NCBI RefSeq assembly: GCF_009856365.1
Contig: NZ_WMEX01000008.1
Coordinates: 124,001 to 188,000 of the forward strand
Length of the DNA: 64,000 nt
Direction: 5' to 3'
Origin: Vreelandella halophila
GTDB taxonomy: Bacteria > Pseudomonadota > Gammaproteobacteria > Pseudomonadales > Oleiphilaceae
Part shown: positions 1 to 64,000 of the stretch, piece after piece
Layout of the letters: each line of letters opens with the position of its first letter
How positions within the stretch are numbered: position 1 is the first letter of the stretch
Translations under genes and position numbers: made by a program
The notes under the pieces: generated by a model
What the model was told of the DNA's origin: nothing
The model's database searches: none
What the model saw: the letters and a program-made list of their open reading frames with translations, nothing else

Positions 1-101
1 CCGGTCTGATGGGAGAACAACTGCTGGAGCTGGCTGACGCCGCGCTCTATACGTCCAAGCAGAACGGACGCAACTGCGTCTCCGTCGCACCGGCGCAATA
101 A
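1..101 (+). CDS. C-terminal end of a GGDEF (diguanylate cyclase-like) protein, 5' cut by window edge
   Basis: The open frame beginning at base 3 runs to a TAA at 99-101. It encodes 32 residues including LADAALYTSKQNGRN, which matches the last helix and strand of GGDEF domains (consensus ADxALYxAKxxGRNxV). The catalytic half lies outside the window, so activity cannot be judged. The stop is 8 bases before the next start, so the gene is probably co-transcribed with the three histidine kinases downstream and belongs to the same signalling operon. Confidence 0.75.
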   Translation, partial: GLMGEQLLELADAALYTSKQNGRNCVSVAPAQ

Positions 102-109
102 GGTACCTC

Positions 110-2581
110 ATGAAAGTCCCCCGCCAGCCCTGCAACGAGAGCGCCCGCCAGCGGGCCCTGGAGGGGACTGGCTTACTGCAATCCCCAGCGGACAGCCGCC
201 TTGACCGATTAACCGAAATTGCCCGGTTCAGCCTATCCACTCCCATTGCCCTCGTCACCCTTGTCGATAACGAGCGTCAGTGGTTCAAATCCCGGCAGGG
301 GCTGAGAGTATCGGAAACGAGCCGCGATATCTCATTCTGCGGCCATGCGGTCTACTGGGATACCCCGGTGATCATCCCCAACGCCACTGAAGACGAGCGC
401 TTCGCGGATAATCCGCTGGTAACAGGCTCCCCTCGCATCCGCTTCTATGCTGGCGTACCCATTCATGATGAAAACGGGTATCCGCTGGGTACGCTCTGCG
501 TGATCGATACCCAGCCCCGGACGTTTGATGAATCCCAAATGGAATGCCTGCAGCGCCTAGCGGATCTGGCCGAAGAGAGCATACGCCAGGACCAGCGCCA
601 GGCCCGCTCCCTGGACCAAGCGCAGCGGCAACGGGAACTTGAGCTGGCGCGCACCAACCGTGCCCTGGCGCTGCTCAATGACATTGCTTTCGAGCTACAG
701 GGCAGTCTGGATGAACAGATCCAGCAGGCACTGGCCCTTGGACGGCAGTTCCTGGGACTGGATATCGGCATTGTCAGTGACATTACCGGTGGCTGGTACA
801 CGGTCCGCTGGTGTGATGCCACTGACGGAGTGCCACTGGAGCCGGGCCAGCAGTTTCCCCTCGGCGACACCTACTGCGACATGGCCCTATCGCAAAAGCG
901 GGAACTGGCCATCAGCAGCATGAAAGATTCGGACGCCAGCGCTCACCCCTGCTATGAGGCGTTCCAGCTGGAAGCCTATATTGGAACGCGCCTTGAAGGC
1001 GAAACCCAGGATGACGTTTTCGGCACCGTCAACTTCTCATCGCCCCAGCCGAGAGAGCCATTCAATGACAGTGAACGCCTTTTCATTCGGCTTCTGGGCC
1101 AGTGGATCAGCCACCAGCTCATTCATCACAACCGTCAACACGAACTCGAAAAGCTGCTCCAGCAGATTCCAGGCGCAATCTATCAGTTCAGGCTCTGGCC
1201 GGATGGCACGATGGCATTCCCCTTCATGTCGAGCGGTGTGGAGGCGCTCTATGGGGTGACGCCTGACGAGGCCATGCGGGACGCGCAGAGTCTTTTCTCA
1301 CAGACCCACCCCGAGGATCTGGCGACCATTAATGCCTCGATTCAGCGCTCCTTTGAGACGCTTGAGCCATGGCACATTGAGTTCCGCGCCCAAAGGGATG
1401 ATGGCTTACCCCGCTGGATTAAGGGGTCCTCCGTACCCGAGAAGCTGCCTGATGGAAGTGTGCTCTGGCAAGGATTTCTTGGCGACATACACCAGCGGAA
1501 ACAGGCCGAACTGGCACTTGAATCCAGCGAAGCACGCCTGCGCGGTCTGTTTGAGTTTTCCCCCATCGGCATTGCCCTGAATGACCTTGAAACAGGCCGG
1601 TTTCTTGAACTGAACGATGCCCTGCTGGCGCCTACAGGCTACACGCGGGAGGAATTTCCCCAGCTGACCCACTGGCAACTCACGCCCATCGAGTACGAAC
1701 CCCGGGAGCGCAAGGCATTGGAAACCCTGAGGACCACTGGACGCTATGGTCCCTATGAGAAGGAGTTCATCCGTAAAGATGGCAGCCGGTATCCGGTGCG
1801 CCTTCAGGGCATGCAAATCAGGGACGCCAATGGCAAGCCATTGATCTGGTCGCTCATTGAGGATATTACCGAGAGCAAACAGATCGAGAACATGAAAAAC
1901 CAGTTCATCGCCACTGTCAGCCATGAACTGAGAACCCCTCTGACCGCCATAATGGGATCACTGAAACTGGTCAACGCAGGCACTGCCGGACAATTGCCGG
2001 AAAAGGCTGGGAGTCTGCTGACCATCGCCCAGCGTAATAGTGAGCGTCTGGCGCAGTTGATCAACGACCTTCTGGATATGGAAAAGCTGGTTTCCGGCAA
2101 GCTACGGATCAGTACGCGGATTGAACGCCTCAACCCGATCATCGAAGAAGCCCTTGAAGCCAACAGGGAATTGGGAACAGAACGGGGTATTTCCCTGGTG
2201 TATCGCGAAGGCGCATCCAACATTGTTGTTAACGTGGACCGCGAGCGCCTGATTCAGGCGTTCTCCAACCTGCTTTCCAATGCCATCAAGTTCTCGCCGG
2301 ACCATAGCAGCGTCGAGATCCGGTGTTCATGCGATGATCAACTGATCGCGATCCATGTTAAAGATCGGGGACCGGGCGTGCCACAAGAGTTCGAGTACAA
2401 CCTGTTTGACCGCTTTGCCCAGGCGGAAGCCTCCAACCGCAAAAAACCGGGTACCGGCCTCGGGCTGGCCATCACCCGCGAGCTGGTGGAACAAATGAGC
2501 GGGTCAATACACTACCAGGCACGTGACGGTGGCGGAGCCACCTTTACCATCGTGCTACCGGTAGCTGAGCCGGACTGCTGA
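110..2581 (+). CDS. Soluble GAF-GAF-PAS-PAS sensor histidine kinase
   Basis: This 823-residue kinase has no obvious membrane segment. Domain order by residue: GAF 1 about 30-170, GAF 2 about 190-340, PAS about 350-470, PAS about 480-600, HisKA, then HATPase_c up to about 820. The H-box is VSHELRTPL with phospho-accepting His at residue 605. An N-box (LSNAIKFS) and a G-box (GTGLGLAI) are present, so the core looks catalytically intact. There is no receiver domain, so phosphate must pass to a separate regulator. The next kinase starts directly after this stop codon. Its H-box region is very similar to the next two kinases, which suggests tandem duplication with changed sensors. The ligand is unknown. 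GAF plus PAS sensing suggests an intracellular signal such as redox state, light or a small molecule. Confidence 0.9.
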   Translation: MKVPRQPCNESARQRALEGTGLLQSPADSRLDRLTEIARFSLSTPIALVTLVDNERQWFKSRQGLRVSETSRDISFCGHAVYWDTPVIIPNATEDERFADNPLVTGSPRIRFYAGVPIHDENGYPLGTLCVIDTQPRTFDESQMECLQRLADLAEESIRQDQRQARSLDQAQRQRELELARTNRALALLNDIAFELQGSLDEQIQQALALGRQFLGLDIGIVSDITGGWYTVRWCDATDGVPLEPGQQFPLGDTYCDMALSQKRELAISSMKDSDASAHPCYEAFQLEAYIGTRLEGETQDDVFGTVNFSSPQPREPFNDSERLFIRLLGQWISHQLIHHNRQHELEKLLQQIPGAIYQFRLWPDGTMAFPFMSSGVEALYGVTPDEAMRDAQSLFSQTHPEDLATINASIQRSFETLEPWHIEFRAQRDDGLPRWIKGSSVPEKLPDGSVLWQGFLGDIHQRKQAELALESSEARLRGLFEFSPIGIALNDLETGRFLELNDALLAPTGYTREEFPQLTHWQLTPIEYEPRERKALETLRTTGRYGPYEKEFIRKDGSRYPVRLQGMQIRDANGKPLIWSLIEDITESKQIENMKNQFIATVSHELRTPLTAIMGSLKLVNAGTAGQLPEKAGSLLTIAQRNSERLAQLINDLLDMEKLVSGKLRISTRIERLNPIIEEALEANRELGTERGISLVYREGASNIVVNVDRERLIQAFSNLLSNAIKFSPDHSSVEIRCSCDDQLIAIHVKDRGPGVPQEFEYNLFDRFAQAEASNRKKPGTGLGLAITRELVEQMSGSIHYQARDGGGATFTIVLPVAEPDC

Positions 2582-4942
2582 ATGATCCGATCCAACGGGT
2601 ATTGCCTCTTCACGACTATACTTCTGTCTGTTGTCGCCTTCGCCGGCAACATGGCAAGTGTGCCGCTTTTCTTCGGGGTAGACCTGATCTTTGGTTCAGT
2701 CGCCGTCATTCTTGCCGCCATGCTGCTCGGCACCATTCCGGCCGTTATAGTGGCGCTGGTAGGCAGTTTCTACACGCTCATGCTCTGGGGCCACCCCTAC
2801 GCCATGGTTATATTTGCCACCGAAGCCCTCGCTGTGGCCTTGCTTTACCGGCATAAGGGGCTCAACCCGGTCATTGCGGACGCGGCTTTCTGGCTTCTCC
2901 TGGGTGCCCCCCTGGTGTTTGTGTTCTACAGCACTGTCATGGACATGCCGCCGGAAGCGGTTAAGACCATTCTTTTTAAACAGCCTCTCAACGGCGTTCT
3001 TAATGCCCTCATTGCGTCCCTGCTGATTCTGGTTACACAACTCACAGGCGCTGCCAGGGGCATCCTTTCACACAAGGGGGTCAAGACCCAGGAAATCCTC
3101 TTCCATGCCCTGTTCTCACTGGTGTTCATCGCGGGAGCTGCCCCGATTATCTATGAAGCCCATGCCCAGCTATGGGGAGAACAGGAACGCATCTCAAAAC
3201 AATTGGGTGAAGACAACCTGAGGCTCGCCACTCATCTTAACGACCGCCAACTTGAGTATCACCGCTATTGGACAACCAGGAACCGGGAAGCACTCGCTCA
3301 AGCCTTGCTGGTTGGAGAGCGTCGGGTTCTTCTGCGGACAGGAACCCTGAAATCCCTTTCAGATGAGGGGCAGCTCCGCAGGATTGATGAACATCTCAGC
3401 GCGTGGCTGCCGCCTGGTGAGATGTCCCTGATGCAGCGATGGCGCCAGGGGCGCTATGTTTACCGTACTCCGGTCGACAAAAGCACCGACATTACAGCCA
3501 TTGTTTCCGAGGTCCCAGCTGGCCCTGTGATCAAAGCCGTACAGCAGAAATACATAACGCTGTTCACGGTTCTGACCTTGGTGCTCTTTCTGGGTATGAT
3601 CGCCACGACTGCGCTGAGCCGCTGGCTGACCGCCCCCATCAGGGCCCTGACCAGAGCCAGCGAGACACTGGATGACCGGATAGCCGCCCAGGAAACCATC
3701 CAACTCCCGCGCAGCTCCATTGTTGAATTCAACCACCTGAGCGAGACGCTGGCAGCCATGTCAAAAAGACTCAGCGACAGCGTTGCACAACTCCACCAGT
3801 CGCGCGCCGCGATCCAGGAACAGGTGGAACAGCGAACCCATGAGCTGGATGAAACCGCGCGCCTGCTGCGCAGTGTGCTTGAGGCGGCCACGGAATTCGG
3901 CATCATTGCCACAAACCTGCAGGGGCGGATCATCCTGTTCAATAGTGGCGCTGAAAAACTACTCGGCTACAGCGTTGACGATCTCGATGAGGACGATACG
4001 CCGGCACTGTTCCACGCCCCCGAGGATATCCCTGACCCTGGTCCAGACAACGCCTCGGCTCATAGTCAGGATGTATTCAGCCGGATCGTAGCCCGAGCCA
4101 CGGAAAACGGTCTTGACGCACGCGAATGGACCTTCATCCGTAAAGATGGCGAGCGCATTCCCGTCTGGCTGACCATAACGCCGACGCGCTCGGAATCCGG
4201 CCAGCTCACCGGCTACCTTGGTATCGCTGAGGACATTACCGAACGCAAACGCCTTGACCGCATGAAGAACGAATTCATCTCGACCGTCAGTCATGAACTG
4301 AGGACCCCGCTCACGTCCATAGCCGGCGCACTGGGACTTATGACGCAGGGCGCTACCGGTGATCTCCCGGCAAAAGCCCAGAAGATGGCCGACGTGGCGC
4401 ACCGTAACACCGACCAACTAAGCGCTCTGGTCAATGACCTTCTCGATATGGAAAAGCTTGTATCAGGCAAAATCAGAATGAACCTGGGGCGGGAGGATAT
4501 CCGGGGTATCGCGCGGGAAACCCTGGACAACCACACCGCCTTTGCGGATCAGAGACGCGTCACGCTGGCGGTGAATGAGCCGGAGGCCCCCCTTTATGCC
4601 AGCGTCGATCCTCAGCGCCTGAACCAGGCACTGTCGAACCTGCTCTCCAATGCCATCAAGTTTTCACCGGCTGGATCACGCGTGTGGATTGACTTCACCT
4701 CAGACAGCGCTGGGATTGCACTCCGGGTACACGATGCGGGGCCGGGCATTCCGGAACACTTCCGGGACAGGATCTTCGAGCGATTCAGCCAGGTCAACAC
4801 ATCGGATAATCGCCAGCAACCAGGGACCGGTCTGGGCCTCGCCATCACCAAAGAGCTGATGACACAGATGGGTGGGGATGCCGGCTTTGAATCAGTCGAA
4901 GGACATGGATCCACATTCTGGCTATGGTTGCCCAAACAATGA
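2582..4942 (+). CDS. Membrane sensor histidine kinase with multi-TM N-terminus, HAMP, PAS
   Basis: This 786-residue kinase begins on the base after the previous stop. Residues 1-190 contain several hydrophobic segments. An extracytoplasmic stretch of about 130 residues follows, then a TM helix near 325-348, HAMP about 345-400, a coiled coil to about 435, PAS about 440-555, HisKA and HATPase_c. The H-box is VSHELRTPL with His at residue 571. The N-box reads LSNAIKFS and the G-box GTGLGLAI. The N-terminal multi-TM region resembles MASE-type integral membrane sensors, but I cannot assign a subtype. Tight spacing to both neighbours argues for one transcript with translational coupling. No receiver domain is attached. 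Confidence 0.9.
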   Translation: MIRSNGYCLFTTILLSVVAFAGNMASVPLFFGVDLIFGSVAVILAAMLLGTIPAVIVALVGSFYTLMLWGHPYAMVIFATEALAVALLYRHKGLNPVIADAAFWLLLGAPLVFVFYSTVMDMPPEAVKTILFKQPLNGVLNALIASLLILVTQLTGAARGILSHKGVKTQEILFHALFSLVFIAGAAPIIYEAHAQLWGEQERISKQLGEDNLRLATHLNDRQLEYHRYWTTRNREALAQALLVGERRVLLRTGTLKSLSDEGQLRRIDEHLSAWLPPGEMSLMQRWRQGRYVYRTPVDKSTDITAIVSEVPAGPVIKAVQQKYITLFTVLTLVLFLGMIATTALSRWLTAPIRALTRASETLDDRIAAQETIQLPRSSIVEFNHLSETLAAMSKRLSDSVAQLHQSRAAIQEQVEQRTHELDETARLLRSVLEAATEFGIIATNLQGRIILFNSGAEKLLGYSVDDLDEDDTPALFHAPEDIPDPGPDNASAHSQDVFSRIVARATENGLDAREWTFIRKDGERIPVWLTITPTRSESGQLTGYLGIAEDITERKRLDRMKNEFISTVSHELRTPLTSIAGALGLMTQGATGDLPAKAQKMADVAHRNTDQLSALVNDLLDMEKLVSGKIRMNLGREDIRGIARETLDNHTAFADQRRVTLAVNEPEAPLYASVDPQRLNQALSNLLSNAIKFSPAGSRVWIDFTSDSAGIALRVHDAGPGIPEHFRDRIFERFSQVNTSDNRQQPGTGLGLAITKELMTQMGGDAGFESVEGHGSTFWLWLPKQ

Positions 4943-6714
4943 ACTCTCTGCGTAATCGCGTCATCGCCATTGTTACCCTGACCAGTCTGCTTACGGTTCT
5001 CGCCATCACCATCACCGCCTACAAGTCACTGGGGGAAGATCAACGCAAGCTGATCGTCCAGAAGGAAAAGCTCGAAACCGAGCGCCTCACGGAAAAGGTC
5101 AGCCAGAACATCCGGCAACGAGTCATGGCCCTGTCCGTGGCCCGCCCGCTGCTTACCCGTAACGGGCACCTTCTTGAGCCAGAGGCTCTTGAAGCCGTGA
5201 TTGAAGAGCAAGCCTACCTGAACCGCGCGTTTCCCGGCGGCATCCTGGTCTTTGACGCTCAGGATACCGCCATCGCCGAAAACACGTATGTGAGCGGTCG
5301 GATCGGTACCAATTACGCCGATCGCGATCACTTCAAGCGCCTGCACAGCACTGGCGACCCCGTAATCTCCGAGCCCATCATGGGCAGGACCACGGAAGTT
5401 CCGCTGCTCTCATTCCTGGTGCCCATCCATCACGAGGGCAGGATGATTGGCAGCATCGGGGGTATCATCAAGCTCGGAGACGAGTCCATTCTGCCGCCGA
5501 GGGCTGGCCGCGACGACTCACCAGACAACACGCTTTCGCTGATTCTAGACAGACAACACCGGCTATTTATCGAATCACCGGATTCAAAGCCCGGTAATGA
5601 ACTCCAACCCCTGCCTCCCGCCGGTGAGGATTCCCTGGTCGACGCGATTCTGGAAAAAGAGACTCAAACCAGGGTGATTGATTACCAGGGAGAGCAATAC
5701 CTTCTTGCCACGGACTCGGTTGAAAGGCTCCACTGGGTCTTCGCCCGCGCTGCTCCTTACGATCAGGCAATGGCCCCACTCATCGCCTCGCTGAACCAGT
5801 TCCTGCTCATCAGCGCTGGCGTCACCCTGTTGCTGCTGGTGATTGCATGGCTTGCCGCGCGTTCGCTGACACGCCCCCTCACCAGGGCAACCCGCACCAT
5901 TAATGCCATGGCTGAAGCGCCTGAAAGCAGTAAGGCTCTCCCCGAAAAGGGGCCCAGGGAAATCCGTGAACTGTCTATCGCCTTCAACCGTCTCTCTCAC
6001 GAGCGACACCAGCTCGATGAACTCAAGAACGACTTCATATCCAGCGTCAGCCACGAACTGCGCACCCCTCTCACCTCCATTGAAGGCAGCCTGAAGATGA
6101 TGGTTGCCGGCGTCAGCGGGGAACTTCCTGACAAGGCCCTCTCCATGGCGCGTATCGCGCTGCGCAACAGCGAACAGCTGAACGGCCTGATCCGGGACCT
6201 GCTTGACTTCAACAAACTGCTCGCGGGTAAGCGGGAATTCCGGATTGAGAGCTGTTCTGTTGACGAAAGCGTCCACAATGCGATCGAGGGCAACCAGAGC
6301 ATGGCCAGGATGTACCAGGTGCACCTGGTACCCAATGCCTCCACTGGATTGTACGTGAATGCGGATCCCCAGGCCCTGCGTCAGGTTCTCGATAACCTAA
6401 TCAGCAATGCCATCAAGCATTCACCAAAAGGTGGCGAGGTTCAAATCGATGCGCGCAAAGAAGCCCCGGAACAAGCCTGCATCACCGTACGCGACCAGGG
6501 CAACGGAGTCCCCGAGTGGTTCCGGAACCGTATCTTCGAGCGCTTCGCCCAGGCCGATGGGGGCACTACCCGCGCCACTGCCGGCACCGGTCTCGGCCTG
6601 GCAATCAGCCGGGAGCTCATCCAAGGTATGAGTGGGGGTATCGGGTTCTACAATGAGCAAGGTGCACACTTCTGGATCACCCTTCCTCTATCCAGTCTGG
6701 GCAGCAGCCAGTAG
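4939..6714 (+). CDS. dCache-like/HAMP sensor histidine kinase
   Basis: The start chosen is the ATG at 4939, which overlaps the previous stop as ATGA. A start 15 bases upstream at 4924 is possible but would lengthen the overlap. Layout by residue: TM1 about 7-27, periplasmic sensor about 30-275 with dCache-like features (for example a YADRDHFK segment), TM2 about 283-306, HAMP about 305-355, HisKA with His372 in VSHELRTPL, HATPase_c about 470-590 with LSNAIKHS-type N-box and GTGLGLAI. No PAS domain and no receiver. dCache domains usually bind amino acids or other small metabolites, and the ligand here cannot be read from sequence. The 3' end overlaps the convergent receiver-HDOD gene by 27 bases. 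Confidence 0.88.
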   Translation: MNSLRNRVIAIVTLTSLLTVLAITITAYKSLGEDQRKLIVQKEKLETERLTEKVSQNIRQRVMALSVARPLLTRNGHLLEPEALEAVIEEQAYLNRAFPGGILVFDAQDTAIAENTYVSGRIGTNYADRDHFKRLHSTGDPVISEPIMGRTTEVPLLSFLVPIHHEGRMIGSIGGIIKLGDESILPPRAGRDDSPDNTLSLILDRQHRLFIESPDSKPGNELQPLPPAGEDSLVDAILEKETQTRVIDYQGEQYLLATDSVERLHWVFARAAPYDQAMAPLIASLNQFLLISAGVTLLLLVIAWLAARSLTRPLTRATRTINAMAEAPESSKALPEKGPREIRELSIAFNRLSHERHQLDELKNDFISSVSHELRTPLTSIEGSLKMMVAGVSGELPDKALSMARIALRNSEQLNGLIRDLLDFNKLLAGKREFRIESCSVDESVHNAIEGNQSMARMYQVHLVPNASTGLYVNADPQALRQVLDNLISNAIKHSPKGGEVQIDARKEAPEQACITVRDQGNGVPEWFRNRIFERFAQADGGTTRATAGTGLGLAISRELIQGMSGGIGFYNEQGAHFWITLPLSSLGSSQ

Positions 6715-7860
6715 CGCATCCTTATCAATACCCAGCCGACCAAGAAGCTTGTCCAACTCGGGCTGATCCTGCTGCCCCGTTCCCAGCAACAGCGCGGACC
6801 TCATAACGAGGCGGCCCGCCGGCTGATGGCCGCCACTCAGAACGTGGGTCGCCCCGATCATGTCCCTGAGCTCAAGCGGCAGGCGCCAGTCAGCCTTCAA
6901 TCGATTGCCGAGCGCTGGACTCCACTCACTCAGGACGCTCTCCAGGCGCCCGTCCACAAGCTCGCCACCGGCATCCAGAAAGCGCTGACACACGCTCAGC
7001 ACAGCAAACTCCCCCAGGCAATACAATTGCCCGGCCGTGAAACAGAGGGCGGTTTTGCCTCGGACTGTCCGGGCCAAGCGGCTTGCCCAGGCACCAACAT
7101 CCGCGCTTCTTTGCAGCAGTTCGTCCGCACACGCCAGCAGCCGCGAATCGCGTAAGGCACCGCGGACGTCCAGTGCCAATGCAGACGCATGCCCAAGACT
7201 GATCTGGACACCCAGAACCGCGAGGGCCTCCCTGAGCGTGCTGCACGCCTGCCCCGAACGCCGCAGACTGGCGGAGTTGGCAGCGTTCAGCAGCACCGCC
7301 ACCAATTGGGCGTGCCCGCCCCAACGCACGGCCAGGTCATTGATGGACAACGACTCCGCTTTGTTCAGCAGTTCCGAGAGCTCTACCGGATCCATTCCAC
7401 CCGGGAGGCGTACACCATGCTCCCAGGCCTCATTGAGCATAACCTCAAGGTCGGAGCCGCTTTCGGAGGCGACAGCACTTTCTTCCGGAGGCGGCAGGAT
7501 GGACTCAAGTCGATCCTTAAGGATCTCAATATCAAATGGCTTCGCGATAAAGCCCTGAATCCCCAGTCTGGCCGCCTTTGACACGCTTTCCCGGTCCGAA
7601 CGTCCGGTCAGCATGATCACTGGGGTATCCCTATCGGTTTTCCGGATGGTACGGATCAGCTGTGTGCCATACCCATCCGGCAGATTCCAGTCCACAATCG
7701 CCAGAACAGGCTGATGGGAGTTCCAGTATATCTCAGCCTGTTCCAGATACCCGGCCATCAGAATCCTCGCCCGCGGATAGGTTGCTTCCAGCAGCGTATG
7801 AATCAGCTCCTGTATCCAGACATCATCCTCCAACACCAGGATCGACCAGGGATCTGCCAT
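6688..7860 (-). CDS. Response regulator: receiver domain fused to HDOD domain
   Basis: The protein has 390 residues from the ATG at 7860, preceded by a good Shine-Dalgarno (aagaggcga). A longer frame to 7902 exists but lacks a better ribosome site. Receiver domain 4-125: acidic pocket D12/D13, phospho-accepting D57 in VDWNLPDG, Thr in MLTG, Lys in AKPFD. Residues about 155-370 match HDOD, an HD-related fold lacking a full metal site and common in c-di-GMP and stress signalling outputs. There is no DNA-binding domain, so output is probably protein-protein. It is convergent with and overlaps the end of the third kinase. This makes it the natural candidate partner for at least one of the three receiver-less kinases, although that pairing is inferred from position only. 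Confidence 0.88.
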   Translation of the reverse strand: MADPWSILVLEDDVWIQELIHTLLEATYPRARILMAGYLEQAEIYWNSHQPVLAIVDWNLPDGYGTQLIRTIRKTDRDTPVIMLTGRSDRESVSKAARLGIQGFIAKPFDIEILKDRLESILPPPEESAVASESGSDLEVMLNEAWEHGVRLPGGMDPVELSELLNKAESLSINDLAVRWGGHAQLVAVLLNAANSASLRRSGQACSTLREALAVLGVQISLGHASALALDVRGALRDSRLLACADELLQRSADVGAWASRLARTVRGKTALCFTAGQLYCLGEFAVLSVCQRFLDAGGELVDGRLESVLSEWSPALGNRLKADWRLPLELRDMIGATHVLSGGHQPAGRLVMRSALLLGTGQQDQPELDKLLGRLGIDKDALLAAAQTG

Positions 7861-7932
7861 ATATTCGCCTCTTGTCTGAGCGCCACCCCACCCTCCAGGC
7901 AAGTGTAGCAGCAGAAGCCGGTCTCAAGGGAC

Positions 7933-9372
7933 TCAGGATCCTGCGGCCAACTCAACGGCAAGTTCACCGACACGCGCCAGAGCCCTTTCCACAAGAGCAT
8001 CCCGAGGCTGCGCACAATTGAGTCGAATACAGCGCTGGAACCTGCCCGTCGGGGAAAACATGGGCCCGGGCGCAATACTGATGCGCTCCGCAAGCGCCCG
8101 ACGGTAGAGCTGGATGGCGTCGACGCTCTCGGGAAGTTCCACCCAGAGCACGAAACCACCCATGGGCCGGGTCGTACGGGTGCCTGCCGGAAAGTAGCGC
8201 GCCACGGCCCGGCGCATGGCCTCTACCACCCGGGCATAGTCGCTGCGCACGCGGCGCAGGTAGCGATCATAGCCACCGCGTTCCAGCAAATCCGTCACGG
8301 CAAAGCCGGGCCAGGCAGGACTTGCCGCGCTATGGGCGTACTTAAGGTGCTCCAGCCGCTCATGGAAACGTCCAGGCACCGCCCAACCCACGCGCAGCCC
8401 GGGCGAGAGCGTCTTGGAAAAAGAACCGCAGTAGAGAACCCCGCCACTGTTTTCATACGCCTTGGCCGCCCAGGGGCGCGGTGCCTCGAAGCTGAGATCG
8501 CCGTAGACATCGTCCTCGATCAGCGGCACCTGCCGGGCCTCGCAGAGCTCCACCAGAGCCTGCTTGCGCTCGTCGGACGCACAGTGCCCCAGCGGATTGC
8601 CGAAGTTGGGCATCACCATGACAGCGGCTACCGGCCATTGATCGAGCGCCAGAGCGAGGGCCTCGGGCGCAATGCCCTCATCAGGATCCGTGGGAATCTC
8701 CAGGGTGCGCAGCCCCTGGGCTTCGATGGTCTGAAGAAGACCGTAGAAAGTGGGTGATTCAATGGCGATCACGTCACCAGGATTGGCCACAGCCCGCAGT
8801 GACAGGGAAAGAGCCTCCTGGGCTCCATTGGTGATGATGATCTCCTCGGGCGCGTGCTGGCAGCCGGCATCGGCCATGCGCCGGGCGACCTGCTGGCGCA
8901 GCTCCGGCGGCCCAGGCGGAAAGGCGTATTCCAGAGCACGGTCGCCCCAGTTCCGTGCCACCCCAGCGAAACAGCGCTGCAGCGCATGGGCGGGCAGAAA
9001 ACTGGCGTGAGGCACCGCCGCTCCCAGGCGCACCTGGTCCGTTGCATTGGCCGCCTTGACCACCTGCAACACCAGCTCCTGCCCGGTCACCGCGGTGGGC
9101 GTGCTCTCCGGCGCGGACCGTTCCGGCGCCTCGGGTGGCTGCCAGGGGTGTTCCCGCACGTAGTAGCCGGAACGCGGGCGCGCCTCGATCAGCCCCCGAT
9201 CCTCCAGCAGCTGCTCAGCGGTGACGATGGTGGAAACACTGACTCCGAACTGCGCTGCCAGCTTGCGCATCCCAGGCAGCCGTGCTCCAGCGCCCCAGGT
9301 TCCCGCCTCGATCTGGGCTTCCAGGGCATTCGCCACCGTCTCGTAGCGACAGGGTTCCGTTGCATCATTCAT
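7933..9372 (-). CDS. MocR/PdxR-family regulator (GntR wHTH + aminotransferase-like domain)
   Basis: From the ATG at 9372 the protein has 479 residues. A GGAGG lies 11 bases upstream; a longer frame to 9417 would run through the operator candidate. N-terminus: GntR winged helix (about 8-75, with LPGMRKLAAQFGVS). C-terminus: fold-type I aminotransferase domain with TNGAQEALSL, VMPNFGNPLG, EDDVYGDLSF and the PLP-lysine motif SFSKTLSPGLRVGW. MocR proteins sense PLP or amino-acid-derived aldimines and usually control a neighbouring gene. Here the divergent neighbour is the glycine-to-betaine pathway, so an amino acid such as glycine or serine is a plausible effector, by inference. A perfect 12-base inverted repeat sits just upstream of the start. 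Confidence 0.9.
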   Translation of the reverse strand: MNDATEPCRYETVANALEAQIEAGTWGAGARLPGMRKLAAQFGVSVSTIVTAEQLLEDRGLIEARPRSGYYVREHPWQPPEAPERSAPESTPTAVTGQELVLQVVKAANATDQVRLGAAVPHASFLPAHALQRCFAGVARNWGDRALEYAFPPGPPELRQQVARRMADAGCQHAPEEIIITNGAQEALSLSLRAVANPGDVIAIESPTFYGLLQTIEAQGLRTLEIPTDPDEGIAPEALALALDQWPVAAVMVMPNFGNPLGHCASDERKQALVELCEARQVPLIEDDVYGDLSFEAPRPWAAKAYENSGGVLYCGSFSKTLSPGLRVGWAVPGRFHERLEHLKYAHSAASPAWPGFAVTDLLERGGYDRYLRRVRSDYARVVEAMRRAVARYFPAGTRTTRPMGGFVLWVELPESVDAIQLYRRALAERISIAPGPMFSPTGRFQRCIRLNCAQPRDALVERALARVGELAVELAAGS

Positions 9373-9392
9373 GGCAGTTACCGCCTCCTTCA

Positions 9393-9429
9393 ATCGGTAC
9401 AGTTCGTTTAAATGCAAAACTGTACCGAT
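9393..9429. promoter_or_regulatory. Operator candidate: perfect 12-bp inverted repeat between mocR and gsmt
   Basis: The half-sites atcggtacagtt (9393-9404) and aactgtaccgat (9418-9429) are exact reverse complements separated by 13 bases. They lie 21 bases upstream of the regulator's ATG and 94 bases upstream of the methyltransferase start. The position suits binding by the MocR protein to control itself and the divergent operon. Repeat symmetry is directly visible; binding is inferred. Confidence 0.6.
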
Positions 9430-9522
9430 ACATCAGTCTCCCATTGAATCTGTAATGATAACCGGATCACCGCCAGACTACACCTCGTTGACGGACGGAC
9501 CGTCGAAACCAACGGAGGCAAG

Positions 9523-10293
9523 ATGACTATTCAGAATCTCGGAACCGGCAATCAATACGGCCAGTACACACCCGACTTCGTCGATTACTGGGACGACCTT
9601 GTGGGCTGGGAAGGCCGTGCGGCATCCGAGGGCGGCTTCTACGAGAAGCTACTCAAGGAAGCCGGCGCGAGCGACGTAGTGGATGTCGCCAGCGGCACCG
9701 GCTTCAACAGCATCAACCTGGCCCGTTCCGGCCTCGCGGTGACCGCCACCGACGGCTCGGAGAACATGCTCGCCCGCACACGCGAGAACGCCCGGAAGAT
9801 GGGCGCGAACTTCACGCACAGCCAGGTGGCCGACTGGGTCAAGCTGGATGAGGAACTGGGCGAGGAACGCTTTGACGCCCTGGTGTGCCTGGGCAACTCT
9901 TTCACCCACCTTTTCGAGCACGAGGCCCGCTTGCAGGCCATGCAGGCCTTCTACAGGGTATTGCGCCCCGGTGGCATCATCATCATCGACCACCGCAACT
10001 ATGACTCCATGCTCGACGGCGGCTACAGCTCCAAGCACGAGCACTACTACACCGGCAAGGGCGTGGAAGCCTATCCCGCCGAGCTGACATCAACGCTGGC
10101 GCGTTTCGAGTACAGATTCCCCGACGGCGCGCACTTCCAGCTCAACATGTTCCCGCTGCGCCAGGACTACATGTCCGACCTGCTGGAACAGACCGGCTTT
10201 ACCAATGTGACCCAATACGGCGACTTCGAACGGCCCTTTGACCGCAACGAAGTGGACTTCGTTCAGCAGGTCGCGATCAAGCCGAAAGCCTGA
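9523..10293 (+). CDS. gsmt: Glycine/sarcosine N-methyltransferase
   Basis: This 256-residue SAM-dependent class I methyltransferase has motif I VDVASGTG at residues 53-60, an acidic residue ending strand 2 (TATDGSENM) and a post-motif RVLRPGGIIIID. Overall sequence and length match halophile GSMT enzymes, which convert glycine to sarcosine and then dimethylglycine. It is followed 78 bases downstream by the companion dimethylglycine methyltransferase, the usual two-gene arrangement for de novo glycine betaine synthesis. A GGAGG precedes the start. The enzyme acts in the cytoplasm and consumes SAM, so SAM supply limits flux. Regulation is probably by the divergent MocR protein and by osmotic stress; only the operator candidate is visible. 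Confidence 0.88.
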   Translation: MTIQNLGTGNQYGQYTPDFVDYWDDLVGWEGRAASEGGFYEKLLKEAGASDVVDVASGTGFNSINLARSGLAVTATDGSENMLARTRENARKMGANFTHSQVADWVKLDEELGEERFDALVCLGNSFTHLFEHEARLQAMQAFYRVLRPGGIIIIDHRNYDSMLDGGYSSKHEHYYTGKGVEAYPAELTSTLARFEYRFPDGAHFQLNMFPLRQDYMSDLLEQTGFTNVTQYGDFERPFDRNEVDFVQQVAIKPKA

Positions 10294-10371
10294 CCCCCCT
10301 TCCGCCTTGACCACCCCGGGGCCTCATGCGCCCCGGGTTCATCGTCAACCCGAATGACCCGGAGAGGAACC

Positions 10372-11196
10372 ATGAACACCGCGATTGAAGACGTGGTAGC
10401 GCAGACGCGCGACTACTACGACGGCGCCGCCAATGCCATCTACAAGGACATCTGGGGCGAAAACATCCACATGGGTCTGTTCGCGCACGCGGACGAAGAC
10501 CTCCCCGCGGCCATGGAGCGCACCAACCGCACCATGAGCGAAAACCTCGGGCTCGGCCCTGACGACCAGGTGTTGGACGTAGGCTGCGGCTACGGCGCCA
10601 TGGCGCGCTACCTGGCGCGCGAGTACGGGTGCTCCGTACTTGCCACCAACATATCCGATAAGGAACTCGAATGGGGTCGTGAGCTCACCCGTGACGCCGG
10701 CCTCGACAGTAAGGTTGACTTCGCCTGGGCGGACTTCCACGCCCTGCCCTACGACGCCGAGAGCTTCTCCGTCTACTGGTCACAGGAGGCTTTCCTGCAT
10801 GCCGCGGATAAACACAAGGTGTTGCAGGAAGCGCATCGCGTCCTCAAGCCCGGCGGCAAGCTGGTTTTCTCAGAACTGCTGGTCCGGGCCGGTACACCGG
10901 AAACCGACCGCCAGCGCATCTATGAGCGCGTGGGTGCGCCGGAAATGTGGGATGACAGCGACTACGAACGCGCTCTCAAAAACCTTGGCTTTACCATCCA
11001 GCGCCATGAAGACTGGTCGCTCAATGTTGCCCTGTCCTATGGCTGGGTACGCTCCGAGCTGGAACGCCGGCGCGCGGAATTCGAGGAGCGTGTGGGCCGG
11101 GACGTGGTCGATGCCACCTCACAGGCACTGCAGTTCTGGGTAGACCAGGCCGACGCCGACAGCATCGGCTGGGTGTACTACGTCGCGGAAAAATAG
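10372..11196 (+). CDS. sdmt: Sarcosine/dimethylglycine N-methyltransferase
   Basis: From the ATG at 10372, which has GGAGAGG just upstream, the protein has 274 residues; an upstream in-frame ATG at 10354 has no ribosome site. SAM motif I VLDVGCGYG lies at about residues 67-75 and RVLKPGGKLVF follows. The sequence fits the SDMT family, which methylates sarcosine to dimethylglycine and then betaine. Together with gsmt it gives the complete glycine-to-glycine-betaine route, an osmoprotectant pathway of halophiles. A strong GC hairpin directly after the stop probably ends the transcript or protects its 3' end. Confidence 0.88.
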   Translation: MNTAIEDVVAQTRDYYDGAANAIYKDIWGENIHMGLFAHADEDLPAAMERTNRTMSENLGLGPDDQVLDVGCGYGAMARYLAREYGCSVLATNISDKELEWGRELTRDAGLDSKVDFAWADFHALPYDAESFSVYWSQEAFLHAADKHKVLQEAHRVLKPGGKLVFSELLVRAGTPETDRQRIYERVGAPEMWDDSDYERALKNLGFTIQRHEDWSLNVALSYGWVRSELERRRAEFEERVGRDVVDATSQALQFWVDQADADSIGWVYYVAEK

Positions 11197-11203
11197 GCGG
11201 CGG

Positions 11204-11232
11204 AGCGCGGCGGTTCGGCGTTCCGCCGCGCT
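11204..11232 (+). terminator. GC-rich stem-loop after sdmt
   Basis: Arms agcgcggcgg (11204-11213) and ccgccgcgct (11223-11232) are perfect reverse complements with a 9-base loop, beginning 8 bases after the sdmt stop. No T-run follows, so it is either a weak intrinsic terminator or an RNA 3'-end stabiliser. Confidence 0.5.
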
Positions 11233-11315
11233 GGCCCCCAGCTTCTGTGGGCGCTGACCTTGTGGCATTCCTGCCATATGGCTAAGGTCGGGGGATGAGT
11301 GGTGGGAGAAGACCT

Positions 11316-12527
11316 ATGACGGATACCCGATACGGTGCCAAGTATTCCGATGCCTACATTCAGCAGCTTCTGGGATCGGTCAGAAGCATTGCCATGGTGG
11401 GTGCCAGCGCTGACCCAGCCAAACCAAGCAACCAGGTGCTGCAGTTCCTGACTGGAGCCGGATACGAGGTGATACCGGTCAATCCCCGGCCGGATGTAAC
11501 TGAAATCTGCGGCCTCAGAGTCTATCCATCACTGCAATCCATCGAGCGGCCCGTGGATATGGTGGACGTCTTCCGGCCATCCAGTGAGTTGGAGGGGATC
11601 GTCCGTGACGCCCAGCAGATCGGCGCCAACGTATTCTGGGCACAACTCGGAATCCACGATGAAGAGGCGGAACGCATTGCCGAACAGAGTGGCATGAAGG
11701 TGGTCATGGACCGGTGCCCCAAGATCGAACTGGCTGATCCCATCCTTCTGCGGGAGACCAGCAGTGAAGGCATCCTGCGCCTGACCCTGAATGACACCGA
11801 ACGGCGCAATGCCCTTTCCATGGACATGCTGAACCAGTTGGGGACAGCTCTGGAACAAGCCGCAGAGGATGCCTCCGTCCGCGTGATCATCCTCGCAGCG
11901 AACGGTCGCGCATTCAGTGCCGGCCATGACCTGCGCGAGATGACACAGGCACGCCTGGCCCCGGATGGCGGCCGGGCCTTCTTCGAGGAAACCATGGCCG
12001 CCTGCTGTGGTGTCATGCAGGGGATCGTGACCAACCCCAAACCCATAATCGCCGAGGTTAATGGCGTTGCCACGGCGGCCGGCTGCCAGCTGGTTGCCAG
12101 CTGTGACCTGGCCTATGCCTCCCCTTCCGCCCGTTTCGCAACCCCGGGTGTCACGATTGGCCTTTTCTGCTCAACTCCGATGGTGGCGCTGTCCCGGAAT
12201 GTTGGAAGCAAGGCAGCGATGGAAATGCTCCTGACAGGGGAGATGATTGAGGCGGAACGGGCGGCGGACATTGGCCTCATCAACCGGGCAGTGCCGGAAG
12301 AACAGCTCAGTGACTACACCCACGGGATTGCACAGACGATTGCCTCGAAATCCAGCATGACCCTGAAAACCGGTAAGGAAGCGTTTTACCGGCAACAGGA
12401 GATGTCACTCGCCGACGCCTATGAATACACCTCCAGGGTCATGGTTGATAATCTTATGAAACCTGACGCCGAAGAAGGCATCAACGCTTTTATCGAAAAG
12501 CGTGGACCACAATGGTCGGATCAATGA
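11316..12527 (+). CDS. Fusion of CoA-binding (Rossmann) domain with enoyl-CoA hydratase/isomerase
   Basis: From the ATG at 11316 (GGGAGAAG upstream) the protein has 403 residues. Residues about 8-140 match the stand-alone CoA_binding_2/YccU family: SIAMVGASADPAKPSNQV nucleotide loop, VIPVNPRP, a PSLQSI turn and a final MDRCPKIE. Residues about 142-400 form a crotonase fold, with a hydrophobic strand VRVIILAANGRAFSAGHDL, oxyanion-hole region EVNGVATAAGCQLVASCDLA and FATPGVTIGLF. The crotonase half resembles ECHDC3-type hydratases. Each half is normally a separate protein, so the fusion is notable. A catalytic Glu pair of classical hydratases is not evident, so the exact reaction is uncertain. 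A small gene follows 16 bases downstream. Confidence 0.8.
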   Translation: MTDTRYGAKYSDAYIQQLLGSVRSIAMVGASADPAKPSNQVLQFLTGAGYEVIPVNPRPDVTEICGLRVYPSLQSIERPVDMVDVFRPSSELEGIVRDAQQIGANVFWAQLGIHDEEAERIAEQSGMKVVMDRCPKIELADPILLRETSSEGILRLTLNDTERRNALSMDMLNQLGTALEQAAEDASVRVIILAANGRAFSAGHDLREMTQARLAPDGGRAFFEETMAACCGVMQGIVTNPKPIIAEVNGVATAAGCQLVASCDLAYASPSARFATPGVTIGLFCSTPMVALSRNVGSKAAMEMLLTGEMIEAERAADIGLINRAVPEEQLSDYTHGIAQTIASKSSMTLKTGKEAFYRQQEMSLADAYEYTSRVMVDNLMKPDAEEGINAFIEKRGPQWSDQ

Positions 12528-12543
12528 AGCGAGAGGAATGACC

Positions 12544-12765
12544 ATGCAGGTAGAACAAGCGATTGATACACATGGTGCTGAAGCCGTTTATCAAGCGGCT
12601 GCGCGCTACCTGGAAGGAGACTCTAACGCGCTGGTGGCTGTAGGACTGGAAGTCGAGGATCTGAGCGAAGCATGGCGTATCCAGTCGACCGCTTGGCAAG
12701 CAATGCCGCTGGAAGATCAGGCGGCGGAGTATCTGGAAAGCTATAGGTTTTTAGCGGGCTGCTGA
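12544..12765 (+). CDS. Small conserved-looking protein of unknown function
   Basis: The protein has 73 residues. The ATG at 12544 is chosen because GAGAGG lies 7 bases upstream; an ATG at 12538 would be only one base from it. The sequence is acidic and helical (HGAEAVYQAAARYLEGDSN, LEVEDLSEAWRIQSTAW) with no membrane segment, no signal and a single Cys at the end. It starts 16 bases after the CoA-binding/hydratase fusion and is likely co-transcribed. I do not recognise a family. Coding is supported by the ribosome site, operon position and codon usage like its neighbours. Confidence 0.6.
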   Translation: MQVEQAIDTHGAEAVYQAAARYLEGDSNALVAVGLEVEDLSEAWRIQSTAWQAMPLEDQAAEYLESYRFLAGC

Positions 12766-12783
12766 CCGATCCTTCGCGAACGG

Positions 12784-14886
12784 TTATGACTCAGGGGATG
12801 TCATGGCCCGCAAGAGGTCCGTCAAGGCAGCAGCATCCATGGGGCGCCCCAGATAAAACCCCTGAACCGAATCGCAGCCAAGAGCATTGAGCTCGGACAA
12901 CTGACTTTCCGTTTCCACACCCTCCGCCACCACTTCAAGCTCCAATGCACGGGCCAGCTCGATAATGCCTTTCACTACCGCCTGTTGCCGGCGGCTCAAA
13001 TCGACTTCCGAGACAAAAGCCCGGTCGATTTTCAGTTCCCGGAAGGGCAACTGGCTCAGATAACTCAGCGAGGAATAGCCTGTGCCAAAGTCATCGATGG
13101 ACAGACGCACCCCCTTCTCCGCAAGACTGTCCAGAATCGACCGCACATGCACAAAATCGAGCAGAAAGGCTGATTCCGTGATCTCCACGGTCAACACTTC
13201 AATGCCCAGACCGTAGTGCGCAAGCCGTTCAAATAACCAATCGAAAAACCCCTGCCGACGAATCTGGTGAGCGGACACATTGATCGCCACCGGCGGCACC
13301 GAAAGACCTTCCTGACGCCAGCGCCATACCTGACCAAGCACTGCCTCCACCAGATGTTCCATCAGTGGATGGATAAGCCCGGTTTCCTCAGCCAAGGGAA
13401 TGAAGCGACCGGGCGACACCATGCCGCCCTGTGTCAGTGGCCAGCGGGCCAATACCTCCATGCCGCGGAGGCTGCCGCTGACCGTGTCAAATTGAGGCTG
13501 ATAGTGGGGCACAATAACACCGTTGTGCACAGCCTCTTTCAGATCCTTTTCCAGCGCAACCGCGTCGAGCACAGCCCGGCTCATTTCCTCGGAATAGAAC
13601 TCGAAACGCCCGTCCGGATCCTTGCGCACCCGCTGCAACGCCAGATCGGCCTTCCGGCGCAACCCATCCGGTGTTTCGGCATCATCCGGAAAAACGGACA
13701 GACCGACCTTCACCGATACAGACAGAGAGGTGCCATCGTCCAGTTGCAGCGGCACGTCAAAGAGGGTTGCAGCCTCTTGCCCCAACCCTCGAATGCTTTC
13801 CCACGTCTCCAGGCCCTGGACAAGAAACAAAAATTCAGCGCCTTCATAACGTGCCACCATGTCATTCCCGTGGAGCATCGACTGAAGGCGGTCACCCACC
13901 TTGCGTAGTGCGTCGTCCCCGCATTTAAAACCAAGGCTTTCATTGACCGTATAAAAGCGATTAACGTTCAGCGCGCCGACCGCCAGCAGGCTGCCCTGCT
14001 CTAAGGCATGAGTCATCGCGCCCTGAAGGCGTTCTTCAAAGGTCGCCACATTCGGCAGCCCGGTCACACGGTCATACATAACCAGATGCTGGACTCGACT
14101 CTCTGCCGAGCGCTGTTCGGTGAGATCAAGAATCAAGCCATCCCAGACGGTGGAGCCGTCATCCAGCCGCCGGGGTTGTGAAATACTACGCAGGCACCGG
14201 AGTTCCCCGCTGGTGGTATAGGCGCTCACTTCGATATCGAGTAACGAGAGGTTTTTCTGGGCCCTCTCCGTGGAATCAATGAGCCGCTCCCGATCTTCGG
14301 GATGGATACGCTCCAAAACGACGCTCGAATCAACCCTTCCCTGCCCAGGATCGATCCCGAATTGTTCCGCCAGGGCGTTGTGAATGAAGTTATAGACGAC
14401 GCTGCCATCCGGGCGCTGCACACGCTGAAATATGCCACCAGGCAGGCGATCACCGAACCAACTTGGCTCCAGGTTATGTTCGGTGGGAAGCTTAAAAGAG
14501 CGTCCTTCCGAAATTTCATAGACGACGCTTACCACCGCGACTGGCGCATCGCCCTCTCCCCGTATAATGCCGATCATATTCTCTGTATCGAACGTGGAGC
14601 CGTCACGGCGACGCATTCGATAGGAGCAATGGAAGGTGTCCTTTTCCGACTCGAGTATTCTCTCGGATATCTCGCCGAAGCGCCGAAAACTGTCATCATC
14701 CACATGCAGCATTTCCGTGGTGCAGCCCCGCAGATCTTCCGGCCGCCAGCCGAAAACACGGTATACGGCCTCACTGGCCGCGAAGATACGGCGCGTCTGC
14801 CACCCCACAACAAAAACAGCCTGGTCCTGAGCCAGAAAGGCGGCCTCGATCAGATTTGTCCCTGACAGTTCCGGAATCTTATCCAT
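12784..14886 (-). CDS. PAS-PAS-GGDEF-EAL protein with degenerate GGDEF site (probable c-di-GMP phosphodiesterase)
   Basis: From the ATG at 14886 the protein has 700 residues. Two PAS domains lie at about 10-125 and 145-265, GGDEF at about 270-430 and EAL at about 445-690. The cyclase signature reads YEGAEF instead of GGDEF, so cyclase activity is unlikely. The half may instead bind GTP or act as a regulatory unit. The EAL domain keeps EVLARW, the NVSA strand, EITESAF and the DDFGTGYSSLSYL loop, so it should hydrolyse c-di-GMP. It is soluble with no TM segment, and both PAS domains suggest intracellular sensing. It is a single gene, divergent from a possible small membrane ORF. Confidence 0.88.
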   Translation of the reverse strand: MDKIPELSGTNLIEAAFLAQDQAVFVVGWQTRRIFAASEAVYRVFGWRPEDLRGCTTEMLHVDDDSFRRFGEISERILESEKDTFHCSYRMRRRDGSTFDTENMIGIIRGEGDAPVAVVSVVYEISEGRSFKLPTEHNLEPSWFGDRLPGGIFQRVQRPDGSVVYNFIHNALAEQFGIDPGQGRVDSSVVLERIHPEDRERLIDSTERAQKNLSLLDIEVSAYTTSGELRCLRSISQPRRLDDGSTVWDGLILDLTEQRSAESRVQHLVMYDRVTGLPNVATFEERLQGAMTHALEQGSLLAVGALNVNRFYTVNESLGFKCGDDALRKVGDRLQSMLHGNDMVARYEGAEFLFLVQGLETWESIRGLGQEAATLFDVPLQLDDGTSLSVSVKVGLSVFPDDAETPDGLRRKADLALQRVRKDPDGRFEFYSEEMSRAVLDAVALEKDLKEAVHNGVIVPHYQPQFDTVSGSLRGMEVLARWPLTQGGMVSPGRFIPLAEETGLIHPLMEHLVEAVLGQVWRWRQEGLSVPPVAINVSAHQIRRQGFFDWLFERLAHYGLGIEVLTVEITESAFLLDFVHVRSILDSLAEKGVRLSIDDFGTGYSSLSYLSQLPFRELKIDRAFVSEVDLSRRQQAVVKGIIELARALELEVVAEGVETESQLSELNALGCDSVQGFYLGRPMDAAALTDLLRAMTSPES

Positions 14887-14904
14887 TCTTTTATCAAAGC
14901 TCGC

Positions 14905-15054
14905 ATGACGGGGACTGATTATTCCACCTTGGCATACACGCCCCCCTCGAGCCAGGCGTTCCATCCGAGAGACCTCCCTGCAACACTGCCGTACCTGCTC
15001 CTCGCTTTACTCCTGGCGGCTGGTATGGCCCTTGCCCTCGCAGCGTGCGGATAG
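14905..15054 (+). CDS. Possible 49-residue small membrane protein
   Basis: ATG at 14905 to TAG at 15052-15054. The product has a polar N-terminus (MTGTDYSTLAYTPPSS) and a C-terminal hydrophobic stretch of about 22 residues (LPYLLLALLLAAGMALA followed by LAACG) that could span the membrane. No clear Shine-Dalgarno is present, only a weak AAAG. It fills the gap between the divergent EAL gene and the convergent DUF2058 gene. It may be a chance ORF in GC-rich DNA. Confidence 0.3.
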   Translation: MTGTDYSTLAYTPPSSQAFHPRDLPATLPYLLLALLLAAGMALALAACG

Positions 15055-15083
15055 CGGGGGGGGCTGGCGGTCAGGCGCGGGAA

Positions 15084-15635
15084 CTACCACATCAGGTCAT
15101 CGGGGATCTCGAACCCCGCGTAGGGATCTTCCTCGTCATCGTCCTCTTTAGCTTTAGAACGCTGATGGAGAACAATGACCACTGACTCGTCACGCTCCTG
15201 AATCTTGCGGGCGATATTTTCCGGAACCACATCGTAGGTGCCTTCAAGGCAGACGACCGCCAACTGCCCCCGGGCCAGGGCATCCACGGCCTGTTCGTCC
15301 ACATACAGCCTCTTGATCTTGCTGTTATGCACGAACTGATAAGGGGTCTCAGCGCCTTCCCGGCTCAAACGGTTGGTTTCCACCAGCTCGCGGATCTGCG
15401 CCTGAACCGCCCGCCGTTGCGATTCCTCCTCGCGCTGGCGGTTCAGTTCCCGATCCCTGGCAGCCTGCTCTTCCCGTGCCTGCCGGGCCCGCTCACGGGT
15501 TTCGTTGACCGATTGCGTCCCCTTGGGCTGCTGCTTACGCTGCTTCTGCTGCTGTTTCTTTTCCTTTTTAACAGCCTTGGCCTGTTTCTCATCGGCCAGT
15601 CCCTGTTTCAGCAATTGGTCCTGGAGTGACGGCAT
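15084..15635 (-). CDS. DUF2058 (YaiL-like) protein
   Basis: The protein has 183 residues. It is highly charged at the N-terminus, with K/Q/R-rich coiled coil at about 15-85 (MPSLQDQLLKQGLADEKQAK is the family start), followed by a compact domain about 95-160 (PYQFVHNSKIKRLYVDEQ and VVPENIARKI) and an acidic tail EDDDEEDPYAGFEIPDDLMW. This matches the DUF2058 family of gammaproteobacteria, reported to associate with nucleoid or polysomes. No enzymatic role is known. It is transcribed leftward, 30 bases downstream of the amine oxidase, and may be co-transcribed with it. Confidence 0.85.
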   Translation of the reverse strand: MPSLQDQLLKQGLADEKQAKAVKKEKKQQQKQRKQQPKGTQSVNETRERARQAREEQAARDRELNRQREEESQRRAVQAQIRELVETNRLSREGAETPYQFVHNSKIKRLYVDEQAVDALARGQLAVVCLEGTYDVVPENIARKIQERDESVVIVLHQRSKAKEDDDEEDPYAGFEIPDDLMW

Positions 15636-15665
15636 TCCTGAAGATCTCCCGGTTGAGTGGATGGA

Positions 15666-16724
15666 TCAGATTGTATCGCCGAGCAGGTGTTGAGCGATCC
15701 GCTCTGCCTGTTCCAGGGCGCCTTCCATGTAGCCGCCGAATTGGGGTGCCATCTCTGAGGCGCCGAAAAGAACCTTTCCGTGCCAGATGCTTTGAATACT
15801 GCCTGTGATCTCTGCAGACGGATGCTCCATGCCAAATGCCTGGTCGGCGTCGGTGGCGGTTTCCGGTTCCGTTGCCCAGTCTTTTATAGCGGTTCTGACG
15901 GGTTCTTCCGCCCGATTGCCAAACAGGCGCCCCAGCTGCGCCAGTGAGGCCGAGACCAGCGCTTGCCGGTTGGCATTGCGCGCCGATGCCGGCACACCGA
16001 AAAAACCAAATAACGCCCCTGGACGCCCGGCCGCTGGTGAGGCGTCATGGATTTCCATCAACGGGCCGCTCTGACTCATCGCATCACCCGACAGACCATC
16101 CTGACGCCAGAAAGGCTCGTCGTAGATGGCTACGAGTTTCGCCTGTCCGGCCATCCAGGTTGGCGTCATCGTGAGCCGTCGTTGCTGGTCAGCGGTGAGT
16201 TCCGGGTCAAACCACAGCTGAGCCGCAATACGCGGCGGAATCGCCAGGACAATCCGTCGTGCCTGCCAGACGCTGCCGTTCTTCAACTGCAGGTAGCCCC
16301 GATCTGACACGGACTGCACGGCTGCGTCGAGATGCAGCCGTGCCACCGGCAGGTCGCGGGCAAAGGCATCAATCAATGCGGAAACGCCGCCCTCAATGCG
16401 GAGAGAACCGGCCATGCTGGCGAAACCGAGACCACGATGGACCTGTCTTACACTATCCTCGAACAGCAGTTCGCCCTCGCTGAACTGCTCAAAGACGCCG
16501 ACGCCGAGTCGCTCGCAGACGGCCATGAGCCGGGGCTGGATATGCCAGAACCAGGCAGGCCCCAGATCAAAACGGGCCCCATCATAGGCTGTGGACTCGA
16601 TCCGACCGCCAAGCCGGTCTCGAGCTTCAAAGATTTGATAATCCACGCCTTCGCGCTGAAGCTGTTCGGCAAGCGCGACGCCGGCCAGTCCGCCGCCGAC
16701 GATGGCGATATCTGTCTGGTTCAT
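15666..16724 (-). CDS. FAD-dependent amine oxidase family protein
   Basis: This 352-residue flavoprotein has N-terminal Rossmann motif IVGGGLAGVALAEQL (residues 8-22), an EARDRLGGRIES dinucleotide motif, and the C-terminal FAD-contacting region PQFGGYMEGALEQAERIA. This is the layout of the flavin-containing amine oxidase/protoporphyrinogen-oxidase-like superfamily, at the short end for that family. No signal peptide or TAT motif is seen, so it is cytoplasmic. The substrate cannot be inferred; amines and carotenoid-like compounds are both possible in this superfamily. The cupin gene upstream on the same strand is 40 bases away. Confidence 0.75.
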   Translation of the reverse strand: MNQTDIAIVGGGLAGVALAEQLQREGVDYQIFEARDRLGGRIESTAYDGARFDLGPAWFWHIQPRLMAVCERLGVGVFEQFSEGELLFEDSVRQVHRGLGFASMAGSLRIEGGVSALIDAFARDLPVARLHLDAAVQSVSDRGYLQLKNGSVWQARRIVLAIPPRIAAQLWFDPELTADQQRRLTMTPTWMAGQAKLVAIYDEPFWRQDGLSGDAMSQSGPLMEIHDASPAAGRPGALFGFFGVPASARNANRQALVSASLAQLGRLFGNRAEEPVRTAIKDWATEPETATDADQAFGMEHPSAEITGSIQSIWHGKVLFGASEMAPQFGGYMEGALEQAERIAQHLLGDTI

Positions 16725-16764
16725 CGGACCTCGATATCAAGAGAAGAGGCTGAGGGGCGTACGG

Positions 16765-17433
16765 TCACTGCGGCGGCCGTTGGACACTCTCCAGATGGCC
16801 AGTCTTCATCCAGAAGCGCGCACCGCTCTCACCGGCAGCTCCCTGGTAACCTTCACCTGGCGGAAGACGGAGCCAGGAATAGCGCTCCAGCGTCTGTGTT
16901 TCCGAGATCAGTGACCCGCCGAGCACAAAGATTTCGATTCCTGCGGAGGGTGCCACGATGACACTACTGGCTGGTTCGGCTTCGGTGTAGGTAACACGCT
17001 CACTATCGCCCTGGTGAAGCAGAGCCTCAGATAGCCCTGGTGCTGTCGCCTGGAGGTTGGTACGCACGTCTGTATGAAATTGCAGCCGATCATTCGGATC
17101 AAACTGCCAAAGCTTGACGAAAATGGTGCACCCCTCGGTAGAGCCTGGGGTATGTCGCGATGTTGGCGGGTTGCGGACGTACGTGCCGGCTGGGAATTGC
17201 CCATATTCGTCTTCAAACGTGCCTTCCAACACCAGAAACTCCTCGCCGCCTCCGTGAGTGTGCGGTGAAAAGGAGCTGTTCGGCGCGTAGCGCACGATGG
17301 AGGTGGCACGGGCCACTTCGCCACCAACGCGGTCGAGCATCCGCCGTTCCACGCCCGGCATCGGCGAGGCTACCCAGGGCTCCTGCTCGGCGTGAACCAG
17401 AGCTGGTTGGGTGAAGTCGGCGTTGGTGTCCAT
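16765..17433 (-). CDS. Cupin domain protein (ChrR-like)
   Basis: This 222-residue protein has a cupin fold. The metal motif SFSPHTHGGGEEFLVLEG at about residues 54-71 carries the His, His and Glu ligands, and TSRHTPGS gives the later His. A second barrel half follows. The pattern resembles the cupin part of ChrR anti-sigma factors, but the zinc-binding anti-sigma N-terminus and a partner sigma factor are missing. It is therefore better viewed as a metal-binding cupin of unknown substrate. It lies upstream of the flavin oxidase gene with 40 bases between, so a shared transcript is likely. Confidence 0.75.
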   Translation of the reverse strand: MDTNADFTQPALVHAEQEPWVASPMPGVERRMLDRVGGEVARATSIVRYAPNSSFSPHTHGGGEEFLVLEGTFEDEYGQFPAGTYVRNPPTSRHTPGSTEGCTIFVKLWQFDPNDRLQFHTDVRTNLQATAPGLSEALLHQGDSERVTYTEAEPASSVIVAPSAGIEIFVLGGSLISETQTLERYSWLRLPPGEGYQGAAGESGARFWMKTGHLESVQRPPQ

Positions 17434-17501
17434 GTTGCCCCCCTACTCTGCATTTAAGATGAGACCATTATAGCAGGCGAGGCAATGATGACGGCTTATC
17501 C

Positions 17502-17585
17502 ATGGAGGTTTTCCGGTTCATGGAAGCTTGGTATCACCAGCACCAACGCCATTCAGCCACCGGCCAGATGTCATCGGTAAGATAG
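17502..17585 (+). pseudogene. C-terminal remnant of an IS3-family transposase
   Basis: About 27 codons ending in TAG read FMEAWYHQHQRHSATGQMSS. This resembles the conserved C-terminal end of IS3-family OrfB transposases, typically FYNRQRRHSALGYLSP. Nothing upstream resembles the rest of a transposase. The remnant lies 25 bases left of the terminal repeat at 17611-17653, in the expected order for the right end of such an element. Confidence 0.6.
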
Positions 17586-17610
17586 AGCGCAAGCATGCTG
17601 AGCACGCTCA

Positions 17611-17653
17611 TGAACTCAAACCAGAATCGGTCCACTGAAACGGGTTAACTCCA
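17611..17653 (+). repeat. IS3-like right-end repeat, left copy
   Basis: This 43-base segment ends in tccactgaaacgggttaact plus cca. It matches the reverse complement of 25754-25796 at 39 of 43 positions without gaps. It follows the transposase C-terminal remnant, so it is read as the right inverted-repeat end of a decayed insertion sequence. Confidence 0.7.
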
Positions 17654-17679
17654 TCAAGCTTCTCCACCGTTCTGTTTAA

Positions 17680-19257
17680 TCAGACACTGAATCGTGCAAC
17701 CTGTGTATTAAGGTCTTCGGCAAGTTGAGCCAGCTCTTCGCTGGACGAGGAAACCTGCTCGGCGGAGGTGGCAGACTGATCACCCACATCGCGGATCAGC
17801 GTGACGTTCTGGTTGATCTCTTCTGCTACGGACCTCTGCTGTTCAGTGGCCGTAGCAATCTGGCTGTTGTGCTTGCGGATTTCCTCGACCGACTGCGCCA
17901 TTTCCTGAATAACACTGCCGGCCTCTTTAGCCCTTTCAAGCGTACGTTCCGAAAGATCTTTTCCAGACTGCATACTGGCAACCGATGTTTGCGCGCTGGT
18001 GATGAGGTTGTCGATCAGGGTTTCAATCTCGGCTGCGGAGCTCTGAGTGCGCTGGGCCAAGGACCGTACTTCGTCCGCCACCACCGAGAAGCCACGCCCG
18101 TGTTCGCCGGCACGGGCGGCTTCTATGGCGGCGTTTAGTGCAAGCAGGTTGGTCTGGTCGGCAACCGATTTGATCACTTCCAGCACCGTGCCAATGTTGT
18201 CGGTCTGTGCCTTCAGGCCGTTAAGCTGCTCCATTACATTGTCGCTTTGCGTGTTCAGGTCCGCGACAAAGTCCAGGGTCTCTGTGACAGCTGTTTCGCC
18301 GTTGCTGGATTTTTCGCTTGCCTGATTCGCTGCGTCAAAAGCCGCTTCAGCACTTTTCGCGACGTCGTTGACCGTTGCCACCATCTCATTCATGGCGGTG
18401 GCAACTTGATCCGTCTGAGATTGCTGCTCCGTTACGCCTTTACTGGTCTGGTCGGTCACCGTGGAGAGCTCTTCAGACGATGAGGCGATACTGGATACTC
18501 CGGATTCGATTTGGCTAATCAGCTCTCTAAGGCTGGTGATCATGGTGTCAAAGGCCGCAAGCAACTGGCCGAACTCATCGCCCCGCTCACTCCGCCCGTT
18601 CACAGTCAGGTCGCCCGAGGCAACCTTATTCGCAATGCCAACCACTTCGCGGATTGGACGGGTAATTGATCGGGTCAGTAGCCATCCAAAGACGATGGCA
18701 GTGAAAAAAGCGACCACCGTCACGACAATGATTTCGGCAACCGCAAGGTCATACATTTCCTGCAACTTTTCCTGTTCAGCGTATTTAAGGTCCTCCATCC
18801 GATCGATGGTATCGGTTGCAGCAGCGTACATCTCCTCTTCAATGGAGCTGACGGTTTCCGGCTCCCCAGAAATGTTGGCTTCATACCTTTGCAGAAGCTC
18901 CTCGTACGATCTGGCCCCTTCAAGAATTCGTTCGCCCTTTTGGCGGACTTCGCTACCTTCCTGATTCAGCTCGATCAGGGAGTTCAGCGCACCTTTAGCT
19001 TCATCAACGAACTCATAGGCGCGCTGAATGTATTTTGAGTCTTGAGTAATCCTGAAGTTTCTTTCGTCTCTTTCAGCTTCCAGAAGTGCAATTTCAGCAG
19101 CGTTGGCATGTTTTAAGTTCGCTACGTTGTGGCTATAGCCATTAAGCGAAAGATAACTAACGGTCGATATGACGGTGAGCAGTAGAAGAAGCATGACGAA
19201 ACCGCCAGCGAGTTTTTTCCCAACAGCGAGATCCCTAAAGAAGTTTTTCAAAATCAT
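17680..19257 (-). CDS. Methyl-accepting chemotaxis protein with helical periplasmic sensor
   Basis: This 525-residue chemoreceptor has TM1 at about 13-33, a helical periplasmic domain about 34-190, TM2 about 191-212, HAMP about 212-265 and a signalling domain about 280-525. The hairpin tip contains [19 protein letters not shown] and [12 protein letters not shown], the CheA/CheW contact region. The all-helical sensor of about 155 residues fits a four-helix or HBM-like ligand domain. No C-terminal NWETF-type CheR tether is present. It stands alone without che genes, so it must signal into a pathway encoded elsewhere. It is the first gene inside the segment bracketed by IS3-like ends. Confidence 0.92.
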
Positions 19258-19356
19258 ACAACACTCTTCTGATACGGCAGAAAATTAATTAGTGAACTCT
19301 GGTAGTAAAGACTCATTTATTTATATTTTTTATTGAAGACTTTTAAAAGAGTTTGC

Positions 19357-21981
19357 TCATGGCTTCACAGACTGATTCAGGCCAGCTATGGTATCTGTGA
19401 TTTTTTCAGCAGAGATAGGTCTTGCAAACAGAAATCCTTGGTAACGGTGGCAGCCGATGTCTGCCAGTGCTCTTGCCTGCGGCCATGTCTCAACACCCTC
19501 AGCGATAACTTCCAGATTCATGGTCTGCGCCAGCGCGACAATCATTTTGGCAATCTCAAGATCGCTCTCGTCATTCAATATATCTTGGACAAAACTTTTA
19601 TCGATCTTAAGCTGATTGAATGGAAGCCGCTTCAGGTATGCAAGTGAGGAGTAGCCAGTACCAAAATCGTCCAGAGAAAACCTTATGCCATACTCACGCA
19701 ATTCATCCATTTTGCTGGCGACGTCATTTATATCCTGAACAACCAGCGATTCCGTCAACTCTAGCTCTAGCTTTTCGGCCGGTGCGCCGGTTCGTTCGAC
19801 AGTTTTAATTACCTGATTCGCGAAGTCTTTTTGATGAAACTGTTTTGCGCTGATGTTGATCGCCACGATTAAGTGAGCTTTCGATTTGTCAAAAGACCAC
19901 GCAGCGAGTTGTTGACAGGCAGTATCGACAACCCATTCACCAAGCTCCAAGATCAAACCAGATTCTTCACAAACAGGAATAAAATCTGCGGGTGAAATCC
20001 AGCCTTCATCGGGATGCTGCCAACGTATTAGCGCTTCAACACTGGTCACCCTGCTCGGATTTAAAATCTGAGGCTGATAATGCAGTTCAAACTGGTTCTG
20101 CACCATGGCATATCGAATCTGACTCTCACGCTGGAGCTTTTTTTCTGCAGCTTTCTGCATTGAAGGATCAAACAGACAGGCAGTGTTTTTCCCCGTATTC
20201 TTTGCCTGGTTAAGAGCAATGTCTGCCTGTTTAAGCAAGTCCTCCAGTGTGTCTTCACGACCATGAAAGACTGTGATGCCGACGCTTAAGCTGCCAATGT
20301 ACTCGTGGCTTGCCAGTTTCGCAGGTGCTGTTACCGTCTGACGGATATCGTTCGCTACCTGATGTGCTTGGTTGACTGCTACCTGATGTTCGAAGTCAAG
20401 CGCTGTCAAAAAAATTACGAACTCGTCGCCTCCGATGCGGGCAACCGTGTCGTCGCTCGTGACATTGTTTTCAAGTTGGTGGGCCAACTGCAGAAGATAC
20501 TGATCTCCCACGGAGTGTCCCAGTGAGTCATTCAGATTCTTAAAATTATCCAAGTCAAGAAAGAGAATCGCCTGCCTAGACTGGTGACGGGTACTGGCAA
20601 TAAGTTGCTGTTGCATTCGTTCCAGAAGCAGTCGTCGGTTTGGAAGGTTCGTCAGCGGGTCATAATAAGCCAGGTGATCGATTTTCTTTTCATTATCCTT
20701 ACGCTCGGTGATATCACGCACAACACCAATGAAATACTGACTTTCATCTATTTTGATTTCCGAAACCTGAAGCTCGATCGGGAAAACCGTTCCGTCCTTG
20801 CTCATTGCTTCGAGCTCCCGGTTATGGCCCATTATGGAGGACTCACCCGTGAGCAGGTATCGCTCAATATAGCTGTCATGTCGGGACCGATAAGGTTCAG
20901 GCATTACCATATTGATCTTGCTACCCTTGAGCGTTTTGGCCGAATACCCAAATAGCTTTTCTGCCGAGCGGTTTACTGTCTGAATAGTCCCACTTGGGTC
21001 TATCGAGAAAATAGCGTCATCAATGTTATCCAGAATTGCCCGAGTCCAAACCATCTGGTCTATAACAGCCTGTTCTGACTGAATTTGATCAGTTACGTCG
21101 GCCATATACCCGTGCCAGAGGACTTTGTCCGGCAACTGCTCTGGGATTGAAATCACGCGGAAATAATGGAGTTCGTCTTCTGCGGTCCACGCTCTGAAGT
21201 GTTCACGAAACGGCGTGACGTTCTCCCTGGAGAGCCTGATACTATCGATTACTCCGTAATAATCCCGTTCATAAATGCGGTTCAGGAGGGGGTTTGCTGT
21301 CTTCGCCAGCCTCTCCGAAGGGAGACCGAATACGTCCTCCAACTGCTGGGAGACCAACGGCATTCGAGGTTCGTCAATTGAATCAACTTCATATTGAAAA
21401 ACCATTCCTGGTACCAGCTTCATGAATTGATCAAGATCAGAATTAGTTTGGAGCTGCACACCAGAGGTCTTTATGCGATTCAGGGTGGAGCCTACAGTCT
21501 CTGCTAGTGCGATGAGTTTTTCGCGGGTTTCAATCGACGCGGTTAAAAGACCATGAACTTTGTCAAAACCAATTAAACCCAGAAGCTGTGCGTCTTGCCA
21601 TAGAGGCAAGAAGATCAGTGACTGAATCTGCAGCGCATCAAGATCCTGTTTTTCAGTTCTGGCTTCTTGCGGCAGCCCTTGGGGGTCATCAATAATAACG
21701 CAGGATTGCAGGCGAAGCTGTTTCATAAGCCACGGGTAGCGACTGAGTGGAGTTTTTCTGTTCCTGCCCCTGGCGAATTGGCTACTCTGCCGAATCCACT
21801 CCAATACTTTTTCTAGGGAGCTACCATCCTCCGAGAGCGTTAACATGTATGCTCTGTCAGCTCCGAGGTGCTCACCGATCCTTGTCAGGACATCCAGCAT
21901 GGCTGTATCGAATTGCTTTGGCTCAGCAGCCCTCAAGGTCGATGACAGTGCACTGATTACATCCTGGAATTCACCTTTCAT
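19357..21981 (-). CDS. GAF-PAS-PAS-GGDEF-EAL c-di-GMP turnover protein
   Basis: This 874-residue soluble protein has GAF at about 20-170, PAS at about 195-310, PAS at about 325-440, GGDEF at about 445-605 and EAL at about 625-865. The cyclase signature ARIGGDEF is intact, and the EAL domain has EALIRW, ELTESL and DDFGTGYSSLAYL, so both activities are possible. In such proteins one half often dominates. GAF and PAS domains point to intracellular sensing. The base composition is lower in GC than in the flanking core genes, which agrees with a transferred or fast-evolving segment. Confidence 0.9.
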   Translation of the reverse strand: MKGEFQDVISALSSTLRAAEPKQFDTAMLDVLTRIGEHLGADRAYMLTLSEDGSSLEKVLEWIRQSSQFARGRNRKTPLSRYPWLMKQLRLQSCVIIDDPQGLPQEARTEKQDLDALQIQSLIFLPLWQDAQLLGLIGFDKVHGLLTASIETREKLIALAETVGSTLNRIKTSGVQLQTNSDLDQFMKLVPGMVFQYEVDSIDEPRMPLVSQQLEDVFGLPSERLAKTANPLLNRIYERDYYGVIDSIRLSRENVTPFREHFRAWTAEDELHYFRVISIPEQLPDKVLWHGYMADVTDQIQSEQAVIDQMVWTRAILDNIDDAIFSIDPSGTIQTVNRSAEKLFGYSAKTLKGSKINMVMPEPYRSRHDSYIERYLLTGESSIMGHNRELEAMSKDGTVFPIELQVSEIKIDESQYFIGVVRDITERKDNEKKIDHLAYYDPLTNLPNRRLLLERMQQQLIASTRHQSRQAILFLDLDNFKNLNDSLGHSVGDQYLLQLAHQLENNVTSDDTVARIGGDEFVIFLTALDFEHQVAVNQAHQVANDIRQTVTAPAKLASHEYIGSLSVGITVFHGREDTLEDLLKQADIALNQAKNTGKNTACLFDPSMQKAAEKKLQRESQIRYAMVQNQFELHYQPQILNPSRVTSVEALIRWQHPDEGWISPADFIPVCEESGLILELGEWVVDTACQQLAAWSFDKSKAHLIVAINISAKQFHQKDFANQVIKTVERTGAPAEKLELELTESLVVQDINDVASKMDELREYGIRFSLDDFGTGYSSLAYLKRLPFNQLKIDKSFVQDILNDESDLEIAKMIVALAQTMNLEVIAEGVETWPQARALADIGCHRYQGFLFARPISAEKITDTIAGLNQSVKP

Positions 21982-22073
21982 GCCCTGTTGCTCGCTCGAT
22001 ATACATTAGCATGAGCGAATACGATAGATCTGGCCGGCGAGATCACAGGGGATGGAGTAAGCTTGCGAGGATT

Positions 22074-22379
22074 TTAGAACTGCGTATTCGATATGAACCT
22101 TGCCGTCCATCTCATGCGCCTTATCATGCGCGCTCGTTCTTCTTTGCACGATTGACCCTGACCCCGTATTAGGTCCACCCAGAGTTGGAAAAGACCTTTC
22201 AGAAAGACATCACCTGCCTGGTGACCATGAGAGTCATTGATCGCCTTAAAACCATCCAGATCGAGCCACGCAAGCCAGTGAGGGCAATGTGTCTCAGTGC
22301 AGTTGTTGGTTAACGTATCCTGCAGAACTTCTTCAAAGGTCTCCCGGTTGTAAAGTCCAGTTAGGCTATCGAGTGGTGC
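22074..22379 (-). pseudogene. Truncated GGDEF domain in frame after the chemoreceptor stop codon
   Basis: Immediately after the TGA of the PAS chemoreceptor gene, the same frame continues as LDSLTGLYNRETFEEVL, then WLAWLDLDGFKAINDSHGHQ and AGDVFLKGLFQLW. This is the N-terminal half of a GGDEF domain. Similarity ends before the GGDEF signature and the frame closes at 22074-22076. It is either a remnant joined to the receptor gene by deletion or the tail of a former receptor-cyclase fusion. Another frame at 22020-22110 (MDGKVHIEYAVLKSSQAYS) also looks protein-like and may be debris of a second gene. Confidence 0.7.
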
Positions 22380-23957
22380 TCATGATCTGAGCCTGAACTG
22401 CTGTACCACGCCTCTGAGACGCTCAACCATGTCAACGAGGTTATCGCTGTTGTGGCGTGTCTTGCCTGATATCGCCTCGCTGGTCTCGGCGCTGCCATGG
22501 ATCTGATTGATCCGCTGAGTCATATCAGCGGCAGTGCTGGATTGCTGCTCAGCAGCGGCCGCAATCTGGTCCGCCATGCTGCGAATGGTCTCAATGCTTG
22601 ATTCTATATTCTGTATACGCTCACTGGACTCCTGGGCCTGGGATTGCACCGAAACCGCAAATTGGTGGCTGCTTTCCATTGTGGCAACGGTTTCATCCGA
22701 GCTCGCGTCCAAGGCTTCGATCGTGTCGCGAATCTCTTTTGTTGACTCACTGACTCGATGCGCGAGCTTGCGCACCTCATCCGCTACTACCGCAAATCCT
22801 CGGCCACTTTCCCCAGCTCTGGCCGCCTCGATCGCCGCATTCAGCGCCAGTAGATTGGTCTGCTCCGCAATCCCATTGATGACCTGAACAACCGAGTTGA
22901 TGGAGTGGACCTGATCGCGTAGCTGCTGAACAGCCTCATTAGCCTCAGAAACGTTGGTACCGAGGGATTCCATGGCCTGATTTGTCTGAAGAATGGTCTC
23001 CCGGCCAGAGTCGGCCTGATGCGCTACATCCGCTGCCAGCTCAGAGGCCTTAGACGTGTTGCTGGAAACCTCCTCTACGGTTGAGCTCATCTCCTCCATG
23101 GCTGCAGCCACCTGCTGGATCTCGCTTTCCTGTTGATCCGCAGCCTCATGGCCAGATTCAGCCGCCTCGCGTGCGTCCGTCGCAGCCTGCGTCAGTTCCG
23201 AGGTAAGATCCTCAACCCGTCCGCGTAGGGCCGCCAACTGCGAACGTTGCATCGCCAAAGCGAGCTCAGCCATGGCAAGAGTGTCGCGTCCGTCACCGTA
23301 GACGAGCGCACCCACCTCATTGTCAAAAACGGCCCGGCATTCACTATCCAGCCTTTTAAGACGACCCACCAACGGGTAACAGCAACCAATTGCTCCCAGA
23401 ACAGTGCCAAGAACTACAGCGCTTAGCGCTACAGGGCTGCCACTTGCAGACAGGTAGCCACCTAAACCACCCCCAATAAGCAGAACCAGTCCTGCAGCAA
23501 AGAGCCGAGCTCCAAGCCCTAAACGCTGGCTGAGTGACGCCGCTGTCTTGCCCGCCTTAATTCGGTTATAGATCGTCCATGCACGATTACGATGAACGTC
23601 TTTAGGGCGGGTTCGCACCGATTGGAAGCCAATCTGCTCGCCTCCCTGATAGATCGGTGAGACGTAAGCATTGACCCAATAGTAGTCGCCGTTCTTACAG
23701 CGGTTCTTGACCAGGCCCATCCAGGGTTTTCCAGCTTGGAGGGTTGCCCAGAAATCAGCATATACCGCCTCGGGCATGTCAGGGTGGCGCACGATGTTGT
23801 GGGGTTGGCCCTGTAGCTCTTCAGCACTGAACCCGGAGACTTTAATGAAGGTCTCATTAGCGTCCTGGATGACGCCTCTGAGATTGGTCGTACTGATAAG
23901 GCGCTCGTCTTCCTGGAAGGTTTCTTCGGTGTCAGTAATTGGCAAGTTCTGTCTCAT
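22380..23957 (-). CDS. Aer-like PAS-containing chemoreceptor
   Basis: This 525-residue protein begins with an Aer-type PAS domain (about 20-125) containing [17 protein letters not shown] and [17 protein letters not shown], typical of FAD-binding redox/energy-taxis sensors. A hydrophobic hairpin follows at about 150-205, then a linker and an MA signalling domain with [20 protein letters not shown] and [12 protein letters not shown]. There is no periplasmic domain, as in Aer. It ends in TGA directly followed in frame by a GGDEF fragment. A 17-base palindrome lies about 70 bases upstream of the start. It probably mediates aerotaxis or redox taxis. Confidence 0.9.
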
Positions 23958-24029
23958 GATGCCCTCGGCTCACCACCAATTCCTAGGCTTAACGCGCAAC
24001 GGGAGCGCTATCGCATTAACGCTTAAGAA

Positions 24030-24046
24030 TATTCTAATTTAGAATA
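24030..24046. promoter_or_regulatory. 17-bp palindrome upstream of the Aer-like receptor
   Basis: tattctaa, one base, ttagaata: a perfect 8-1-8 inverted repeat in an AT-rich stretch about 73 bases upstream of the receptor start. It is positioned to be an operator or promoter-associated element. No regulator can be assigned. Confidence 0.4.
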
Positions 24047-24162
24047 CGCTAGAGCGCACTTAAAAGGTTGCAAAAACAACTAGTGGTGATGAATGGCATG
24101 CCCCCGACACCAGGCACGGTTACACACCATCACAATCCGGGGTAAGCAGGGTCCGCCTTCGG

Positions 24163-25502
24163 CTACGCCATACGAACCTGGTCGCGGCCCGCCGAGTTGG
24201 CTGCGTACAACGCATCGTCCCCGCGTCTGGTAAGGTCCTTGAGGGATTCCCCTGGCTCCAGCTCGGCCATGCCCAAGCTGATCGTAATGTGGCCGACGTC
24301 GGGAAACGCCTCATCAGCGACCTGCTTGCGTATCCCCTCGGCCAGCTCCCGTGCTTCGGTTGCCTGCGTAGCCGGCAGCAGCGCGATGAACTCCTCGCCG
24401 CCCCACCATGCGGGGGTGTCGGGCTCGCGCAGGCGTCTGGCCATGCTGGCAGCCAGCCCCTTCAGGATCTCGTCCCCGACGAGATGGCCGTAGGTATCGT
24501 TGATCGCCTTGAAATGATCGATATCCATCAGGATCAGACTCAAGGGGTGCCCGTATCGGGCGGCGCGGCCGATCTCCTTGTCAAGGACCTGATCGAAGAA
24601 GCCCCGGTTGTACAGGCCGGTTAGTCGGTCGTGCGTAGCCTGCTGCTCCAGCTCCCTCTCCAGGCGCTTCTGCTCGGAGATGTCCCGGAAAATGACCACG
24701 CCACCGAAGACAGAGCCCAAGTCCCGCCACAGCGGCGTGGCATAGGTTTCAACTTGGAAACGGCTACCGTCCCGGCGCCAAAACTCGTCCTGCCAGGCCT
24801 CCAGGGGGTCGCCGGTCTGCATGACCCGGTAGTTGGGGCAGGCCTCTTCAGGATAGGGCTGGCCGTCGGGGTCCGTGTGGTGCGTGAGCTGGTGGCTGTT
24901 CTGGCCGAGGAGTTCCTCCTCACGGTCGTAACCAAGCAGTTGCAAGGCGGCCGGATTGACGAAGGTGAACTCCCCCTCGGCGTTGATGCCGAAAACGCCT
25001 CCCCGAGGCTGTTGAGCAGCGTCTGGCTGAACTGCTCCGCCTCGGCGCGGGAAGTGATGTCCCGCTGCACCGAGAGGAAGTACTCCAGGCGCCCCTCCTC
25101 GTCCCATATGGGGCTGAATTCCACTCGACGAGATAGGGTGTGCCATCTTTGCGGTAGTTGAACGTGGATGCCTGGAAGGCCTCGCCTGCCGACAGCATGC
25201 GGCGCAGTCGCTGAAGAACTGAGGGGTCGGTCCTTGGCCCCTGGAGAATACGCGACGTAGCCCCGATGAGCTCTTCGGGGGTGTAACCGGTCATGATGCA
25301 GAAGGCCCGGTTCACGTAGACGATGGCAGGACCCGGCCGATCCAGACCCGCCGTCGTGATCATGACACAGTTGTAGGCCTGGTCCATGGCCTGGCGGTAA
25401 ATGCCGAGACGCCCTAACAAGCTCACTGCCCTCCGCGGTCAGATGGATTCGGCCCCGGTACGGAATCTCTTCCATCAAACCAGCAAGCGCTGCTTGAAAC
25501 AC
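24163..25502 (-). pseudogene. Frameshifted PAS-PAS-GGDEF diguanylate cyclase gene
   Basis: The coding similarity passes through different reading frames. A first PAS (GYTPEELIGATSRILQGP, then NYRKDGTPYLVEW) is in one frame. It continues as FSPIWDEEGRLEYFLSVQRD in a second frame after about 25117-25120, which fits loss of one base. It then continues as GVFGINAEGEFTFVNPAA through a second PAS and GGDEF in a third frame after about 24999-25007, again fitting loss of one base. A further shift near 25430 may split off the N-terminus. The cyclase motif WWGGEEF is intact in the longest piece. The gene is either a recent pseudogene or carries assembly errors. Confidence 0.8.
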
Positions 25503-25705
25503 CGACCCTGATGGTATTGAAATCAGACCCCAATTTCATTCGGAGCGTTCAATGACGGCGCACCGAAAAACAATGATCGGCCAATCCGCCTGCGCGTTCA
25601 GATACCGCCTTACCCGGTCGGATTTCCCGTTCCGGCCACCTGCACCGTTCACTCCGAACACAGGGCCTGAGCCTCCGTTATTGTTCGGTTGTCCCCGCCG
25701 GGCAG
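25503..25705. other. Non-coding stretch, no supported gene
   Basis: No frame here resembles a protein. The sequence leads into the hairpin and IS-end remnants and is probably decayed mobile-element or intergenic DNA. Confidence 0.5.
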
Positions 25706-25740
25706 CCTGAACGGTGGACCGACGGCCTCCACCGTTCAGG
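25706..25740. repeat. Perfect 13-bp stem-loop next to IS3-like end
   Basis: Arms cctgaacggtgga (25706-25718) and tccaccgttcagg (25728-25740) pair perfectly around a 9-base loop. No T-run follows. It sits 13 bases before the IS3-like end and could be an element-borne hairpin or an intergenic repeat. Confidence 0.6.
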
Positions 25741-25753
25741 ACACGGCCAAGAC

Positions 25754-25796
25754 TGGAGTTAACCCGTTTCAGTGGACAGGTTCCGATTTGAGTTCA
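25754..25796 (-). repeat. IS3-like right-end repeat, right copy (inverted)
   Basis: This segment is the inverted partner of 17611-17653: 39 of 43 positions match. The outer 24 bases (tggagttaacccgtttcagt then ggac) are identical to the other copy. No transposase frame is attached here. Confidence 0.7.
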
Positions 25797-25806
25797 AAGG
25801 ATCGGA

Positions 25807-25831
25807 TGTCCACCAAAGCGGGTCAACTCCA
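25807..25831 (+). repeat. Additional IS-end-like sequence facing the previous one
   Basis: tgtccaccaaagcgggtcaa followed by ctcca matches the terminal 25 bases of the 25754-25796 repeat (reverse complement) at 21 of 25 positions. The two form inverted ends only 28 bases apart. They could be the ends of an internally deleted element or two abutting elements. Confidence 0.55.
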
Positions 25832-25950
25832 CTTCTCACCTTTTTAGAAGGCATGAAGTAATAAGGCTGCGCCGGTACTTGCTCGCCTGAGCGCGACGCC
25901 TCACTGAGAGGCATGGCGGTGTATTTACCGCGGCAAGCTATTAGGAAGGA

Positions 25951-26154
25951 TCAGGTCTTGAGCCGGCTCCTGGCACCAATACCAAGGAGCCCGGCGCCAA
26001 GTAGTGCGAGGATTCCAGGCTCTGGAACCTGGTTAATCGATTTCCCTTTCAGCATGGCCGTTACCGTGTAGTCCGTGCCGTGTTTCCAATCCAGGATGTC
26101 ATTGAACGCCAGGCTGAAGTCAGACTGGAAACGAGTTGCACTTTCAGAAATGAA
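25951..26154 (-). pseudogene. C-terminal remnant of a PEP-CTERM sorted protein
   Basis: About 67 codons ending in TGA carry VPEPGILALLGAGLLGIGAR followed by SRLKT. This is a classic PEP-CTERM sorting signal: a PEP motif, a hydrophobic helix and a basic tail. The preceding part (FNDILDWKHGTDYTVTAM) looks like the end of a beta-rich exported domain. No start codon or signal peptide exists, because the frame runs into the tRNA-fragment terminator at 26153-26187. PEP-CTERM proteins need an exosortase, which is not in the window. The fragment marks a breakpoint. Confidence 0.65.
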
Positions 26155-26187
26155 AAAGGGGTCTCCGGAAAACCGAAAACCCCTTTA
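26153..26187 (-). terminator. Rho-independent terminator behind the tRNA-Val fragment
   Basis: On the minus strand aaaggggt pairs with acccctttt around a 16-base loop and runs into T-rich sequence. It lies 9 bases beyond the CCA end of the tRNA fragment, as tRNA terminators do. Confidence 0.65.
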
Positions 26188-26195
26188 GAATCAGG

Positions 26196-26245
26196 TGGTA
26201 GGACCGGGCGGATTCGAACCGCCGACCTCTGCCATGTCAAGGCGG
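26196..26245 (-). pseudogene. 3' fragment of tRNA-Val (GAC)
   Basis: Minus-strand sequence gives an anticodon arm ccgcc-ttgacat-ggcag (anticodon GAC, one stem mismatch), variable loop, T-arm ggcgg-ttcgaat-ccgcc, acceptor 3' strand cggtcct, discriminator A and CCA. The expected 5' acceptor strand (aggaccg) and a normal D-arm are absent, so this is not a functional tRNA. Such 3' fragments are typical attachment-site remnants of elements that integrate into tRNA genes. Confidence 0.7.
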
Positions 26246-26612
26246 TGACCCAAGCGGCATAAGTCATTGCCCATGAAGCTTTTGAGGGGCAGCAGTAGAC
26301 CGCAGCGAACGCACCTCACGCGGCACGCGCAATCAAGGACTTATATACTGTATTTTACCACTCATTTTCAGACCTCAGGGCCCAGAAGTCAGTAACCGTT
26401 GGGCGTTGGTTATACTTCATCCTCCAACCTGCGCAACAGATACCGCAGCCTTACAGTTAGAATGTCCATCTGCTCTTTCACACTGTAAATACCGACCCTA
26501 TACATTCTTCTCCGCCGGATATTGCCGCCGCTCACCCTGAGCGAACGCCAGGGCGGGCAGGATCAACAGAACGCGTCTAATGGTGGCCTCTTAGTGGCAA
26601 AAGCGAAAAGCG
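26246..26612. other. Intergenic stretch, no supported gene
   Basis: Only very short minus-strand frames occur. One of about 30 codons begins at the ATG near 26500 and has GGAGAAG upstream. Another lacks a start but has a signal-peptide-like run (RRVLLILPALAFAQG). Neither can be supported as a gene. Confidence 0.4.
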
Positions 26613-27017
26613 TCAGAACCCGCTTACACCCGTGACCTTATATTTTGAGAAGTCACTGGTCGGCATGGCCTCAAAGCGCCATTTACCACCGGCCTCAAGA
26701 TTATTGGTATTCGCCATTGTGCTTCCGGTCTGCACCCCTTCAGCGTCGTAAAGGTTGATCTCAACCTGCACATAGCCGACTTCATGACCGCTGTTATTCT
26801 CTAGGATGCCGGTTATCCGCTCGTTTCCGAACTCACCCCTTTCCACACCGAGATCCGAAATCTCATAGTCTGGCCCATCGTCGGAACCGCTAGACGTGCT
26901 TTCACTCGACCCCGAGTCTGTCGAAAAGTTAGGCCCTGAATCTGGATCGCCCGCAACAAGCCCAATTACGATCAGTACAACGAAGATTCCGCCGATCCAC
27001 TGCAACACCTTTTTCAT
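26613..27017 (-). CDS. Small membrane-anchored FxLYD-domain protein
   Basis: This 134-residue protein has an N-terminal hydrophobic helix at about 8-24 (WIGGIFVVLIVIGLVAG). It is followed by a Ser/Asp/Gly-rich linker (25-50) and a beta domain about 52-134 with ITGILENNSGHEVGYVQVEI and NLYDAEG, the FxLYD signature. There is no lipobox Cys, so the N-terminus acts as a signal anchor or a cleaved signal. Ribosome site AGAGGGA lies upstream. FxLYD proteins are exported and of unknown function. It lies alone between the two tRNA fragments and may be cargo of the integrated element suggested by them. Confidence 0.75.
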   Translation of the reverse strand: MKKVLQWIGGIFVVLIVIGLVAGDPDSGPNFSTDSGSSESTSSGSDDGPDYEISDLGVERGEFGNERITGILENNSGHEVGYVQVEINLYDAEGVQTGSTMANTNNLEAGGKWRFEAMPTSDFSKYKVTGVSGF

Positions 27018-27222
27018 CGAAACCGTCCCTCTTTCTGCTTTAACAACAGCGCCCGCTGATTACACGCGCTTCATGATGAGCATGGTTAGGCAGTAATGGG
27101 GAGTCAAATCCGCATAGAACTACGAAGAGAGTGCCAGCCCCTACTGGCAGCGCCACCACTGAGCAGGTGGCGCGACCGCTGGGCATCCTTTGCAAGCGGC
27201 CAAAGCCCGGGGGGCACCTACA

Positions 27223-27250
27223 GGGACAGGTAAAATGCCCTACCTGTCCC
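27223..27250. repeat. Perfect 10-bp hairpin
   Basis: gggacaggta (27223-27232) and tacctgtccc (27241-27250) pair exactly around an 8-base loop. The shape resembles REP-type palindromes mobilised by RAYT transposases, but no other copy was noticed in the window. Confidence 0.5.
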
Positions 27251-27308
27251 CAATGCTCAGACACAGAACAGCCCGCCCCTCAAGGTTGGCCCAACTTATT
27301 GATTTAGC

Positions 27309-27336
27309 TCGTCGGGACGACAGGATTTGAACCTGT
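27309..27336 (-). pseudogene. 3' fragment of a tRNA (Pro-like)
   Basis: The minus strand reads T-arm acagg-ttcaaat-cctgt, then acceptor cgtcccg and acga. This matches the last 28 or so bases of a gammaproteobacterial tRNA-Pro, except that the CCA end is cga. No anticodon or D-arm precedes it. Like the tRNA-Val fragment 1.1 kb away, it looks like an attachment-site remnant. Confidence 0.55.
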
Positions 27337-27596
27337 ACGGCGTGGGTTTCAGGGTGTTCCATAGTATATAAATCAGCAACTTAAAAAAGGCACACCCGGT
27401 TTCTCAGGCTGCATCACTCACCGCGTGTGCTGATTCCTGTGCTGGACTCTAGCTATCTCAATCGGTAACGATGGCCACAGAAGCGACGGACCATAAAGTT
27501 ACCCAAGGAGAACTATTAGCCTACACGGAACACATAGGTGCACTTAACATGCACAGAACGCTCTGAATCATGACCAGGGATAAGAACCATCTAAGA

Positions 27597-28997
27597 TTAT
27601 TCAGCGCTGGCAACGACTCCCGGTAAGTACTCAATCGCGTCATGAATGATCTCCAGATGACGATGACACTCGGTGCGACTGCTTGCGCCCCCAAGGCAGA
27701 TCCGCACCGCTTCAGGAGCAGGGCCCCGCATCGTAAAGGTATCGGAAACCACTGCAGGGACACCGCAGGAGCGAAGGCGATTGCCCAACTCAACCCGGGT
27801 CCAGGGCGCTGGCACCGTAAGCCAGAGGTGAAACCCGTCGGGTTGCGCGCGGTAATCCATACCCTCCAGAACCTCCCTGGCCAGTAGTTGGCGCGCCCGG
27901 GACTCCTCTCTGATGGCCCGGGTCATCGCTCGCACCGTCCCGTCCTCGATCCAGCGCGTAGCGAGCCGGATCATGGCCGGGTTCCCCATCACCGCCAGTC
28001 CCGAGAGGGTGGAGTTGAGACGTGCTGTATAGCGGACGTTGGGAAGGACGAGGAAACCGATTCGAAGCCCCGGCCCCAGGACTTTGGCAAGGCCTGCTAC
28101 GTAAAACGTCAGATGCGGTGCCATGGTAGCAATGGGCGCCGGGCGTTGTTCCGGGAGGCAACCATATGGGTCATCCTCGATGATCGGGATGCCATAGCGT
28201 TGGGCAACCTCAGCAATCGCACGCCGCCGCTCCAGCGGCATGGTAACCGTAGTAGGATTATTGAGGGTGGGATTGATGTAGAGCGCCTTGGGGGGATCTG
28301 AGGCGCAGAGCGCGGCAAACGCCTCCGGGTCCATGCCTTGGGTGTCTGTCGACAGCCCCACCAGGCGCACCCCGAGATGCGCCGCAATGCCTTTGATGCC
28401 GGGATAGGTAACCGCCTCGCAGGCGATGCTGTCGCCGGATCGGGCCAGTGCGGCGAAAAGCCCCAACAGCGCACCGTGAGCGCCCGGACAGATCAGCACA
28501 TTGGCCGGGTCCACGCCTGTGAGTCGGTTGGACAGCCAGCTCGCCGCCGCCTCGCGATCCACCATGGTTCCACCGAACTCCTGGTAACGGAGCAAACCGT
28601 AAAGATCCTCTTCCTCTACCAGGCTGGCGAACCCTGAACGCAACCGGTTCATCAGATCGGGATCATGGGGTTCTGGGGGCATGTTCATGGACATATCAAT
28701 GACACCGATGGGGCTGCTGCGCTTAACCGGCGTGGAAGCCACCTCCCCCCTGACGTAACTGCCACTCCCAGGCCTCCCCCGGATCAGGCCACGGTCTGCG
28801 GCTTCCGCGTAGCCTCGTGCCGCCGTGGTGAAGTTGATTCCGAGGGCCCTCGCCACTGTCCTCAGGGCGGGCAGTTTCTGCTCCGATCGCAAATGGCCGC
28901 TTTGTATATCCTCATCGATCGCATCAGCGATCGCATGATAGGTGGGCCGTTCACTGCGGTGGATCCGGTTAGCCCATCGGTTGAGATCATTGCTCAT
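27597..28997 (-). CDS. MocR-family regulator divergent from the Nit1C cluster
   Basis: From the ATG at 28997 (ggagcacaggg upstream) the protein has 466 residues. It has an N-terminal GntR winged helix (LPALRTVARALGINFTTAAR, about 35-75) and a C-terminal aminotransferase-like domain with CPGAHGALLGLFAAL, INPTLNNPTTVTMP, EDDPYG and VAGLAKVLGPGLRIGF, the last holding the PLP lysine. It is distinct from the other MocR protein in this window. Divergent placement beside Nit1C, with 273 bases between starts, suggests it controls that cluster and itself. The effector is probably an amino acid or related amine. Confidence 0.88.
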   Translation of the reverse strand: MSNDLNRWANRIHRSERPTYHAIADAIDEDIQSGHLRSEQKLPALRTVARALGINFTTAARGYAEAADRGLIRGRPGSGSYVRGEVASTPVKRSSPIGVIDMSMNMPPEPHDPDLMNRLRSGFASLVEEEDLYGLLRYQEFGGTMVDREAAASWLSNRLTGVDPANVLICPGAHGALLGLFAALARSGDSIACEAVTYPGIKGIAAHLGVRLVGLSTDTQGMDPEAFAALCASDPPKALYINPTLNNPTTVTMPLERRRAIAEVAQRYGIPIIEDDPYGCLPEQRPAPIATMAPHLTFYVAGLAKVLGPGLRIGFLVLPNVRYTARLNSTLSGLAVMGNPAMIRLATRWIEDGTVRAMTRAIREESRARQLLAREVLEGMDYRAQPDGFHLWLTVPAPWTRVELGNRLRSCGVPAVVSDTFTMRGPAPEAVRICLGGASSRTECHRHLEIIHDAIEYLPGVVASAE

Positions 28998-29093
28998 CCC
29001 TGTGCTCCACTCTGGTTCAACGCTGACACCTCCTGCTTCCAAGGGGTGCATCCAACCCGCGCCCGTTTAGGGCAGGACACTGGCGGGGGGTAT

Positions 29094-29122
29094 CTGCACA
29101 CAATTCTTTGTTTCCGGTGCAG
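29094..29122. promoter_or_regulatory. Inverted repeat in the mocR-Nit1C intergenic region
   Basis: ctgcac (29094-29099) and gtgcag (29117-29122) are exact reverse complements 17 bases apart, midway between the divergent genes. It is a modest operator candidate for the MocR protein. A further GATCG-N5-CGATC palindrome is at 29152-29166. Confidence 0.35.
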
Positions 29123-29174
29123 CCTATACTTACGGCAATTGATGGGTCAATGATCGGATATCGATCGCAATGAT

Positions 29175-29189
29175 TGGCACGGAGCTTGA
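29175..29189 (+). promoter_or_regulatory. Sigma-54-like promoter of the Nit1C cluster
   Basis: tggcacggagcttga gives an exact -24 element (TGGCAC) and correct spacing, but the -12 element is TTGA rather than TTGC. It lies 82 bases upstream of the first Nit1C start. A GATCG-N5-CGATC palindrome is just upstream. Because of the changed -12 dinucleotide this is weaker than the sigma-54 sites in the purine locus. Confidence 0.45.
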
Positions 29190-29207
29190 ATTACTCCCGA
29201 TGAAGGC

Positions 29208-29231
29208 GGCCGGCGCTATGCCAGGCCGGCC
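29208..29231 (+). promoter_or_regulatory. Leader hairpin of the Nit1C transcript
   Basis: ggccggc (29208-29214) pairs with gccggcc (29225-29231) around a 10-base loop, followed by ttcctctta. It lies in the presumed untranslated leader, 40 bases before the first start, and might affect transcription or stability. Confidence 0.35.
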
Positions 29232-29270
29232 TTCCTCTTACAGCCATGACCGCTACCAGGAGTATCCATC

Positions 29271-29753
29271 ATGCCCGAAGTCAGTGCTCCCAATTATCAG
29301 AAGGGTGATTTCTACGTCGACTACGAGGAAAAGGTCTTCGAGGACGTCCAGGCCGAACCCGGCGAGAAAGCCCTGGTCACCTTTCATACGGTGGCTTTTG
29401 AAGGCTCCATTGGCCTCGTGAACCTGCTGCAGGCCAAGCGCCTCCAGCGCAAGGGCTTCGAGACCAGCATCCTGCTCTACGGCCCCGGCGTCACCCTGGG
29501 CGTACAGCGCGGCTTTCCCACCATCGGTGACGAGGCTTTTCCCGGGCACCAGAACTACGAGGAACAGCTCAAGTCCTTCATGTCCGAAGGGGGCAAGGTC
29601 TATGCCTGCCGGTTTGCGCTGCAGGCCCTCTACGGCCACGGGGAACCGGCACTGGTCGAGGGCATCCGTCCCATCAACCCCCTGGATGTGCTCGATCTCC
29701 AGCTGATTCACCGTAACGAAAACGCTTACGTCGTCCACACCTGGACCATGTAG
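29271..29753 (+). CDS. Nit1C protein, MSMEG_0572/Sll0783 family
   Basis: This 160-residue protein matches the MSMEG_0572/Sll0783 nitrogen-starvation family, recognisable by [20 protein letters not shown] and [20 protein letters not shown]. There is no signal peptide or membrane segment. It is always the first or early member of Nit1C clusters, in which a nitrilase, a radical SAM protein and others co-occur. These clusters have been linked to growth on cyanide as nitrogen source. Its biochemical role is unknown. The nitrilase gene starts 19 bases downstream. Confidence 0.9.
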
Positions 29754-29771
29754 GCGCAAAGGAGCAAGACG

Positions 29772-30809
29772 ATGGCCGAACCGCAGACCGTGCGCGTTGC
29801 CGCCGTCCAGCTGCAACCGGTGCTCGATTCACCGGACGGGACAGTGGAACGCGTGCTCGGAGAGATTGCCGAAGCCGCCAGAGATGGGGTGGAACTGATC
29901 GTGTTTCCCGAAACAGCGGTCCCATACTACCCCTACTGGTCCTTCGTGATGCCTCCCATGGCCATGGGACCAGCGCACCTGGCCCTCTATGAGCACGCAC
30001 CCACGGTCCCCGGCCCGGTCACCGATGCGGTGGCCGGCGCTGCCCGCAAAAACGGCATCGTAGTCGTTCTGGGTGTCAATGAGCGCGACCACGGCACCCT
30101 CTACAACTGCCAGCTTGTGTTTGATGCCGATGGGCGTATCGCACTCAAGCGCCGCAAGATCACCCCGACCTACCACGAACGCATGGTCTGGGGTCAGGGT
30201 GATGGCAGCGGGCTTCACGCAGTGGACACAACCGTCGGGCGTGTTGGGGCATTGGCCTGCTGGGAACACTACAATCCGCTCGCCCGCTATGCCCTGATGT
30301 CGGATCACGAGCAGATCCACTGTAGCCAATTCCCGGGGTCGCTCGTCGGCCCCATCTTTGCCGAACAACAGGAAGTGACCCTGCGTCACCACGCCCTTGA
30401 AAGCGGATGCTTCGTAGTTAATGCCACAGCCTGGCTGGACGCGGACCAGATCGCCAGCGTCACCGAGGACGCCAAACTCCAGAAAGGCATTTCCGGTGGC
30501 TGTTACACCGCCATCATCCAGCCCGACGGCTCTCATGCCACCGAGCCACTGCGCGACGGACCCGGGCGGGTAACGGCCACGATCAACCTGGACCTGATCA
30601 CCAAGCGCAAGCGCATGATGGACTCCGTTGGCCACTACGCACGCCCCGAGCTGCTGCAGCTCTGGATGAATGACTGCTGCCAGGACACCGTGACCCGTGG
30701 AGTAACCGGGGCGTCACACCACCATCCGATTCCGGAGGAAACACGCCATGAGCAATCCGAACCAGAAGCTCCTGACGGAACTACAGTCACAGGGCCTGCG
30801 CCTGGTTGA
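29772..30809 (+). CDS. nitC: Nit1-family nitrilase
   Basis: This 345-residue carbon-nitrogen hydrolase has its catalytic triad visible: Glu47 in FPETAVPYY, Lys129 in [11 protein letters not shown], Cys163 in ACWEHYNPL. It matches branch 1 nitrilases, which turn nitriles into acids plus ammonia. In Nit1C clusters this enzyme is required for cyanide assimilation, although the true substrate is not settled. The last 62 bases overlap the start of the radical SAM gene, which has a strong GGAGG inside the nitrilase coding sequence. The C-terminal 20 residues are therefore doubly coding. Cytoplasmic. Confidence 0.9.
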
Positions 30810-31848
30810 AACGGAGACCGGGGCGCCCAGCCGCCGTGGTGGTGCCGGCCCATCGGACCACAAGGCGGTAACGGTGGACGGCCAGACCGTAATGGTTCCC
30901 ATACACACGGAGCTGGCCCGGGAATCCCCCTTCGCCACGGACAGGGACGGCAACCTGACCCGTGACGGCGAGTCGATCCAGACCATCGAGTTTGCCCACG
31001 AACCGCTTTTCTACCAGCGGCAGACTGAGGATGGTATTCCCTACTGGAAGATCGCCCAGCTTCACGGCAGTGATGTCCTGGCCACGACGGTTCTCCAGAC
31101 CTGTGTACGTTACAACCAGCGCAGCACCTCCTGTCAGTTCTGCGCCATTGGCCAGTCCCTCGAAGAGGGCCGCACTATCAAGCGCAAGTCCCCGGAGCAG
31201 CTGGCGGAAGTGGCCCGGGCTGCGGTGGATCTGGACGGCGTCCAACACATGGTGATGACCACGGGCACGCCAAACTTCACCGACAGGGGCGCCAGTGTTC
31301 TGTGCGAGAGCGTCTTTGCGGTGCGTTCCGCCGTGGACATTCCCATCCAGGCCCAGTGTGAGCCCCCGGATGACCCCGTCTGGTTCCGGCGCCTGAAGGC
31401 CGCCGGCGTCGACTCGCTGGGCATGCACCTTGAGGCGGTAACGCCAGAGGTCCGCGAACGCATCATGCCGGGCAAGGCCCAGGTCACCCCCGAGCAGTAC
31501 CTCGAGGCGTTCCAGGAGGCCGTGGCTGTGTTCGGACGCGGCCAGGTCAGCACCTACATCCTGGCGGGCCTGGGGGACAGCCGCGAGGCGATTCTCGAGA
31601 TGAGTGAAAAGCTGATCGAACTCGGGGTCTATCCCTTTGTGGTGCCCTTCGTCCCGATAACGGGCACACCGCTTGAGGACCATCCGTCACCGGACCCGAC
31701 CTTCATGCACGAGCTACTGCAGCCCCTAGGCCGGATGCTCTCCGAGGCTGGTCTCCATTCAAGCGAGATCAAGGCCGGCTGCGGCCGGTGTGGGGCCTGT
31801 TCATCCCTGTCCGCCTATGAAGAGGAGTCGATCAGCGATGTTACCTGA
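30748..31848 (+). CDS. Radical SAM protein, MSMEG_0568 family (Nit1C)
   Basis: This 366-residue radical SAM protein has a cluster motif that is CX9CX2C (C119, C129, C132: [14 protein letters not shown]) rather than the usual CX3CX2C, as is characteristic of this family. Later features are [18 protein letters not shown]-like [30 protein letters not shown] and YILAGLGDS. The C-terminus has three extra cysteines ([10 protein letters not shown]) that could bind a second cluster. Start ATG 30748 has ccggaggaaac upstream, inside the nitrilase gene. It presumably catalyses a carbon-nitrogen rearrangement in the Nit1C pathway; the reaction is unknown. Confidence 0.9.
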
Positions 31849-32392
31849 TACCCCCGACAACACGGTAGTTCCCTTCCGCCCCGGCGCCTATACCGTCAGG
31901 CTGGCCAACCGGGGCTGGGAGCGGGATCATGCGCTGGCCCTGAGACGCCAGGTTTTCTGTGTCGAGCAGGGCCTGTTCAGCAAATCCGACAGGGATGAAG
32001 TCGACCGCCACGCCCAGCCAATCGTAGCCCTTTCCTGGTACTCCGGTATGGCGGACCAGGTCGTGGGGACGGTCAGAATCCACGAGGCCAGCCCCGGTCT
32101 CTGGTACGGCTCACGACTGGCTGTGGCCGAAGGCTACCGCCGCATGGCCTGCCTTGGCACCGAACTCATCCGGCTTGCGGTGGGTACAGCCCATGCGCGG
32201 GGCTGCACTCGCTTTCTGGCCCAGGTTCAGCAGCGCAATGTGCCTCTGTTCGAGTCCCTGCACTGGCAGGTACTTGAAACCATCGATGTACGCGGTCGGC
32301 CCCACGCCTTTATGGAAGCCGATCTGGCCCAGTACCCGCCCTGCGCGGAGAGCGAGCTGGGCATTGTCACCACCAGCCACCGGGTCGCCTGA
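31838..32392 (+). CDS. Nit1C GNAT-family acetyltransferase (MSMEG_0567 N-terminal type)
   Basis: The protein has 184 residues from the ATG at 31838, which overlaps the radical SAM stop by 11 bases. GNAT fold features: RRQVFCVEQGLF at the substrate end, VVGTVRIHE strand, RLAVAEGYRRMACLGTELI acetyl-CoA loop and AQVQQRNVPLFESLHWQ. In other organisms this domain is fused to the AIR-synthase-like protein that is encoded separately just downstream here, supporting joint action. The acyl acceptor is unknown. Confidence 0.85.
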   Translation: MLPDTPDNTVVPFRPGAYTVRLANRGWERDHALALRRQVFCVEQGLFSKSDRDEVDRHAQPIVALSWYSGMADQVVGTVRIHEASPGLWYGSRLAVAEGYRRMACLGTELIRLAVGTAHARGCTRFLAQVQQRNVPLFESLHWQVLETIDVRGRPHAFMEADLAQYPPCAESELGIVTTSHRVA

Positions 32393-33372
32393 TGCTTGAT
32401 GCGCTGGTTGAGGCCATCCATGCCAGCCCTGGCATCGCAGGTAAGGCCGACATCGCACCGGTGATGGAGCGGCTCGCCCCGCATGGTGCCGAATCCGGTG
32501 CTATCCGACTCGGTGATGACTGCGCGGCGATACCGGATGGCGACGGCTGGTTGCTGTTCGCGATGGAAGGCTTCCTGAACACCCTGGTTGCGGAAGAGCC
32601 CCATTTCGCTGGCTACTGCGGGGTTCTGGTCAACATCAGCGACATCGCTGCCATGGGCGGTCGCCCCACCGCCGTGGCCGACGCCGTCTGGAGCCGCGAC
32701 CAGGAACACATGACGCCCATTATCGAGGGCATGATGGACGCATCCAGCGTCTACAACCTGCCCGTCGTAGGCGGCCACAGCAGCACGGCCAGCAACGGGG
32801 AACAGCTGGCAGTGGCCATCATCGGCCGGGCCCGCCAACTGCTGACCAGCTTTGATGCTGCCCCCGGCGACCAGTTGCTCGCCGCCATCGACCTTCGGGG
32901 CCACTACCACGAACCCTGGTCCAACTGGGATGCCAGCTCAGGCCAGGACCCGCAACGCCTGCGTCAGGATCTCGCCCTGCTGCCGGAGATCGCGGAAGCC
33001 GGCCTTTGCCGTGCGGCCAAGGACATCAGCATGGCCGGATTAATCGGTACCGCCCTCATGCTTTTCGAAAGCTCAGGCGTTGGCGCCACGCTCTACATCG
33101 ACGATATCCCGATTCCGGAATCCACGGACCCCATACGCTGGCTCGTACACACTTTCCCCAGCTACGGCTTTCTTCTGGCCGTGTCTCCGGAACATGAGGA
33201 AGCTGTGATCAAACGCTTCGCCGAAAGGGACATTGTGTGTGCGCGCATCGGCACCTGCGATGACACCCGGACCGTGCGACTGCGCAGCAGCGAGGGTGAG
33301 CGTGAGATCTGGGACTTCCGTCAGACCTCTTTGACGGGGTGCCCAACCGTCACAACCGAAGAAGGAGCCTAA
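32392..33372 (+). CDS. Nit1C AIR synthase-related protein (Sll0787 family)
   Basis: This 326-residue protein starts at a TGATG overlap with the acetyltransferase gene. It belongs to the PurM/AIR-synthase-like superfamily: RLGDDCAAIPDGDGW near residue 40, LVNISDIAAMGGRPTAVADA near 80, VVGGHSSTASNG near 124 and AKDISMAGLIGTALMLFESS. ATP-binding Asp and Gly residues of the family are retained, so it probably activates an amide or carboxyl oxygen with ATP. It is a standard Nit1C member. It should not be mistaken for purine biosynthesis PurM, whose sequence and operon context differ. Confidence 0.88.
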   Translation: MLDALVEAIHASPGIAGKADIAPVMERLAPHGAESGAIRLGDDCAAIPDGDGWLLFAMEGFLNTLVAEEPHFAGYCGVLVNISDIAAMGGRPTAVADAVWSRDQEHMTPIIEGMMDASSVYNLPVVGGHSSTASNGEQLAVAIIGRARQLLTSFDAAPGDQLLAAIDLRGHYHEPWSNWDASSGQDPQRLRQDLALLPEIAEAGLCRAAKDISMAGLIGTALMLFESSGVGATLYIDDIPIPESTDPIRWLVHTFPSYGFLLAVSPEHEEAVIKRFAERDIVCARIGTCDDTRTVRLRSSEGEREIWDFRQTSLTGCPTVTTEEGA

Positions 33373-33374
33373 CC

Positions 33375-33662
33375 ATGCCTCAGGTCTGGTTTCACGTACG
33401 CTGGCCGGATGAGCGCGTGACCCGGTGTTACTCGCCGTCCACCGCGATCCGCGATTATCTGGCGCCGCAGACAGACTACCCTGTTGCCGATTTTCTGGAA
33501 CGCAGCCGCCAGGCGCTGACACAGGCCGGCGAGCGCGTCCGACAGAAATACGGCTATGCCTGCAGCAGTGCAGCGGACCAGCTCGACATGCTGGAGCACA
33601 CCGCACAACCCTTTCTCGAGCAGACGGATGCCATGATCCGTGTGGAGGAGTTTGAATCATGA
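33375..33662 (+). CDS. Nit1C small protein, MSMEG_0570 family
   Basis: The protein has 95 residues from the ATG at 33375 (GAAGGAG upstream, 2 bases after the previous stop). Family features are MPQVWFHVRWPDERVTRCYS, YPVADFLERSRQAL and CSSAADQLDMLEH. No known fold or function is evident. Its stop overlaps the flavoprotein start as ATGA, and the constant neighbourhood in Nit1C suggests a partner of one of the enzymes. Confidence 0.88.
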   Translation: MPQVWFHVRWPDERVTRCYSPSTAIRDYLAPQTDYPVADFLERSRQALTQAGERVRQKYGYACSSAADQLDMLEHTAQPFLEQTDAMIRVEEFES

Positions 33663-34972
33663 CTTGGCAGACGCCCTTTGCCCCCGTAAGTGACCAGATC
33701 CACTGGCCCGTAATCGTGATCGGCGGCGGCCAGGCCGGCCTTTCCGCCAGCTACTGGCTCCAGCAGCACAGCATCCGGCACCTGGTGCTGGAAAAACACT
33801 CGGTGGGCCACGCCTGGCGCAACAACCGCTGGGACTCTTTCTGCCTGGTAACGCCGAACTGGCAGTGCCGGCTCCCGGGCTTCCCCTATGACGGCAATGA
33901 CCCGAACGGCTTCATGCCCCGCGATGCCATCGTTGATTACATCGAACGCTACGCCGCCTTCGTCAAACCGCCCCTGCTCCAGGGTGTGACGGTTGAGACC
34001 CTGCAACGGCACGACTCCGGAGGCTACGAGCTGGTAACCACCGAGGGAAGGTTTACCGCAAACCAGGTGGTCATGGCGGTCAACGGCTATCACGTCCCCA
34101 ACTGGCCAAGGCTCAGCGAACGCCTGCCAACGTCCATTGAGCAGTTGCATTCATCCGACTACAAGTCCCCGGAAACGCTGCCCGCCGGGGAGATCCTGGT
34201 TATCGGCACGGGCCAGTCGGGGTGCCAGATCGCGGAGGACTTGCACCTGGCCGGACGCCGGGTTCACCTCTGTGTCGGCCGGGCACCCCGGGCGCCGCGC
34301 TGGTACCGGGGCCGTGATTCCGTGGACTGGCTGGAGGAAATGGGCACCTATGAGGTCACCGTGGACGAACACCCGGAACCGGCCTGGGATCTGCGCCACA
34401 AGGCCAACCACTACATGACCGGCCGTGACGGCGGGCGCGAGATCGACCTGCGTCGCTTCGCCCTGGAAGGGATGCAGCTCTATGGTCGGGTTGCCGACAT
34501 CCGTAACGGAACCCACCTGATCTTCGGACAGGATCTGAAACAGAACCTGGACGGGGCGGACGACACCTACTGCCGGATCCGGGAGAGCATTGACCGCTAC
34601 ATCGAAAAGAACAATATACAGGCCCCCTCAGAGCCCGAATACCGCCCCATTTGGGAGCCAGAACGCGAACCCAGGGAACTGGACCTGGAAGCCACCAGCA
34701 TCACCACTGTTATATGGGCAACCGGTTTTCACAGCGATTTCAGCTGGGTCCATCTCCCGGTTTTCGACGGCGCCGGGGAACCGGTGCACCAGCGTGGCAT
34801 TACACCAACGCCGGGCGCCTACTTTCTTGGTCTCCCCTGGCTGCATACCTGGGGGTCAGGGCGTTTTGCCTCGGTTGGCGACGACGCACGCCATGTCGTG
34901 GAATTCATTGCCAACCGTACGGAGGCTACCACAGAGGTATCAGCTTCCGAGCAGGAGGCCATGCGGGCTTAA
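33659..34972 (+). CDS. Nit1C flavin-dependent oxidoreductase, MSMEG_0569 family
   Basis: This 437-residue flavoprotein starts in an ATGA overlap. FAD-binding motif VIGGGQAGLSASYWL is at about 20-34, SVGHAWRNNRWDSFCLVTPNW follows, and the NADPH-binding motif LVIGTGQSGCQIAEDL is near 180-195; ATGFHSDFSW occurs near the end. The layout is that of flavin-containing monooxygenases. It closes the seven-gene Nit1C cluster, completing the canonical set. Convergent with puuD, with 28 bases between stops. Confidence 0.9.
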   Translation: MTWQTPFAPVSDQIHWPVIVIGGGQAGLSASYWLQQHSIRHLVLEKHSVGHAWRNNRWDSFCLVTPNWQCRLPGFPYDGNDPNGFMPRDAIVDYIERYAAFVKPPLLQGVTVETLQRHDSGGYELVTTEGRFTANQVVMAVNGYHVPNWPRLSERLPTSIEQLHSSDYKSPETLPAGEILVIGTGQSGCQIAEDLHLAGRRVHLCVGRAPRAPRWYRGRDSVDWLEEMGTYEVTVDEHPEPAWDLRHKANHYMTGRDGGREIDLRRFALEGMQLYGRVADIRNGTHLIFGQDLKQNLDGADDTYCRIRESIDRYIEKNNIQAPSEPEYRPIWEPEREPRELDLEATSITTVIWATGFHSDFSWVHLPVFDGAGEPVHQRGITPTPGAYFLGLPWLHTWGSGRFASVGDDARHVVEFIANRTEATTEVSASEQEAMRA

Positions 34973-35000
34973 TCACCCGAGACACCAGCAACGCTGCCAT

Positions 35001-36200
35001 TTACTGGCTCTGGAGCCACCGGAGCAGTCGGCCGCGCTCCTCCTCGCTCATTTCCGTCTGGTTTCCAAGTGGCATATACCCGGAGCTGATCGCCGTCAGA
35101 GATCGGCTCCGGTGGTTGAGCAGGTCTGCCTCCGACTCGAAAACCAGGCCCGCTGGTGGCGCCTGGAACCCTCCCATGGTGGGCTCTCTGGCATGACATC
35201 CCGAACAGTGCTCGGCGACCATGGCACTTGCAGAATCACTACTGACCGGCGAGGCAGCCGCACCATCATTCTTTTCGGCGATGCCTGGCCCATGCTCAGC
35301 AAAAGCGGTCAGGAGCGCGACACATATCAGCGCCAGCCCGGCTCCAACCAGAACGCCAGGTCGGCTTTGCCCCTGGTGTCGAAGGTTGAAGAAGTGCCGA
35401 ATCCAGGCCAGCAGAGCACCGACAACCACCAACAAGAACCACGCATACTCACCGCCGTAAAGGAAGGGATAGTGATTGCTCAGCATCGCGAATACGACGG
35501 GCAGTGTCAGATAATTGTTATGCGTCGAACGCAGTTTGGCGAAGCGCGCCCGCTCCGGATCAGGCTCCCGTCCCGCACCGACATCCGCGACGAAAGCCTT
35601 CTGTGCGGGAATAATGCCCCAAAAAACGTTGCCCGCCATCCAGGTACCGATCAGGGCCCCCATGTGAATGTAGGCAGCACGCGCCGAGAACAGCTGGAAA
35701 GCCAGCCAGCTCGCCAGGCTCAGCGTTACCAGTAGCGCCACTGCCAGGGTGCCTGCCCTCCGGCCCAGCGCACTGCGAACGAGGGTCTCGTAGACCAACT
35801 GGCCCGCTGCGAGAAAGCAGATGCTGCCAGCAATCGCGGCCGCTGGGGATTGGAGCCAGGTACCGTTTCCAACCAGATAGGACTGGGCCTGGACGTAATA
35901 GAGCAGCACGAGCAGCCCGGACCCTGTCAGCCAAGTGGTATAGGCTTCCCATTTGAACCAGTGGAGGGTCTGTGGCATGCGGGGTGGAGCGAGTCGGTAC
36001 TTGCTGATCTCATAGATACCCCCACCATGGATCGACCAAAGATCCCCCTTAACTCCCCGGTCCCGTTTATTGCGGGGAGGTTCCTCGAGGCTCAGGTCAA
36101 GCCAGATGAAGTAGAACGAAGCCCCGATCCAGGCAATGGCAGCTACTACGTGAAAAAGCCGGAATCCTGCATTAAGCCACTCCAACATCATTCCCTGCAT
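35001..36200 (-). CDS. puuD: Urate hydroxylase PuuD (membrane urate oxidase with C-terminal cytochrome c)
   Basis: This 399-residue protein has about eight TM helices over residues 1-300 with conserved HVVAAIAWIGASFYFIWLD, HGGGIYEISKY and HWFKWEAYTTW. The C-terminal soluble domain (about 325-399) has a CSGCH c-type heme motif and MPLGNQTEMS with a possible Met ligand. This matches bacterial PuuD, which oxidises urate to 5-hydroxyisourate and passes electrons to the respiratory chain instead of making peroxide. It is the last gene of the xdhABC-uraD-uraH-guaD-puuD operon, and its ATG overlaps the guaD stop (TGATG). The product is used by UraH. Confidence 0.9.
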   Translation of the reverse strand: MQGMMLEWLNAGFRLFHVVAAIAWIGASFYFIWLDLSLEEPPRNKRDRGVKGDLWSIHGGGIYEISKYRLAPPRMPQTLHWFKWEAYTTWLTGSGLLVLLYYVQAQSYLVGNGTWLQSPAAAIAGSICFLAAGQLVYETLVRSALGRRAGTLAVALLVTLSLASWLAFQLFSARAAYIHMGALIGTWMAGNVFWGIIPAQKAFVADVGAGREPDPERARFAKLRSTHNNYLTLPVVFAMLSNHYPFLYGGEYAWFLLVVVGALLAWIRHFFNLRHQGQSRPGVLVGAGLALICVALLTAFAEHGPGIAEKNDGAAASPVSSDSASAMVAEHCSGCHAREPTMGGFQAPPAGLVFESEADLLNHRSRSLTAISSGYMPLGNQTEMSEEERGRLLRWLQSQ

Positions 36201-37549
36201 CAGGCACTCTCCCGTTCCAGTTGGTCGCGCTGGAAGACAGGCACTCCCTGAATATAGGTCGCGGCAATATTGCGTTCGTCTCCGAGCATCATCAGTGCAA
36301 AAAGGACTTCGTCCAGACTCCGTGCCCTTTCCTGGCGCTGTTTCTGGACCTGCGAGACACCAGGATCGACCAGGATGAAGTCAGCCTCCTTCCCCGACTC
36401 AAAGTTGCCAATACGATCATCCAGCGCGAGGGTTCGGGCATTGCCGAGCGTGGCCATGTAAAGACCAATCAGTGGGTGCAATGGCTGGCCCTGGATCTGA
36501 AGCACCTTGTACGCCTCGGCCAGCGTCTCCAGAAGGGAAAAACTGGTTCCTCCACCGACGTCAGTGGCTACCCCTACCCCAATACCCGCCTCTTCCGTTG
36601 CAGCAAGATCGAAAAGGCCACTCCCTAGAAAAAGGTTGGAGGTGGGGCAGAAGGCAATCCGGGATCCTGTCTCCCCCAAACGCCCGCGCTCCCGCTCGCT
36701 GAGGTGGATCCCGTGCCCGAAGACACTCCTTGGGCCCAGCAATCCGTAACTATCGTAGACATCCAGATAGTCCCGGGCTTCCGGAAACAGCGACCCAACC
36801 CAGGCAATCTCGCCCCTGTTCTCGGACAGGTGCGTCTGGAGATAGACACCCTCGTATTCACGCAGCAGCCGGCCGGCAGCGGCCAGCTGTTCGCGGGAGC
36901 TGGTTGGTGCAAACCGCGGTGTAACGGCGTAATCCAGACGTCCCCTTCCATGCCAACGCTCAATCAGACTGCGCGTATCCGCAACCCCGCTGGCCACTGT
37001 GTCGCGAAGCCCCTGTGGCGCGTTGCGGTCCATCATCACCTTACCAGCGACCATTCTTAGATTGCGTTCAAGAGCCGCCTCAAAAAATGCCTCCGTAGAC
37101 TGCGGGAATATGGTCGTATAGACCATCGCCGTTGTGGTACCGCTCTCCAGGAGCAGATCCAGAAATTCACTGGCCCGGATCCGCCCATGCTCAGGGTCCC
37201 GGAACGCCTGTTCTGCGGGAAAGGTGTATTGGTTGAGCCAGTCGATGAGCTGTTCCCCGTAGGAAGCAATCACCCCCGTCTGCGGATAATGGATATGCGG
37301 GTCAATCAGACCCGGCATCAGCAGCTTGTCGGGGTAATGCTCACACTGCTCGAGTGCCAGGCCCTGCCGACTGAGATCAGCAGCGCTACCCAGGGTTTCG
37401 ACATGCCCATCACGCACCACAAGCACCCCATCCGGGAAGTATTCATAACCACCGCCTGACACCGGATCCGGCCTTGCCGTAAAGTGCAGTATTGGCGCTC
37501 GGAAGACCCTGAACGAAGTGCCCATCTGTTGATGACCCATAAAACTCAA
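36200..37549 (-). CDS. guaD: Guanine deaminase
   Basis: This 449-residue amidohydrolase is of GuaD type. Metal ligands: PGLIDPHIHYPQ near residue 80 (HxH), QTHLSEN, GHGIHLS and TDVGGGTSFS (Asp). Guanine-pocket features APTSSREQL and PTSNLFLGSGLFD fit. It converts guanine to xanthine and ammonia, feeding XDH from the same operon. It starts in an ATGA overlap with the uraH stop. Cytoplasmic. Confidence 0.92.
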   Translation of the reverse strand: MSFMGHQQMGTSFRVFRAPILHFTARPDPVSGGGYEYFPDGVLVVRDGHVETLGSAADLSRQGLALEQCEHYPDKLLMPGLIDPHIHYPQTGVIASYGEQLIDWLNQYTFPAEQAFRDPEHGRIRASEFLDLLLESGTTTAMVYTTIFPQSTEAFFEAALERNLRMVAGKVMMDRNAPQGLRDTVASGVADTRSLIERWHGRGRLDYAVTPRFAPTSSREQLAAAGRLLREYEGVYLQTHLSENRGEIAWVGSLFPEARDYLDVYDSYGLLGPRSVFGHGIHLSERERGRLGETGSRIAFCPTSNLFLGSGLFDLAATEEAGIGVGVATDVGGGTSFSLLETLAEAYKVLQIQGQPLHPLIGLYMATLGNARTLALDDRIGNFESGKEADFILVDPGVSQVQKQRQERARSLDEVLFALMMLGDERNIAATYIQGVPVFQRDQLERESA

Positions 37550-37884
37550 CTTCCCCTGTAGGTGGAGTAACCGAACGCATTCATCAGCAGTGGCACGTGA
37601 TAGTGCTCATCCGGACGCTCAATCCGGAATGCAATCGGTATGCGGGTATAGAAACTGTCTTCACCACGCGCTTTGAACCAGTCACCCACCTCGAACACCA
37701 GCTGGTATTCACCGGATACCAGCTCGAAATCGGTGCTCCACTCGTCGACCCGTCCATCAGGATTCGTGGTGGCCTGAGACAGAACCCCACCATCGGGGCC
37801 GTAGAGCACAACAGTGACACCAGCCGCCGGGCGTCCTGTGCCCAGATTGAGAACATGGGTGCTGATGGAGGCTTTACTCGTCAT
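37546..37884 (-). CDS. uraH: 5-Hydroxyisourate hydrolase
   Basis: The protein has 112 residues from the ATG at 37884; a longer frame to 37956 overlaps uraD too far. Transthyretin-like signature motifs: ISTHVLNLGTGRPAAGV at the N-terminus with the catalytic His, an internal FKARGEDSFYTRIPI, HYHVPLL, and the C-terminal YRGS tetrapeptide diagnostic of HIU hydrolases. No TAT or signal sequence, so it acts in the cytoplasm on the PuuD product, giving OHCU for UraD. It overlaps uraD by 11 bases. Confidence 0.93.
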   Translation of the reverse strand: MTSKASISTHVLNLGTGRPAAGVTVVLYGPDGGVLSQATTNPDGRVDEWSTDFELVSGEYQLVFEVGDWFKARGEDSFYTRIPIAFRIERPDEHYHVPLLMNAFGYSTYRGS

Positions 37885-38392
37885 GACCTTCTCCCGTGTC
37901 CGACAGAGCCCGCTGAAGGCGCAATTGATTGATGGCGCCCTGCTCCCGGGCTCCATTGATGATTTCGGTACCCGTGGGGTTATCGATCCGAGCCTTCAGG
38001 GCGGCAAGCATCTCGTCTGCCGACTTGCCGGTGGCGCAGATAATGAAGATGAAGCCGTGGCGCTGTTCGTACAGCAGGTTGAGTTCGTACAACTGCTCAA
38101 GCGTTGCCTCACTGGTCTCCAGGACCTGACCCTGTTCATGGCCTGTTGCACCAGAGAACTTTTCACGCAACGCTTCCATATCGCCAATACGGGCATGCCC
38201 GGAAAACGCCTCCAGAATCTCGGCTCGCGACGACTGGGACCAAAACTCGTCGGCCTTATCCAGCAGGCTCGCGATGCTGGCGAAGGGTCTGGCGAGTACC
38301 ATGCGGGTTGCCCACCGCTCGCAATGGCAGCATTCATGAAACATGTCGAATGCCGCCCTTTGAGTAAGTACGTTGAGTTCATCCAGGGTCAT
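37874..38392 (-). CDS. uraD: OHCU decarboxylase
   Basis: The 172 residues match the UraD family: MTLDELNVL, FHECCHCERWA, catalytic His in HARIGD (family usually HPRIGD), and the C-terminal substrate region YEQRHGFIFIICATGKSADE. It converts OHCU to S-allantoin and so completes urate to allantoin with PuuD and UraH. It overlaps xdhC upstream by 4 bases. Confidence 0.92.
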   Translation of the reverse strand: MTLDELNVLTQRAAFDMFHECCHCERWATRMVLARPFASIASLLDKADEFWSQSSRAEILEAFSGHARIGDMEALREKFSGATGHEQGQVLETSEATLEQLYELNLLYEQRHGFIFIICATGKSADEMLAALKARIDNPTGTEIINGAREQGAINQLRLQRALSDTGEGHDE

Positions 38393-39234
38393 TCCATTTG
38401 CTCTCCGTTCAGGACCGACTTGATCTCTCTCCAGGTCGTGGAAACGCCTGTTGGGCGTTCATGCCTCTGGTAGTAAAGCGACTGCAGCTGAGCAGCGATG
38501 GAAACCGCTACTTCCATGGGGTATTTGCCCTCGACACCTTCCAGACCAATAGGGCACTGGATACGACGTATCGCCTCGCCACTGAACCCTTCACGCGATA
38601 ATCTGGCTCGGAACCGCTCAGCCTTGGTCCGCGAGCCGATCAGGCCCGTGAATGACCATCGATAGTCGGTAAGCAACCGACAGCAAAGGGAAAAGTCCAG
38701 GCCGTGATCATGGGTCAACACGATTACCCAGGTGTTATCAGGGAGGGTATCCAGTGCGCTCACGGGATTGTCGTCGATGGCCATGCGGGCATTGGGAGGC
38801 ATCGATTCAGGCGCCAGCTCAGGCCTTGAGTCCACTACGGTAACCTGGCAAGGGAGACCAGCCAGGATGCCCAACAATGCCTGCCCCACATGCCCGGCCC
38901 CAAATACAGCCACCTGCCAGTCCCGGCAAGGAATGCACTCAAGCATGACCGTCAGATTGCCACCGCAGCACTGCGCCGCCTGGGCTCCCAACGGAAAGGG
39001 CTCCAGACGCTGACAGCCCTGACCCGCCGCCAGCAGTTCCCTGGCTCTCTGCGTCACCAGCAACTCGAATCGACCCCCTCCGATGGTGTCGTAGGTCTGA
39101 TCCGCAGTGATCACCATCTTGCTTCCGCCATCACGGGGAGTTGATCCCTGAGTATTGACCACGGTTGCGATCACATAGGCATGGCCAGCGTGCATGCACT
39201 GGGTTATGGCCTGATGCCAGGACATGACATTCAT
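38389..39234 (-). CDS. xdhC: Xanthine dehydrogenase accessory protein XdhC
   Basis: The protein has 281 residues from the ATG at 39234, in an ATGA overlap with xdhB. N-terminal XdhC domain (YVIATVVNTQGSTPRDGGSK) and C-terminal Rossmann domain with VAVFGAGHVGQALLGIL. XdhC binds molybdenum cofactor, helps its sulfuration and inserts it into XdhB. Position directly after xdhAB is standard. Confidence 0.92.
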   Translation of the reverse strand: MNVMSWHQAITQCMHAGHAYVIATVVNTQGSTPRDGGSKMVITADQTYDTIGGGRFELLVTQRARELLAAGQGCQRLEPFPLGAQAAQCCGGNLTVMLECIPCRDWQVAVFGAGHVGQALLGILAGLPCQVTVVDSRPELAPESMPPNARMAIDDNPVSALDTLPDNTWVIVLTHDHGLDFSLCCRLLTDYRWSFTGLIGSRTKAERFRARLSREGFSGEAIRRIQCPIGLEGVEGKYPMEVAVSIAAQLQSLYYQRHERPTGVSTTWREIKSVLNGEQME

Positions 39235-41558
39235 CCGTGCCCCCCTGAGTGCCCTTCCAGATTGAAGGTCTCGCACTCCCTCAAGGCCCAGTAAACACGC
39301 TCCGGTGTGGCAGGTGTATCAAGCCTAGGGCTGAAACGATAACGGGTGGTGGCGGCACAGGCGTCTCTCAGAGCCGCCCAGACCGAGATGGCCAGCATGA
39401 GCGGCGGCTCACCAACTGCCTTGGACAGGTAGATGGTCTCCTCATTGTTCGGCCGGTCGTAGAGGGAAACCCTGAAATCCGCCGGTACGTCGCCGGCAGT
39501 CGGTATCTTGTAGTTGGACGGGCTGTTGGAAATGACGCGGCCCTGGTTGTCCCAGAGGAGCTCCTCTGTGGTCAGCCACCCCATACCCTGGACGAATCCT
39601 CCTTCGATCTGGCCAATATCAATGGCCGGATTCAGGGAATCACCCACATCGTGCAGGATATCCACCCTTTCCACCCGATACTCACCGGTCGCGGTGTCCA
39701 CCGTTACCTCGGAGACCGCAGCGCCATTGGCGTAGTAGAAAAAGGGCCTGCCCTTGCCCTCCTCGCGGTTATAGTGAATCTTTGGGGTCCGGTAGAAGCC
39801 GGTCGCGAACAGCGGGACCCTGTGGGTATAGGCAAGCTCGGCAAACTCGCCCAGCGTCCACTCCCGTTCCCCGATCACGACAAGCCCTCGCTCAAATCTC
39901 ACAGCATCAGGCTCAACCCCGAATTCTGAAGCGGCAAACTCACAGAGCACTCCCCTGACCCGTTGGCAGGCATCCCGAGCCGCCATGCCATTGAGATCGC
40001 TCCCCGAGGAGGCCGCCGTAGCCGAGGTGTTGGGAATCTTGTCGGTCCGGGTCGAGGTCACCATCACCTGGTCTCGAGAAACCCCGAACTCGGAGGCGAC
40101 CACCTGCTGGACCTTGGTGAACAGGCCCTGCCCCATCTCCGTGCCACCGTGATTGATCATCAGGCTGCCGTCGGTATAAAGCTGCAGCAGAGCGCCCGCC
40201 TGATTAAGATGCTTGACCGTAAATGAAATCCCAAACTTCACCGGCGTCAGAGCCAGCCCCTTCTTCAGATAGCGATGTTTCTGGTTGAACGCCTCGATCC
40301 CGGCCCGGCGACCGCGGTAGTCCGAGTCCGCTTCAAGCCGCTCCACCAGTTCCGGCAACACATGCTGCTCTACCGTCTGGCCGTAAGGGGTTTCATCCCG
40401 CCCGGGCGAATAAAGGTTCCGTTTCCGGACATCCAGCGGATCCTGGCCGGTGGCGCGCGCAATGTCCTCGATTACGGTTTCAATCGCCATCATGCCCTGG
40501 GGTCCGCCGAACCCACGGAAGGCGGTGTTCGAGACCGTATGGGTACGACATCGCAGCCCCTCGATTCGCGCTGTGTTGAGGAAATAGGCGTTGTCCGCGT
40601 GAAACATGGCGCGGTCCACGATTCCCTGGGAAAGATCCGCGGAATAGCCACATTTGCCGGCGAGCATCAGGTCAAGCCCATGGATCACCCCCTGATCATC
40701 GAACCCGACGCTCCAGCGGTTCAGGAAATCATGACGCTTACCGGTCTGAACCATGTCATCACGGCGAGGCATCCGATAACGCACCGACCGCCCGAGACGA
40801 TGGGCGAACAGGGCCGTCATGCAGGCGATCGGTCCCGCCTGGGTTTCCTTGCCGCCGAAACCGCCTCCCATACGCCGGACCTCCGCTACGACCCGGTTAA
40901 AAGGGATATCGAGGACCTCCGCGACCAAATGCTGGATCTCGGTCGGATGCTGGGTGGAAGCGATCACGTGAATGCCCCCATCCTCGGTAGGCTCCGCCTG
41001 ACCAACCTGCCCCTCCAGATAGAAATGTTCCTGGCCACGGACATAGAGCTCACCGTTAAGACGCTGGGGAGCCGCCGAGATCTCAGCGGAAACGTCGCCC
41101 ATACGCATCTCATGGGGTGGAAGTACGTGCGCATCGGCCGCCAGCGCGTCCTCGATTGATAGCTGCGCCGGCAGCGGTTCATAGCCGATCCGGGCTTCGG
41201 CCACCGCGCGCTGTGCCACCTCCATACTGACCGCGGCGACCGCGAATACGGGCTGCCCAACGAACTCGACTACCTCTCCAGCCAGCAGGGGATCACCGTC
41301 GAATACTGGTGCGACATCCACCTTTCCCGGAATATCCGCCTGGGTGACAACATCGAGCACGCCCGGGTAGCGCCGCACATGCTCAAGGTCCAGATGCGTG
41401 ATCCGGGCATGCGGGTGGGGTGATTTGCCCGTGGCGATGTGAGCCATTCCCGGCATCACCGGCAGATCATCGATGTAGCGGGCGCTGCCACAGACGTGTT
41501 TGCGCGCAGACTCGTGGGGGGAGGCTTTGCCAGCCGCCCTTTCCGGTTGCTCAGCCAT
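39231..41558 (-). CDS. xdhB: Xanthine dehydrogenase, molybdopterin subunit XdhB
   Basis: The 775 residues from the ATG at 41558 overlap the xdhA stop by 8 bases. Aldehyde oxidase/xanthine dehydrogenase a/b hammerhead about 15-125, then molybdopterin-binding domains. Diagnostic segments: VRRMGGGFGGKETQ, NTAFRGFGGPQGM, GGTEMGQGLFTKVQQV and AVGEPPLML, the last containing the catalytic Glu. It oxidises hypoxanthine and xanthine to urate with XdhA. The pair works in the cytoplasm. Confidence 0.94.
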   Translation of the reverse strand: MAEQPERAAGKASPHESARKHVCGSARYIDDLPVMPGMAHIATGKSPHPHARITHLDLEHVRRYPGVLDVVTQADIPGKVDVAPVFDGDPLLAGEVVEFVGQPVFAVAAVSMEVAQRAVAEARIGYEPLPAQLSIEDALAADAHVLPPHEMRMGDVSAEISAAPQRLNGELYVRGQEHFYLEGQVGQAEPTEDGGIHVIASTQHPTEIQHLVAEVLDIPFNRVVAEVRRMGGGFGGKETQAGPIACMTALFAHRLGRSVRYRMPRRDDMVQTGKRHDFLNRWSVGFDDQGVIHGLDLMLAGKCGYSADLSQGIVDRAMFHADNAYFLNTARIEGLRCRTHTVSNTAFRGFGGPQGMMAIETVIEDIARATGQDPLDVRKRNLYSPGRDETPYGQTVEQHVLPELVERLEADSDYRGRRAGIEAFNQKHRYLKKGLALTPVKFGISFTVKHLNQAGALLQLYTDGSLMINHGGTEMGQGLFTKVQQVVASEFGVSRDQVMVTSTRTDKIPNTSATAASSGSDLNGMAARDACQRVRGVLCEFAASEFGVEPDAVRFERGLVVIGEREWTLGEFAELAYTHRVPLFATGFYRTPKIHYNREEGKGRPFFYYANGAAVSEVTVDTATGEYRVERVDILHDVGDSLNPAIDIGQIEGGFVQGMGWLTTEELLWDNQGRVISNSPSNYKIPTAGDVPADFRVSLYDRPNNEETIYLSKAVGEPPLMLAISVWAALRDACAATTRYRFSPRLDTPATPERVYWALRECETFNLEGHSGGHG

Positions 41559-43029
41559 GATGATGCAGCTCCTCTTTGGGTTCCTCGCCGCTGGCAAATG
41601 ATTTGAGCCCGCGACAGGCGCGGCCAAACAGGCTGGCAGCCATCACCCGGCGATAGTCGGCGGAGGCCCGCACATCCCCAATGGGTGAGAACGTTTCATT
41701 CAACTCGGCACAGGCCCGCTCTATCGTGAGGTCGTCCAACGTCGGAATCGCAGTTCCTCCATAATTGATCACCTGCTCACATCGCCAGGCCCGTGCCGGC
41801 ACCGCCGCCATACCGCCGTAGGCCACGCGCAGCCCGGTTTCGGCATCCCACAGAAAAGCCCCCATGACGGTCGTGATGTCATCCTCGTAACGCTTTGAGA
41901 GCTTGTGCAGGCGAAGCCACTGACCGGGCCGAGGCCGATCGATCCGTACCAGGGCGATGTACTCACCCGGCTGCAGTGTTGTCTGCTTGTAGTCCTGGTA
42001 GAATTCACACAGAGGTTCACTTCGGCTGTTTCCCCTGGCATCCCGGATCACCAGCTCGGCATCCATCACCAGCAGAAACGGGGGCATATCAGCAATGGGG
42101 GAGGCATTGCCGATATTCCCGCCGATGGTCCCGCGATTACGGATCTGTCGGGACCCCAGACGCTCAAGCATTCGGACCAGCTCAGGTGCAATGTCCGCAA
42201 ACGCGGTCTCCATCTCCGTGTAGGTGACAGCCGCGCCTATATCGATGTGCTCCGGGCCGAGCTCGATTCTCCGCAACGACTCGATCCGGTTGAGATCAAT
42301 AAGCTTGGGTAAGCGCCTGAAAAGCTGGGTGTGCTCCAGCATCAGGTCGGTTCCCCCTGCCACCAGCCGCGCCTCGGGGTTAGCCGACAGAAGACGTTGG
42401 AGTTCGGCTTCTGTCCCCGGCTGCCAGAACGAACACGGCTCGTTTGGGGTTTCCATGCTGCCCGATAACGGTGCACCACTCACCGGCTCTGTTCCATTCC
42501 TGGTCAAAAAGTCAGGATTGTTGAGAGCTCGTATTCCGGCTTCAACAATCGGTCGATAGCCGGTACAACGACACAGGTTCCCGGAGATGGCATCCAGAAC
42601 CGCCCGCCGGGGATCTTCCGGCATCCCCCTTTCCAGTGTCTCTGAGTGAAGCGCGGCCAACGACATCACGAACCCCGGCGTACAGAAACCGCATTGGGAG
42701 CCGTCGCATGCCACCATGGCTTCCTGAACCGGATGAAGCTCTCCGTGGACGCCATCGCCACCCAGACCTTCTACGGTTGTAACAGACTGATCTCTAAGAC
42801 TTTCAACAGGGCATATGCAGCTATTCACCGTGTAAGAACGGGGTTTTTCCCCACGTTCATCATGGACCATGACGGTGCAGGCGCCACAGTCTCCAGACGC
42901 GCATCCCTCCTTTGTCCCGGTCAGCCCACACTGGTTCCTGAGAAATGCCAGAAGTGTCCTGTCCGGGGCTTCATCGCCGCTGTCGTATAGGCGGTTGTTG
43001 ACCTTGAGGCGCACGAAACGATCCCCCAC
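41551..43029 (-). CDS. xdhA: Xanthine dehydrogenase, FeS/FAD subunit XdhA
   Basis: This 492-residue protein has a plant-type 2Fe-2S domain at the N-terminus (C43, C48, C51 and C71), an all-helical 2Fe-2S domain with CGFCTPG and CRCTGYRPI near 110-150, and FAD-binding about 195-360 with VAGGTDLML and RNRGTIGGNIGNASPIAD. Electrons from XdhB pass to NAD+. It is the first gene of the leftward operon; a sigma-54 promoter match lies about 45-65 bases upstream of its ATG. Confidence 0.94.
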   Translation of the reverse strand: MGDRFVRLKVNNRLYDSGDEAPDRTLLAFLRNQCGLTGTKEGCASGDCGACTVMVHDERGEKPRSYTVNSCICPVESLRDQSVTTVEGLGGDGVHGELHPVQEAMVACDGSQCGFCTPGFVMSLAALHSETLERGMPEDPRRAVLDAISGNLCRCTGYRPIVEAGIRALNNPDFLTRNGTEPVSGAPLSGSMETPNEPCSFWQPGTEAELQRLLSANPEARLVAGGTDLMLEHTQLFRRLPKLIDLNRIESLRRIELGPEHIDIGAAVTYTEMETAFADIAPELVRMLERLGSRQIRNRGTIGGNIGNASPIADMPPFLLVMDAELVIRDARGNSRSEPLCEFYQDYKQTTLQPGEYIALVRIDRPRPGQWLRLHKLSKRYEDDITTVMGAFLWDAETGLRVAYGGMAAVPARAWRCEQVINYGGTAIPTLDDLTIERACAELNETFSPIGDVRASADYRRVMAASLFGRACRGLKSFASGEEPKEELHHHG

Positions 43030-43074
43030 GCAATGATTCCAATCGCAGTCTCATGACTGTTTTCCATCCTCTGC

Positions 43075-43094
43075 TTTGCAAATTTTTGGCCAAC
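43075..43094 (-). promoter_or_regulatory. Sigma-54 promoter of the xdhA-puuD operon
   Basis: The minus strand reads ttggccaaaaatttgcaaag: GG and GC are separated by exactly 10 bases, with TTGGC at -24 and TTGCA at -12. The predicted transcription start falls near 43065, giving a leader of about 36 bases before xdhA. Only the first -24 triplet deviates (TTGGCC for TTGGCA). Confidence 0.7.
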
Positions 43095-43141
43095 TAGACA
43101 GGTTATTAAAAAAGACTTCCGGGACAGATGATGCGAAGAAG

Positions 43142-43159
43142 CTGGCACATAGATTGCTT
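43142..43159 (+). promoter_or_regulatory. Sigma-54 promoter of the BMP-type ABC transporter operon
   Basis: ctggcacatagattgctt is a near-perfect -24/-12 element: TGGCAC, 5 bases, TTGC, with GG-N10-GC spacing. The ATPase ATG at 43196 lies about 27 bases after the predicted start site near 43169. It faces away from the xdhA promoter. Confidence 0.78.
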
Positions 43160-43195
43160 CCAGAACCGGAGTGTATTGTCCTGGTGGTCAGTTTT

Positions 43196-44743
43196 ATGGG
43201 AGCAACAGCATCGAGACGTCTGGAGTTGGTCGGCATCGCCAAGGCCTACCCTGGCTGCATTGCCAACGACCGGGTGGAAATGACCGTAAAACCCGGTGAG
43301 ATCCACGCCCTGGTGGGAGAGAACGGCGCGGGTAAGAGTACCCTCATGAAGATCATCTACGGGGTGGTCAAACCCGATGCCGGCCAGCTCATCTGGAACG
43401 ACCGTGAAACCCTGATCGAGGGGCCGGCTCATGCACGCAGGCTCGGCATGGGCATGGTCTTCCAGCATTTCTCACTTTTCCAGACCCTGACCGTGACAGA
43501 GAACATCGCTCTTTATCTTCCGCGGCAGGAATACGGCTCTCTCCGCCGCCTCCGCGACAGGATCCTGAGCGTTGGCGAGGCGTACGGGCTTGATATCAAT
43601 CCTGACCGGCATGTCCATACGCTCTCGGTCGGGGAGCAGCAACGCGTAGAGATTGTGCGCTGCCTGCTGCAGGAGATCCAACTGCTGATTCTGGACGAGC
43701 CCACGGCCGTGTTGACGCCTGGCGAAGTTACTCACTTGGTGAAAGTACTCAAGCAGCTGGCGAGTGAGGGCTGCAGCATTCTGTTCATCTCCCACAAGCT
43801 GGAGGAAGTCAGAACGCTCTGCGACCGCGCCACCATCCTGAGAGGCGGCAGAGTAACGGGTAGTTGCACCCCGGCGGAGACGACCTCGGAGCAGATATCA
43901 CGCATGATGCTGGGTGACGACCTGCATATTGAGAAAAGCATGGGGGTGGGCGCACCGGGTGACGACAGCCTCTCACTTGAAGGGGTATCCGTCTCACCTG
44001 GAGGAGCATTCGCCATTGCGCTCCACAGCATCGACCTCACGCTCCGGGCCGGCGAAATCACCGGTATTGCAGGGGTAGCCGGAAATGGTCAGGACGAACT
44101 TGTTGACCTCATCAATGGTGAACTTGCCCCTGACGCAGGCAAGCTGCTTTTGGATGGTCGGGATATGACTGCCGAAGGCGTCCTGGCCCGGCGACGGGCC
44201 GGCCTTGCGACCGTTCACGCGGACCGGCTCGGACGCGGCTCGATAGGGGCCATGTCCCTCACTGAGAACCGGCTCCTCACAGCTTATGTCACGGATTCCG
44301 ACGCCCACGGTTTTCTCCATTGGCGACCACTGACGGAGCGTACACGGGAGTTGATCCAGAATTACCAGGTCAAAGCATCCGGGCCTGATGACACGGCAGC
44401 CAGTCTTTCCGGAGGCAATCTCCAGAAATTCATCATCGGGCGTGAAATCGCCCAAGCGCCGAAGGTGCTTGTCTGCTTCTACCCCACCTGGGGAGTGGAT
44501 GTGGGTTCCGCCAACCGGATCCATGTGGAGCTGGCGCGGTTGCGTGATGAGGGCACGGCCATCCTGATCCTTACAGAAGACCTGGACGAACTCTATCTGC
44601 TTTGCGATCGCGTGGGCGCCATCTGTGGCGGCCAGCTTTCTCCTTTGAAACCCGGCCATGAGGTATCGATGGAAACCCTGGGTCAGTGGATGGCGGGGAC
44701 GTTCAGCGCCCCACAGACACAGGGAGTCCAAAATGCGCATTGA
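43196..44743 (+). CDS. ABC transporter, duplicated ATPase (nucleoside/purine importer)
   Basis: The ATG at 43196 is used because the sigma-54 promoter at 43142-43159 rules out the longer frame from 43076. The product has 515 residues and two ATP-binding domains: Walker A GENGAGKST in the first, signature TLSVGEQQRVEIV and Walker B LLILDEPTAVLTPGE. The second has a degenerate Walker A (GVAGNGQDEL) and signature LSGGNLQKFIIGRE. This tandem layout is typical of BMP-dependent nucleoside/purine ABC systems (YufO-like). It forms an operon with two permeases and the substrate-binding protein. Confidence 0.9.
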   Translation: MGATASRRLELVGIAKAYPGCIANDRVEMTVKPGEIHALVGENGAGKSTLMKIIYGVVKPDAGQLIWNDRETLIEGPAHARRLGMGMVFQHFSLFQTLTVTENIALYLPRQEYGSLRRLRDRILSVGEAYGLDINPDRHVHTLSVGEQQRVEIVRCLLQEIQLLILDEPTAVLTPGEVTHLVKVLKQLASEGCSILFISHKLEEVRTLCDRATILRGGRVTGSCTPAETTSEQISRMMLGDDLHIEKSMGVGAPGDDSLSLEGVSVSPGGAFAIALHSIDLTLRAGEITGIAGVAGNGQDELVDLINGELAPDAGKLLLDGRDMTAEGVLARRRAGLATVHADRLGRGSIGAMSLTENRLLTAYVTDSDAHGFLHWRPLTERTRELIQNYQVKASGPDDTAASLSGGNLQKFIIGREIAQAPKVLVCFYPTWGVDVGSANRIHVELARLRDEGTAILILTEDLDELYLLCDRVGAICGGQLSPLKPGHEVSMETLGQWMAGTFSAPQTQGVQNAH

Positions 44744-45836
44744 AGCCCGCCCAACCCCATCACCTACAATGCGCTACCTTTCTCCGTTACTCGCTCTCGG
44801 GCTGACACTCATAACCGGCGCCGCCATTTTTAGCGCCCTTGGAAAAGCGCCTCTCGCCAGCCTGCATGCGTTTTTCATAGAACCGGTTTCGACGGTTTAT
44901 GGGCTGTCAGAGCTTTTCGTGAAAGTGACTCCCCTACTGCTCTGTGCAACCGGCCTGACACTGTGTTTCCGAGCCAAGGTCTGGAACATCGGGGCTGAGG
45001 GCCAGTTCGTTTTCGGTGCCCTGATCGCGGGCGCGGTCTCGCTTCAGCTTGCCGATCACCAGGGGTTCTGGGTCCTCCCGGTAGTGATCGCAAGTGGGGT
45101 GCTCGCGGGCATGGCCTGGGCTGGGATCGCCGCCCTACTACTGACCCGGTTCCGGGCCCACGAAATCCTGACCACCATCATGCTCAACTACATCGCCATA
45201 CAACTTCTTCTCTGGAGTGTGCATGGTCCCCTCAAAAGCCCCTCGGGCTATAACTTCCCGGAGTCGGAACTGTTCAGCCCCCAGACTCTGCTGCCGACAC
45301 TCTGGGGTCAATACCGGGTCACGATCGCCATATTCATCGCCCTTCTCATGCTGGCGGTGGTCTGGACGGTCCTGAACCGAACACTTCTTGGCTACCAGAC
45401 ACGGGTTATGGGCGAGAACCGCCAGGCTGCCCGCTTCGCTGGATTCAACGGCAACCGGTTGATCTGGGTACTATTGCTTTTCAGCGGCGGTATGGCGGGA
45501 ATGGCGGGCGTTTCCGAAGTCAACGGCCCGGTTGGGCAACTAACCACCAACCTGGCGCTGGGCTACGGCTACACGGCCATCATTATCGTGTTCATGGGCC
45601 GGATGCACCCGCTGGGGGTACTGCTTGCGAGCCTGTTGCTCGGCCTAACCTATCTTGGCGGCGAGAATGCCCAGATGACACTGGGGCTGCCAAAATCGAT
45701 CACCGGCGTCTTTCAGGGGCTTCTCCTGTTCTTCCTGCTGGCCTGCGACTTCCTGATCTCCCATCGGATTGTACTGACGCCGATGCGGGGTCATCGGCCC
45801 TCCAACACCTCGACCCGGGAGGTGACGAGCTCATGA
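44733..45836 (+). CDS. ABC transporter permease (nucleoside/purine type), first
   Basis: The 367 residues from the ATG at 44733 overlap the ATPase by 11 bases. About eight to ten TM helices; the BPD_transp_2 family signature is visible as KVWNIGAEGQFVFGALIAG and ARFAGFNGNRLIWVLLLFSGG. Together with the second permease it forms the heterodimeric channel. Stop overlaps the next start (ATGA). Confidence 0.9.
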   Translation: MRIEARPTPSPTMRYLSPLLALGLTLITGAAIFSALGKAPLASLHAFFIEPVSTVYGLSELFVKVTPLLLCATGLTLCFRAKVWNIGAEGQFVFGALIAGAVSLQLADHQGFWVLPVVIASGVLAGMAWAGIAALLLTRFRAHEILTTIMLNYIAIQLLLWSVHGPLKSPSGYNFPESELFSPQTLLPTLWGQYRVTIAIFIALLMLAVVWTVLNRTLLGYQTRVMGENRQAARFAGFNGNRLIWVLLLFSGGMAGMAGVSEVNGPVGQLTTNLALGYGYTAIIIVFMGRMHPLGVLLASLLLGLTYLGGENAQMTLGLPKSITGVFQGLLLFFLLACDFLISHRIVLTPMRGHRPSNTSTREVTSS

Positions 45837-46756
45837 GTATGGACATCATCGAGAACATCCTGTTCGCCACTATACGAACCGGAACGCCCCTACTCCTGGT
45901 AGCACTGGGTGCCATGATTTCAGAACGCAGCGGTGTGCTGAACCTCGGGCAGGAAGGCATGATCCTGGTAGGCGCTGTCTGCGCCTTCATCGGCGCCTAC
46001 ACAACCGACAGCCTGCTCATCGGAGTAGCCAGCGGGCTCGCCTCCGGTGCCCTCTTCTCACTGATTTTCGCGGTCATTGCAATCAGCCTCGTGTCCAGTC
46101 AGATCGCCACCGGCCTGGCACTTACCATCTTCGGAACCGGCCTCAGCGCCTTCCTTGGCGTCGACTACGTTGGCCTGTCCATCGACGGTCTCGACGAGCA
46201 GCCGATCCCGCTGCTCCACAGTATTCCGCTGATCGGCAAGGCTTTCTTCGCCCAGGACCTGCTCGTTTACGGTGCTTTCATCCTTTTCGCCTCCATCTAT
46301 TACGTCATGAGCCGCACGCGCCTGGGGCTGATCATCCGTGCAGTCGGCGAAGCCCCAGCGGTCGCCCACAGCATGGGCTACCGGGTTATCCTGGTGCGCT
46401 ACGCAACGGTGATGTTCGGCGGCGCCATGGCGGGCCTCGGTGGCGCGTACCTGTCCCTGGCCTATACCCCGATGTGGACGGAGGGCATGTCGGCAGGGCG
46501 TGGCTGGATCGCTCTGGCACTGGTTGTTTTTGCAAGCTGGCGCACCGAACGGGTCCTGATCGGAGCCTGGCTTTTCGCCTTCGCCAGCATCCTTCACCTG
46601 GTCCTACAGGGTTTCGGATACGACATCTCTCCGAACCTACTGGCCATGCTCCCGTATCTGGCCACCATCATCGCCCTGGTCATGATGATGCAGCGCGCAG
46701 GCACCGCGCAGCTCGCGCCCCGTTCGCTGGGGCAACCTTACTACCCACAGAATTAG
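45833..46756 (+). CDS. ABC transporter permease (nucleoside/purine type), second
   Basis: This 307-residue BPD_transp_2 permease has about eight TM helices. Typical motifs are ISERSGVLNLGQEGMILVGA and GLIIRAVGEAPAVAHSMGY. It starts in ATGA overlap with the first permease. The pair lies between the ATPase and the binding protein. Confidence 0.9.
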   Translation: MSMDIIENILFATIRTGTPLLLVALGAMISERSGVLNLGQEGMILVGAVCAFIGAYTTDSLLIGVASGLASGALFSLIFAVIAISLVSSQIATGLALTIFGTGLSAFLGVDYVGLSIDGLDEQPIPLLHSIPLIGKAFFAQDLLVYGAFILFASIYYVMSRTRLGLIIRAVGEAPAVAHSMGYRVILVRYATVMFGGAMAGLGGAYLSLAYTPMWTEGMSAGRGWIALALVVFASWRTERVLIGAWLFAFASILHLVLQGFGYDISPNLLAMLPYLATIIALVMMMQRAGTAQLAPRSLGQPYYPQN

Positions 46757-46792
46757 GCTGCTCAAAACAACCGACTTACGGAGGATCACCCG

Positions 46793-47869
46793 ATGAAAGC
46801 ACCCACCCTTATCAGCCTGGGCCTGAGCGCGGCGCTGGCCCTCAGCAGTCCCCTGCACGCCGCAGAGGATCCCCTCAAAGTAGGCTTTGTCTATGTCAGC
46901 CCCATCGGTGACGCCGGCTGGACCTACATGCACGACCGCGCCCGCAAGATCGTCGACAAGGAATTCGGCGACCGGGTCGAAACCACCTATGTGGAGAGCG
47001 TTTCAGAGGGCTCAGACTCGCAGCGGGTCATCCGCAACCTCTCCGCCAATGGCCATGACCTCATATTCACCACCTCCTTCGGCTACATGAACCCAACCCT
47101 CCGGGTAGCCCGGCAGTTCCCCAATGTGCGTTACGAACACGCCACGGGTTATAAAACGGCGGAGAATGTCGGGAACTATCAGGCACGCGCCTATCAGGGT
47201 CGCTATCTGGCAGGCATGGCGGCTGGAGCCATGACCGAGACCGACACCATCGGCTATGTCGCTGGATTCCCAATCCCCGAGGTACTGCGCGGCATTAACG
47301 CATTCACTCTTGGCGTCCGGGAAGTGAATCCGGACGCCTCTGTAAGCGTCTCCTGGATCAACTCCTGGCATGACCCGGCCAAGGAGCGTGAGTCCGCAGC
47401 CAGCCTCATCCGTCAGGACGCGGACGTGCTGACCATGCACGCGGACTCCCCTGCGGTCGTGCAGGCGGCCCAAGACGAAGGAGTCTACGGCATCGGTTAC
47501 AATTCAAACATGAAATCCTATGGCCCGGACGCTCATCTCACATCGGTAATGATGCACTGGGAACCGATCTACCAGGAAAAGATTCAGGCGGTGCTGAATG
47601 ACAGCTGGGAGCCCGAATCAATCTGGTACGGGCTCTCCGAAGGCGTTGTCAAAATGGCTCCTATGCACTCGGATATCCCGGAAGCCGTTGTTGAACGGAT
47701 CAATACACATCGTGACGCCCTGATCAACGGCGACCGGGAGGTCTTCCAGGGTCCCATCAACAATCAGGATGGCGAGGAGATCGTTGCGAAAGGCGATGCG
47801 CTGAAGGATCAACAACTGCTTGAAATCAACTGGTATGTTGAGGGCATTGAGGGCAAACTTCCGAACTGA
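46793..47869 (+). CDS. BMP-family periplasmic substrate-binding protein
   Basis: The 358 residues begin with an Sec signal (MKAPTLISLGLSAALALSS then PLHA, cleavage before AEDP). There is no lipobox Cys, so the protein is soluble periplasmic. The mature part has GFVYVSPIGDAGWTYMHD, TTSFGYMNPTLRVARQFPN and ADSPAVVQAAQDEGVYGIGY, as in Bmp/Med nucleoside- or purine-binding proteins. Close neighbours for purine degradation suggest it binds nucleosides, guanine, xanthine or related bases. A clear GGAGG precedes the start. Confidence 0.9.
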   Translation: MKAPTLISLGLSAALALSSPLHAAEDPLKVGFVYVSPIGDAGWTYMHDRARKIVDKEFGDRVETTYVESVSEGSDSQRVIRNLSANGHDLIFTTSFGYMNPTLRVARQFPNVRYEHATGYKTAENVGNYQARAYQGRYLAGMAAGAMTETDTIGYVAGFPIPEVLRGINAFTLGVREVNPDASVSVSWINSWHDPAKERESAASLIRQDADVLTMHADSPAVVQAAQDEGVYGIGYNSNMKSYGPDAHLTSVMMHWEPIYQEKIQAVLNDSWEPESIWYGLSEGVVKMAPMHSDIPEAVVERINTHRDALINGDREVFQGPINNQDGEEIVAKGDALKDQQLLEINWYVEGIEGKLPN

Positions 47870-47894
47870 CAGCCACTAACAAAACGGATAGTCG

Positions 47895-48617
47895 ATGCTG
47901 GAACGCAGAAAGGAATTCGATCCCAATGAGACCCCAACCGGCAAGTATCGGGCGGGGCGGATCCGTGACCGCAACCTGACTAACATCATCACGGCAGCCG
48001 AAGAGGAGTTCGTGCGCCAGGGGTATACCGGGACAAGCATCCAGGCGGTCGCTGACCGGGCCGGTATCCCCAAAGCCAACGTACATTACTACTTCAAGCG
48101 CAAGTCCTATCTCTACATCGCCGTCATTGAGAAACAGGTCAGGCTCTGGAACGACCTTCTGGATGAAGTCCGTGTAGAGGATGACCCCGCAACCGTTCTG
48201 GACAGCTTCATCCGACGGAAGGTGGAGCTGTCTTACACGCACCCCCGGGCGTCCAAACTCTTTGCCATGGAAGTCATTCAGGGCGCGCCTCATCTGCGTG
48301 ACTACATGCGGACCCAGATGCGCCAGTGGGTCCGGGACAAGGTCAGTGTGATGGAAACCTGGATGGAACAGGGCCGCATGGACCGCGTGGACCCGATGTA
48401 TCTGATCTTCCTGATATGGGCCTCTACCCAGCACTATGCTGACTTCGACATCCAGGTCCTCACCATCATGAACCGGGCCGAATACGAGCCAGACATGATC
48501 GAGGGGATCGCCGATTTCCTGAGCCAGATCATCCTGCGCGGATGCGGACTGGAACCACCCCAGCACGGAGGCCCTACCCTCTCCATCCATCAGGAGGGCA
48601 GTGGCAGCCATGACTGA
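47895..48617 (+). CDS. RutR-like TetR-family regulator
   Basis: This 240-residue protein has an N-terminal HTH (about 22-68: TSIQAVADRAGIPKANVHYY). Its C-terminal ligand domain contains YLIFLIWASTQHYADF, a hallmark of RutR, the pyrimidine/purine-responsive regulator. Gene order between transporter and deaminase suggests it senses a base, possibly uracil, thymine, guanine or xanthine, and controls this locus. A perfect 7-5-7 palindrome at 52299-52317 is one candidate site. Confidence 0.85.
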   Translation: MLERRKEFDPNETPTGKYRAGRIRDRNLTNIITAAEEEFVRQGYTGTSIQAVADRAGIPKANVHYYFKRKSYLYIAVIEKQVRLWNDLLDEVRVEDDPATVLDSFIRRKVELSYTHPRASKLFAMEVIQGAPHLRDYMRTQMRQWVRDKVSVMETWMEQGRMDRVDPMYLIFLIWASTQHYADFDIQVLTIMNRAEYEPDMIEGIADFLSQIILRGCGLEPPQHGGPTLSIHQEGSGSHD

Positions 48618-49974
48618 GACCCTATGGCTGCGACACCCGGCGGTATGCTGGACGGGCAATGGGGCCAATGCCGATAACGGCCTGGTCGTTGAGGGCAGTC
48701 GAATCCGGGAACTCGTGCCAGCCGGACATGAGCCCTCTGGCCACTATGCACACACCTTCGACGCGTCAGGTCATGTCCTGCTGCCAGGGCTGATCAACAC
48801 CCACCATCACTTCTACCAGACGCTAACCCGGGCCTTGCCGCGCGCCCTGAACAAGCCCCTGTTTCCGTGGCTGGAAAGTCTTTACCCCGTCTGGGCGAAT
48901 CTGGACGACGACGCGATCCACGCTGCAACAGAACTGGCGTTGTCGGAACTGCTGCTGTCAGGCTGTACGACCGCAGCGGACCACCATTACGTCTTCAGCC
49001 AGCTGATACCTCGCGCCATTGATGTCCAGGTGGCTGCGGCAAAACGTATGGGCGCCCGCGTGACACTGACACGAGGTTCCATGAGTTTTGGGGAGCTGGC
49101 CGGCGGGCTCCCCCCGGAGAGTGTGATCGAGCCCGAGCCGGTCATTCTTTCGGAAAGCGCGCGATTGATTCGTGCCTATCACGACCCCGATCCGGAGGCG
49201 CTGTGCCGGATTGCCCTTGCCCCCTGCTCCCCGTTCTCCGTGACGCCGGAGTTGATGCGGGACACAGCCAATCTGGCCGAAGAACACGATGTGTTATTGC
49301 ATACCCACCTGGGAGAGACCCGGGATGAGACCGACTTCTGCATCCAGTCCCATGGTCAGCGCCCCCTCGATTACCTCGAGGATGTGGGCTGGCTGACCCC
49401 ACGCACCTGGCTCGCGCACGGAATCCACTTCACTGACGACGAAATCCGACGTATCGCCGACTCGGGGACGGCCGTGTGCCATTGCCCCACTTCCAATATG
49501 CTGCTGGGATCCGGTCATTTTCGAGGATGCGACATGCACCGTGCAGGCGTGCGGGTGGGACTCGGCGTGGATGGCTCAGCGTCCAACGACGGTTCCAATA
49601 TGATTCAGGAGGCGCGCCAGGCGATGCTGATGCAGAAGCTCACCTATGGCGCAGACCAGTTCAGTCACCTGGACGCGCTCGCCCTGGCCACCAGCGGGGG
49701 TGCCCAACTCCTGGGCCGCCCGGAACTGGGCCAACTAGCCCCCGGGAAACAGGCGGATCTGGCGCTGTTCAGCCTGGATGAACCCCGTTTCTCGGGCCAC
49801 GCCGATCCCCTGGCGGCCCTACTGCTCTGCGGCGCCCACAGGGCCGATCACGTCATGGTGGGTGGGCAATGGAAAGTCCGCCATGGCGGGCTCGTGGATC
49901 ATGACATCCAAGAGATCATGGCGCGCCACAAGCAGGCCGCGGAGCGCCTCATCCGGCGCGCCGCTCCAGCCTAA
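48610..49974 (+). CDS. 8-Oxoguanine deaminase-like amidohydrolase
   Basis: The 454 residues from the ATG at 48610 overlap the regulator gene by 8 bases. Metal-binding segments: PGLINTHHHFYQTLTRA (HxH), HTHLGETRDE, AHGIHFTDDE and GLGVDGSASNDGSN. The family includes 8-oxoguanine deaminase and hydroxydechloroatrazine ethylaminohydrolase; the purine context favours a deaminase of 8-oxoguanine, isoguanine-like or related purines. With guaD it would channel damaged and normal guanine to urate or xanthine. It ends the rightward operon and overlaps the convergent nucleoside hydrolase stop by 4 bases. Confidence 0.82.
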   Translation: MTETLWLRHPAVCWTGNGANADNGLVVEGSRIRELVPAGHEPSGHYAHTFDASGHVLLPGLINTHHHFYQTLTRALPRALNKPLFPWLESLYPVWANLDDDAIHAATELALSELLLSGCTTAADHHYVFSQLIPRAIDVQVAAAKRMGARVTLTRGSMSFGELAGGLPPESVIEPEPVILSESARLIRAYHDPDPEALCRIALAPCSPFSVTPELMRDTANLAEEHDVLLHTHLGETRDETDFCIQSHGQRPLDYLEDVGWLTPRTWLAHGIHFTDDEIRRIADSGTAVCHCPTSNMLLGSGHFRGCDMHRAGVRVGLGVDGSASNDGSNMIQEARQAMLMQKLTYGADQFSHLDALALATSGGAQLLGRPELGQLAPGKQADLALFSLDEPRFSGHADPLAALLLCGAHRADHVMVGGQWKVRHGGLVDHDIQEIMARHKQAAERLIRRAAPA

Positions 49975-51062
49975 TCCGCATAGGCGTTGTTCAAAACACG
50001 TCGAAAACCACGGAAGACCCGTTCCGGATCCGTCTCAAGGCAGACTGTCACCGGCGACGCGGCTGGCTCGGGAAACAGTGTGCCAGCGGTCGCCGCATCA
50101 AGATGGGAACGAGGCTTCCCGTCCCAGCGCCTGTTGGGCATGGCCGGATCCGTTGTCTGCTGCCAGGGCACTTCCGTGGTTTCCTGGACGACACCCAGAC
50201 GATGGGTATCGCCGCGACAGAGACTCGGGTCCATCGCGGTCATAGCCGCGAGAACATCCCAGAAATAATATTCGCCGGATTCAATGAACCAGTCGTTGAC
50301 CTCCAGGACCTGAGCCCAGAACTCAGCGGACTCCGTAGTGACAGAGCTCTCAAAGCGCTTGGCGAACCCGGGCGTCACCCGAACCTGATTGGTGACATCA
50401 AGCCCAACCAGAACGGTTGGAAGATCCGCCTGCAGAACCCTGTCGGCAGCGACCGGGTCGACAAAGAAGTTCCATTCCGCGCTCGTATTCGGGTGCCCAT
50501 CCGTAAACCCGGGCACAATGATGTTGCCTGGCACATCCAGATTGCCGCCCATGATGACCAGCTCAGCCACTTTGTCATGATCGCCCGGGTAACGCTCAAG
50601 CCACCGGGCGATGTTCGTGAGCGTTCCCGTCGCGACCAGTGTGACCGGCTCCGAAGCCTCCCGGATAACCTCATGGATCACCTCATGCGCCGCGCGGCTG
50701 TCTGGTTCACGCTCCGACCCCGGCAACGCCACCCCGGAGAGTGTATCCGAGTCCTGTCGCCATGCTTCGGGAAACACAGAGTAACCATCCAGAGGGGCAC
50801 TGTCCCCACAGGCAACCGGTATATCCCCTGGCCCATCCCCCGGCAGATCCAGTAACCGCAGGGTGTTCTCAAGCCCCGGCTCACAGTGGGACTCCCCGCT
50901 AGCCGCTATGGTGACGGCCTGCACCTCCGCATCCGGGTGATGAAGGAGATACAGCAGGGCGGCCCAGTCATCAATGGCCATGTCGTTGTCCAGGATTACC
51001 GGTTTCGCACCAGCGCTGAGGGCCACCATCAAAAATCCAGCACAACACCATCCTTTTAGCAT
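49971..51062 (-). CDS. Exported nucleoside hydrolase
   Basis: This 363-residue protein has a Sec signal (about 1-19, GFLMVALSAGA). The nucleoside hydrolase family metal motif appears as ILDNDMAIDDWAA near residue 23 (family usual DTDPGxDD), with LVATGTLTNIARWLE, MGGNLDVPGN, AEWNFFVDPVAA and FWDVLAAMTAMDP. It should cleave N-ribosidic bonds of nucleosides outside the cytoplasm, giving base and ribose for the BMP transporter to import the base. It follows the NUP-family gene with 11 bases between and is likely its operon partner. Confidence 0.85.
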   Translation of the reverse strand: MLKGWCCAGFLMVALSAGAKPVILDNDMAIDDWAALLYLLHHPDAEVQAVTIAASGESHCEPGLENTLRLLDLPGDGPGDIPVACGDSAPLDGYSVFPEAWRQDSDTLSGVALPGSEREPDSRAAHEVIHEVIREASEPVTLVATGTLTNIARWLERYPGDHDKVAELVIMGGNLDVPGNIIVPGFTDGHPNTSAEWNFFVDPVAADRVLQADLPTVLVGLDVTNQVRVTPGFAKRFESSVTTESAEFWAQVLEVNDWFIESGEYYFWDVLAAMTAMDPSLCRGDTHRLGVVQETTEVPWQQTTDPAMPNRRWDGKPRSHLDAATAGTLFPEPAASPVTVCLETDPERVFRGFRRVLNNAYAD

Positions 51063-51073
51063 GGGCCCATCTC

Positions 51074-52114
51074 TTATTCAGTTCTTGGAACGTTCGTCTG
51101 GTACCGGTCCCAGTCATCTACCAGAGTCTGAACCACACGGTTACCGAGCTGAAAAGCCGCCTCATAGGCCGGTTCCCCATTATCCGGGTAAGGCGCGGTT
51201 GTGCTCCAGGCTGCCGTCTTGTCATCGGGTGGGAAGGTATAATTGCTCACCGTCCGCAGGACCATCACACGCTCGGGATCCACACGGTCTTCACGGGCCA
51301 GGCGATGCAAAGCCGTCAGAGTGCCGCTGTCCTCCATGTTGCTGGTTACCATATTGGCATCGTCGCCGGCCTGGAGCTTCACCCAATCGTTGGCCCAGTC
51401 ATTCAGATAGTCGCCATGCCAGTAGGTACTGGCGCTCAGCGTGTCACCCAGCGCCACTGACGGTGGCTTCCGGGCCTCCGGGTAATTCTCGTACATCGCC
51501 CGGAACTCCTTCATGGCGGGCGTATCCTCAACCGCATGACCACGGGTCAGGTCATAGGCCCACTCAGCCAAGCTGCCATTGAGGTCGAACGAGATGGTGT
51601 CAACAGTCCAACCAGTCGCTTCCTGATTGGGCTCCTTGGCGCCCAGTGGGATCAGGCCATAAGCCCAGTCCTCAGGCATTTCCCGGGCATCAATCTCGTA
51701 CAGGAGGTCGCCGTCCACCACATGACGGGCCCAGACTCCGGTCCCAAGGGAGACATCCTCGGGATCACCACCGCCAATCCCAGACACCAGCCAGTAGGCA
51801 TCGGAAAGGTCGAAGCGTTCATCCAGGCCCAGAGCCATGATGGAAGCGGTCGCGTTGGTCACGCCACCGCCGGTACAGATGGCCAGTATTCCTTCATCAT
51901 TGACATGCAGATCGAACTGGCCGAGCGGAAAATCCACAGGCTCAAGATCCAGTCGCTGGACCCAGCGATGGTATTCACCGGATTCCTCACCGTTGATCTC
52001 GCCATTCTCGAAATGGGTTACAACGACCGCCTTGATCTCAGTCGCGGCAATACCCGGGGTGGATACACTTATAAGACCCGCTGCCAACAACGGGGAAAAC
52101 CTGATACGGATCAT
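51074..52114 (-). CDS. NUP-family purine nucleoside protein (permease/phosphorylase-like), exported
   Basis: This 346-residue protein has a Sec signal of about 23 residues (LLAAGLISVSTPGIAA). The body matches the purine nucleoside permease family (PF06516): VVTHFENGEINGEESGEY, CTGGGVTNATASIMALG, YWLVSGIGGGDPEDVSLG and NMEDSGTLTAL. Despite the family name the fold resembles a nucleoside phosphorylase with no TM helices, so a periplasmic nucleoside-binding or -cleaving role is likely. It is the first gene after a sigma-54 promoter match; a paralogue as a lipoprotein is at 61383-62474. Confidence 0.85.
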   Translation of the reverse strand: MIRIRFSPLLAAGLISVSTPGIAATEIKAVVVTHFENGEINGEESGEYHRWVQRLDLEPVDFPLGQFDLHVNDEGILAICTGGGVTNATASIMALGLDERFDLSDAYWLVSGIGGGDPEDVSLGTGVWARHVVDGDLLYEIDAREMPEDWAYGLIPLGAKEPNQEATGWTVDTISFDLNGSLAEWAYDLTRGHAVEDTPAMKEFRAMYENYPEARKPPSVALGDTLSASTYWHGDYLNDWANDWVKLQAGDDANMVTSNMEDSGTLTALHRLAREDRVDPERVMVLRTVSNYTFPPDDKTAAWSTTAPYPDNGEPAYEAAFQLGNRVVQTLVDDWDRYQTNVPRTE

Positions 52115-52147
52115 GACACGCTCCTTTTCAAAACACGCTGCTCCCTA

Positions 52148-52165
52148 TGCAAAATCCTGTCCATT
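52148..52165 (-). promoter_or_regulatory. Sigma-54 promoter of the NUP-nucleoside hydrolase operon
   Basis: The minus strand reads aatggacaggattttgca: TGGACA at -24, TTGCA at -12 and GG-N10-GC spacing. It lies about 35-50 bases upstream of the NUP gene ATG. Confidence 0.65.
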
Positions 52166-52298
52166 TGGATAGCCTTATCGAGAAACAACAATGGAATGCG
52201 GCAATATGCGAGCAAGGCCGTACCGAATTAAGCCAGAAACCCTCTCTTAAAACCACGATATTGAACCAATAATGGGCGAATTTGATAAAAAAGCTCCA

Positions 52299-52317
52299 TG
52301 ATCGGGCATTCCGATCA
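52299..52317. promoter_or_regulatory. 19-bp palindrome between divergent sigma-54 promoters
   Basis: tgatcgg-gcatt-ccgatca is a perfect 7-5-7 inverted repeat, 43 bases upstream of the rightward promoter. It is a good operator or enhancer-site candidate for the RutR-like TetR protein or an NtrC-type activator. A second imperfect palindrome (cctga-N8-tcagg, 52330-52347) lies next to it. Confidence 0.5.
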
Positions 52318-52358
52318 CAAAACTTTTTTCCTGACCATTCAATCAGGCTTTTAATTTA

Positions 52359-52376
52359 ATGGTATGAATGTTGCAG
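52359..52376 (+). promoter_or_regulatory. Sigma-54 promoter of the MTAN-like gene
   Basis: atggtatgaatgttgcagc gives TGGTAT at -24 and TTGCA at -12 with exact GG-N10-GC spacing (GG 52361-52362, GC 52373-52374). The start codon is at 52414, after an aaaggaga ribosome site. Confidence 0.65.
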
Positions 52377-52413
52377 CGCGCAGGGGCCCAATCACGGATC
52401 AAAGGAGATCCCC

Positions 52414-53265
52414 ATGTCACAACCATTGCGGTCAGCCGCCGTGACGGCATTCATGCTGGTTTTCACGCTTTGCCCGTCGCTGGCGGGGGCCGAAGAGCGC
52501 TACCCCCACTATCAACCCACCGACACCATCGTGGTTCTCGGTGCTGTCCCCCAGGAGATCCCGGTTCTGACGGACGCCATGACGGACGCGGAAAAGAAGA
52601 GCCTCTGGGGCATCCCCTACTGGGAGGGTGAACTTCACGGTAAGCCCGTGGTCGTCGCCATTACCGGCATCGGTAAGACCTTCACCGGCATGACGACCAC
52701 GCTTTTCATAAAGGAGTTCAAGCCCCGCGCGGTTCTGATGACCGGCACCGGCGCCCGGGTCAACCAGGATCTGCGTACCGGCGATGTCATCGTCGCCACG
52801 CACACCCATGAACATGACTATGGGAGCCTCACCAGCGAGGGCATGACCTACCGCCCCATGAACGGTCCCATCGATGGCAATGAGGTGAAGAATGCGTTCA
52901 GTCCCAGTGACCGGATGCTTGAGAAGGCCAAGCAGGCCATGGCGACCTATGAGCGTCGCGAAGTGGAGGCCAACGGCAGCACTTACACCAACAGAGTCGA
53001 TTTCGGTGTCGTGGTTTCCTCAGACCTGTTTGGCGTGACAGAACGACGACTGACCCTCCTGAGAGACCGGTTCGACGCGGACATCATGGAGATGGAATCT
53101 GCCCCTCTCGGTCATGTGAGCGAGGCTCTGGGGGTTCCCTATCTGATCGTACGCTCTGGTAGCAACCTGGCCCAGGAGGAACCCAATGACGATTACCTCA
53201 GGCTCGGTCCCATTGCCGCCCGCCAGGCCGCTTATTTCTCACTGCACCTGATCAGACATCTCTGA
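52414..53265 (+). CDS. Exported MTAN/phosphorylase-superfamily nucleosidase
   Basis: This 283-residue protein has a Sec signal about 1-27 (FMLVFTLCPSLAGA). The mature domain resembles 5'-methylthioadenosine/S-adenosylhomocysteine nucleosidase and purine nucleoside phosphorylases: VVLGAVPQEIPVLTDAM, AITGIGKTFTGMT, MTGTGARVNQDLRTGDVIVA, MEMESAPLGHVSEALGVPY and IVRSGSN. The usual MTAN is cytoplasmic, so export points to extracellular nucleoside cleavage. Single gene under its own sigma-54 promoter; it overlaps convergent cpdB by 27 bases. Confidence 0.82.
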   Translation: MSQPLRSAAVTAFMLVFTLCPSLAGAEERYPHYQPTDTIVVLGAVPQEIPVLTDAMTDAEKKSLWGIPYWEGELHGKPVVVAITGIGKTFTGMTTTLFIKEFKPRAVLMTGTGARVNQDLRTGDVIVATHTHEHDYGSLTSEGMTYRPMNGPIDGNEVKNAFSPSDRMLEKAKQAMATYERREVEANGSTYTNRVDFGVVVSSDLFGVTERRLTLLRDRFDADIMEMESAPLGHVSEALGVPYLIVRSGSNLAQEEPNDDYLRLGPIAARQAAYFSLHLIRHL

Positions 53266-55248
53266 CCACTGGGCTTTAGCGGGGGCTGCCAAATCCAGGC
53301 GATAAACGGCATACCCCGCGCCATTCTCTCTTACCCGGCTCATGGGGTAATAGCTGTTCGCCTCAATGAAACGCCTGGCCTTTTCTCCCGGTGACGTGCG
53401 AAAGGTGACTATCATTTCCGGGGCATCCGCAATACTCTGCAGATGCCAGTTATGGTCCGCTTCTGTGTCAACGCCATTCCCGGACCGACTCTGGCGCTTG
53501 ATGTAATCCGCGACGATGGTGCGGTTCTCATCCGGGGATTCAAACGCCACATTGGCCTCACCCGTACCCGGGAAGACCCCGCCAAACGCCCGGTAATTGT
53601 TGGTGGCTACCAGGAACGTCTGATCCGGTTCCACCGGTTTCCCCTCGAACCGCAGGGCCCGGATGCGTTGCGAGCCAGGGTTTACCCGGTTGCATTCACC
53701 GTCATAGCGCGCCGGTTCGGTCACGTCCACGCGGTAGTGAACCCCCTCGAACACGTCAAAGTTGTAGGTCCTGAATGCATCCCGGTTAATCAGTTCCTGG
53801 GCACCGGAGTCTTCGGGATCAATCCGGTTATAGAGCGATACGGCGCATTCCAGCCATTCCCTGAGCTCTGCGCCACTGATTCGAAGCGCAACCAGCCGAT
53901 TCGGGAATGGGTAGAGCGCGGCTACATCCCCATAGTTCACTTCCCCTTCGGCCACTTCTACATAGGCTTCAGGGCTGCTCCCCCGTCCCCCCGCCCTGAA
54001 CGGCGAGGCCACGGAGAGGACTGGCAGGCCGTCCAGATCCGGATCGCCCTCAACATAGTGCCTGACATAGGCACGCTGGGCACGGTTGACCAGCTCAACC
54101 GTGGGGTCGTCCTGGGCCAGCGAGAGATAGCTGTAAATCGGGTCGTTGATCCCACCGATGGGACGGTTAACGAAAGCCCGGGTCGACTCGTGCGCGTCCG
54201 AGACGGCCTCAGCGACCCGAGGGTCGCGCTCCGCGATGGCCTGGTTGCTCTGGTCATCAAAGATGGGTCTGGCCTCGGAACGGGCGGAAACGACCTTCCA
54301 TTCATCGCCTTTCCGGGTAAGTTTCAGGTCCATGATGCCCAGGTGACTGCCCCAACGCCCGGGCATCACAGCAACGACGCCATTGATGGTACCGCGCTCG
54401 GCATCAACGCCCTCGATCCCAGAAAACTCAACACTCGGGAAAACCGCATGCGCATGGCCGAAGGCAATGGCATCAATGCCCTCAACCTCCGACAGGTAAT
54501 ACACCGAATTCTCCACCATAGCCCGGTATGGATCGGACGAAAGGCCGGAGTGCGGGATTGCCACAATCACGTTGGCACCGGCTTCTTTCATTCTGGGCAC
54601 CCATTTTTCAGCAGTGCGGGTAATATCGCGCGCTTCCACACGCCCCTTCAGGTGCTGGCGATCCCAATCCATGATCTGGGGGGGTACGAATCCGATGTAA
54701 CCAATCGACAGCGCATGCCGTCTGCCCCGCTCATCGACAACCTCATGCTCCTGTATTCGGTAGGGAGTGAACACCGGCTTCCCGGAGTCCGGATCGACCA
54801 CGTTGGCATTGATGTAGGGAAAGTCTGCGCCCTCCAGGGATTTCCTGAGAAAGTCGAGACCGTAGTTGAATTCATGGTTCCCAATGTTGCCAACCACATA
54901 ATCAAGCCGGTTCATTGCCTGGTAGACAGGATGAGTACCGTCTTCAGGCAGGTCCTGCTTGACCGCATAGTCACCCAGGGGGCTGCCCTGGATCAGGTCA
55001 CCGTTATCCACGAGCACGTGGTTGGCCACCTCACTGCGTGCCTGCTCAATCAGCGATGCCGTGCGAACCAGGCCAAAGCGGGCAGTTGTGCTGTCACGGT
55101 AGTAGTCGAAATCCATGATGTGGGCATGGATATCGGTGGTTTCCATGACGCGCAGACTGACGGTGGGGTCACCGGTCTCTGCGGCAGCCAGACTCCCCAC
55201 CCCCAGGAACAGGACGAAGACTGTTCTCACTGTGTATCGGTGCGTCAT
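53239..55248 (-). CDS. cpdB: 2',3'-Cyclic-nucleotide 2'-phosphodiesterase/3'-nucleotidase
   Basis: The ATG at 55248 is preferred over a TTG at 55254; the product has 669 residues. Sec signal about 1-23 (TVFVLFLGVGSLAAA). Metallophosphoesterase motifs: TTDIHAHIMD, DNGDLIQGSPLGD, GNHEFNYG, IPHSGLS and FGHAHAVF, followed by a 5'-nucleotidase C-terminal domain about 350-560 with TNNYRAFGG. Periplasmic CpdB splits 2',3'-cyclic nucleotides and 3'-nucleotides from RNA breakdown to nucleosides. It sits last in the leftward operon, so it should supply nucleosides to the exported hydrolases. Confidence 0.9.
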   Translation of the reverse strand: MTHRYTVRTVFVLFLGVGSLAAAETGDPTVSLRVMETTDIHAHIMDFDYYRDSTTARFGLVRTASLIEQARSEVANHVLVDNGDLIQGSPLGDYAVKQDLPEDGTHPVYQAMNRLDYVVGNIGNHEFNYGLDFLRKSLEGADFPYINANVVDPDSGKPVFTPYRIQEHEVVDERGRRHALSIGYIGFVPPQIMDWDRQHLKGRVEARDITRTAEKWVPRMKEAGANVIVAIPHSGLSSDPYRAMVENSVYYLSEVEGIDAIAFGHAHAVFPSVEFSGIEGVDAERGTINGVVAVMPGRWGSHLGIMDLKLTRKGDEWKVVSARSEARPIFDDQSNQAIAERDPRVAEAVSDAHESTRAFVNRPIGGINDPIYSYLSLAQDDPTVELVNRAQRAYVRHYVEGDPDLDGLPVLSVASPFRAGGRGSSPEAYVEVAEGEVNYGDVAALYPFPNRLVALRISGAELREWLECAVSLYNRIDPEDSGAQELINRDAFRTYNFDVFEGVHYRVDVTEPARYDGECNRVNPGSQRIRALRFEGKPVEPDQTFLVATNNYRAFGGVFPGTGEANVAFESPDENRTIVADYIKRQSRSGNGVDTEADHNWHLQSIADAPEMIVTFRTSPGEKARRFIEANSYYPMSRVRENGAGYAVYRLDLAAPAKAQWSEMSDQVQ

Positions 55249-55250
55249 CC

Positions 55251-56513
55251 TCAACTTCCCTCCGGGTTGGCGCTGCTCTGGGCCAGGTTGAGCAGGGTTC
55301 GGACCATAGCTTCAATACCGAGGCCAACGTCCGTCGTCATCACCGATTCATCCGGATGGTGGCTGATTCCTCCCCCACACCGGATGAAAAACATCCCGAC
55401 ATCCGTGATCCGTGCCATCGCCATGGCATCATGACCGGCCCCGCTGGGAAGATGGATCGGTTCCAGTCCCATTGCCTCGAGGGCCCTGGATTGATGGCTC
55501 TGGAGGCTCGTGGCGCAAGCAACCGCCGGTGCACTGTGGGTCTCGCGCCAGGAGGATACAAGACCGCGTTGGTCGCAGAGCCGATTGGATTCACTCCGGA
55601 TAAGTCTGAGAGCCTGGTCACGGCTTTCATCGTCAGTAGCCCGCAGATCCAGTGACCAGCAAGCCTCTCCCGCAATGACATTGACCGCCCCGGGGACAGC
55701 GTTCAGTCGACCCACGGTCGCCATTACATCCTGCTCGCGGGCCACCCGCTCAACGACAAGCGCCGCTTCCGCAGCCCCGAGAAGGGCATCCCGCCGCAGC
55801 GCCAGCGGGACGGTCCCCGCGTGCCCGACCTCGCCCTCCAGGGTCACCGTAAAGCGTCTGGCGCCCGCAATCCCGGTCACAACCCCCAGAGGATGGCCAC
55901 CGTGTTCAAGTACCGGACCCTGTTCAATATGCAGTTCCAGATATCCCAGCAATTCCTCCGGATCCCTGGCGCAGGATCCGATCCGTGCGGGGTCCAGCCC
56001 GAAGTCCCGGAAAGCCTGTTCAAGTGTGACCCCCCCGCGATCAGCCAGTTCCCACCATTCCGGCTGCCAGTGCCCGGCTACCGGGTAGCTTCCCAGGAGA
56101 GTTGTACCGAAGCGGGAACCTTCCTCATCACCAAACGCCACAACGTCCACGTGAAACGGAAGACGGATATCCTCCTGGTTTAGATACTCAACCACTGCCA
56201 GAGCGGTGAGTATGCCCAGTGGCCCATCGTATCGACCCGCATTGGGAACGGAATCATGATGGGAGCCCATAATCAGGGCCCGGATTGGCGGCGCGGCGTC
56301 GGTCGCTGCAGCATAACGGCCCCAGAGGTTACCAGCAGCGTCCTCCCAAACCGCCATGCCCGCCGCATCCATCCAGTGAGCGAGGAGGTCACTGCACCTC
56401 CGATGCTCGGACGTCAGATAATAGCGATCAATACGGCCCGGCTCGCTGGTGATGGCAGCCAGTTCGTCGCAGCGCTCCATTACCCCACAAGCGAGTTCGG
56501 GGACCCAGTTCAT
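55251..56513 (-). CDS. allC: Allantoate amidohydrolase-like M20-family hydrolase
   Basis: This 420-residue protein is of the Zn-dependent amidase/hydantoinase (M20) family. Metal-site motifs: GSHHDSVPNAGRYDGPLG, DEEGSRFGTTLLGS, ELHIEQGPVLE and a final GGISHHPDE; the dimer/substrate region SGAGHDAMAMAR is intact. Its operon partner PucG uses ureidoglycine, which makes allantoate amidohydrolase the best assignment; N-carbamoyl amino acid hydrolase or ureidoglycolate amidohydrolase are alternatives. It begins in an ATGA overlap with pucG. Confidence 0.82.
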   Translation of the reverse strand: MNWVPELACGVMERCDELAAITSEPGRIDRYYLTSEHRRCSDLLAHWMDAAGMAVWEDAAGNLWGRYAAATDAAPPIRALIMGSHHDSVPNAGRYDGPLGILTALAVVEYLNQEDIRLPFHVDVVAFGDEEGSRFGTTLLGSYPVAGHWQPEWWELADRGGVTLEQAFRDFGLDPARIGSCARDPEELLGYLELHIEQGPVLEHGGHPLGVVTGIAGARRFTVTLEGEVGHAGTVPLALRRDALLGAAEAALVVERVAREQDVMATVGRLNAVPGAVNVIAGEACWSLDLRATDDESRDQALRLIRSESNRLCDQRGLVSSWRETHSAPAVACATSLQSHQSRALEAMGLEPIHLPSGAGHDAMAMARITDVGMFFIRCGGGISHHPDESVMTTDVGLGIEAMVRTLLNLAQSSANPEGS

Positions 56514-57766
56514 AGCTTCTCCCCGCCGAACCGGGCCAAGGCTGTCCTTACTCCAGCCTGGGGAGACAGCCGGTGACCAGCCAGCCCCAGGACCGCCTCA
56601 AGCGCCGCGAGGGTCTGGATAACCGCGTCCCGTCGCGCGTTGTAGCCCATTGTCCCGATTCGCCAGATGCGCCCATGCAATGGGCCAAACGAAGTGCCGA
56701 TCTCGATGCCGAAATCAGAGAGCATGGAATGACGAACCTGATCCCCATCCACCCCCTGCGGGATGTGGACCCCAACCACGTTATTCATCCGGTGCCCCTG
56801 GTCACCGAATAGTTCGAGATCCATCGCCTCCAGGCCTTCGGCCAGGGCGAGGCCACTCACGCGGTGCCGCTCGCGGACATTTGCCGGGCCCTCTTCGAGG
56901 TGAATGCGGGCGCATTCCCGAGCCCCATAGAGCATGGTCGTCGCCTCAGTGTGGTGGTTAAGGCGCTCTTCCCCCCAGTAATCCATGATCATGGCGAGAT
57001 CAAAATAGTTGGAGCTGATCCGCTGCCCCCGCCCCTCGCCGTGGTCGGGATGGCGGATACCCGCCTCAACGTGCTGGCGCTCACGGATCACCGAAACGGC
57101 CCGCTCCCCCAGCGTCAGCGGCGCACTGCCGGAAGGGCCACACAGACATTTCTGGAGGCCGACGGATACCGCATCCAATTCCCAGGCATCCGTGTAAAGG
57201 GCGTTGCCGGCGATGGAGGCCGTCGCATCACAGTAAAGAAGCGCATCATAGCGCCGGCAGATCGCTCCCAATGCGTCCAGGGGCTGGAGCATGGTGGTGG
57301 ACGTATCGCCCTGGACCAGTGCCACCAGCTTCGGCCTGACACGGCGTACTGCCTCCTCGATCTGGTCCGGCTCGAACACATGCCCCCAAGCCACCTCGAT
57401 CGTGTGGACTTCGGCACCGCACCGTTCCGCGATTTCCGTCAGCAAGTGCCCGAAACGCCCGAATATCGGTACGAGCACCCTGTCTCCGGGTTCCAGAAGG
57501 GAAACCAGGACGGCCTCAATTCCAGCTCGTGAGGTGCCGTCGACAAGGAAGGTCCACTCGTTCTCGGTTTCAAAGACCCGCCGGTACAATGCCATGGTCT
57601 CATTCATGCAGTTGGTCATGGCGGGGTCGTACTGCCCCACCAACTGACAGGACATGGCCTGCAGAACCCGGGGATCCACCGTAATCGGGCCAGGTCCCAT
57701 CAAGAGCCTGGGCGGGGGTGTAAAAGGCCGCATCGACGGTGATGCGGCGTTGAGTCCTTCCGTCAT
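56510..57766 (-). CDS. pucG: (S)-Ureidoglycine-glyoxylate aminotransferase
   Basis: The 418 residues start at the ATG at 57766, where GGAGG is 5 bases upstream. Fold-type I aminotransferase: LLMGPGPITVDPRVLQAMS, VDGTSRAGIEAVLVSLLEPG, YCDATASIAGN, and PLP-Lys segment VGLQKCLCGPSG. Family and operon fit PucG, which transfers the amino group of ureidoglycine to glyoxylate, giving glycine and oxalurate. Alanine-glyoxylate aminotransferase is the alternative. Downstream oxalurate/oxamate handling by HpxW-like protein supports PucG. Confidence 0.85.
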   Translation of the reverse strand: MTEGLNAASPSMRPFTPPPRLLMGPGPITVDPRVLQAMSCQLVGQYDPAMTNCMNETMALYRRVFETENEWTFLVDGTSRAGIEAVLVSLLEPGDRVLVPIFGRFGHLLTEIAERCGAEVHTIEVAWGHVFEPDQIEEAVRRVRPKLVALVQGDTSTTMLQPLDALGAICRRYDALLYCDATASIAGNALYTDAWELDAVSVGLQKCLCGPSGSAPLTLGERAVSVIRERQHVEAGIRHPDHGEGRGQRISSNYFDLAMIMDYWGEERLNHHTEATTMLYGARECARIHLEEGPANVRERHRVSGLALAEGLEAMDLELFGDQGHRMNNVVGVHIPQGVDGDQVRHSMLSDFGIEIGTSFGPLHGRIWRIGTMGYNARRDAVIQTLAALEAVLGLAGHRLSPQAGVRTALARFGGEKL

Positions 57767-57767
57767 A

Positions 57768-58583
57768 TCAACCTCCAAGGGCCTGCATCAGCATGCGTAA
57801 CCCGCTGATGCATAGAAATACCGCGAACACACGCTTAAGCATCAGCGCATCCAGCCTCGCGCCCAGGCGGGCCCCTACCGGTGCCATGAAAACCGTCAGC
57901 GGCACGATGGCGAGGAACCCCGCCAGATTGACCGCTCCCAGCATGCCAGCTGGCGCCCCCTCCGGAGTGGTCGCGAACAGCATCGCGGTCGCCCCTGGCA
58001 GAGCGATCAACAAACCGAAGAAAGCCGCCGTTCCGACAGCCCGATGGGAGGGATAGTTGCACGCGGTCAGCATGGGCACCCCCATGGTTCCTCCGCCGAT
58101 GCCAATCATCACCGAGAAGAATCCGATGCTCCCGGCCATCAGGCCCTGACCCGGGAGCCTCGGCAGAGCGCTGGCCACCGGCTTTGCTCGGGGACGAAAA
58201 AGGATATTGGCGGCCACCAGCAGGGCAATCACACCGAAAATGCCCCCGATCAGACTGCCGTCCGCATAGAGCGAGACAGCGCTGCCGGCCACCACGCCCG
58301 TGACCATGAACGGCCACCAGCGGCGGATAAGGGCCCAGTCGACATTGCCGCGCCCATGATGGGCCCGGACCGACGAAATACTGGTCGGCACGATCACCAT
58401 CAGGGAGGTGGCGGTGGCAACGCGGATGGCCACATCCGGATCAATGCCCATGGCCTGCAGGATGAAATAGAACACGGGGACGATGACGATGCCGCCGCCC
58501 ACCCCGAGCAGCCCCGCCAGGAGGCCGGCAAGAAGGCCTGTTGCAAGCATCCCCAGAACAAGGGGCAACCATGCCGTTATCAT
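57768..58583 (-). CDS. TauE/SafE-family permease
   Basis: The 271 residues start at the ATGA overlap with the preceding gene; an ATG at 58592 would add three residues. About eight TM helices in two halves, each with the TauE/SafE signature (GLLAGLLGVGGGIVIVPVFY near the start and MIGIGGGTMGVPMLTACN in the middle). The family exports or imports organic anions such as sulfite, sulfoacetate or related acids. In this operon it could export oxamate, oxalate or a similar dead-end acid; that is inference. Confidence 0.85.
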   Translation of the reverse strand: MITAWLPLVLGMLATGLLAGLLAGLLGVGGGIVIVPVFYFILQAMGIDPDVAIRVATATSLMVIVPTSISSVRAHHGRGNVDWALIRRWWPFMVTGVVAGSAVSLYADGSLIGGIFGVIALLVAANILFRPRAKPVASALPRLPGQGLMAGSIGFFSVMIGIGGGTMGVPMLTACNYPSHRAVGTAAFFGLLIALPGATAMLFATTPEGAPAGMLGAVNLAGFLAIVPLTVFMAPVGARLGARLDALMLKRVFAVFLCISGLRMLMQALGG

Positions 58584-60163
58584 ATCGAGCATGAGCCCTC
58601 CCTGGCGGCGCCATCACTCCGTGGATCGCTGGCGGCAGTCACACCGCCGTCGGGAAATCGCACCACGGCCCCGGCATGCCCCATCATCTCACTGTGATCG
58701 GGCACGGTCTTGAAGCGGTGGCCGCGCAATGCCAGCTCATCACCCAGATGACGGGCCAGACTCGCCTCGAGTTTGAGGTCATCATCGCGGTCTCCCCAGG
58801 TCCGACCGAGGAGCCACCGACCCCGAGCTATGGATTCGTCGAGAGGCAGTCCGTCGTACAGGTAACGGGTGAAAAGTGCGGCCTGAGTCTGGGGCTGGCC
58901 CTCACCGCCCATGGTGCCGTAGCTCATACGCCGTCCGTCATCCAGAACCGCGAACGCTGGGTTGAGGGTATGGAACGGCTTATATCCCGGCTCCAGGGCA
59001 TTACGGTGGTCGGCATCCAGACTGAAGCTCAGTCCCCGGTTGTTCCATACCAGGCCCGTACCCGGAATGGTCACTCCTGAACCGAACTCCCAGTAAACGC
59101 TCTGGATGAAGCTAACCATGGTCCCTTCCGCATCCACACCCCCCATCCAGACCGTGTCGCCAGGCTCCGCCGGCCACGGCCAGGGTGAGGCCTCTTTTCC
59201 CAGGACCGCTGCCAGCTTGCCAATGGATACGCTGTTCAGATGAGACTCTGCAGGCGCACGCATCCGTGCAGGATCGGTGACTTCCCGATCCCTTACCCGA
59301 AACGCCTGCTTGGTCGCCTCAACCAGTGTGTGGACCCGGTCGGCGTCGGACCATTGCGGATCGTAGAGCTGATCGTAGATGGCAAGGATCAGCAGTGAGG
59401 CCAATCCCTGGGTAGGAGGCGGGAAATTGTAGAGGCTCCCGTCGCGGGTTCGGACAGACAGTGGCGTTACCTCTTGAGCTTCATACCCAGTGAGGTCGCT
59501 GGCGCGAATTGGGCTACCCCGGGCTGCCAGCTCCGCCGCCACGGTTTCAGCCAGCTCGCCGTCATAGAAATCCCTCGGCCCTTTGCGCGCCAGGTGCGCG
59601 AGCGTCTCCGCCAGGTCCGGGTTACGCAGCTGCTCCCCCTGCCGAAGCGGCCGTCCTTCAGGGGCGAAGATAGCCCGGAACGCCGTTTCATCGGCAAGCG
59701 ATTCATGCACTTTCTCGCTGGCCGCGGCCAGACTGGCCGTCACCTCAATTCCATCCCGCGCCAGTGCTTCAGCCGGAGCCAGAAGCTCCCCGTAAGGGCG
59801 CCGCTGCTCGGGTGCCACACAGCACTCACGGGCCTTGTCCCACCCACTCAGGGTGCCACCAAGCGTGAGCGCCGATAGCGGCCCCCGGGCAGGAATGGCA
59901 TCACACCCCTGCTCCCGGTACCAGTCAATGCTGGCCAACGCCGCGGCATGACCACACGCATCAATCGCCCGGGGCGCTTCACCGGGACGCTGTACGAGCC
60001 AGAACCCATCACCGGCGAGACTGTTCATGTGGGGATAGAGGACGGCGATCGCGGCCGAGGCGGCAATCATGGCGTCCACGGCGCTAGCGCCGTCACGCAA
60101 CAGAGACAACCCAATATCAGCCGCCCCGCTGTGGGGCGCCGTAAAGGCAATATTGCTCATCAA
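58580..60163 (-). CDS. hpxW: GGT-like protein, oxamate amidohydrolase (HpxW) candidate
   Basis: This 527-residue Ntn-hydrolase of the gamma-glutamyltransferase superfamily has a presumed nucleophile and autoprocessing Thr at 337 in GDTVWMGGVDAEG, followed by FGSGVTIPGTGLVWNN and YGTMGGEGQPQTQA. No signal peptide is present, unlike typical periplasmic GGT, so a cytoplasmic role is likely. Klebsiella HpxW, a GGT-like enzyme of uric-acid breakdown, hydrolyses oxamate to oxalate and ammonia. Presence next to pucG, allC and an amidase supports that assignment over glutathione breakdown. Confidence 0.72.
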   Translation of the reverse strand: MMSNIAFTAPHSGAADIGLSLLRDGASAVDAMIAASAAIAVLYPHMNSLAGDGFWLVQRPGEAPRAIDACGHAAALASIDWYREQGCDAIPARGPLSALTLGGTLSGWDKARECCVAPEQRRPYGELLAPAEALARDGIEVTASLAAASEKVHESLADETAFRAIFAPEGRPLRQGEQLRNPDLAETLAHLARKGPRDFYDGELAETVAAELAARGSPIRASDLTGYEAQEVTPLSVRTRDGSLYNFPPPTQGLASLLILAIYDQLYDPQWSDADRVHTLVEATKQAFRVRDREVTDPARMRAPAESHLNSVSIGKLAAVLGKEASPWPWPAEPGDTVWMGGVDAEGTMVSFIQSVYWEFGSGVTIPGTGLVWNNRGLSFSLDADHRNALEPGYKPFHTLNPAFAVLDDGRRMSYGTMGGEGQPQTQAALFTRYLYDGLPLDESIARGRWLLGRTWGDRDDDLKLEASLARHLGDELALRGHRFKTVPDHSEMMGHAGAVVRFPDGGVTAASDPRSDGAAREGSCSI

Positions 60164-61371
60164 ATAGACTCCATTGGATTTTGGGCTTCCGCGCCGCAGA
60201 GCGCATCAGCCAGCTTCAGAAGCGTTATATCCGAGTGTCGGGGCCCCAGAAGCGACACCCCCGCTGGTGCGCCTTCCTGGGTAATGACCGGGAGATGGAC
60301 CTGGGGCAGACCGGCCAGACCGGCGGGGGCCGTGAGTCCCATGAGCTTCGCACGATAGTCACGCATCCATTCACTGCTGGCATCGAGGCGCGGTGCTGGG
60401 CCAGGGGTGGTCGGCATCACGATCATGTCCACGCTTTCGAACCAGGCGCTGATATCCTGATGCAGACGCATCTGACCAGACCGTGCCGCGGTCTCGTCTT
60501 CCGCACTCAACTGGCAACACCATTCCAAACGGGTCCGGATGTCCTCCGCCATACGCGGATCCACCTCGCGGAACCAATCCCCGTGGGTCTGCCAGTTCGC
60601 CCGCCCCTGCAGGACCCGGAAATACTCACTGGCCGATGTGAGCCATGCCGCCTCGAGCGGTATGCGCCGATGAACCTCAAGCTGCGGCTGCTGGCGCAGC
60701 CAAGCCTCCTGATCTGCCTGCCAAAGCTCGACGTCATCCATGGTTGGTTCAAGCACGCCCACCCGCACAACCCCGCTGCCGTCGCACTCATCCGCCCCGG
60801 GCAGTAACGCCCGGCCAACCGCCAGTAGTGTGGCTGAATCCCGGCTCATCCATCCGACCGTATCGAAAAGGGGTGCCAGCGGTACCATCCCCTCGGTCGA
60901 AATCGCACCGTGAGTGGGACGAATCCCGAACAGGCCGTTGTAGCTTGCGGGAACGCGGATGGAACCGCCCGTATCCGACCCCAGCCCGATTTCCGCTTCC
61001 CCGGCTGCAACGGCGACGGCAGAGCCGGTACTGGAGCCGCCGGGGAGTCGCTCCGGCGCCATCGGATTCAGCGGCGTTCCGTAATGCGTATTCACGCCGT
61101 TCAGGCTGTAGGCAAGCTCATCCGTCAGAGTCTTGCCAATTAGCTGAGCCCCCGCCTTTTGCAGGTCACGGATCACTGGCGATGTTTCACGGGCCACGGG
61201 GTGGGTTGCCAGCCAGTAGGGGTTACCCGCGCCGGTTCGGTGTCCGGCGATCGCAAAGAGGTCCTTGACGACCATACGGAAACCAGAAAGGGGGCCGCTC
61301 TCCGAGGACAGTTCACCGGGTGCGGCGCGCCATGTATAGGCGCGCGCATCGAACAGCTCATTCATGGGCAT
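60160..61371 (-). CDS. Amidase-signature family hydrolase (HpxY/AtzF-like context)
   Basis: This 403-residue protein has the amidase-signature triad: Lys36 in VVKDLF, Ser pair in PGGSSTGSAVAV (113-114), Ser137 in SDTGGSIRVP. No signal sequence. In Klebsiella the HpxY amidase is encoded beside HpxW; the same pairing occurs here, with a TGATG-like overlap between the genes. Substrate probably a ureide- or oxamate-derived amide, but specificity is not readable. The length is shorter than allophanate hydrolases, which have an extra C-terminal domain. Confidence 0.8.
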   Translation of the reverse strand: MPMNELFDARAYTWRAAPGELSSESGPLSGFRMVVKDLFAIAGHRTGAGNPYWLATHPVARETSPVIRDLQKAGAQLIGKTLTDELAYSLNGVNTHYGTPLNPMAPERLPGGSSTGSAVAVAAGEAEIGLGSDTGGSIRVPASYNGLFGIRPTHGAISTEGMVPLAPLFDTVGWMSRDSATLLAVGRALLPGADECDGSGVVRVGVLEPTMDDVELWQADQEAWLRQQPQLEVHRRIPLEAAWLTSASEYFRVLQGRANWQTHGDWFREVDPRMAEDIRTRLEWCCQLSAEDETAARSGQMRLHQDISAWFESVDMIVMPTTPGPAPRLDASSEWMRDYRAKLMGLTAPAGLAGLPQVHLPVITQEGAPAGVSLLGPRHSDITLLKLADALCGAEAQNPMESI

Positions 61372-61382
61372 CGGATCCGGAA

Positions 61383-62474
61383 TCAGTCAATGTCACCGGG
61401 CGTCGGCAACCGCTCACGATAAACATCCCAGTTGGTGGTGATTTCATCCAGTACTGTCTCGCCGACCCGGTAGGCGGACTCCAGAGCCGCGTCGAGTCCG
61501 GCGTAGCCCTCGCTTTCCGCAACCAGGTTCTCAGCCGCGCCCACACCGGGCGGAGGCATGGTGTAATTGCTGCCGGTTCGGAGCACCATGACACGATCAC
61601 TATCGGCAAGCCCCGCCTCATCCAAAAGCTTCAGGGATAGGTAGCTGCCGCTGTCCTCCATGGCCGAAGTCACGAATTGCCCCTCCCCATCAGTCCAGTA
61701 ATCAACCCACCGATTGGCCCAGTCGTTCATGATCTCACCGTGCCAGAACGTCATCGCTGCCAAATGGTCGCCTTTCAGGACAAACGGAGCCTTCCTGGCG
61801 TTTGGATGCTCCGTGTACAGGGAACGTGTTTCTTCCAGAGCCTCGGGGTTGGGCAGTTCCGTGTCCTTTGTCAGTTCATAGGCCCAGTCGGTGAGTTCCG
61901 GGTTCAACTGCTGCACCTCGAAGCTGGGGTCGGGCTTGTTGGGGTCATAGGGCTTCTTCGCGTCCCTCGGAAAATAGCCGGTCTCCCAATCGTCAGGTAT
62001 TTCACGGGCGTCGATGTGGTGCGCCAGATCCCCGTCGACTACGTATTCCGCCCAGGCAGCTGAGCCCAGTGAAGCATCCTCGGGATCAATACCGGCAATG
62101 CCGGCGATCAACCAGTAGGCATTGGAAAGGTCAAAGCGCGGATCCATACCCAGTGCCATCACCGCCGAGGAGGAGTAGGCTGTCCCAATGCCGGTCACGA
62201 TGCTCAGCACACCGGTTTCCTCATTCACGTAGATGTCATGATGCCCTTGGGGAAACGGATATCGCGTATCCAGTTCCTGGCGCTCCTTCCACAGCTGGAA
62301 CTCCCCTGGCTGGTCACCTTCATCGTCACCAATCTCAAACATGGTGACCACAACGAACTTAATCGGTATCGGCTCTGGTTCCTGCTGGCCGGTCTGCATC
62401 ATCGAGTGCTGCGCACAGCCGCCCAGCAGAACAAGCGCGGCTACGACCAGCGCGTGGCGTGCATTAAACCTCAT
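61383..62474 (-). CDS. NUP-family purine nucleoside lipoprotein
   Basis: This 363-residue protein has a lipoprotein signal with lipobox LLGGC (Cys at about residue 20), so the mature protein should be membrane-anchored. Body matches the NUP/purine nucleoside permease family (VTGIGTAYSSSAVMALG, YWLIAGIAGIDPEDASLG, SAMEDSGSYLSL) and is clearly paralogous to 51074-52114. The two copies differ in anchoring and in operon. It leads the ureide operon and starts 32 bases from the TPR gene, which may be co-transcribed. Confidence 0.85.
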   Translation of the reverse strand: MRFNARHALVVAALVLLGGCAQHSMMQTGQQEPEPIPIKFVVVTMFEIGDDEGDQPGEFQLWKERQELDTRYPFPQGHHDIYVNEETGVLSIVTGIGTAYSSSAVMALGMDPRFDLSNAYWLIAGIAGIDPEDASLGSAAWAEYVVDGDLAHHIDAREIPDDWETGYFPRDAKKPYDPNKPDPSFEVQQLNPELTDWAYELTKDTELPNPEALEETRSLYTEHPNARKAPFVLKGDHLAAMTFWHGEIMNDWANRWVDYWTDGEGQFVTSAMEDSGSYLSLKLLDEAGLADSDRVMVLRTGSNYTMPPPGVGAAENLVAESEGYAGLDAALESAYRVGETVLDEITTNWDVYRERLPTPGDID

Positions 62475-62506
62475 TATTCATTCCTCTTTTGGTTGTTAAC
62501 GGACAC

Positions 62507-63748
62507 CTAGGCGCCCTCGGACTGATTCCGCTGTTTCCAGTTGTGCTGCTTCTGGAGCTGTTGCGCGTACTGAATCCAGCGCTGGGCCCGCTCACGCGAG
62601 TCCTCAAAGGCACGGCCCTTGCGAAGGGCTTCGAAACCGCCTTCGAAATCTTCCTGCTCAGTCAGTGCGATACCCAGTAGAACCCAGGCCTCGCCAGGCT
62701 CTTCGAGCTCACTCTCCTGCGCCGAGCGCAGGCTGGCTTCCGCTTCCTGCCACCGCCCTCGCTCGATATGAAGGTTCGCGATGCGGACATAGGGGTCTCC
62801 TGAGTCGCGCAGCGAGGCCAGCCGTTCGAGCGAATCGATGCCATGCTCGTATTCCCGGGCCGAGATCCAAGCGTTGGCCAGTAGCTCCACGTAATCAGCC
62901 TCAGTAGGCAATGCCCCCTGCTCCAGAGCATGATCAAGCAACCGGGCGCCTCTTTCGGGAATCCCACGGTTGATGGCCAACTGGATCATTGAGCGTATGG
63001 ACCCCTCCTCCTCGAGCACCCCTGACTTCCAGGCCAACTGGAGAACGGCTAAGCCACTGTCCCGGTCATCCAGCTGGACATAAATGTTAGCCAGCTGTTT
63101 CCAGTAATCCGGTTTCTCTGGCCATCGACGCACCATCCGTTTCAGATCCCTGGCCGTCTGCCGGTAATCGCCTTGCTGGAAGCTGGACGCCACCAACAAC
63201 TGGAACCAGCTCTCCCGGGGATCATCACTGGCCTCAATCGCCCTGTTGGCCATTGCCATGGCGCCGTCATAACGCTCGGTCTGGGCCATCAGGTTGGCCA
63301 GGAACATATACTGCTGCGGCTTTGGCTCCTCCTGGGATTCAAGCCAGGCTCTGGCATACTTTAGGGCCTGTTCATACTGTTCTTCGGAGGCATATAGTTG
63401 CGCCAGCATGCGCCCGACCTGCTGATGCATCTGCTCAGGCAGCTTGCCGGTGTCGTGGCTCACTTTGAGGTGCTGGATGGCCTGCGGGTAGTTTTCCCGG
63501 CTCAGTTCGACCCTACCCAACATCTGCAGCACCACAGCCTGGTCAATGGTGTCGGCCTCGAGGTCCTCGCGCAGACCGTCAATCTCGTCATAGGCATCAT
63601 CGAGCCGATCCTCCCCCATCAACTTCTGAGCTTCCTTGAGCCCCTCGTAGATCGGCCCACTGACATTCTCTTCCCCGGACACGCCAGCCGAGACAAACGC
63701 CATCAAAACCCCGACCATCAACACCCAGTGTCCCGTTTTCCGAATCAT
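62507..63748 (-). CDS. Exported TPR protein of a TonB operon
   Basis: The ATG at 63748 has GGGGAGG 8 bases upstream; the product is 413 residues. Signal peptide about 1-25 (GHWVLMVGVLMAFVSAG) and about ten tetratricopeptide-like repeats. Proteins of this kind are encoded directly after tonB in ExbB-ExbD-TonB operons of gammaproteobacteria and assist energy coupling or receptor assembly. The tonB stop is 29 bases upstream. Downstream is the NUP lipoprotein gene. Confidence 0.8.
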   Translation of the reverse strand: MIRKTGHWVLMVGVLMAFVSAGVSGEENVSGPIYEGLKEAQKLMGEDRLDDAYDEIDGLREDLEADTIDQAVVLQMLGRVELSRENYPQAIQHLKVSHDTGKLPEQMHQQVGRMLAQLYASEEQYEQALKYARAWLESQEEPKPQQYMFLANLMAQTERYDGAMAMANRAIEASDDPRESWFQLLVASSFQQGDYRQTARDLKRMVRRWPEKPDYWKQLANIYVQLDDRDSGLAVLQLAWKSGVLEEEGSIRSMIQLAINRGIPERGARLLDHALEQGALPTEADYVELLANAWISAREYEHGIDSLERLASLRDSGDPYVRIANLHIERGRWQEAEASLRSAQESELEEPGEAWVLLGIALTEQEDFEGGFEALRKGRAFEDSRERAQRWIQYAQQLQKQHNWKQRNQSEGA

Positions 63749-63777
63749 CGCTCTGACCTCCCCTGCTCTACCCAGGC

Positions 63778-64000
63778 TCATTTGTCCAGGGTGAATTCAA
63801 TCGTCTGTCGGGCTTTCTGTGGTCTGTTTTCGCCATTTTCGGTTTTCGGTCGGAAGCGCCAACGCTTCATGGCACGAACAGCTGCATCATCGAACATCCG
63901 TGGTGGTTCCGACTCCAAGACCTCGACGCTGGCGACTGTCCCGTCCGCACGGATATCAACCGCCATGGTGACGTAGCCCTCAAGTCCGGCCCGCTTGGCC
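63778..64000 (-). CDS. tonB: TonB energy transducer, C-terminal part (5' end beyond window)
   Basis: The frame runs off the right edge. Visible 73 residues contain the TonB C-terminal domain: EGYVTMAVDIRADGTVASVEVLES then MFDDAAVRAMKRWRFRPK is split over two segments of the family pattern. It contacts TonB boxes of outer-membrane receptors. The N-terminal TM helix and proline-rich linker lie outside the window. A TPR gene follows, as is usual. Confidence 0.85.
   Translation of the reverse strand, partial: AKRAGLEGYVTMAVDIRADGTVASVEVLESEPPRMFDDAAVRAMKRWRFRPKTENGENRPQKARQTIEFTLDK

Follow-up and report, generated by a model that had tools for sequence, protein, structure and literature searches.

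Genes on either side of the xdhA gap

The window (the whole 64,000-nt stretch of Vreelandella halophila DNA that was analysed) includes a short intergenic gap from which two runs of genes lead away in opposite directions. Judging from gene spacing, each run probably forms one operon. The gap and the genes of the two runs were:

43030-43195: intergenic gap of 166 bases between xdhA (minus strand) and an ABC transporter ATPase gene (plus strand)
41551-43029, minus: xdhA, xanthine dehydrogenase small subunit (GTG start at 43029), first gene of the minus-strand run
39231-41627, minus: xdhB, molybdopterin-binding subunit (TIGR02965)
38389-39276, minus: xdhC (TIGR02964)
37874-38392, minus: OHCU decarboxylase (PF09349)
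37546-37956, minus: hydroxyisourate hydrolase (TIGR02962)
36200-37549, minus: guanine deaminase (TIGR02967)
35001-36200, minus: urate oxidase of the membrane, haem-containing type (Urate_ox_N, PF06181, 403.3 bits)
43196-44743, plus: ABC transporter ATPase (ATG start at 43196), opening the plus-strand run
44658-45836, plus: ABC permease 1
45833-46756, plus: ABC permease 2 (PF02653)
46793-47869, plus: BMP-type binding protein, AtzT-related
47895-48617, plus: RutR-like TetR regulator, predicted repressor
48601-49974, plus: amidohydrolase within the ABC gene run (PF01979)

The xdhA product scored 457.6 bits against TIGR02963, slightly below the cut-off of 467. The urate oxidase, which we take to be the enzyme named PuuD, carries a CxxCH motif close to its C-terminus and had no match among the NCBIfam models. 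For the BMP-type protein, the closest solved structures were AtzT (6pi5, E = 6.9e-112, residues 24-357) and 3s99. Guanine was found bound to AtzT, according to PMC6834077. Since the BMP-type protein is related to this guanine-holding protein, "nucleobase importer" is a fair label for the ABC system, which is AtzT-like and is predicted to import nucleobases.

Two outward-facing sigma-54-type elements

The first-pass annotation had placed a pair of -24/-12 elements, facing away from each other, in the 166-base gap. Both are present, with exact GG-N10-GC spacing:

43077-43092, minus: A element, directed toward xdhA; core (43092-43077) TGGCCAAAAATTTGCA
43143-43158, plus: B element, directed toward the ABC operon; core TGGCACATAGATTGCT

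Transcription would be predicted to start at ~43066 (minus strand) for xdhA and at ~43169 (plus strand) for the ABC importer. The plus element differs from TGGCACG-N4-TTGCW at one position and the minus element at three, the xdhA -24 box fitting the consensus poorly at positions 5 and 6. Matches with up to three mismatches were rarer in the window (80) than in shuffled sequences (mean 111), so that by mismatch count alone the minus element is meaningless. We also scored both strands of the 64 kb with a sigma-54 matrix whose weights were set by hand. The plus element scored 18.1 out of a maximum of 19.0 and ranked first in the window; the minus element scored 13.0 and ranked fourth. Among 5000 dinucleotide shuffles of the gap, the plus score was reached in one and the minus score in 25, and both strands attained at least the minus score in a single shuffle. 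Across the whole genome, the strict sigma-54 pattern occurred at 19 places, compared to 15 for a reversed-pattern control. Pattern matching by itself is weak evidence for sigma-54 elements and, with the genome-wide count this close to the control, it is conservation that decides whether the elements are real.

We assessed conservation in the family to which the genome belongs. XdhA relatives (E-value of 1e-60 or better) were found in 40 of the 163 family genomes, own genome included, and 39 upstream stretches were compared, leaving out the window's own match, G008:C120 and G161. The ABC ATPase gene was divergent from xdhA in 35 of the 39, which together with the window gave 36 gaps, with gene starts extrapolated from tblastn. 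A sigma-54-like element scoring at least 14.9 was present in 35 of these, and the divergent A/B pair that had been picked out from a single genome was kept in 32. The distance between the T's of the two -24 boxes was 39-51 bp in the 32 gaps, 39-42 bp in 30 of them and 51 bp in the window and in G001; the gaps lacking the usual pair were L106, L115, L130 and L137. In the relatives, the A element reads TGG[TC]CAG-N4-TTGC[AT] and the B element mostly TGGCAAG-NNN-ATTGCT. Apart from the two elements, an alignment of 27 gaps (genera g11, g12 and g15, and the window) showed little conservation except at two palindromes, one located at the xdhA element and the other beyond the ABC element. This conservation supports the presence in the gap of two putative divergent sigma-54-type promoters. 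Many of the loci come from one genus (g12) and are not independent events; as most loci share ancestry, the locus counts overstate independence.

The arrangement of the gap varied between genera. In four of the 32 gaps with the pair, all from genus g5 (L111, L113, L114 and L119), the module was inverted as a whole, and the element fused to the operator faces the ABC gene. The gaps of L115 and L130 (genus g4), ~470-500 bp long, have two to three RutR-like palindromes each, including two perfect ones in L130, and no well-formed xdhA-side sigma-54 element at the usual spacing.

Candidate RutR-like operators and a predicted repressor encoded in the importer operon

The two palindromes of the alignment correspond to two candidate operators in the window, both missed in the first-pass annotation, whose regulatory account was incomplete in this respect:

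43087-43100: operator O, candidate, degenerate RutR-like, TGGCCAACTAGACA, three mismatches from TGACCANNTGGTCA; overlaps the xdhA -24 box
43177-43190: operator C, candidate, TGTCCTGGTGGTCA, two mismatches; slightly downstream of the predicted ABC start at ~43169

The conserved palindrome reads TGACCA-NN-TGGTCA, and one of its halves is the -24 box of the xdhA-side element. In the window, the -24 box of the minus element (TGGCCA) doubles as a half-site of operator O. We take the palindrome to resemble the E. coli RutR box. In PMC10891134, the target of RutR is given as a palindrome of about 16 bp.

The palindrome was linked to the presence of a TetR gene. We analysed 160 xdhA loci, comprising 80 of the order (drawn from 117 genomes with a match) and 80 named ones, a few loci occurring in both sets. 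A RutR-like gene lies directly opposite xdhA in 30 of the 160. The palindrome (TGACCANNTGGTCA, up to two mismatches) was detected in all 30 of these TetR-opposite loci, in 17 of the 22 loci with the ABC gene opposite, and in 39 of the 108 with another or an unidentified upstream neighbour. An xdhA-directed sigma-54 element was absent from 22 of the 30 TetR-opposite loci, and the palindrome therefore tracks the TetR gene and not sigma-54. In family f1, the TetR gene resides inside the ABC operon in all nine stretches that were long enough, and also in G001; this count leaves out L262, the stretch of which ends too early, and L263, which had no ABC match. Within the own genome neither operator pattern was enriched, either in one scan (41/36 matches, compared to 56/42 for the control) or in a second (5/6 compared to 4/5).

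The TetR protein is a relative of RutR and not RutR itself: it scored 175.8 bits against the RutR equivalog TIGR03613 (cut-off 368) and 150.7 bits against PRK15008 (cut-off 230). Its closest solved structures were those of RutR (6z1b and 3loc). The window protein retains equivalents of RutR W77, W167, Q171, Q179 and K52 and has Phe in place of Y97; the residues of the uracil pocket and their roles are those given in PMC10891134. The kept base-stacking pocket fits a nucleobase-type ligand, and the accompanying genes suggest that this ligand may be a purine.

The overlap between operator and -24 box was assessed in a pool of 196 loci (193 distinct), of which 117 distinct loci had the palindrome with up to two mismatches, providing 344 usable half-sites. 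In 64 cases TTGCW began 11 bases downstream of a half-site, which is the spacing of a sigma-54 element, compared to 19 cases for all other offsets from 0 to 21 combined. A fused element was found in 59 of the 117 palindrome loci: in 35 of the 42 in which a strong sigma-54 element was also present separately, and in 24 of the 75 in which none was. The fused loci span nine families of one order (f1, f6, f7, f8, f16, f28, f36, f37 and f38) and include the genera Alteromonas, Oceanobacter and Marinobacterium. The window and G001 were not counted as fused because operator O has three mismatches and the test allowed two. The candidate operator and the putative xdhA promoter are nonetheless fused in the window, where they share the -24 bases.

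The geometry of the module was compared outside the family as well. The -24 boxes were 50-51 bp apart in L155, L156, L183, L265, L334 and L342 (the gap sequence of L155 being identical to that of L264) and 38-42 bp apart in L204, L340 and L343. Of these, L155 comes from Marinimicrobium agarilyticum and L204 from Oceanobacter kriegii. Longer spacings were found in L226 (65 bp), L286 (66 bp), L274 (84 bp) and L266 (142 bp), and the longest in L280 (223 bp), L276 (349 bp) and L302 (363 bp). The xdhA-directed and ABC-directed elements overlap and converge in L174, L303, L328, L329 and L336, an arrangement in which the two promoters would exclude each other. At loci with both operators identified, these were mostly 74-78 bp apart; the distance was 90-91 bp in Marinimicrobium and the own genus, 97 bp in L265 and 64 bp in L343.

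The two main spacing classes of the -24 boxes (38-42 and 50-51 bp) differ by about one helical turn, although not all pairs comply. A Rayleigh test on 13 hand-picked lineages yielded a p-value of ~0.0007 at 10.5 bp, which rose to 0.004 with the addition of L286 (66 bp). With L286 and seven long pairs (L266, L274, L276, L280, L302, L106 and L137) added, the p-value was 0.13 at 10.5 bp and 0.0055 at 11.0 bp. The converging loci L174, L303, L328, L329 and L336, as well as L130 and three near relatives of lineages already included (L155, L183 and L204), were excluded from these sets. Since the p-value weakens once long pairs are included, helical phasing is a lead for close pairs only.

These observations raise the possibility, which we regard as rather doubtful, that the gap contains a portable module. 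Such a module would be a rigid unit in which operator O is fused to one of two sigma-54 promoters 38-42 or 50-51 bp apart, the second promoter lies on the same helical face and a second operator is found at a set distance, and the whole unit could flip between two operons as in genus g5. Because its operator shares the -24 bases, the repressor of such a unit would keep RpoN holoenzyme off the DNA rather than block a bound closed complex, and the poised sigma-54 state would exist only with purine present.

We also mapped operators and sigma-54-type sites elsewhere in the genome. The 19 strict sites were informative only once sorted by position, and by our reading seven of them lie close before a gene of the same direction. 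These genes encode FlhA (FHIPEP); a NasT-type response regulator with an ANTAR domain, which precedes an NMT1_2 gene for a nitrate-type binding protein; an allophanate hydrolase-like (atzF-like) amidase; the ABC operon described here; a phosphorylase; a TonB-plug receptor (L061); and an adenosine-deaminase-family protein (L062). An eighth strict hit (L051) is near fliM. An operator with up to three mismatches was found within ~80 bp of all four strict sites before purine-type genes (ABC, phosphorylase, L061 and L062), compared to three of the 15 others, and no such operator was found within that distance at the flhA, nasT-like, atzF-like and glnA promoters. L061 and L062 (G000:C18:194107 and 195904) are located directly past the window end, and each is accompanied by a RutR-like operator and a sigma-54 site of the strict pattern. 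It is our guess that the TonB-plug receptor might take up purines.

A second divergent sigma-54-like pair, situated at 52148-52375 between genes for a NUP-family protein and a nucleoside phosphorylase, has operators of its own:

52148-52163, minus: second composite element, directed toward the NUP gene (51074-52114), TGGACAGGATTTTGCA
52360-52375, plus: sigma-54-type element directed toward the phosphorylase gene (52414-53265), matrix rank 2 in the window

The NUP-directed element is weak (matrix rank 23), and an operator at 52158-52171 covers its -24 box. Another operator (52332-52345) begins 28 bases before the phosphorylase element. The phosphorylase gene was found in two of the 163 family genomes, this one and a very close relative.

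Two further regions of the window were recorded. The third best sigma-54-like site is at 29175-29190 (plus strand, TGGCACGGAGCTTGAA), and the genes after it include those for a nitrilase-type hydrolase, a radical SAM protein, an AIR-synthase-like protein and a flavin oxidoreductase; we presume that this run resembles a Nit1C cluster. The minus strand of 55251-63781 encodes a second NUP-family protein, an amidase, a gamma-glutamyltranspeptidase, a TauE-type exporter, a class V aminotransferase and an M20 peptidase.

Control of the two operons

According to the first-pass annotation, RpoN and an enhancer-binding protein such as NtrC would activate purine oxidation and import together. The promoters, the RpoN and NtrC genes and the identities of the operons agree with this claim, whereas the search for NtrC sites does not support it as stated. 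The genome has an RpoN gene, an NtrC equivalog (L031) and 13 proteins with strong PF00158 matches, 10 of which were named by a family scan. We searched for NtrC sites with a pattern that we take to be TGCACC-N5-GGTGCA. No site with up to two mismatches was detected in any of the 36 intergenic xdhA/ABC gaps. In the own genus, a site with one mismatch is located at 42863-42879, inside xdhA and 280 bp upstream of the -24 box of the ABC promoter; at the 34 gaps of other genera, the initial 300 bases of xdhA contained none with up to two mismatches. As a candidate NtrC enhancer this site was set aside, since it falls in conserved codons of an FeS motif and is missing in other genera. The glnA promoter of this genome, which served as a control, scored 16.6 and had an NtrC-like site (two mismatches) 92 bp upstream. 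NtrC-like sites were also found in the ntrBC region and, with two mismatches, 80 bp before the adenosine-deaminase-like promoter. A search of the 80 named loci, which covered up to 21 kb at each with 12 valid queries, detected no enhancer-binding-protein gene at an E-value of 1e-30 or better; the lack of a dedicated activator gene near xdh is as expected if the activator is global. PMC5491218 lists xdhAB and the urate oxidase genes of B. cenocepacia as joint sigma-54/NtrC targets, and PMC8443478 describes a P. stutzeri ntrC mutant as impaired on uric acid. Given this published work, NtrC is a plausible activator.

Our preferred reading, to which we assign a probability of roughly 0.7, is that the two operons are under an AND gate. 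RpoN holoenzyme would occupy both -24/-12 elements, and an enhancer-binding protein, most likely NtrC, would activate it when nitrogen is limiting. The RutR-like repressor encoded in the importer operon would bind the two palindromic operators. As a half-site of operator O is also the -24 box, we infer that repressor and holoenzyme could not occupy the xdhA promoter together; operator C would lie across the region where transcription of the importer starts. The repressor would then be released from the operators by a nucleobase or a related purine. Under such two-input control, purine import and oxidation would need both nitrogen shortage and purine and, with the operators present, nitrogen limitation alone would probably be insufficient.

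Three alternatives dispense with one of the two inputs or with the promoters themselves. The model as first proposed, in which nitrogen limitation turns on both operons through RpoN and NtrC and no local repressor takes part, agrees with the conserved sigma-54 elements, the NtrC gene, the one-mismatch site of the own genus and the reports on B. cenocepacia (PMC5491218) and P. stutzeri (PMC8443478). However, this model leaves the operators unaccounted for, none of the 36 gaps has an NtrC site, and the site of the own genus is a stretch of FeS codons absent from other genera; we consider it unlikely. We give slightly less credence still to the converse for the xdhA side, namely that only the operator is real, the minus element being a half-site plus a chance TTGCA and the xdhA promoter being elsewhere. 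The atypical -24 box (TGGYCA) overlapping the palindrome, and the 22 TetR-opposite loci with an operator and no xdhA-directed element, would suit this explanation, but the excess of TTGCW at the sigma-54 offset (64 compared to 19) and the company that fusion keeps with strong separate sigma-54 elements (35/42 compared to 24/75) argue against it. Chance resemblance of both elements in an AT-rich gap would be in line with the strict genome count near its control and with three-mismatch matches below the chance level, and is made very improbable by the shuffle tests and by conservation.

The alternative with the best standing concerns only the identity of the activator: the promoters and the repressor would be as in the AND gate, and activation would come from another of the 13 candidates or proceed with no fixed enhancer site. 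The number of strong PF00158 matches and the missing conserved NtrC site speak for it, whereas no enhancer-binding-protein gene was detected at 1e-30 or better in the 80 named xdh loci and an NtrC-like site does precede the adenosine-deaminase-like promoter. It is a real possibility, if clearly a minority one.

Sigma-54 promoters are normally controlled by an activator, with the holoenzyme waiting in a closed complex. If the AND gate is correct, the operator within the -24 box would offer a naturally occurring example of a sigma-54 promoter controlled through binding of the holoenzyme. The locus also suggests a purine sensor within the RutR subgroup, and the spacing classes yield a mechanical prediction on promoter spacing.

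Several known systems share parts of this arrangement. In Streptomyces coelicolor, the xdh genes are repressed by a TetR-family protein, XdhR (PMC6627660, PMC7057948), which answers to ppGpp; the window protein is set apart from it by its RutR-like character, its base-stacking pocket and the sigma-54-type promoters. The XdhR of Cupriavidus necator provides xanthine-responsive control of xdh but is of LysR type, according to PMC7057948. In B. cenocepacia, purine oxidation belongs to the NtrC and sigma-54 regulons, as would be the case in the window, whereas a TetR regulator, a fused operator and a divergent importer go unmentioned in the available text of PMC5491218. Among the open-access matches listed, no title or abstract opening described an operator fused in this way, purine genes as its target, the two-way layout or the flip.

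The closest likeness is to the E. coli rutA-rutR locus, where genes for nitrogen scavenging are likewise found with a sigma-54 promoter and a regulator of the RutR family. The rutA-rutR gap contains a sigma-54-like site, TGGCATCCGCTTTGCA (score 14.9), and a RutR-like box at three mismatches, and rutA/rutR is among the RpoN promoters listed in PMC8743547. The rut genes serve pyrimidines and those of the window purines. In E. coli the box is unfused, ~65 bp upstream of the -24 box, whereas in the window the operator lies on it; in E. coli the divergent gene is rutR, whereas in the window catabolic and transport operons lead both ways from the sigma-54 elements. The arrangement is of a kind already known, a variant of the E. 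coli rut logic, and if our reading is correct it would extend the combination of RutR and nitrogen control from pyrimidines to purines.
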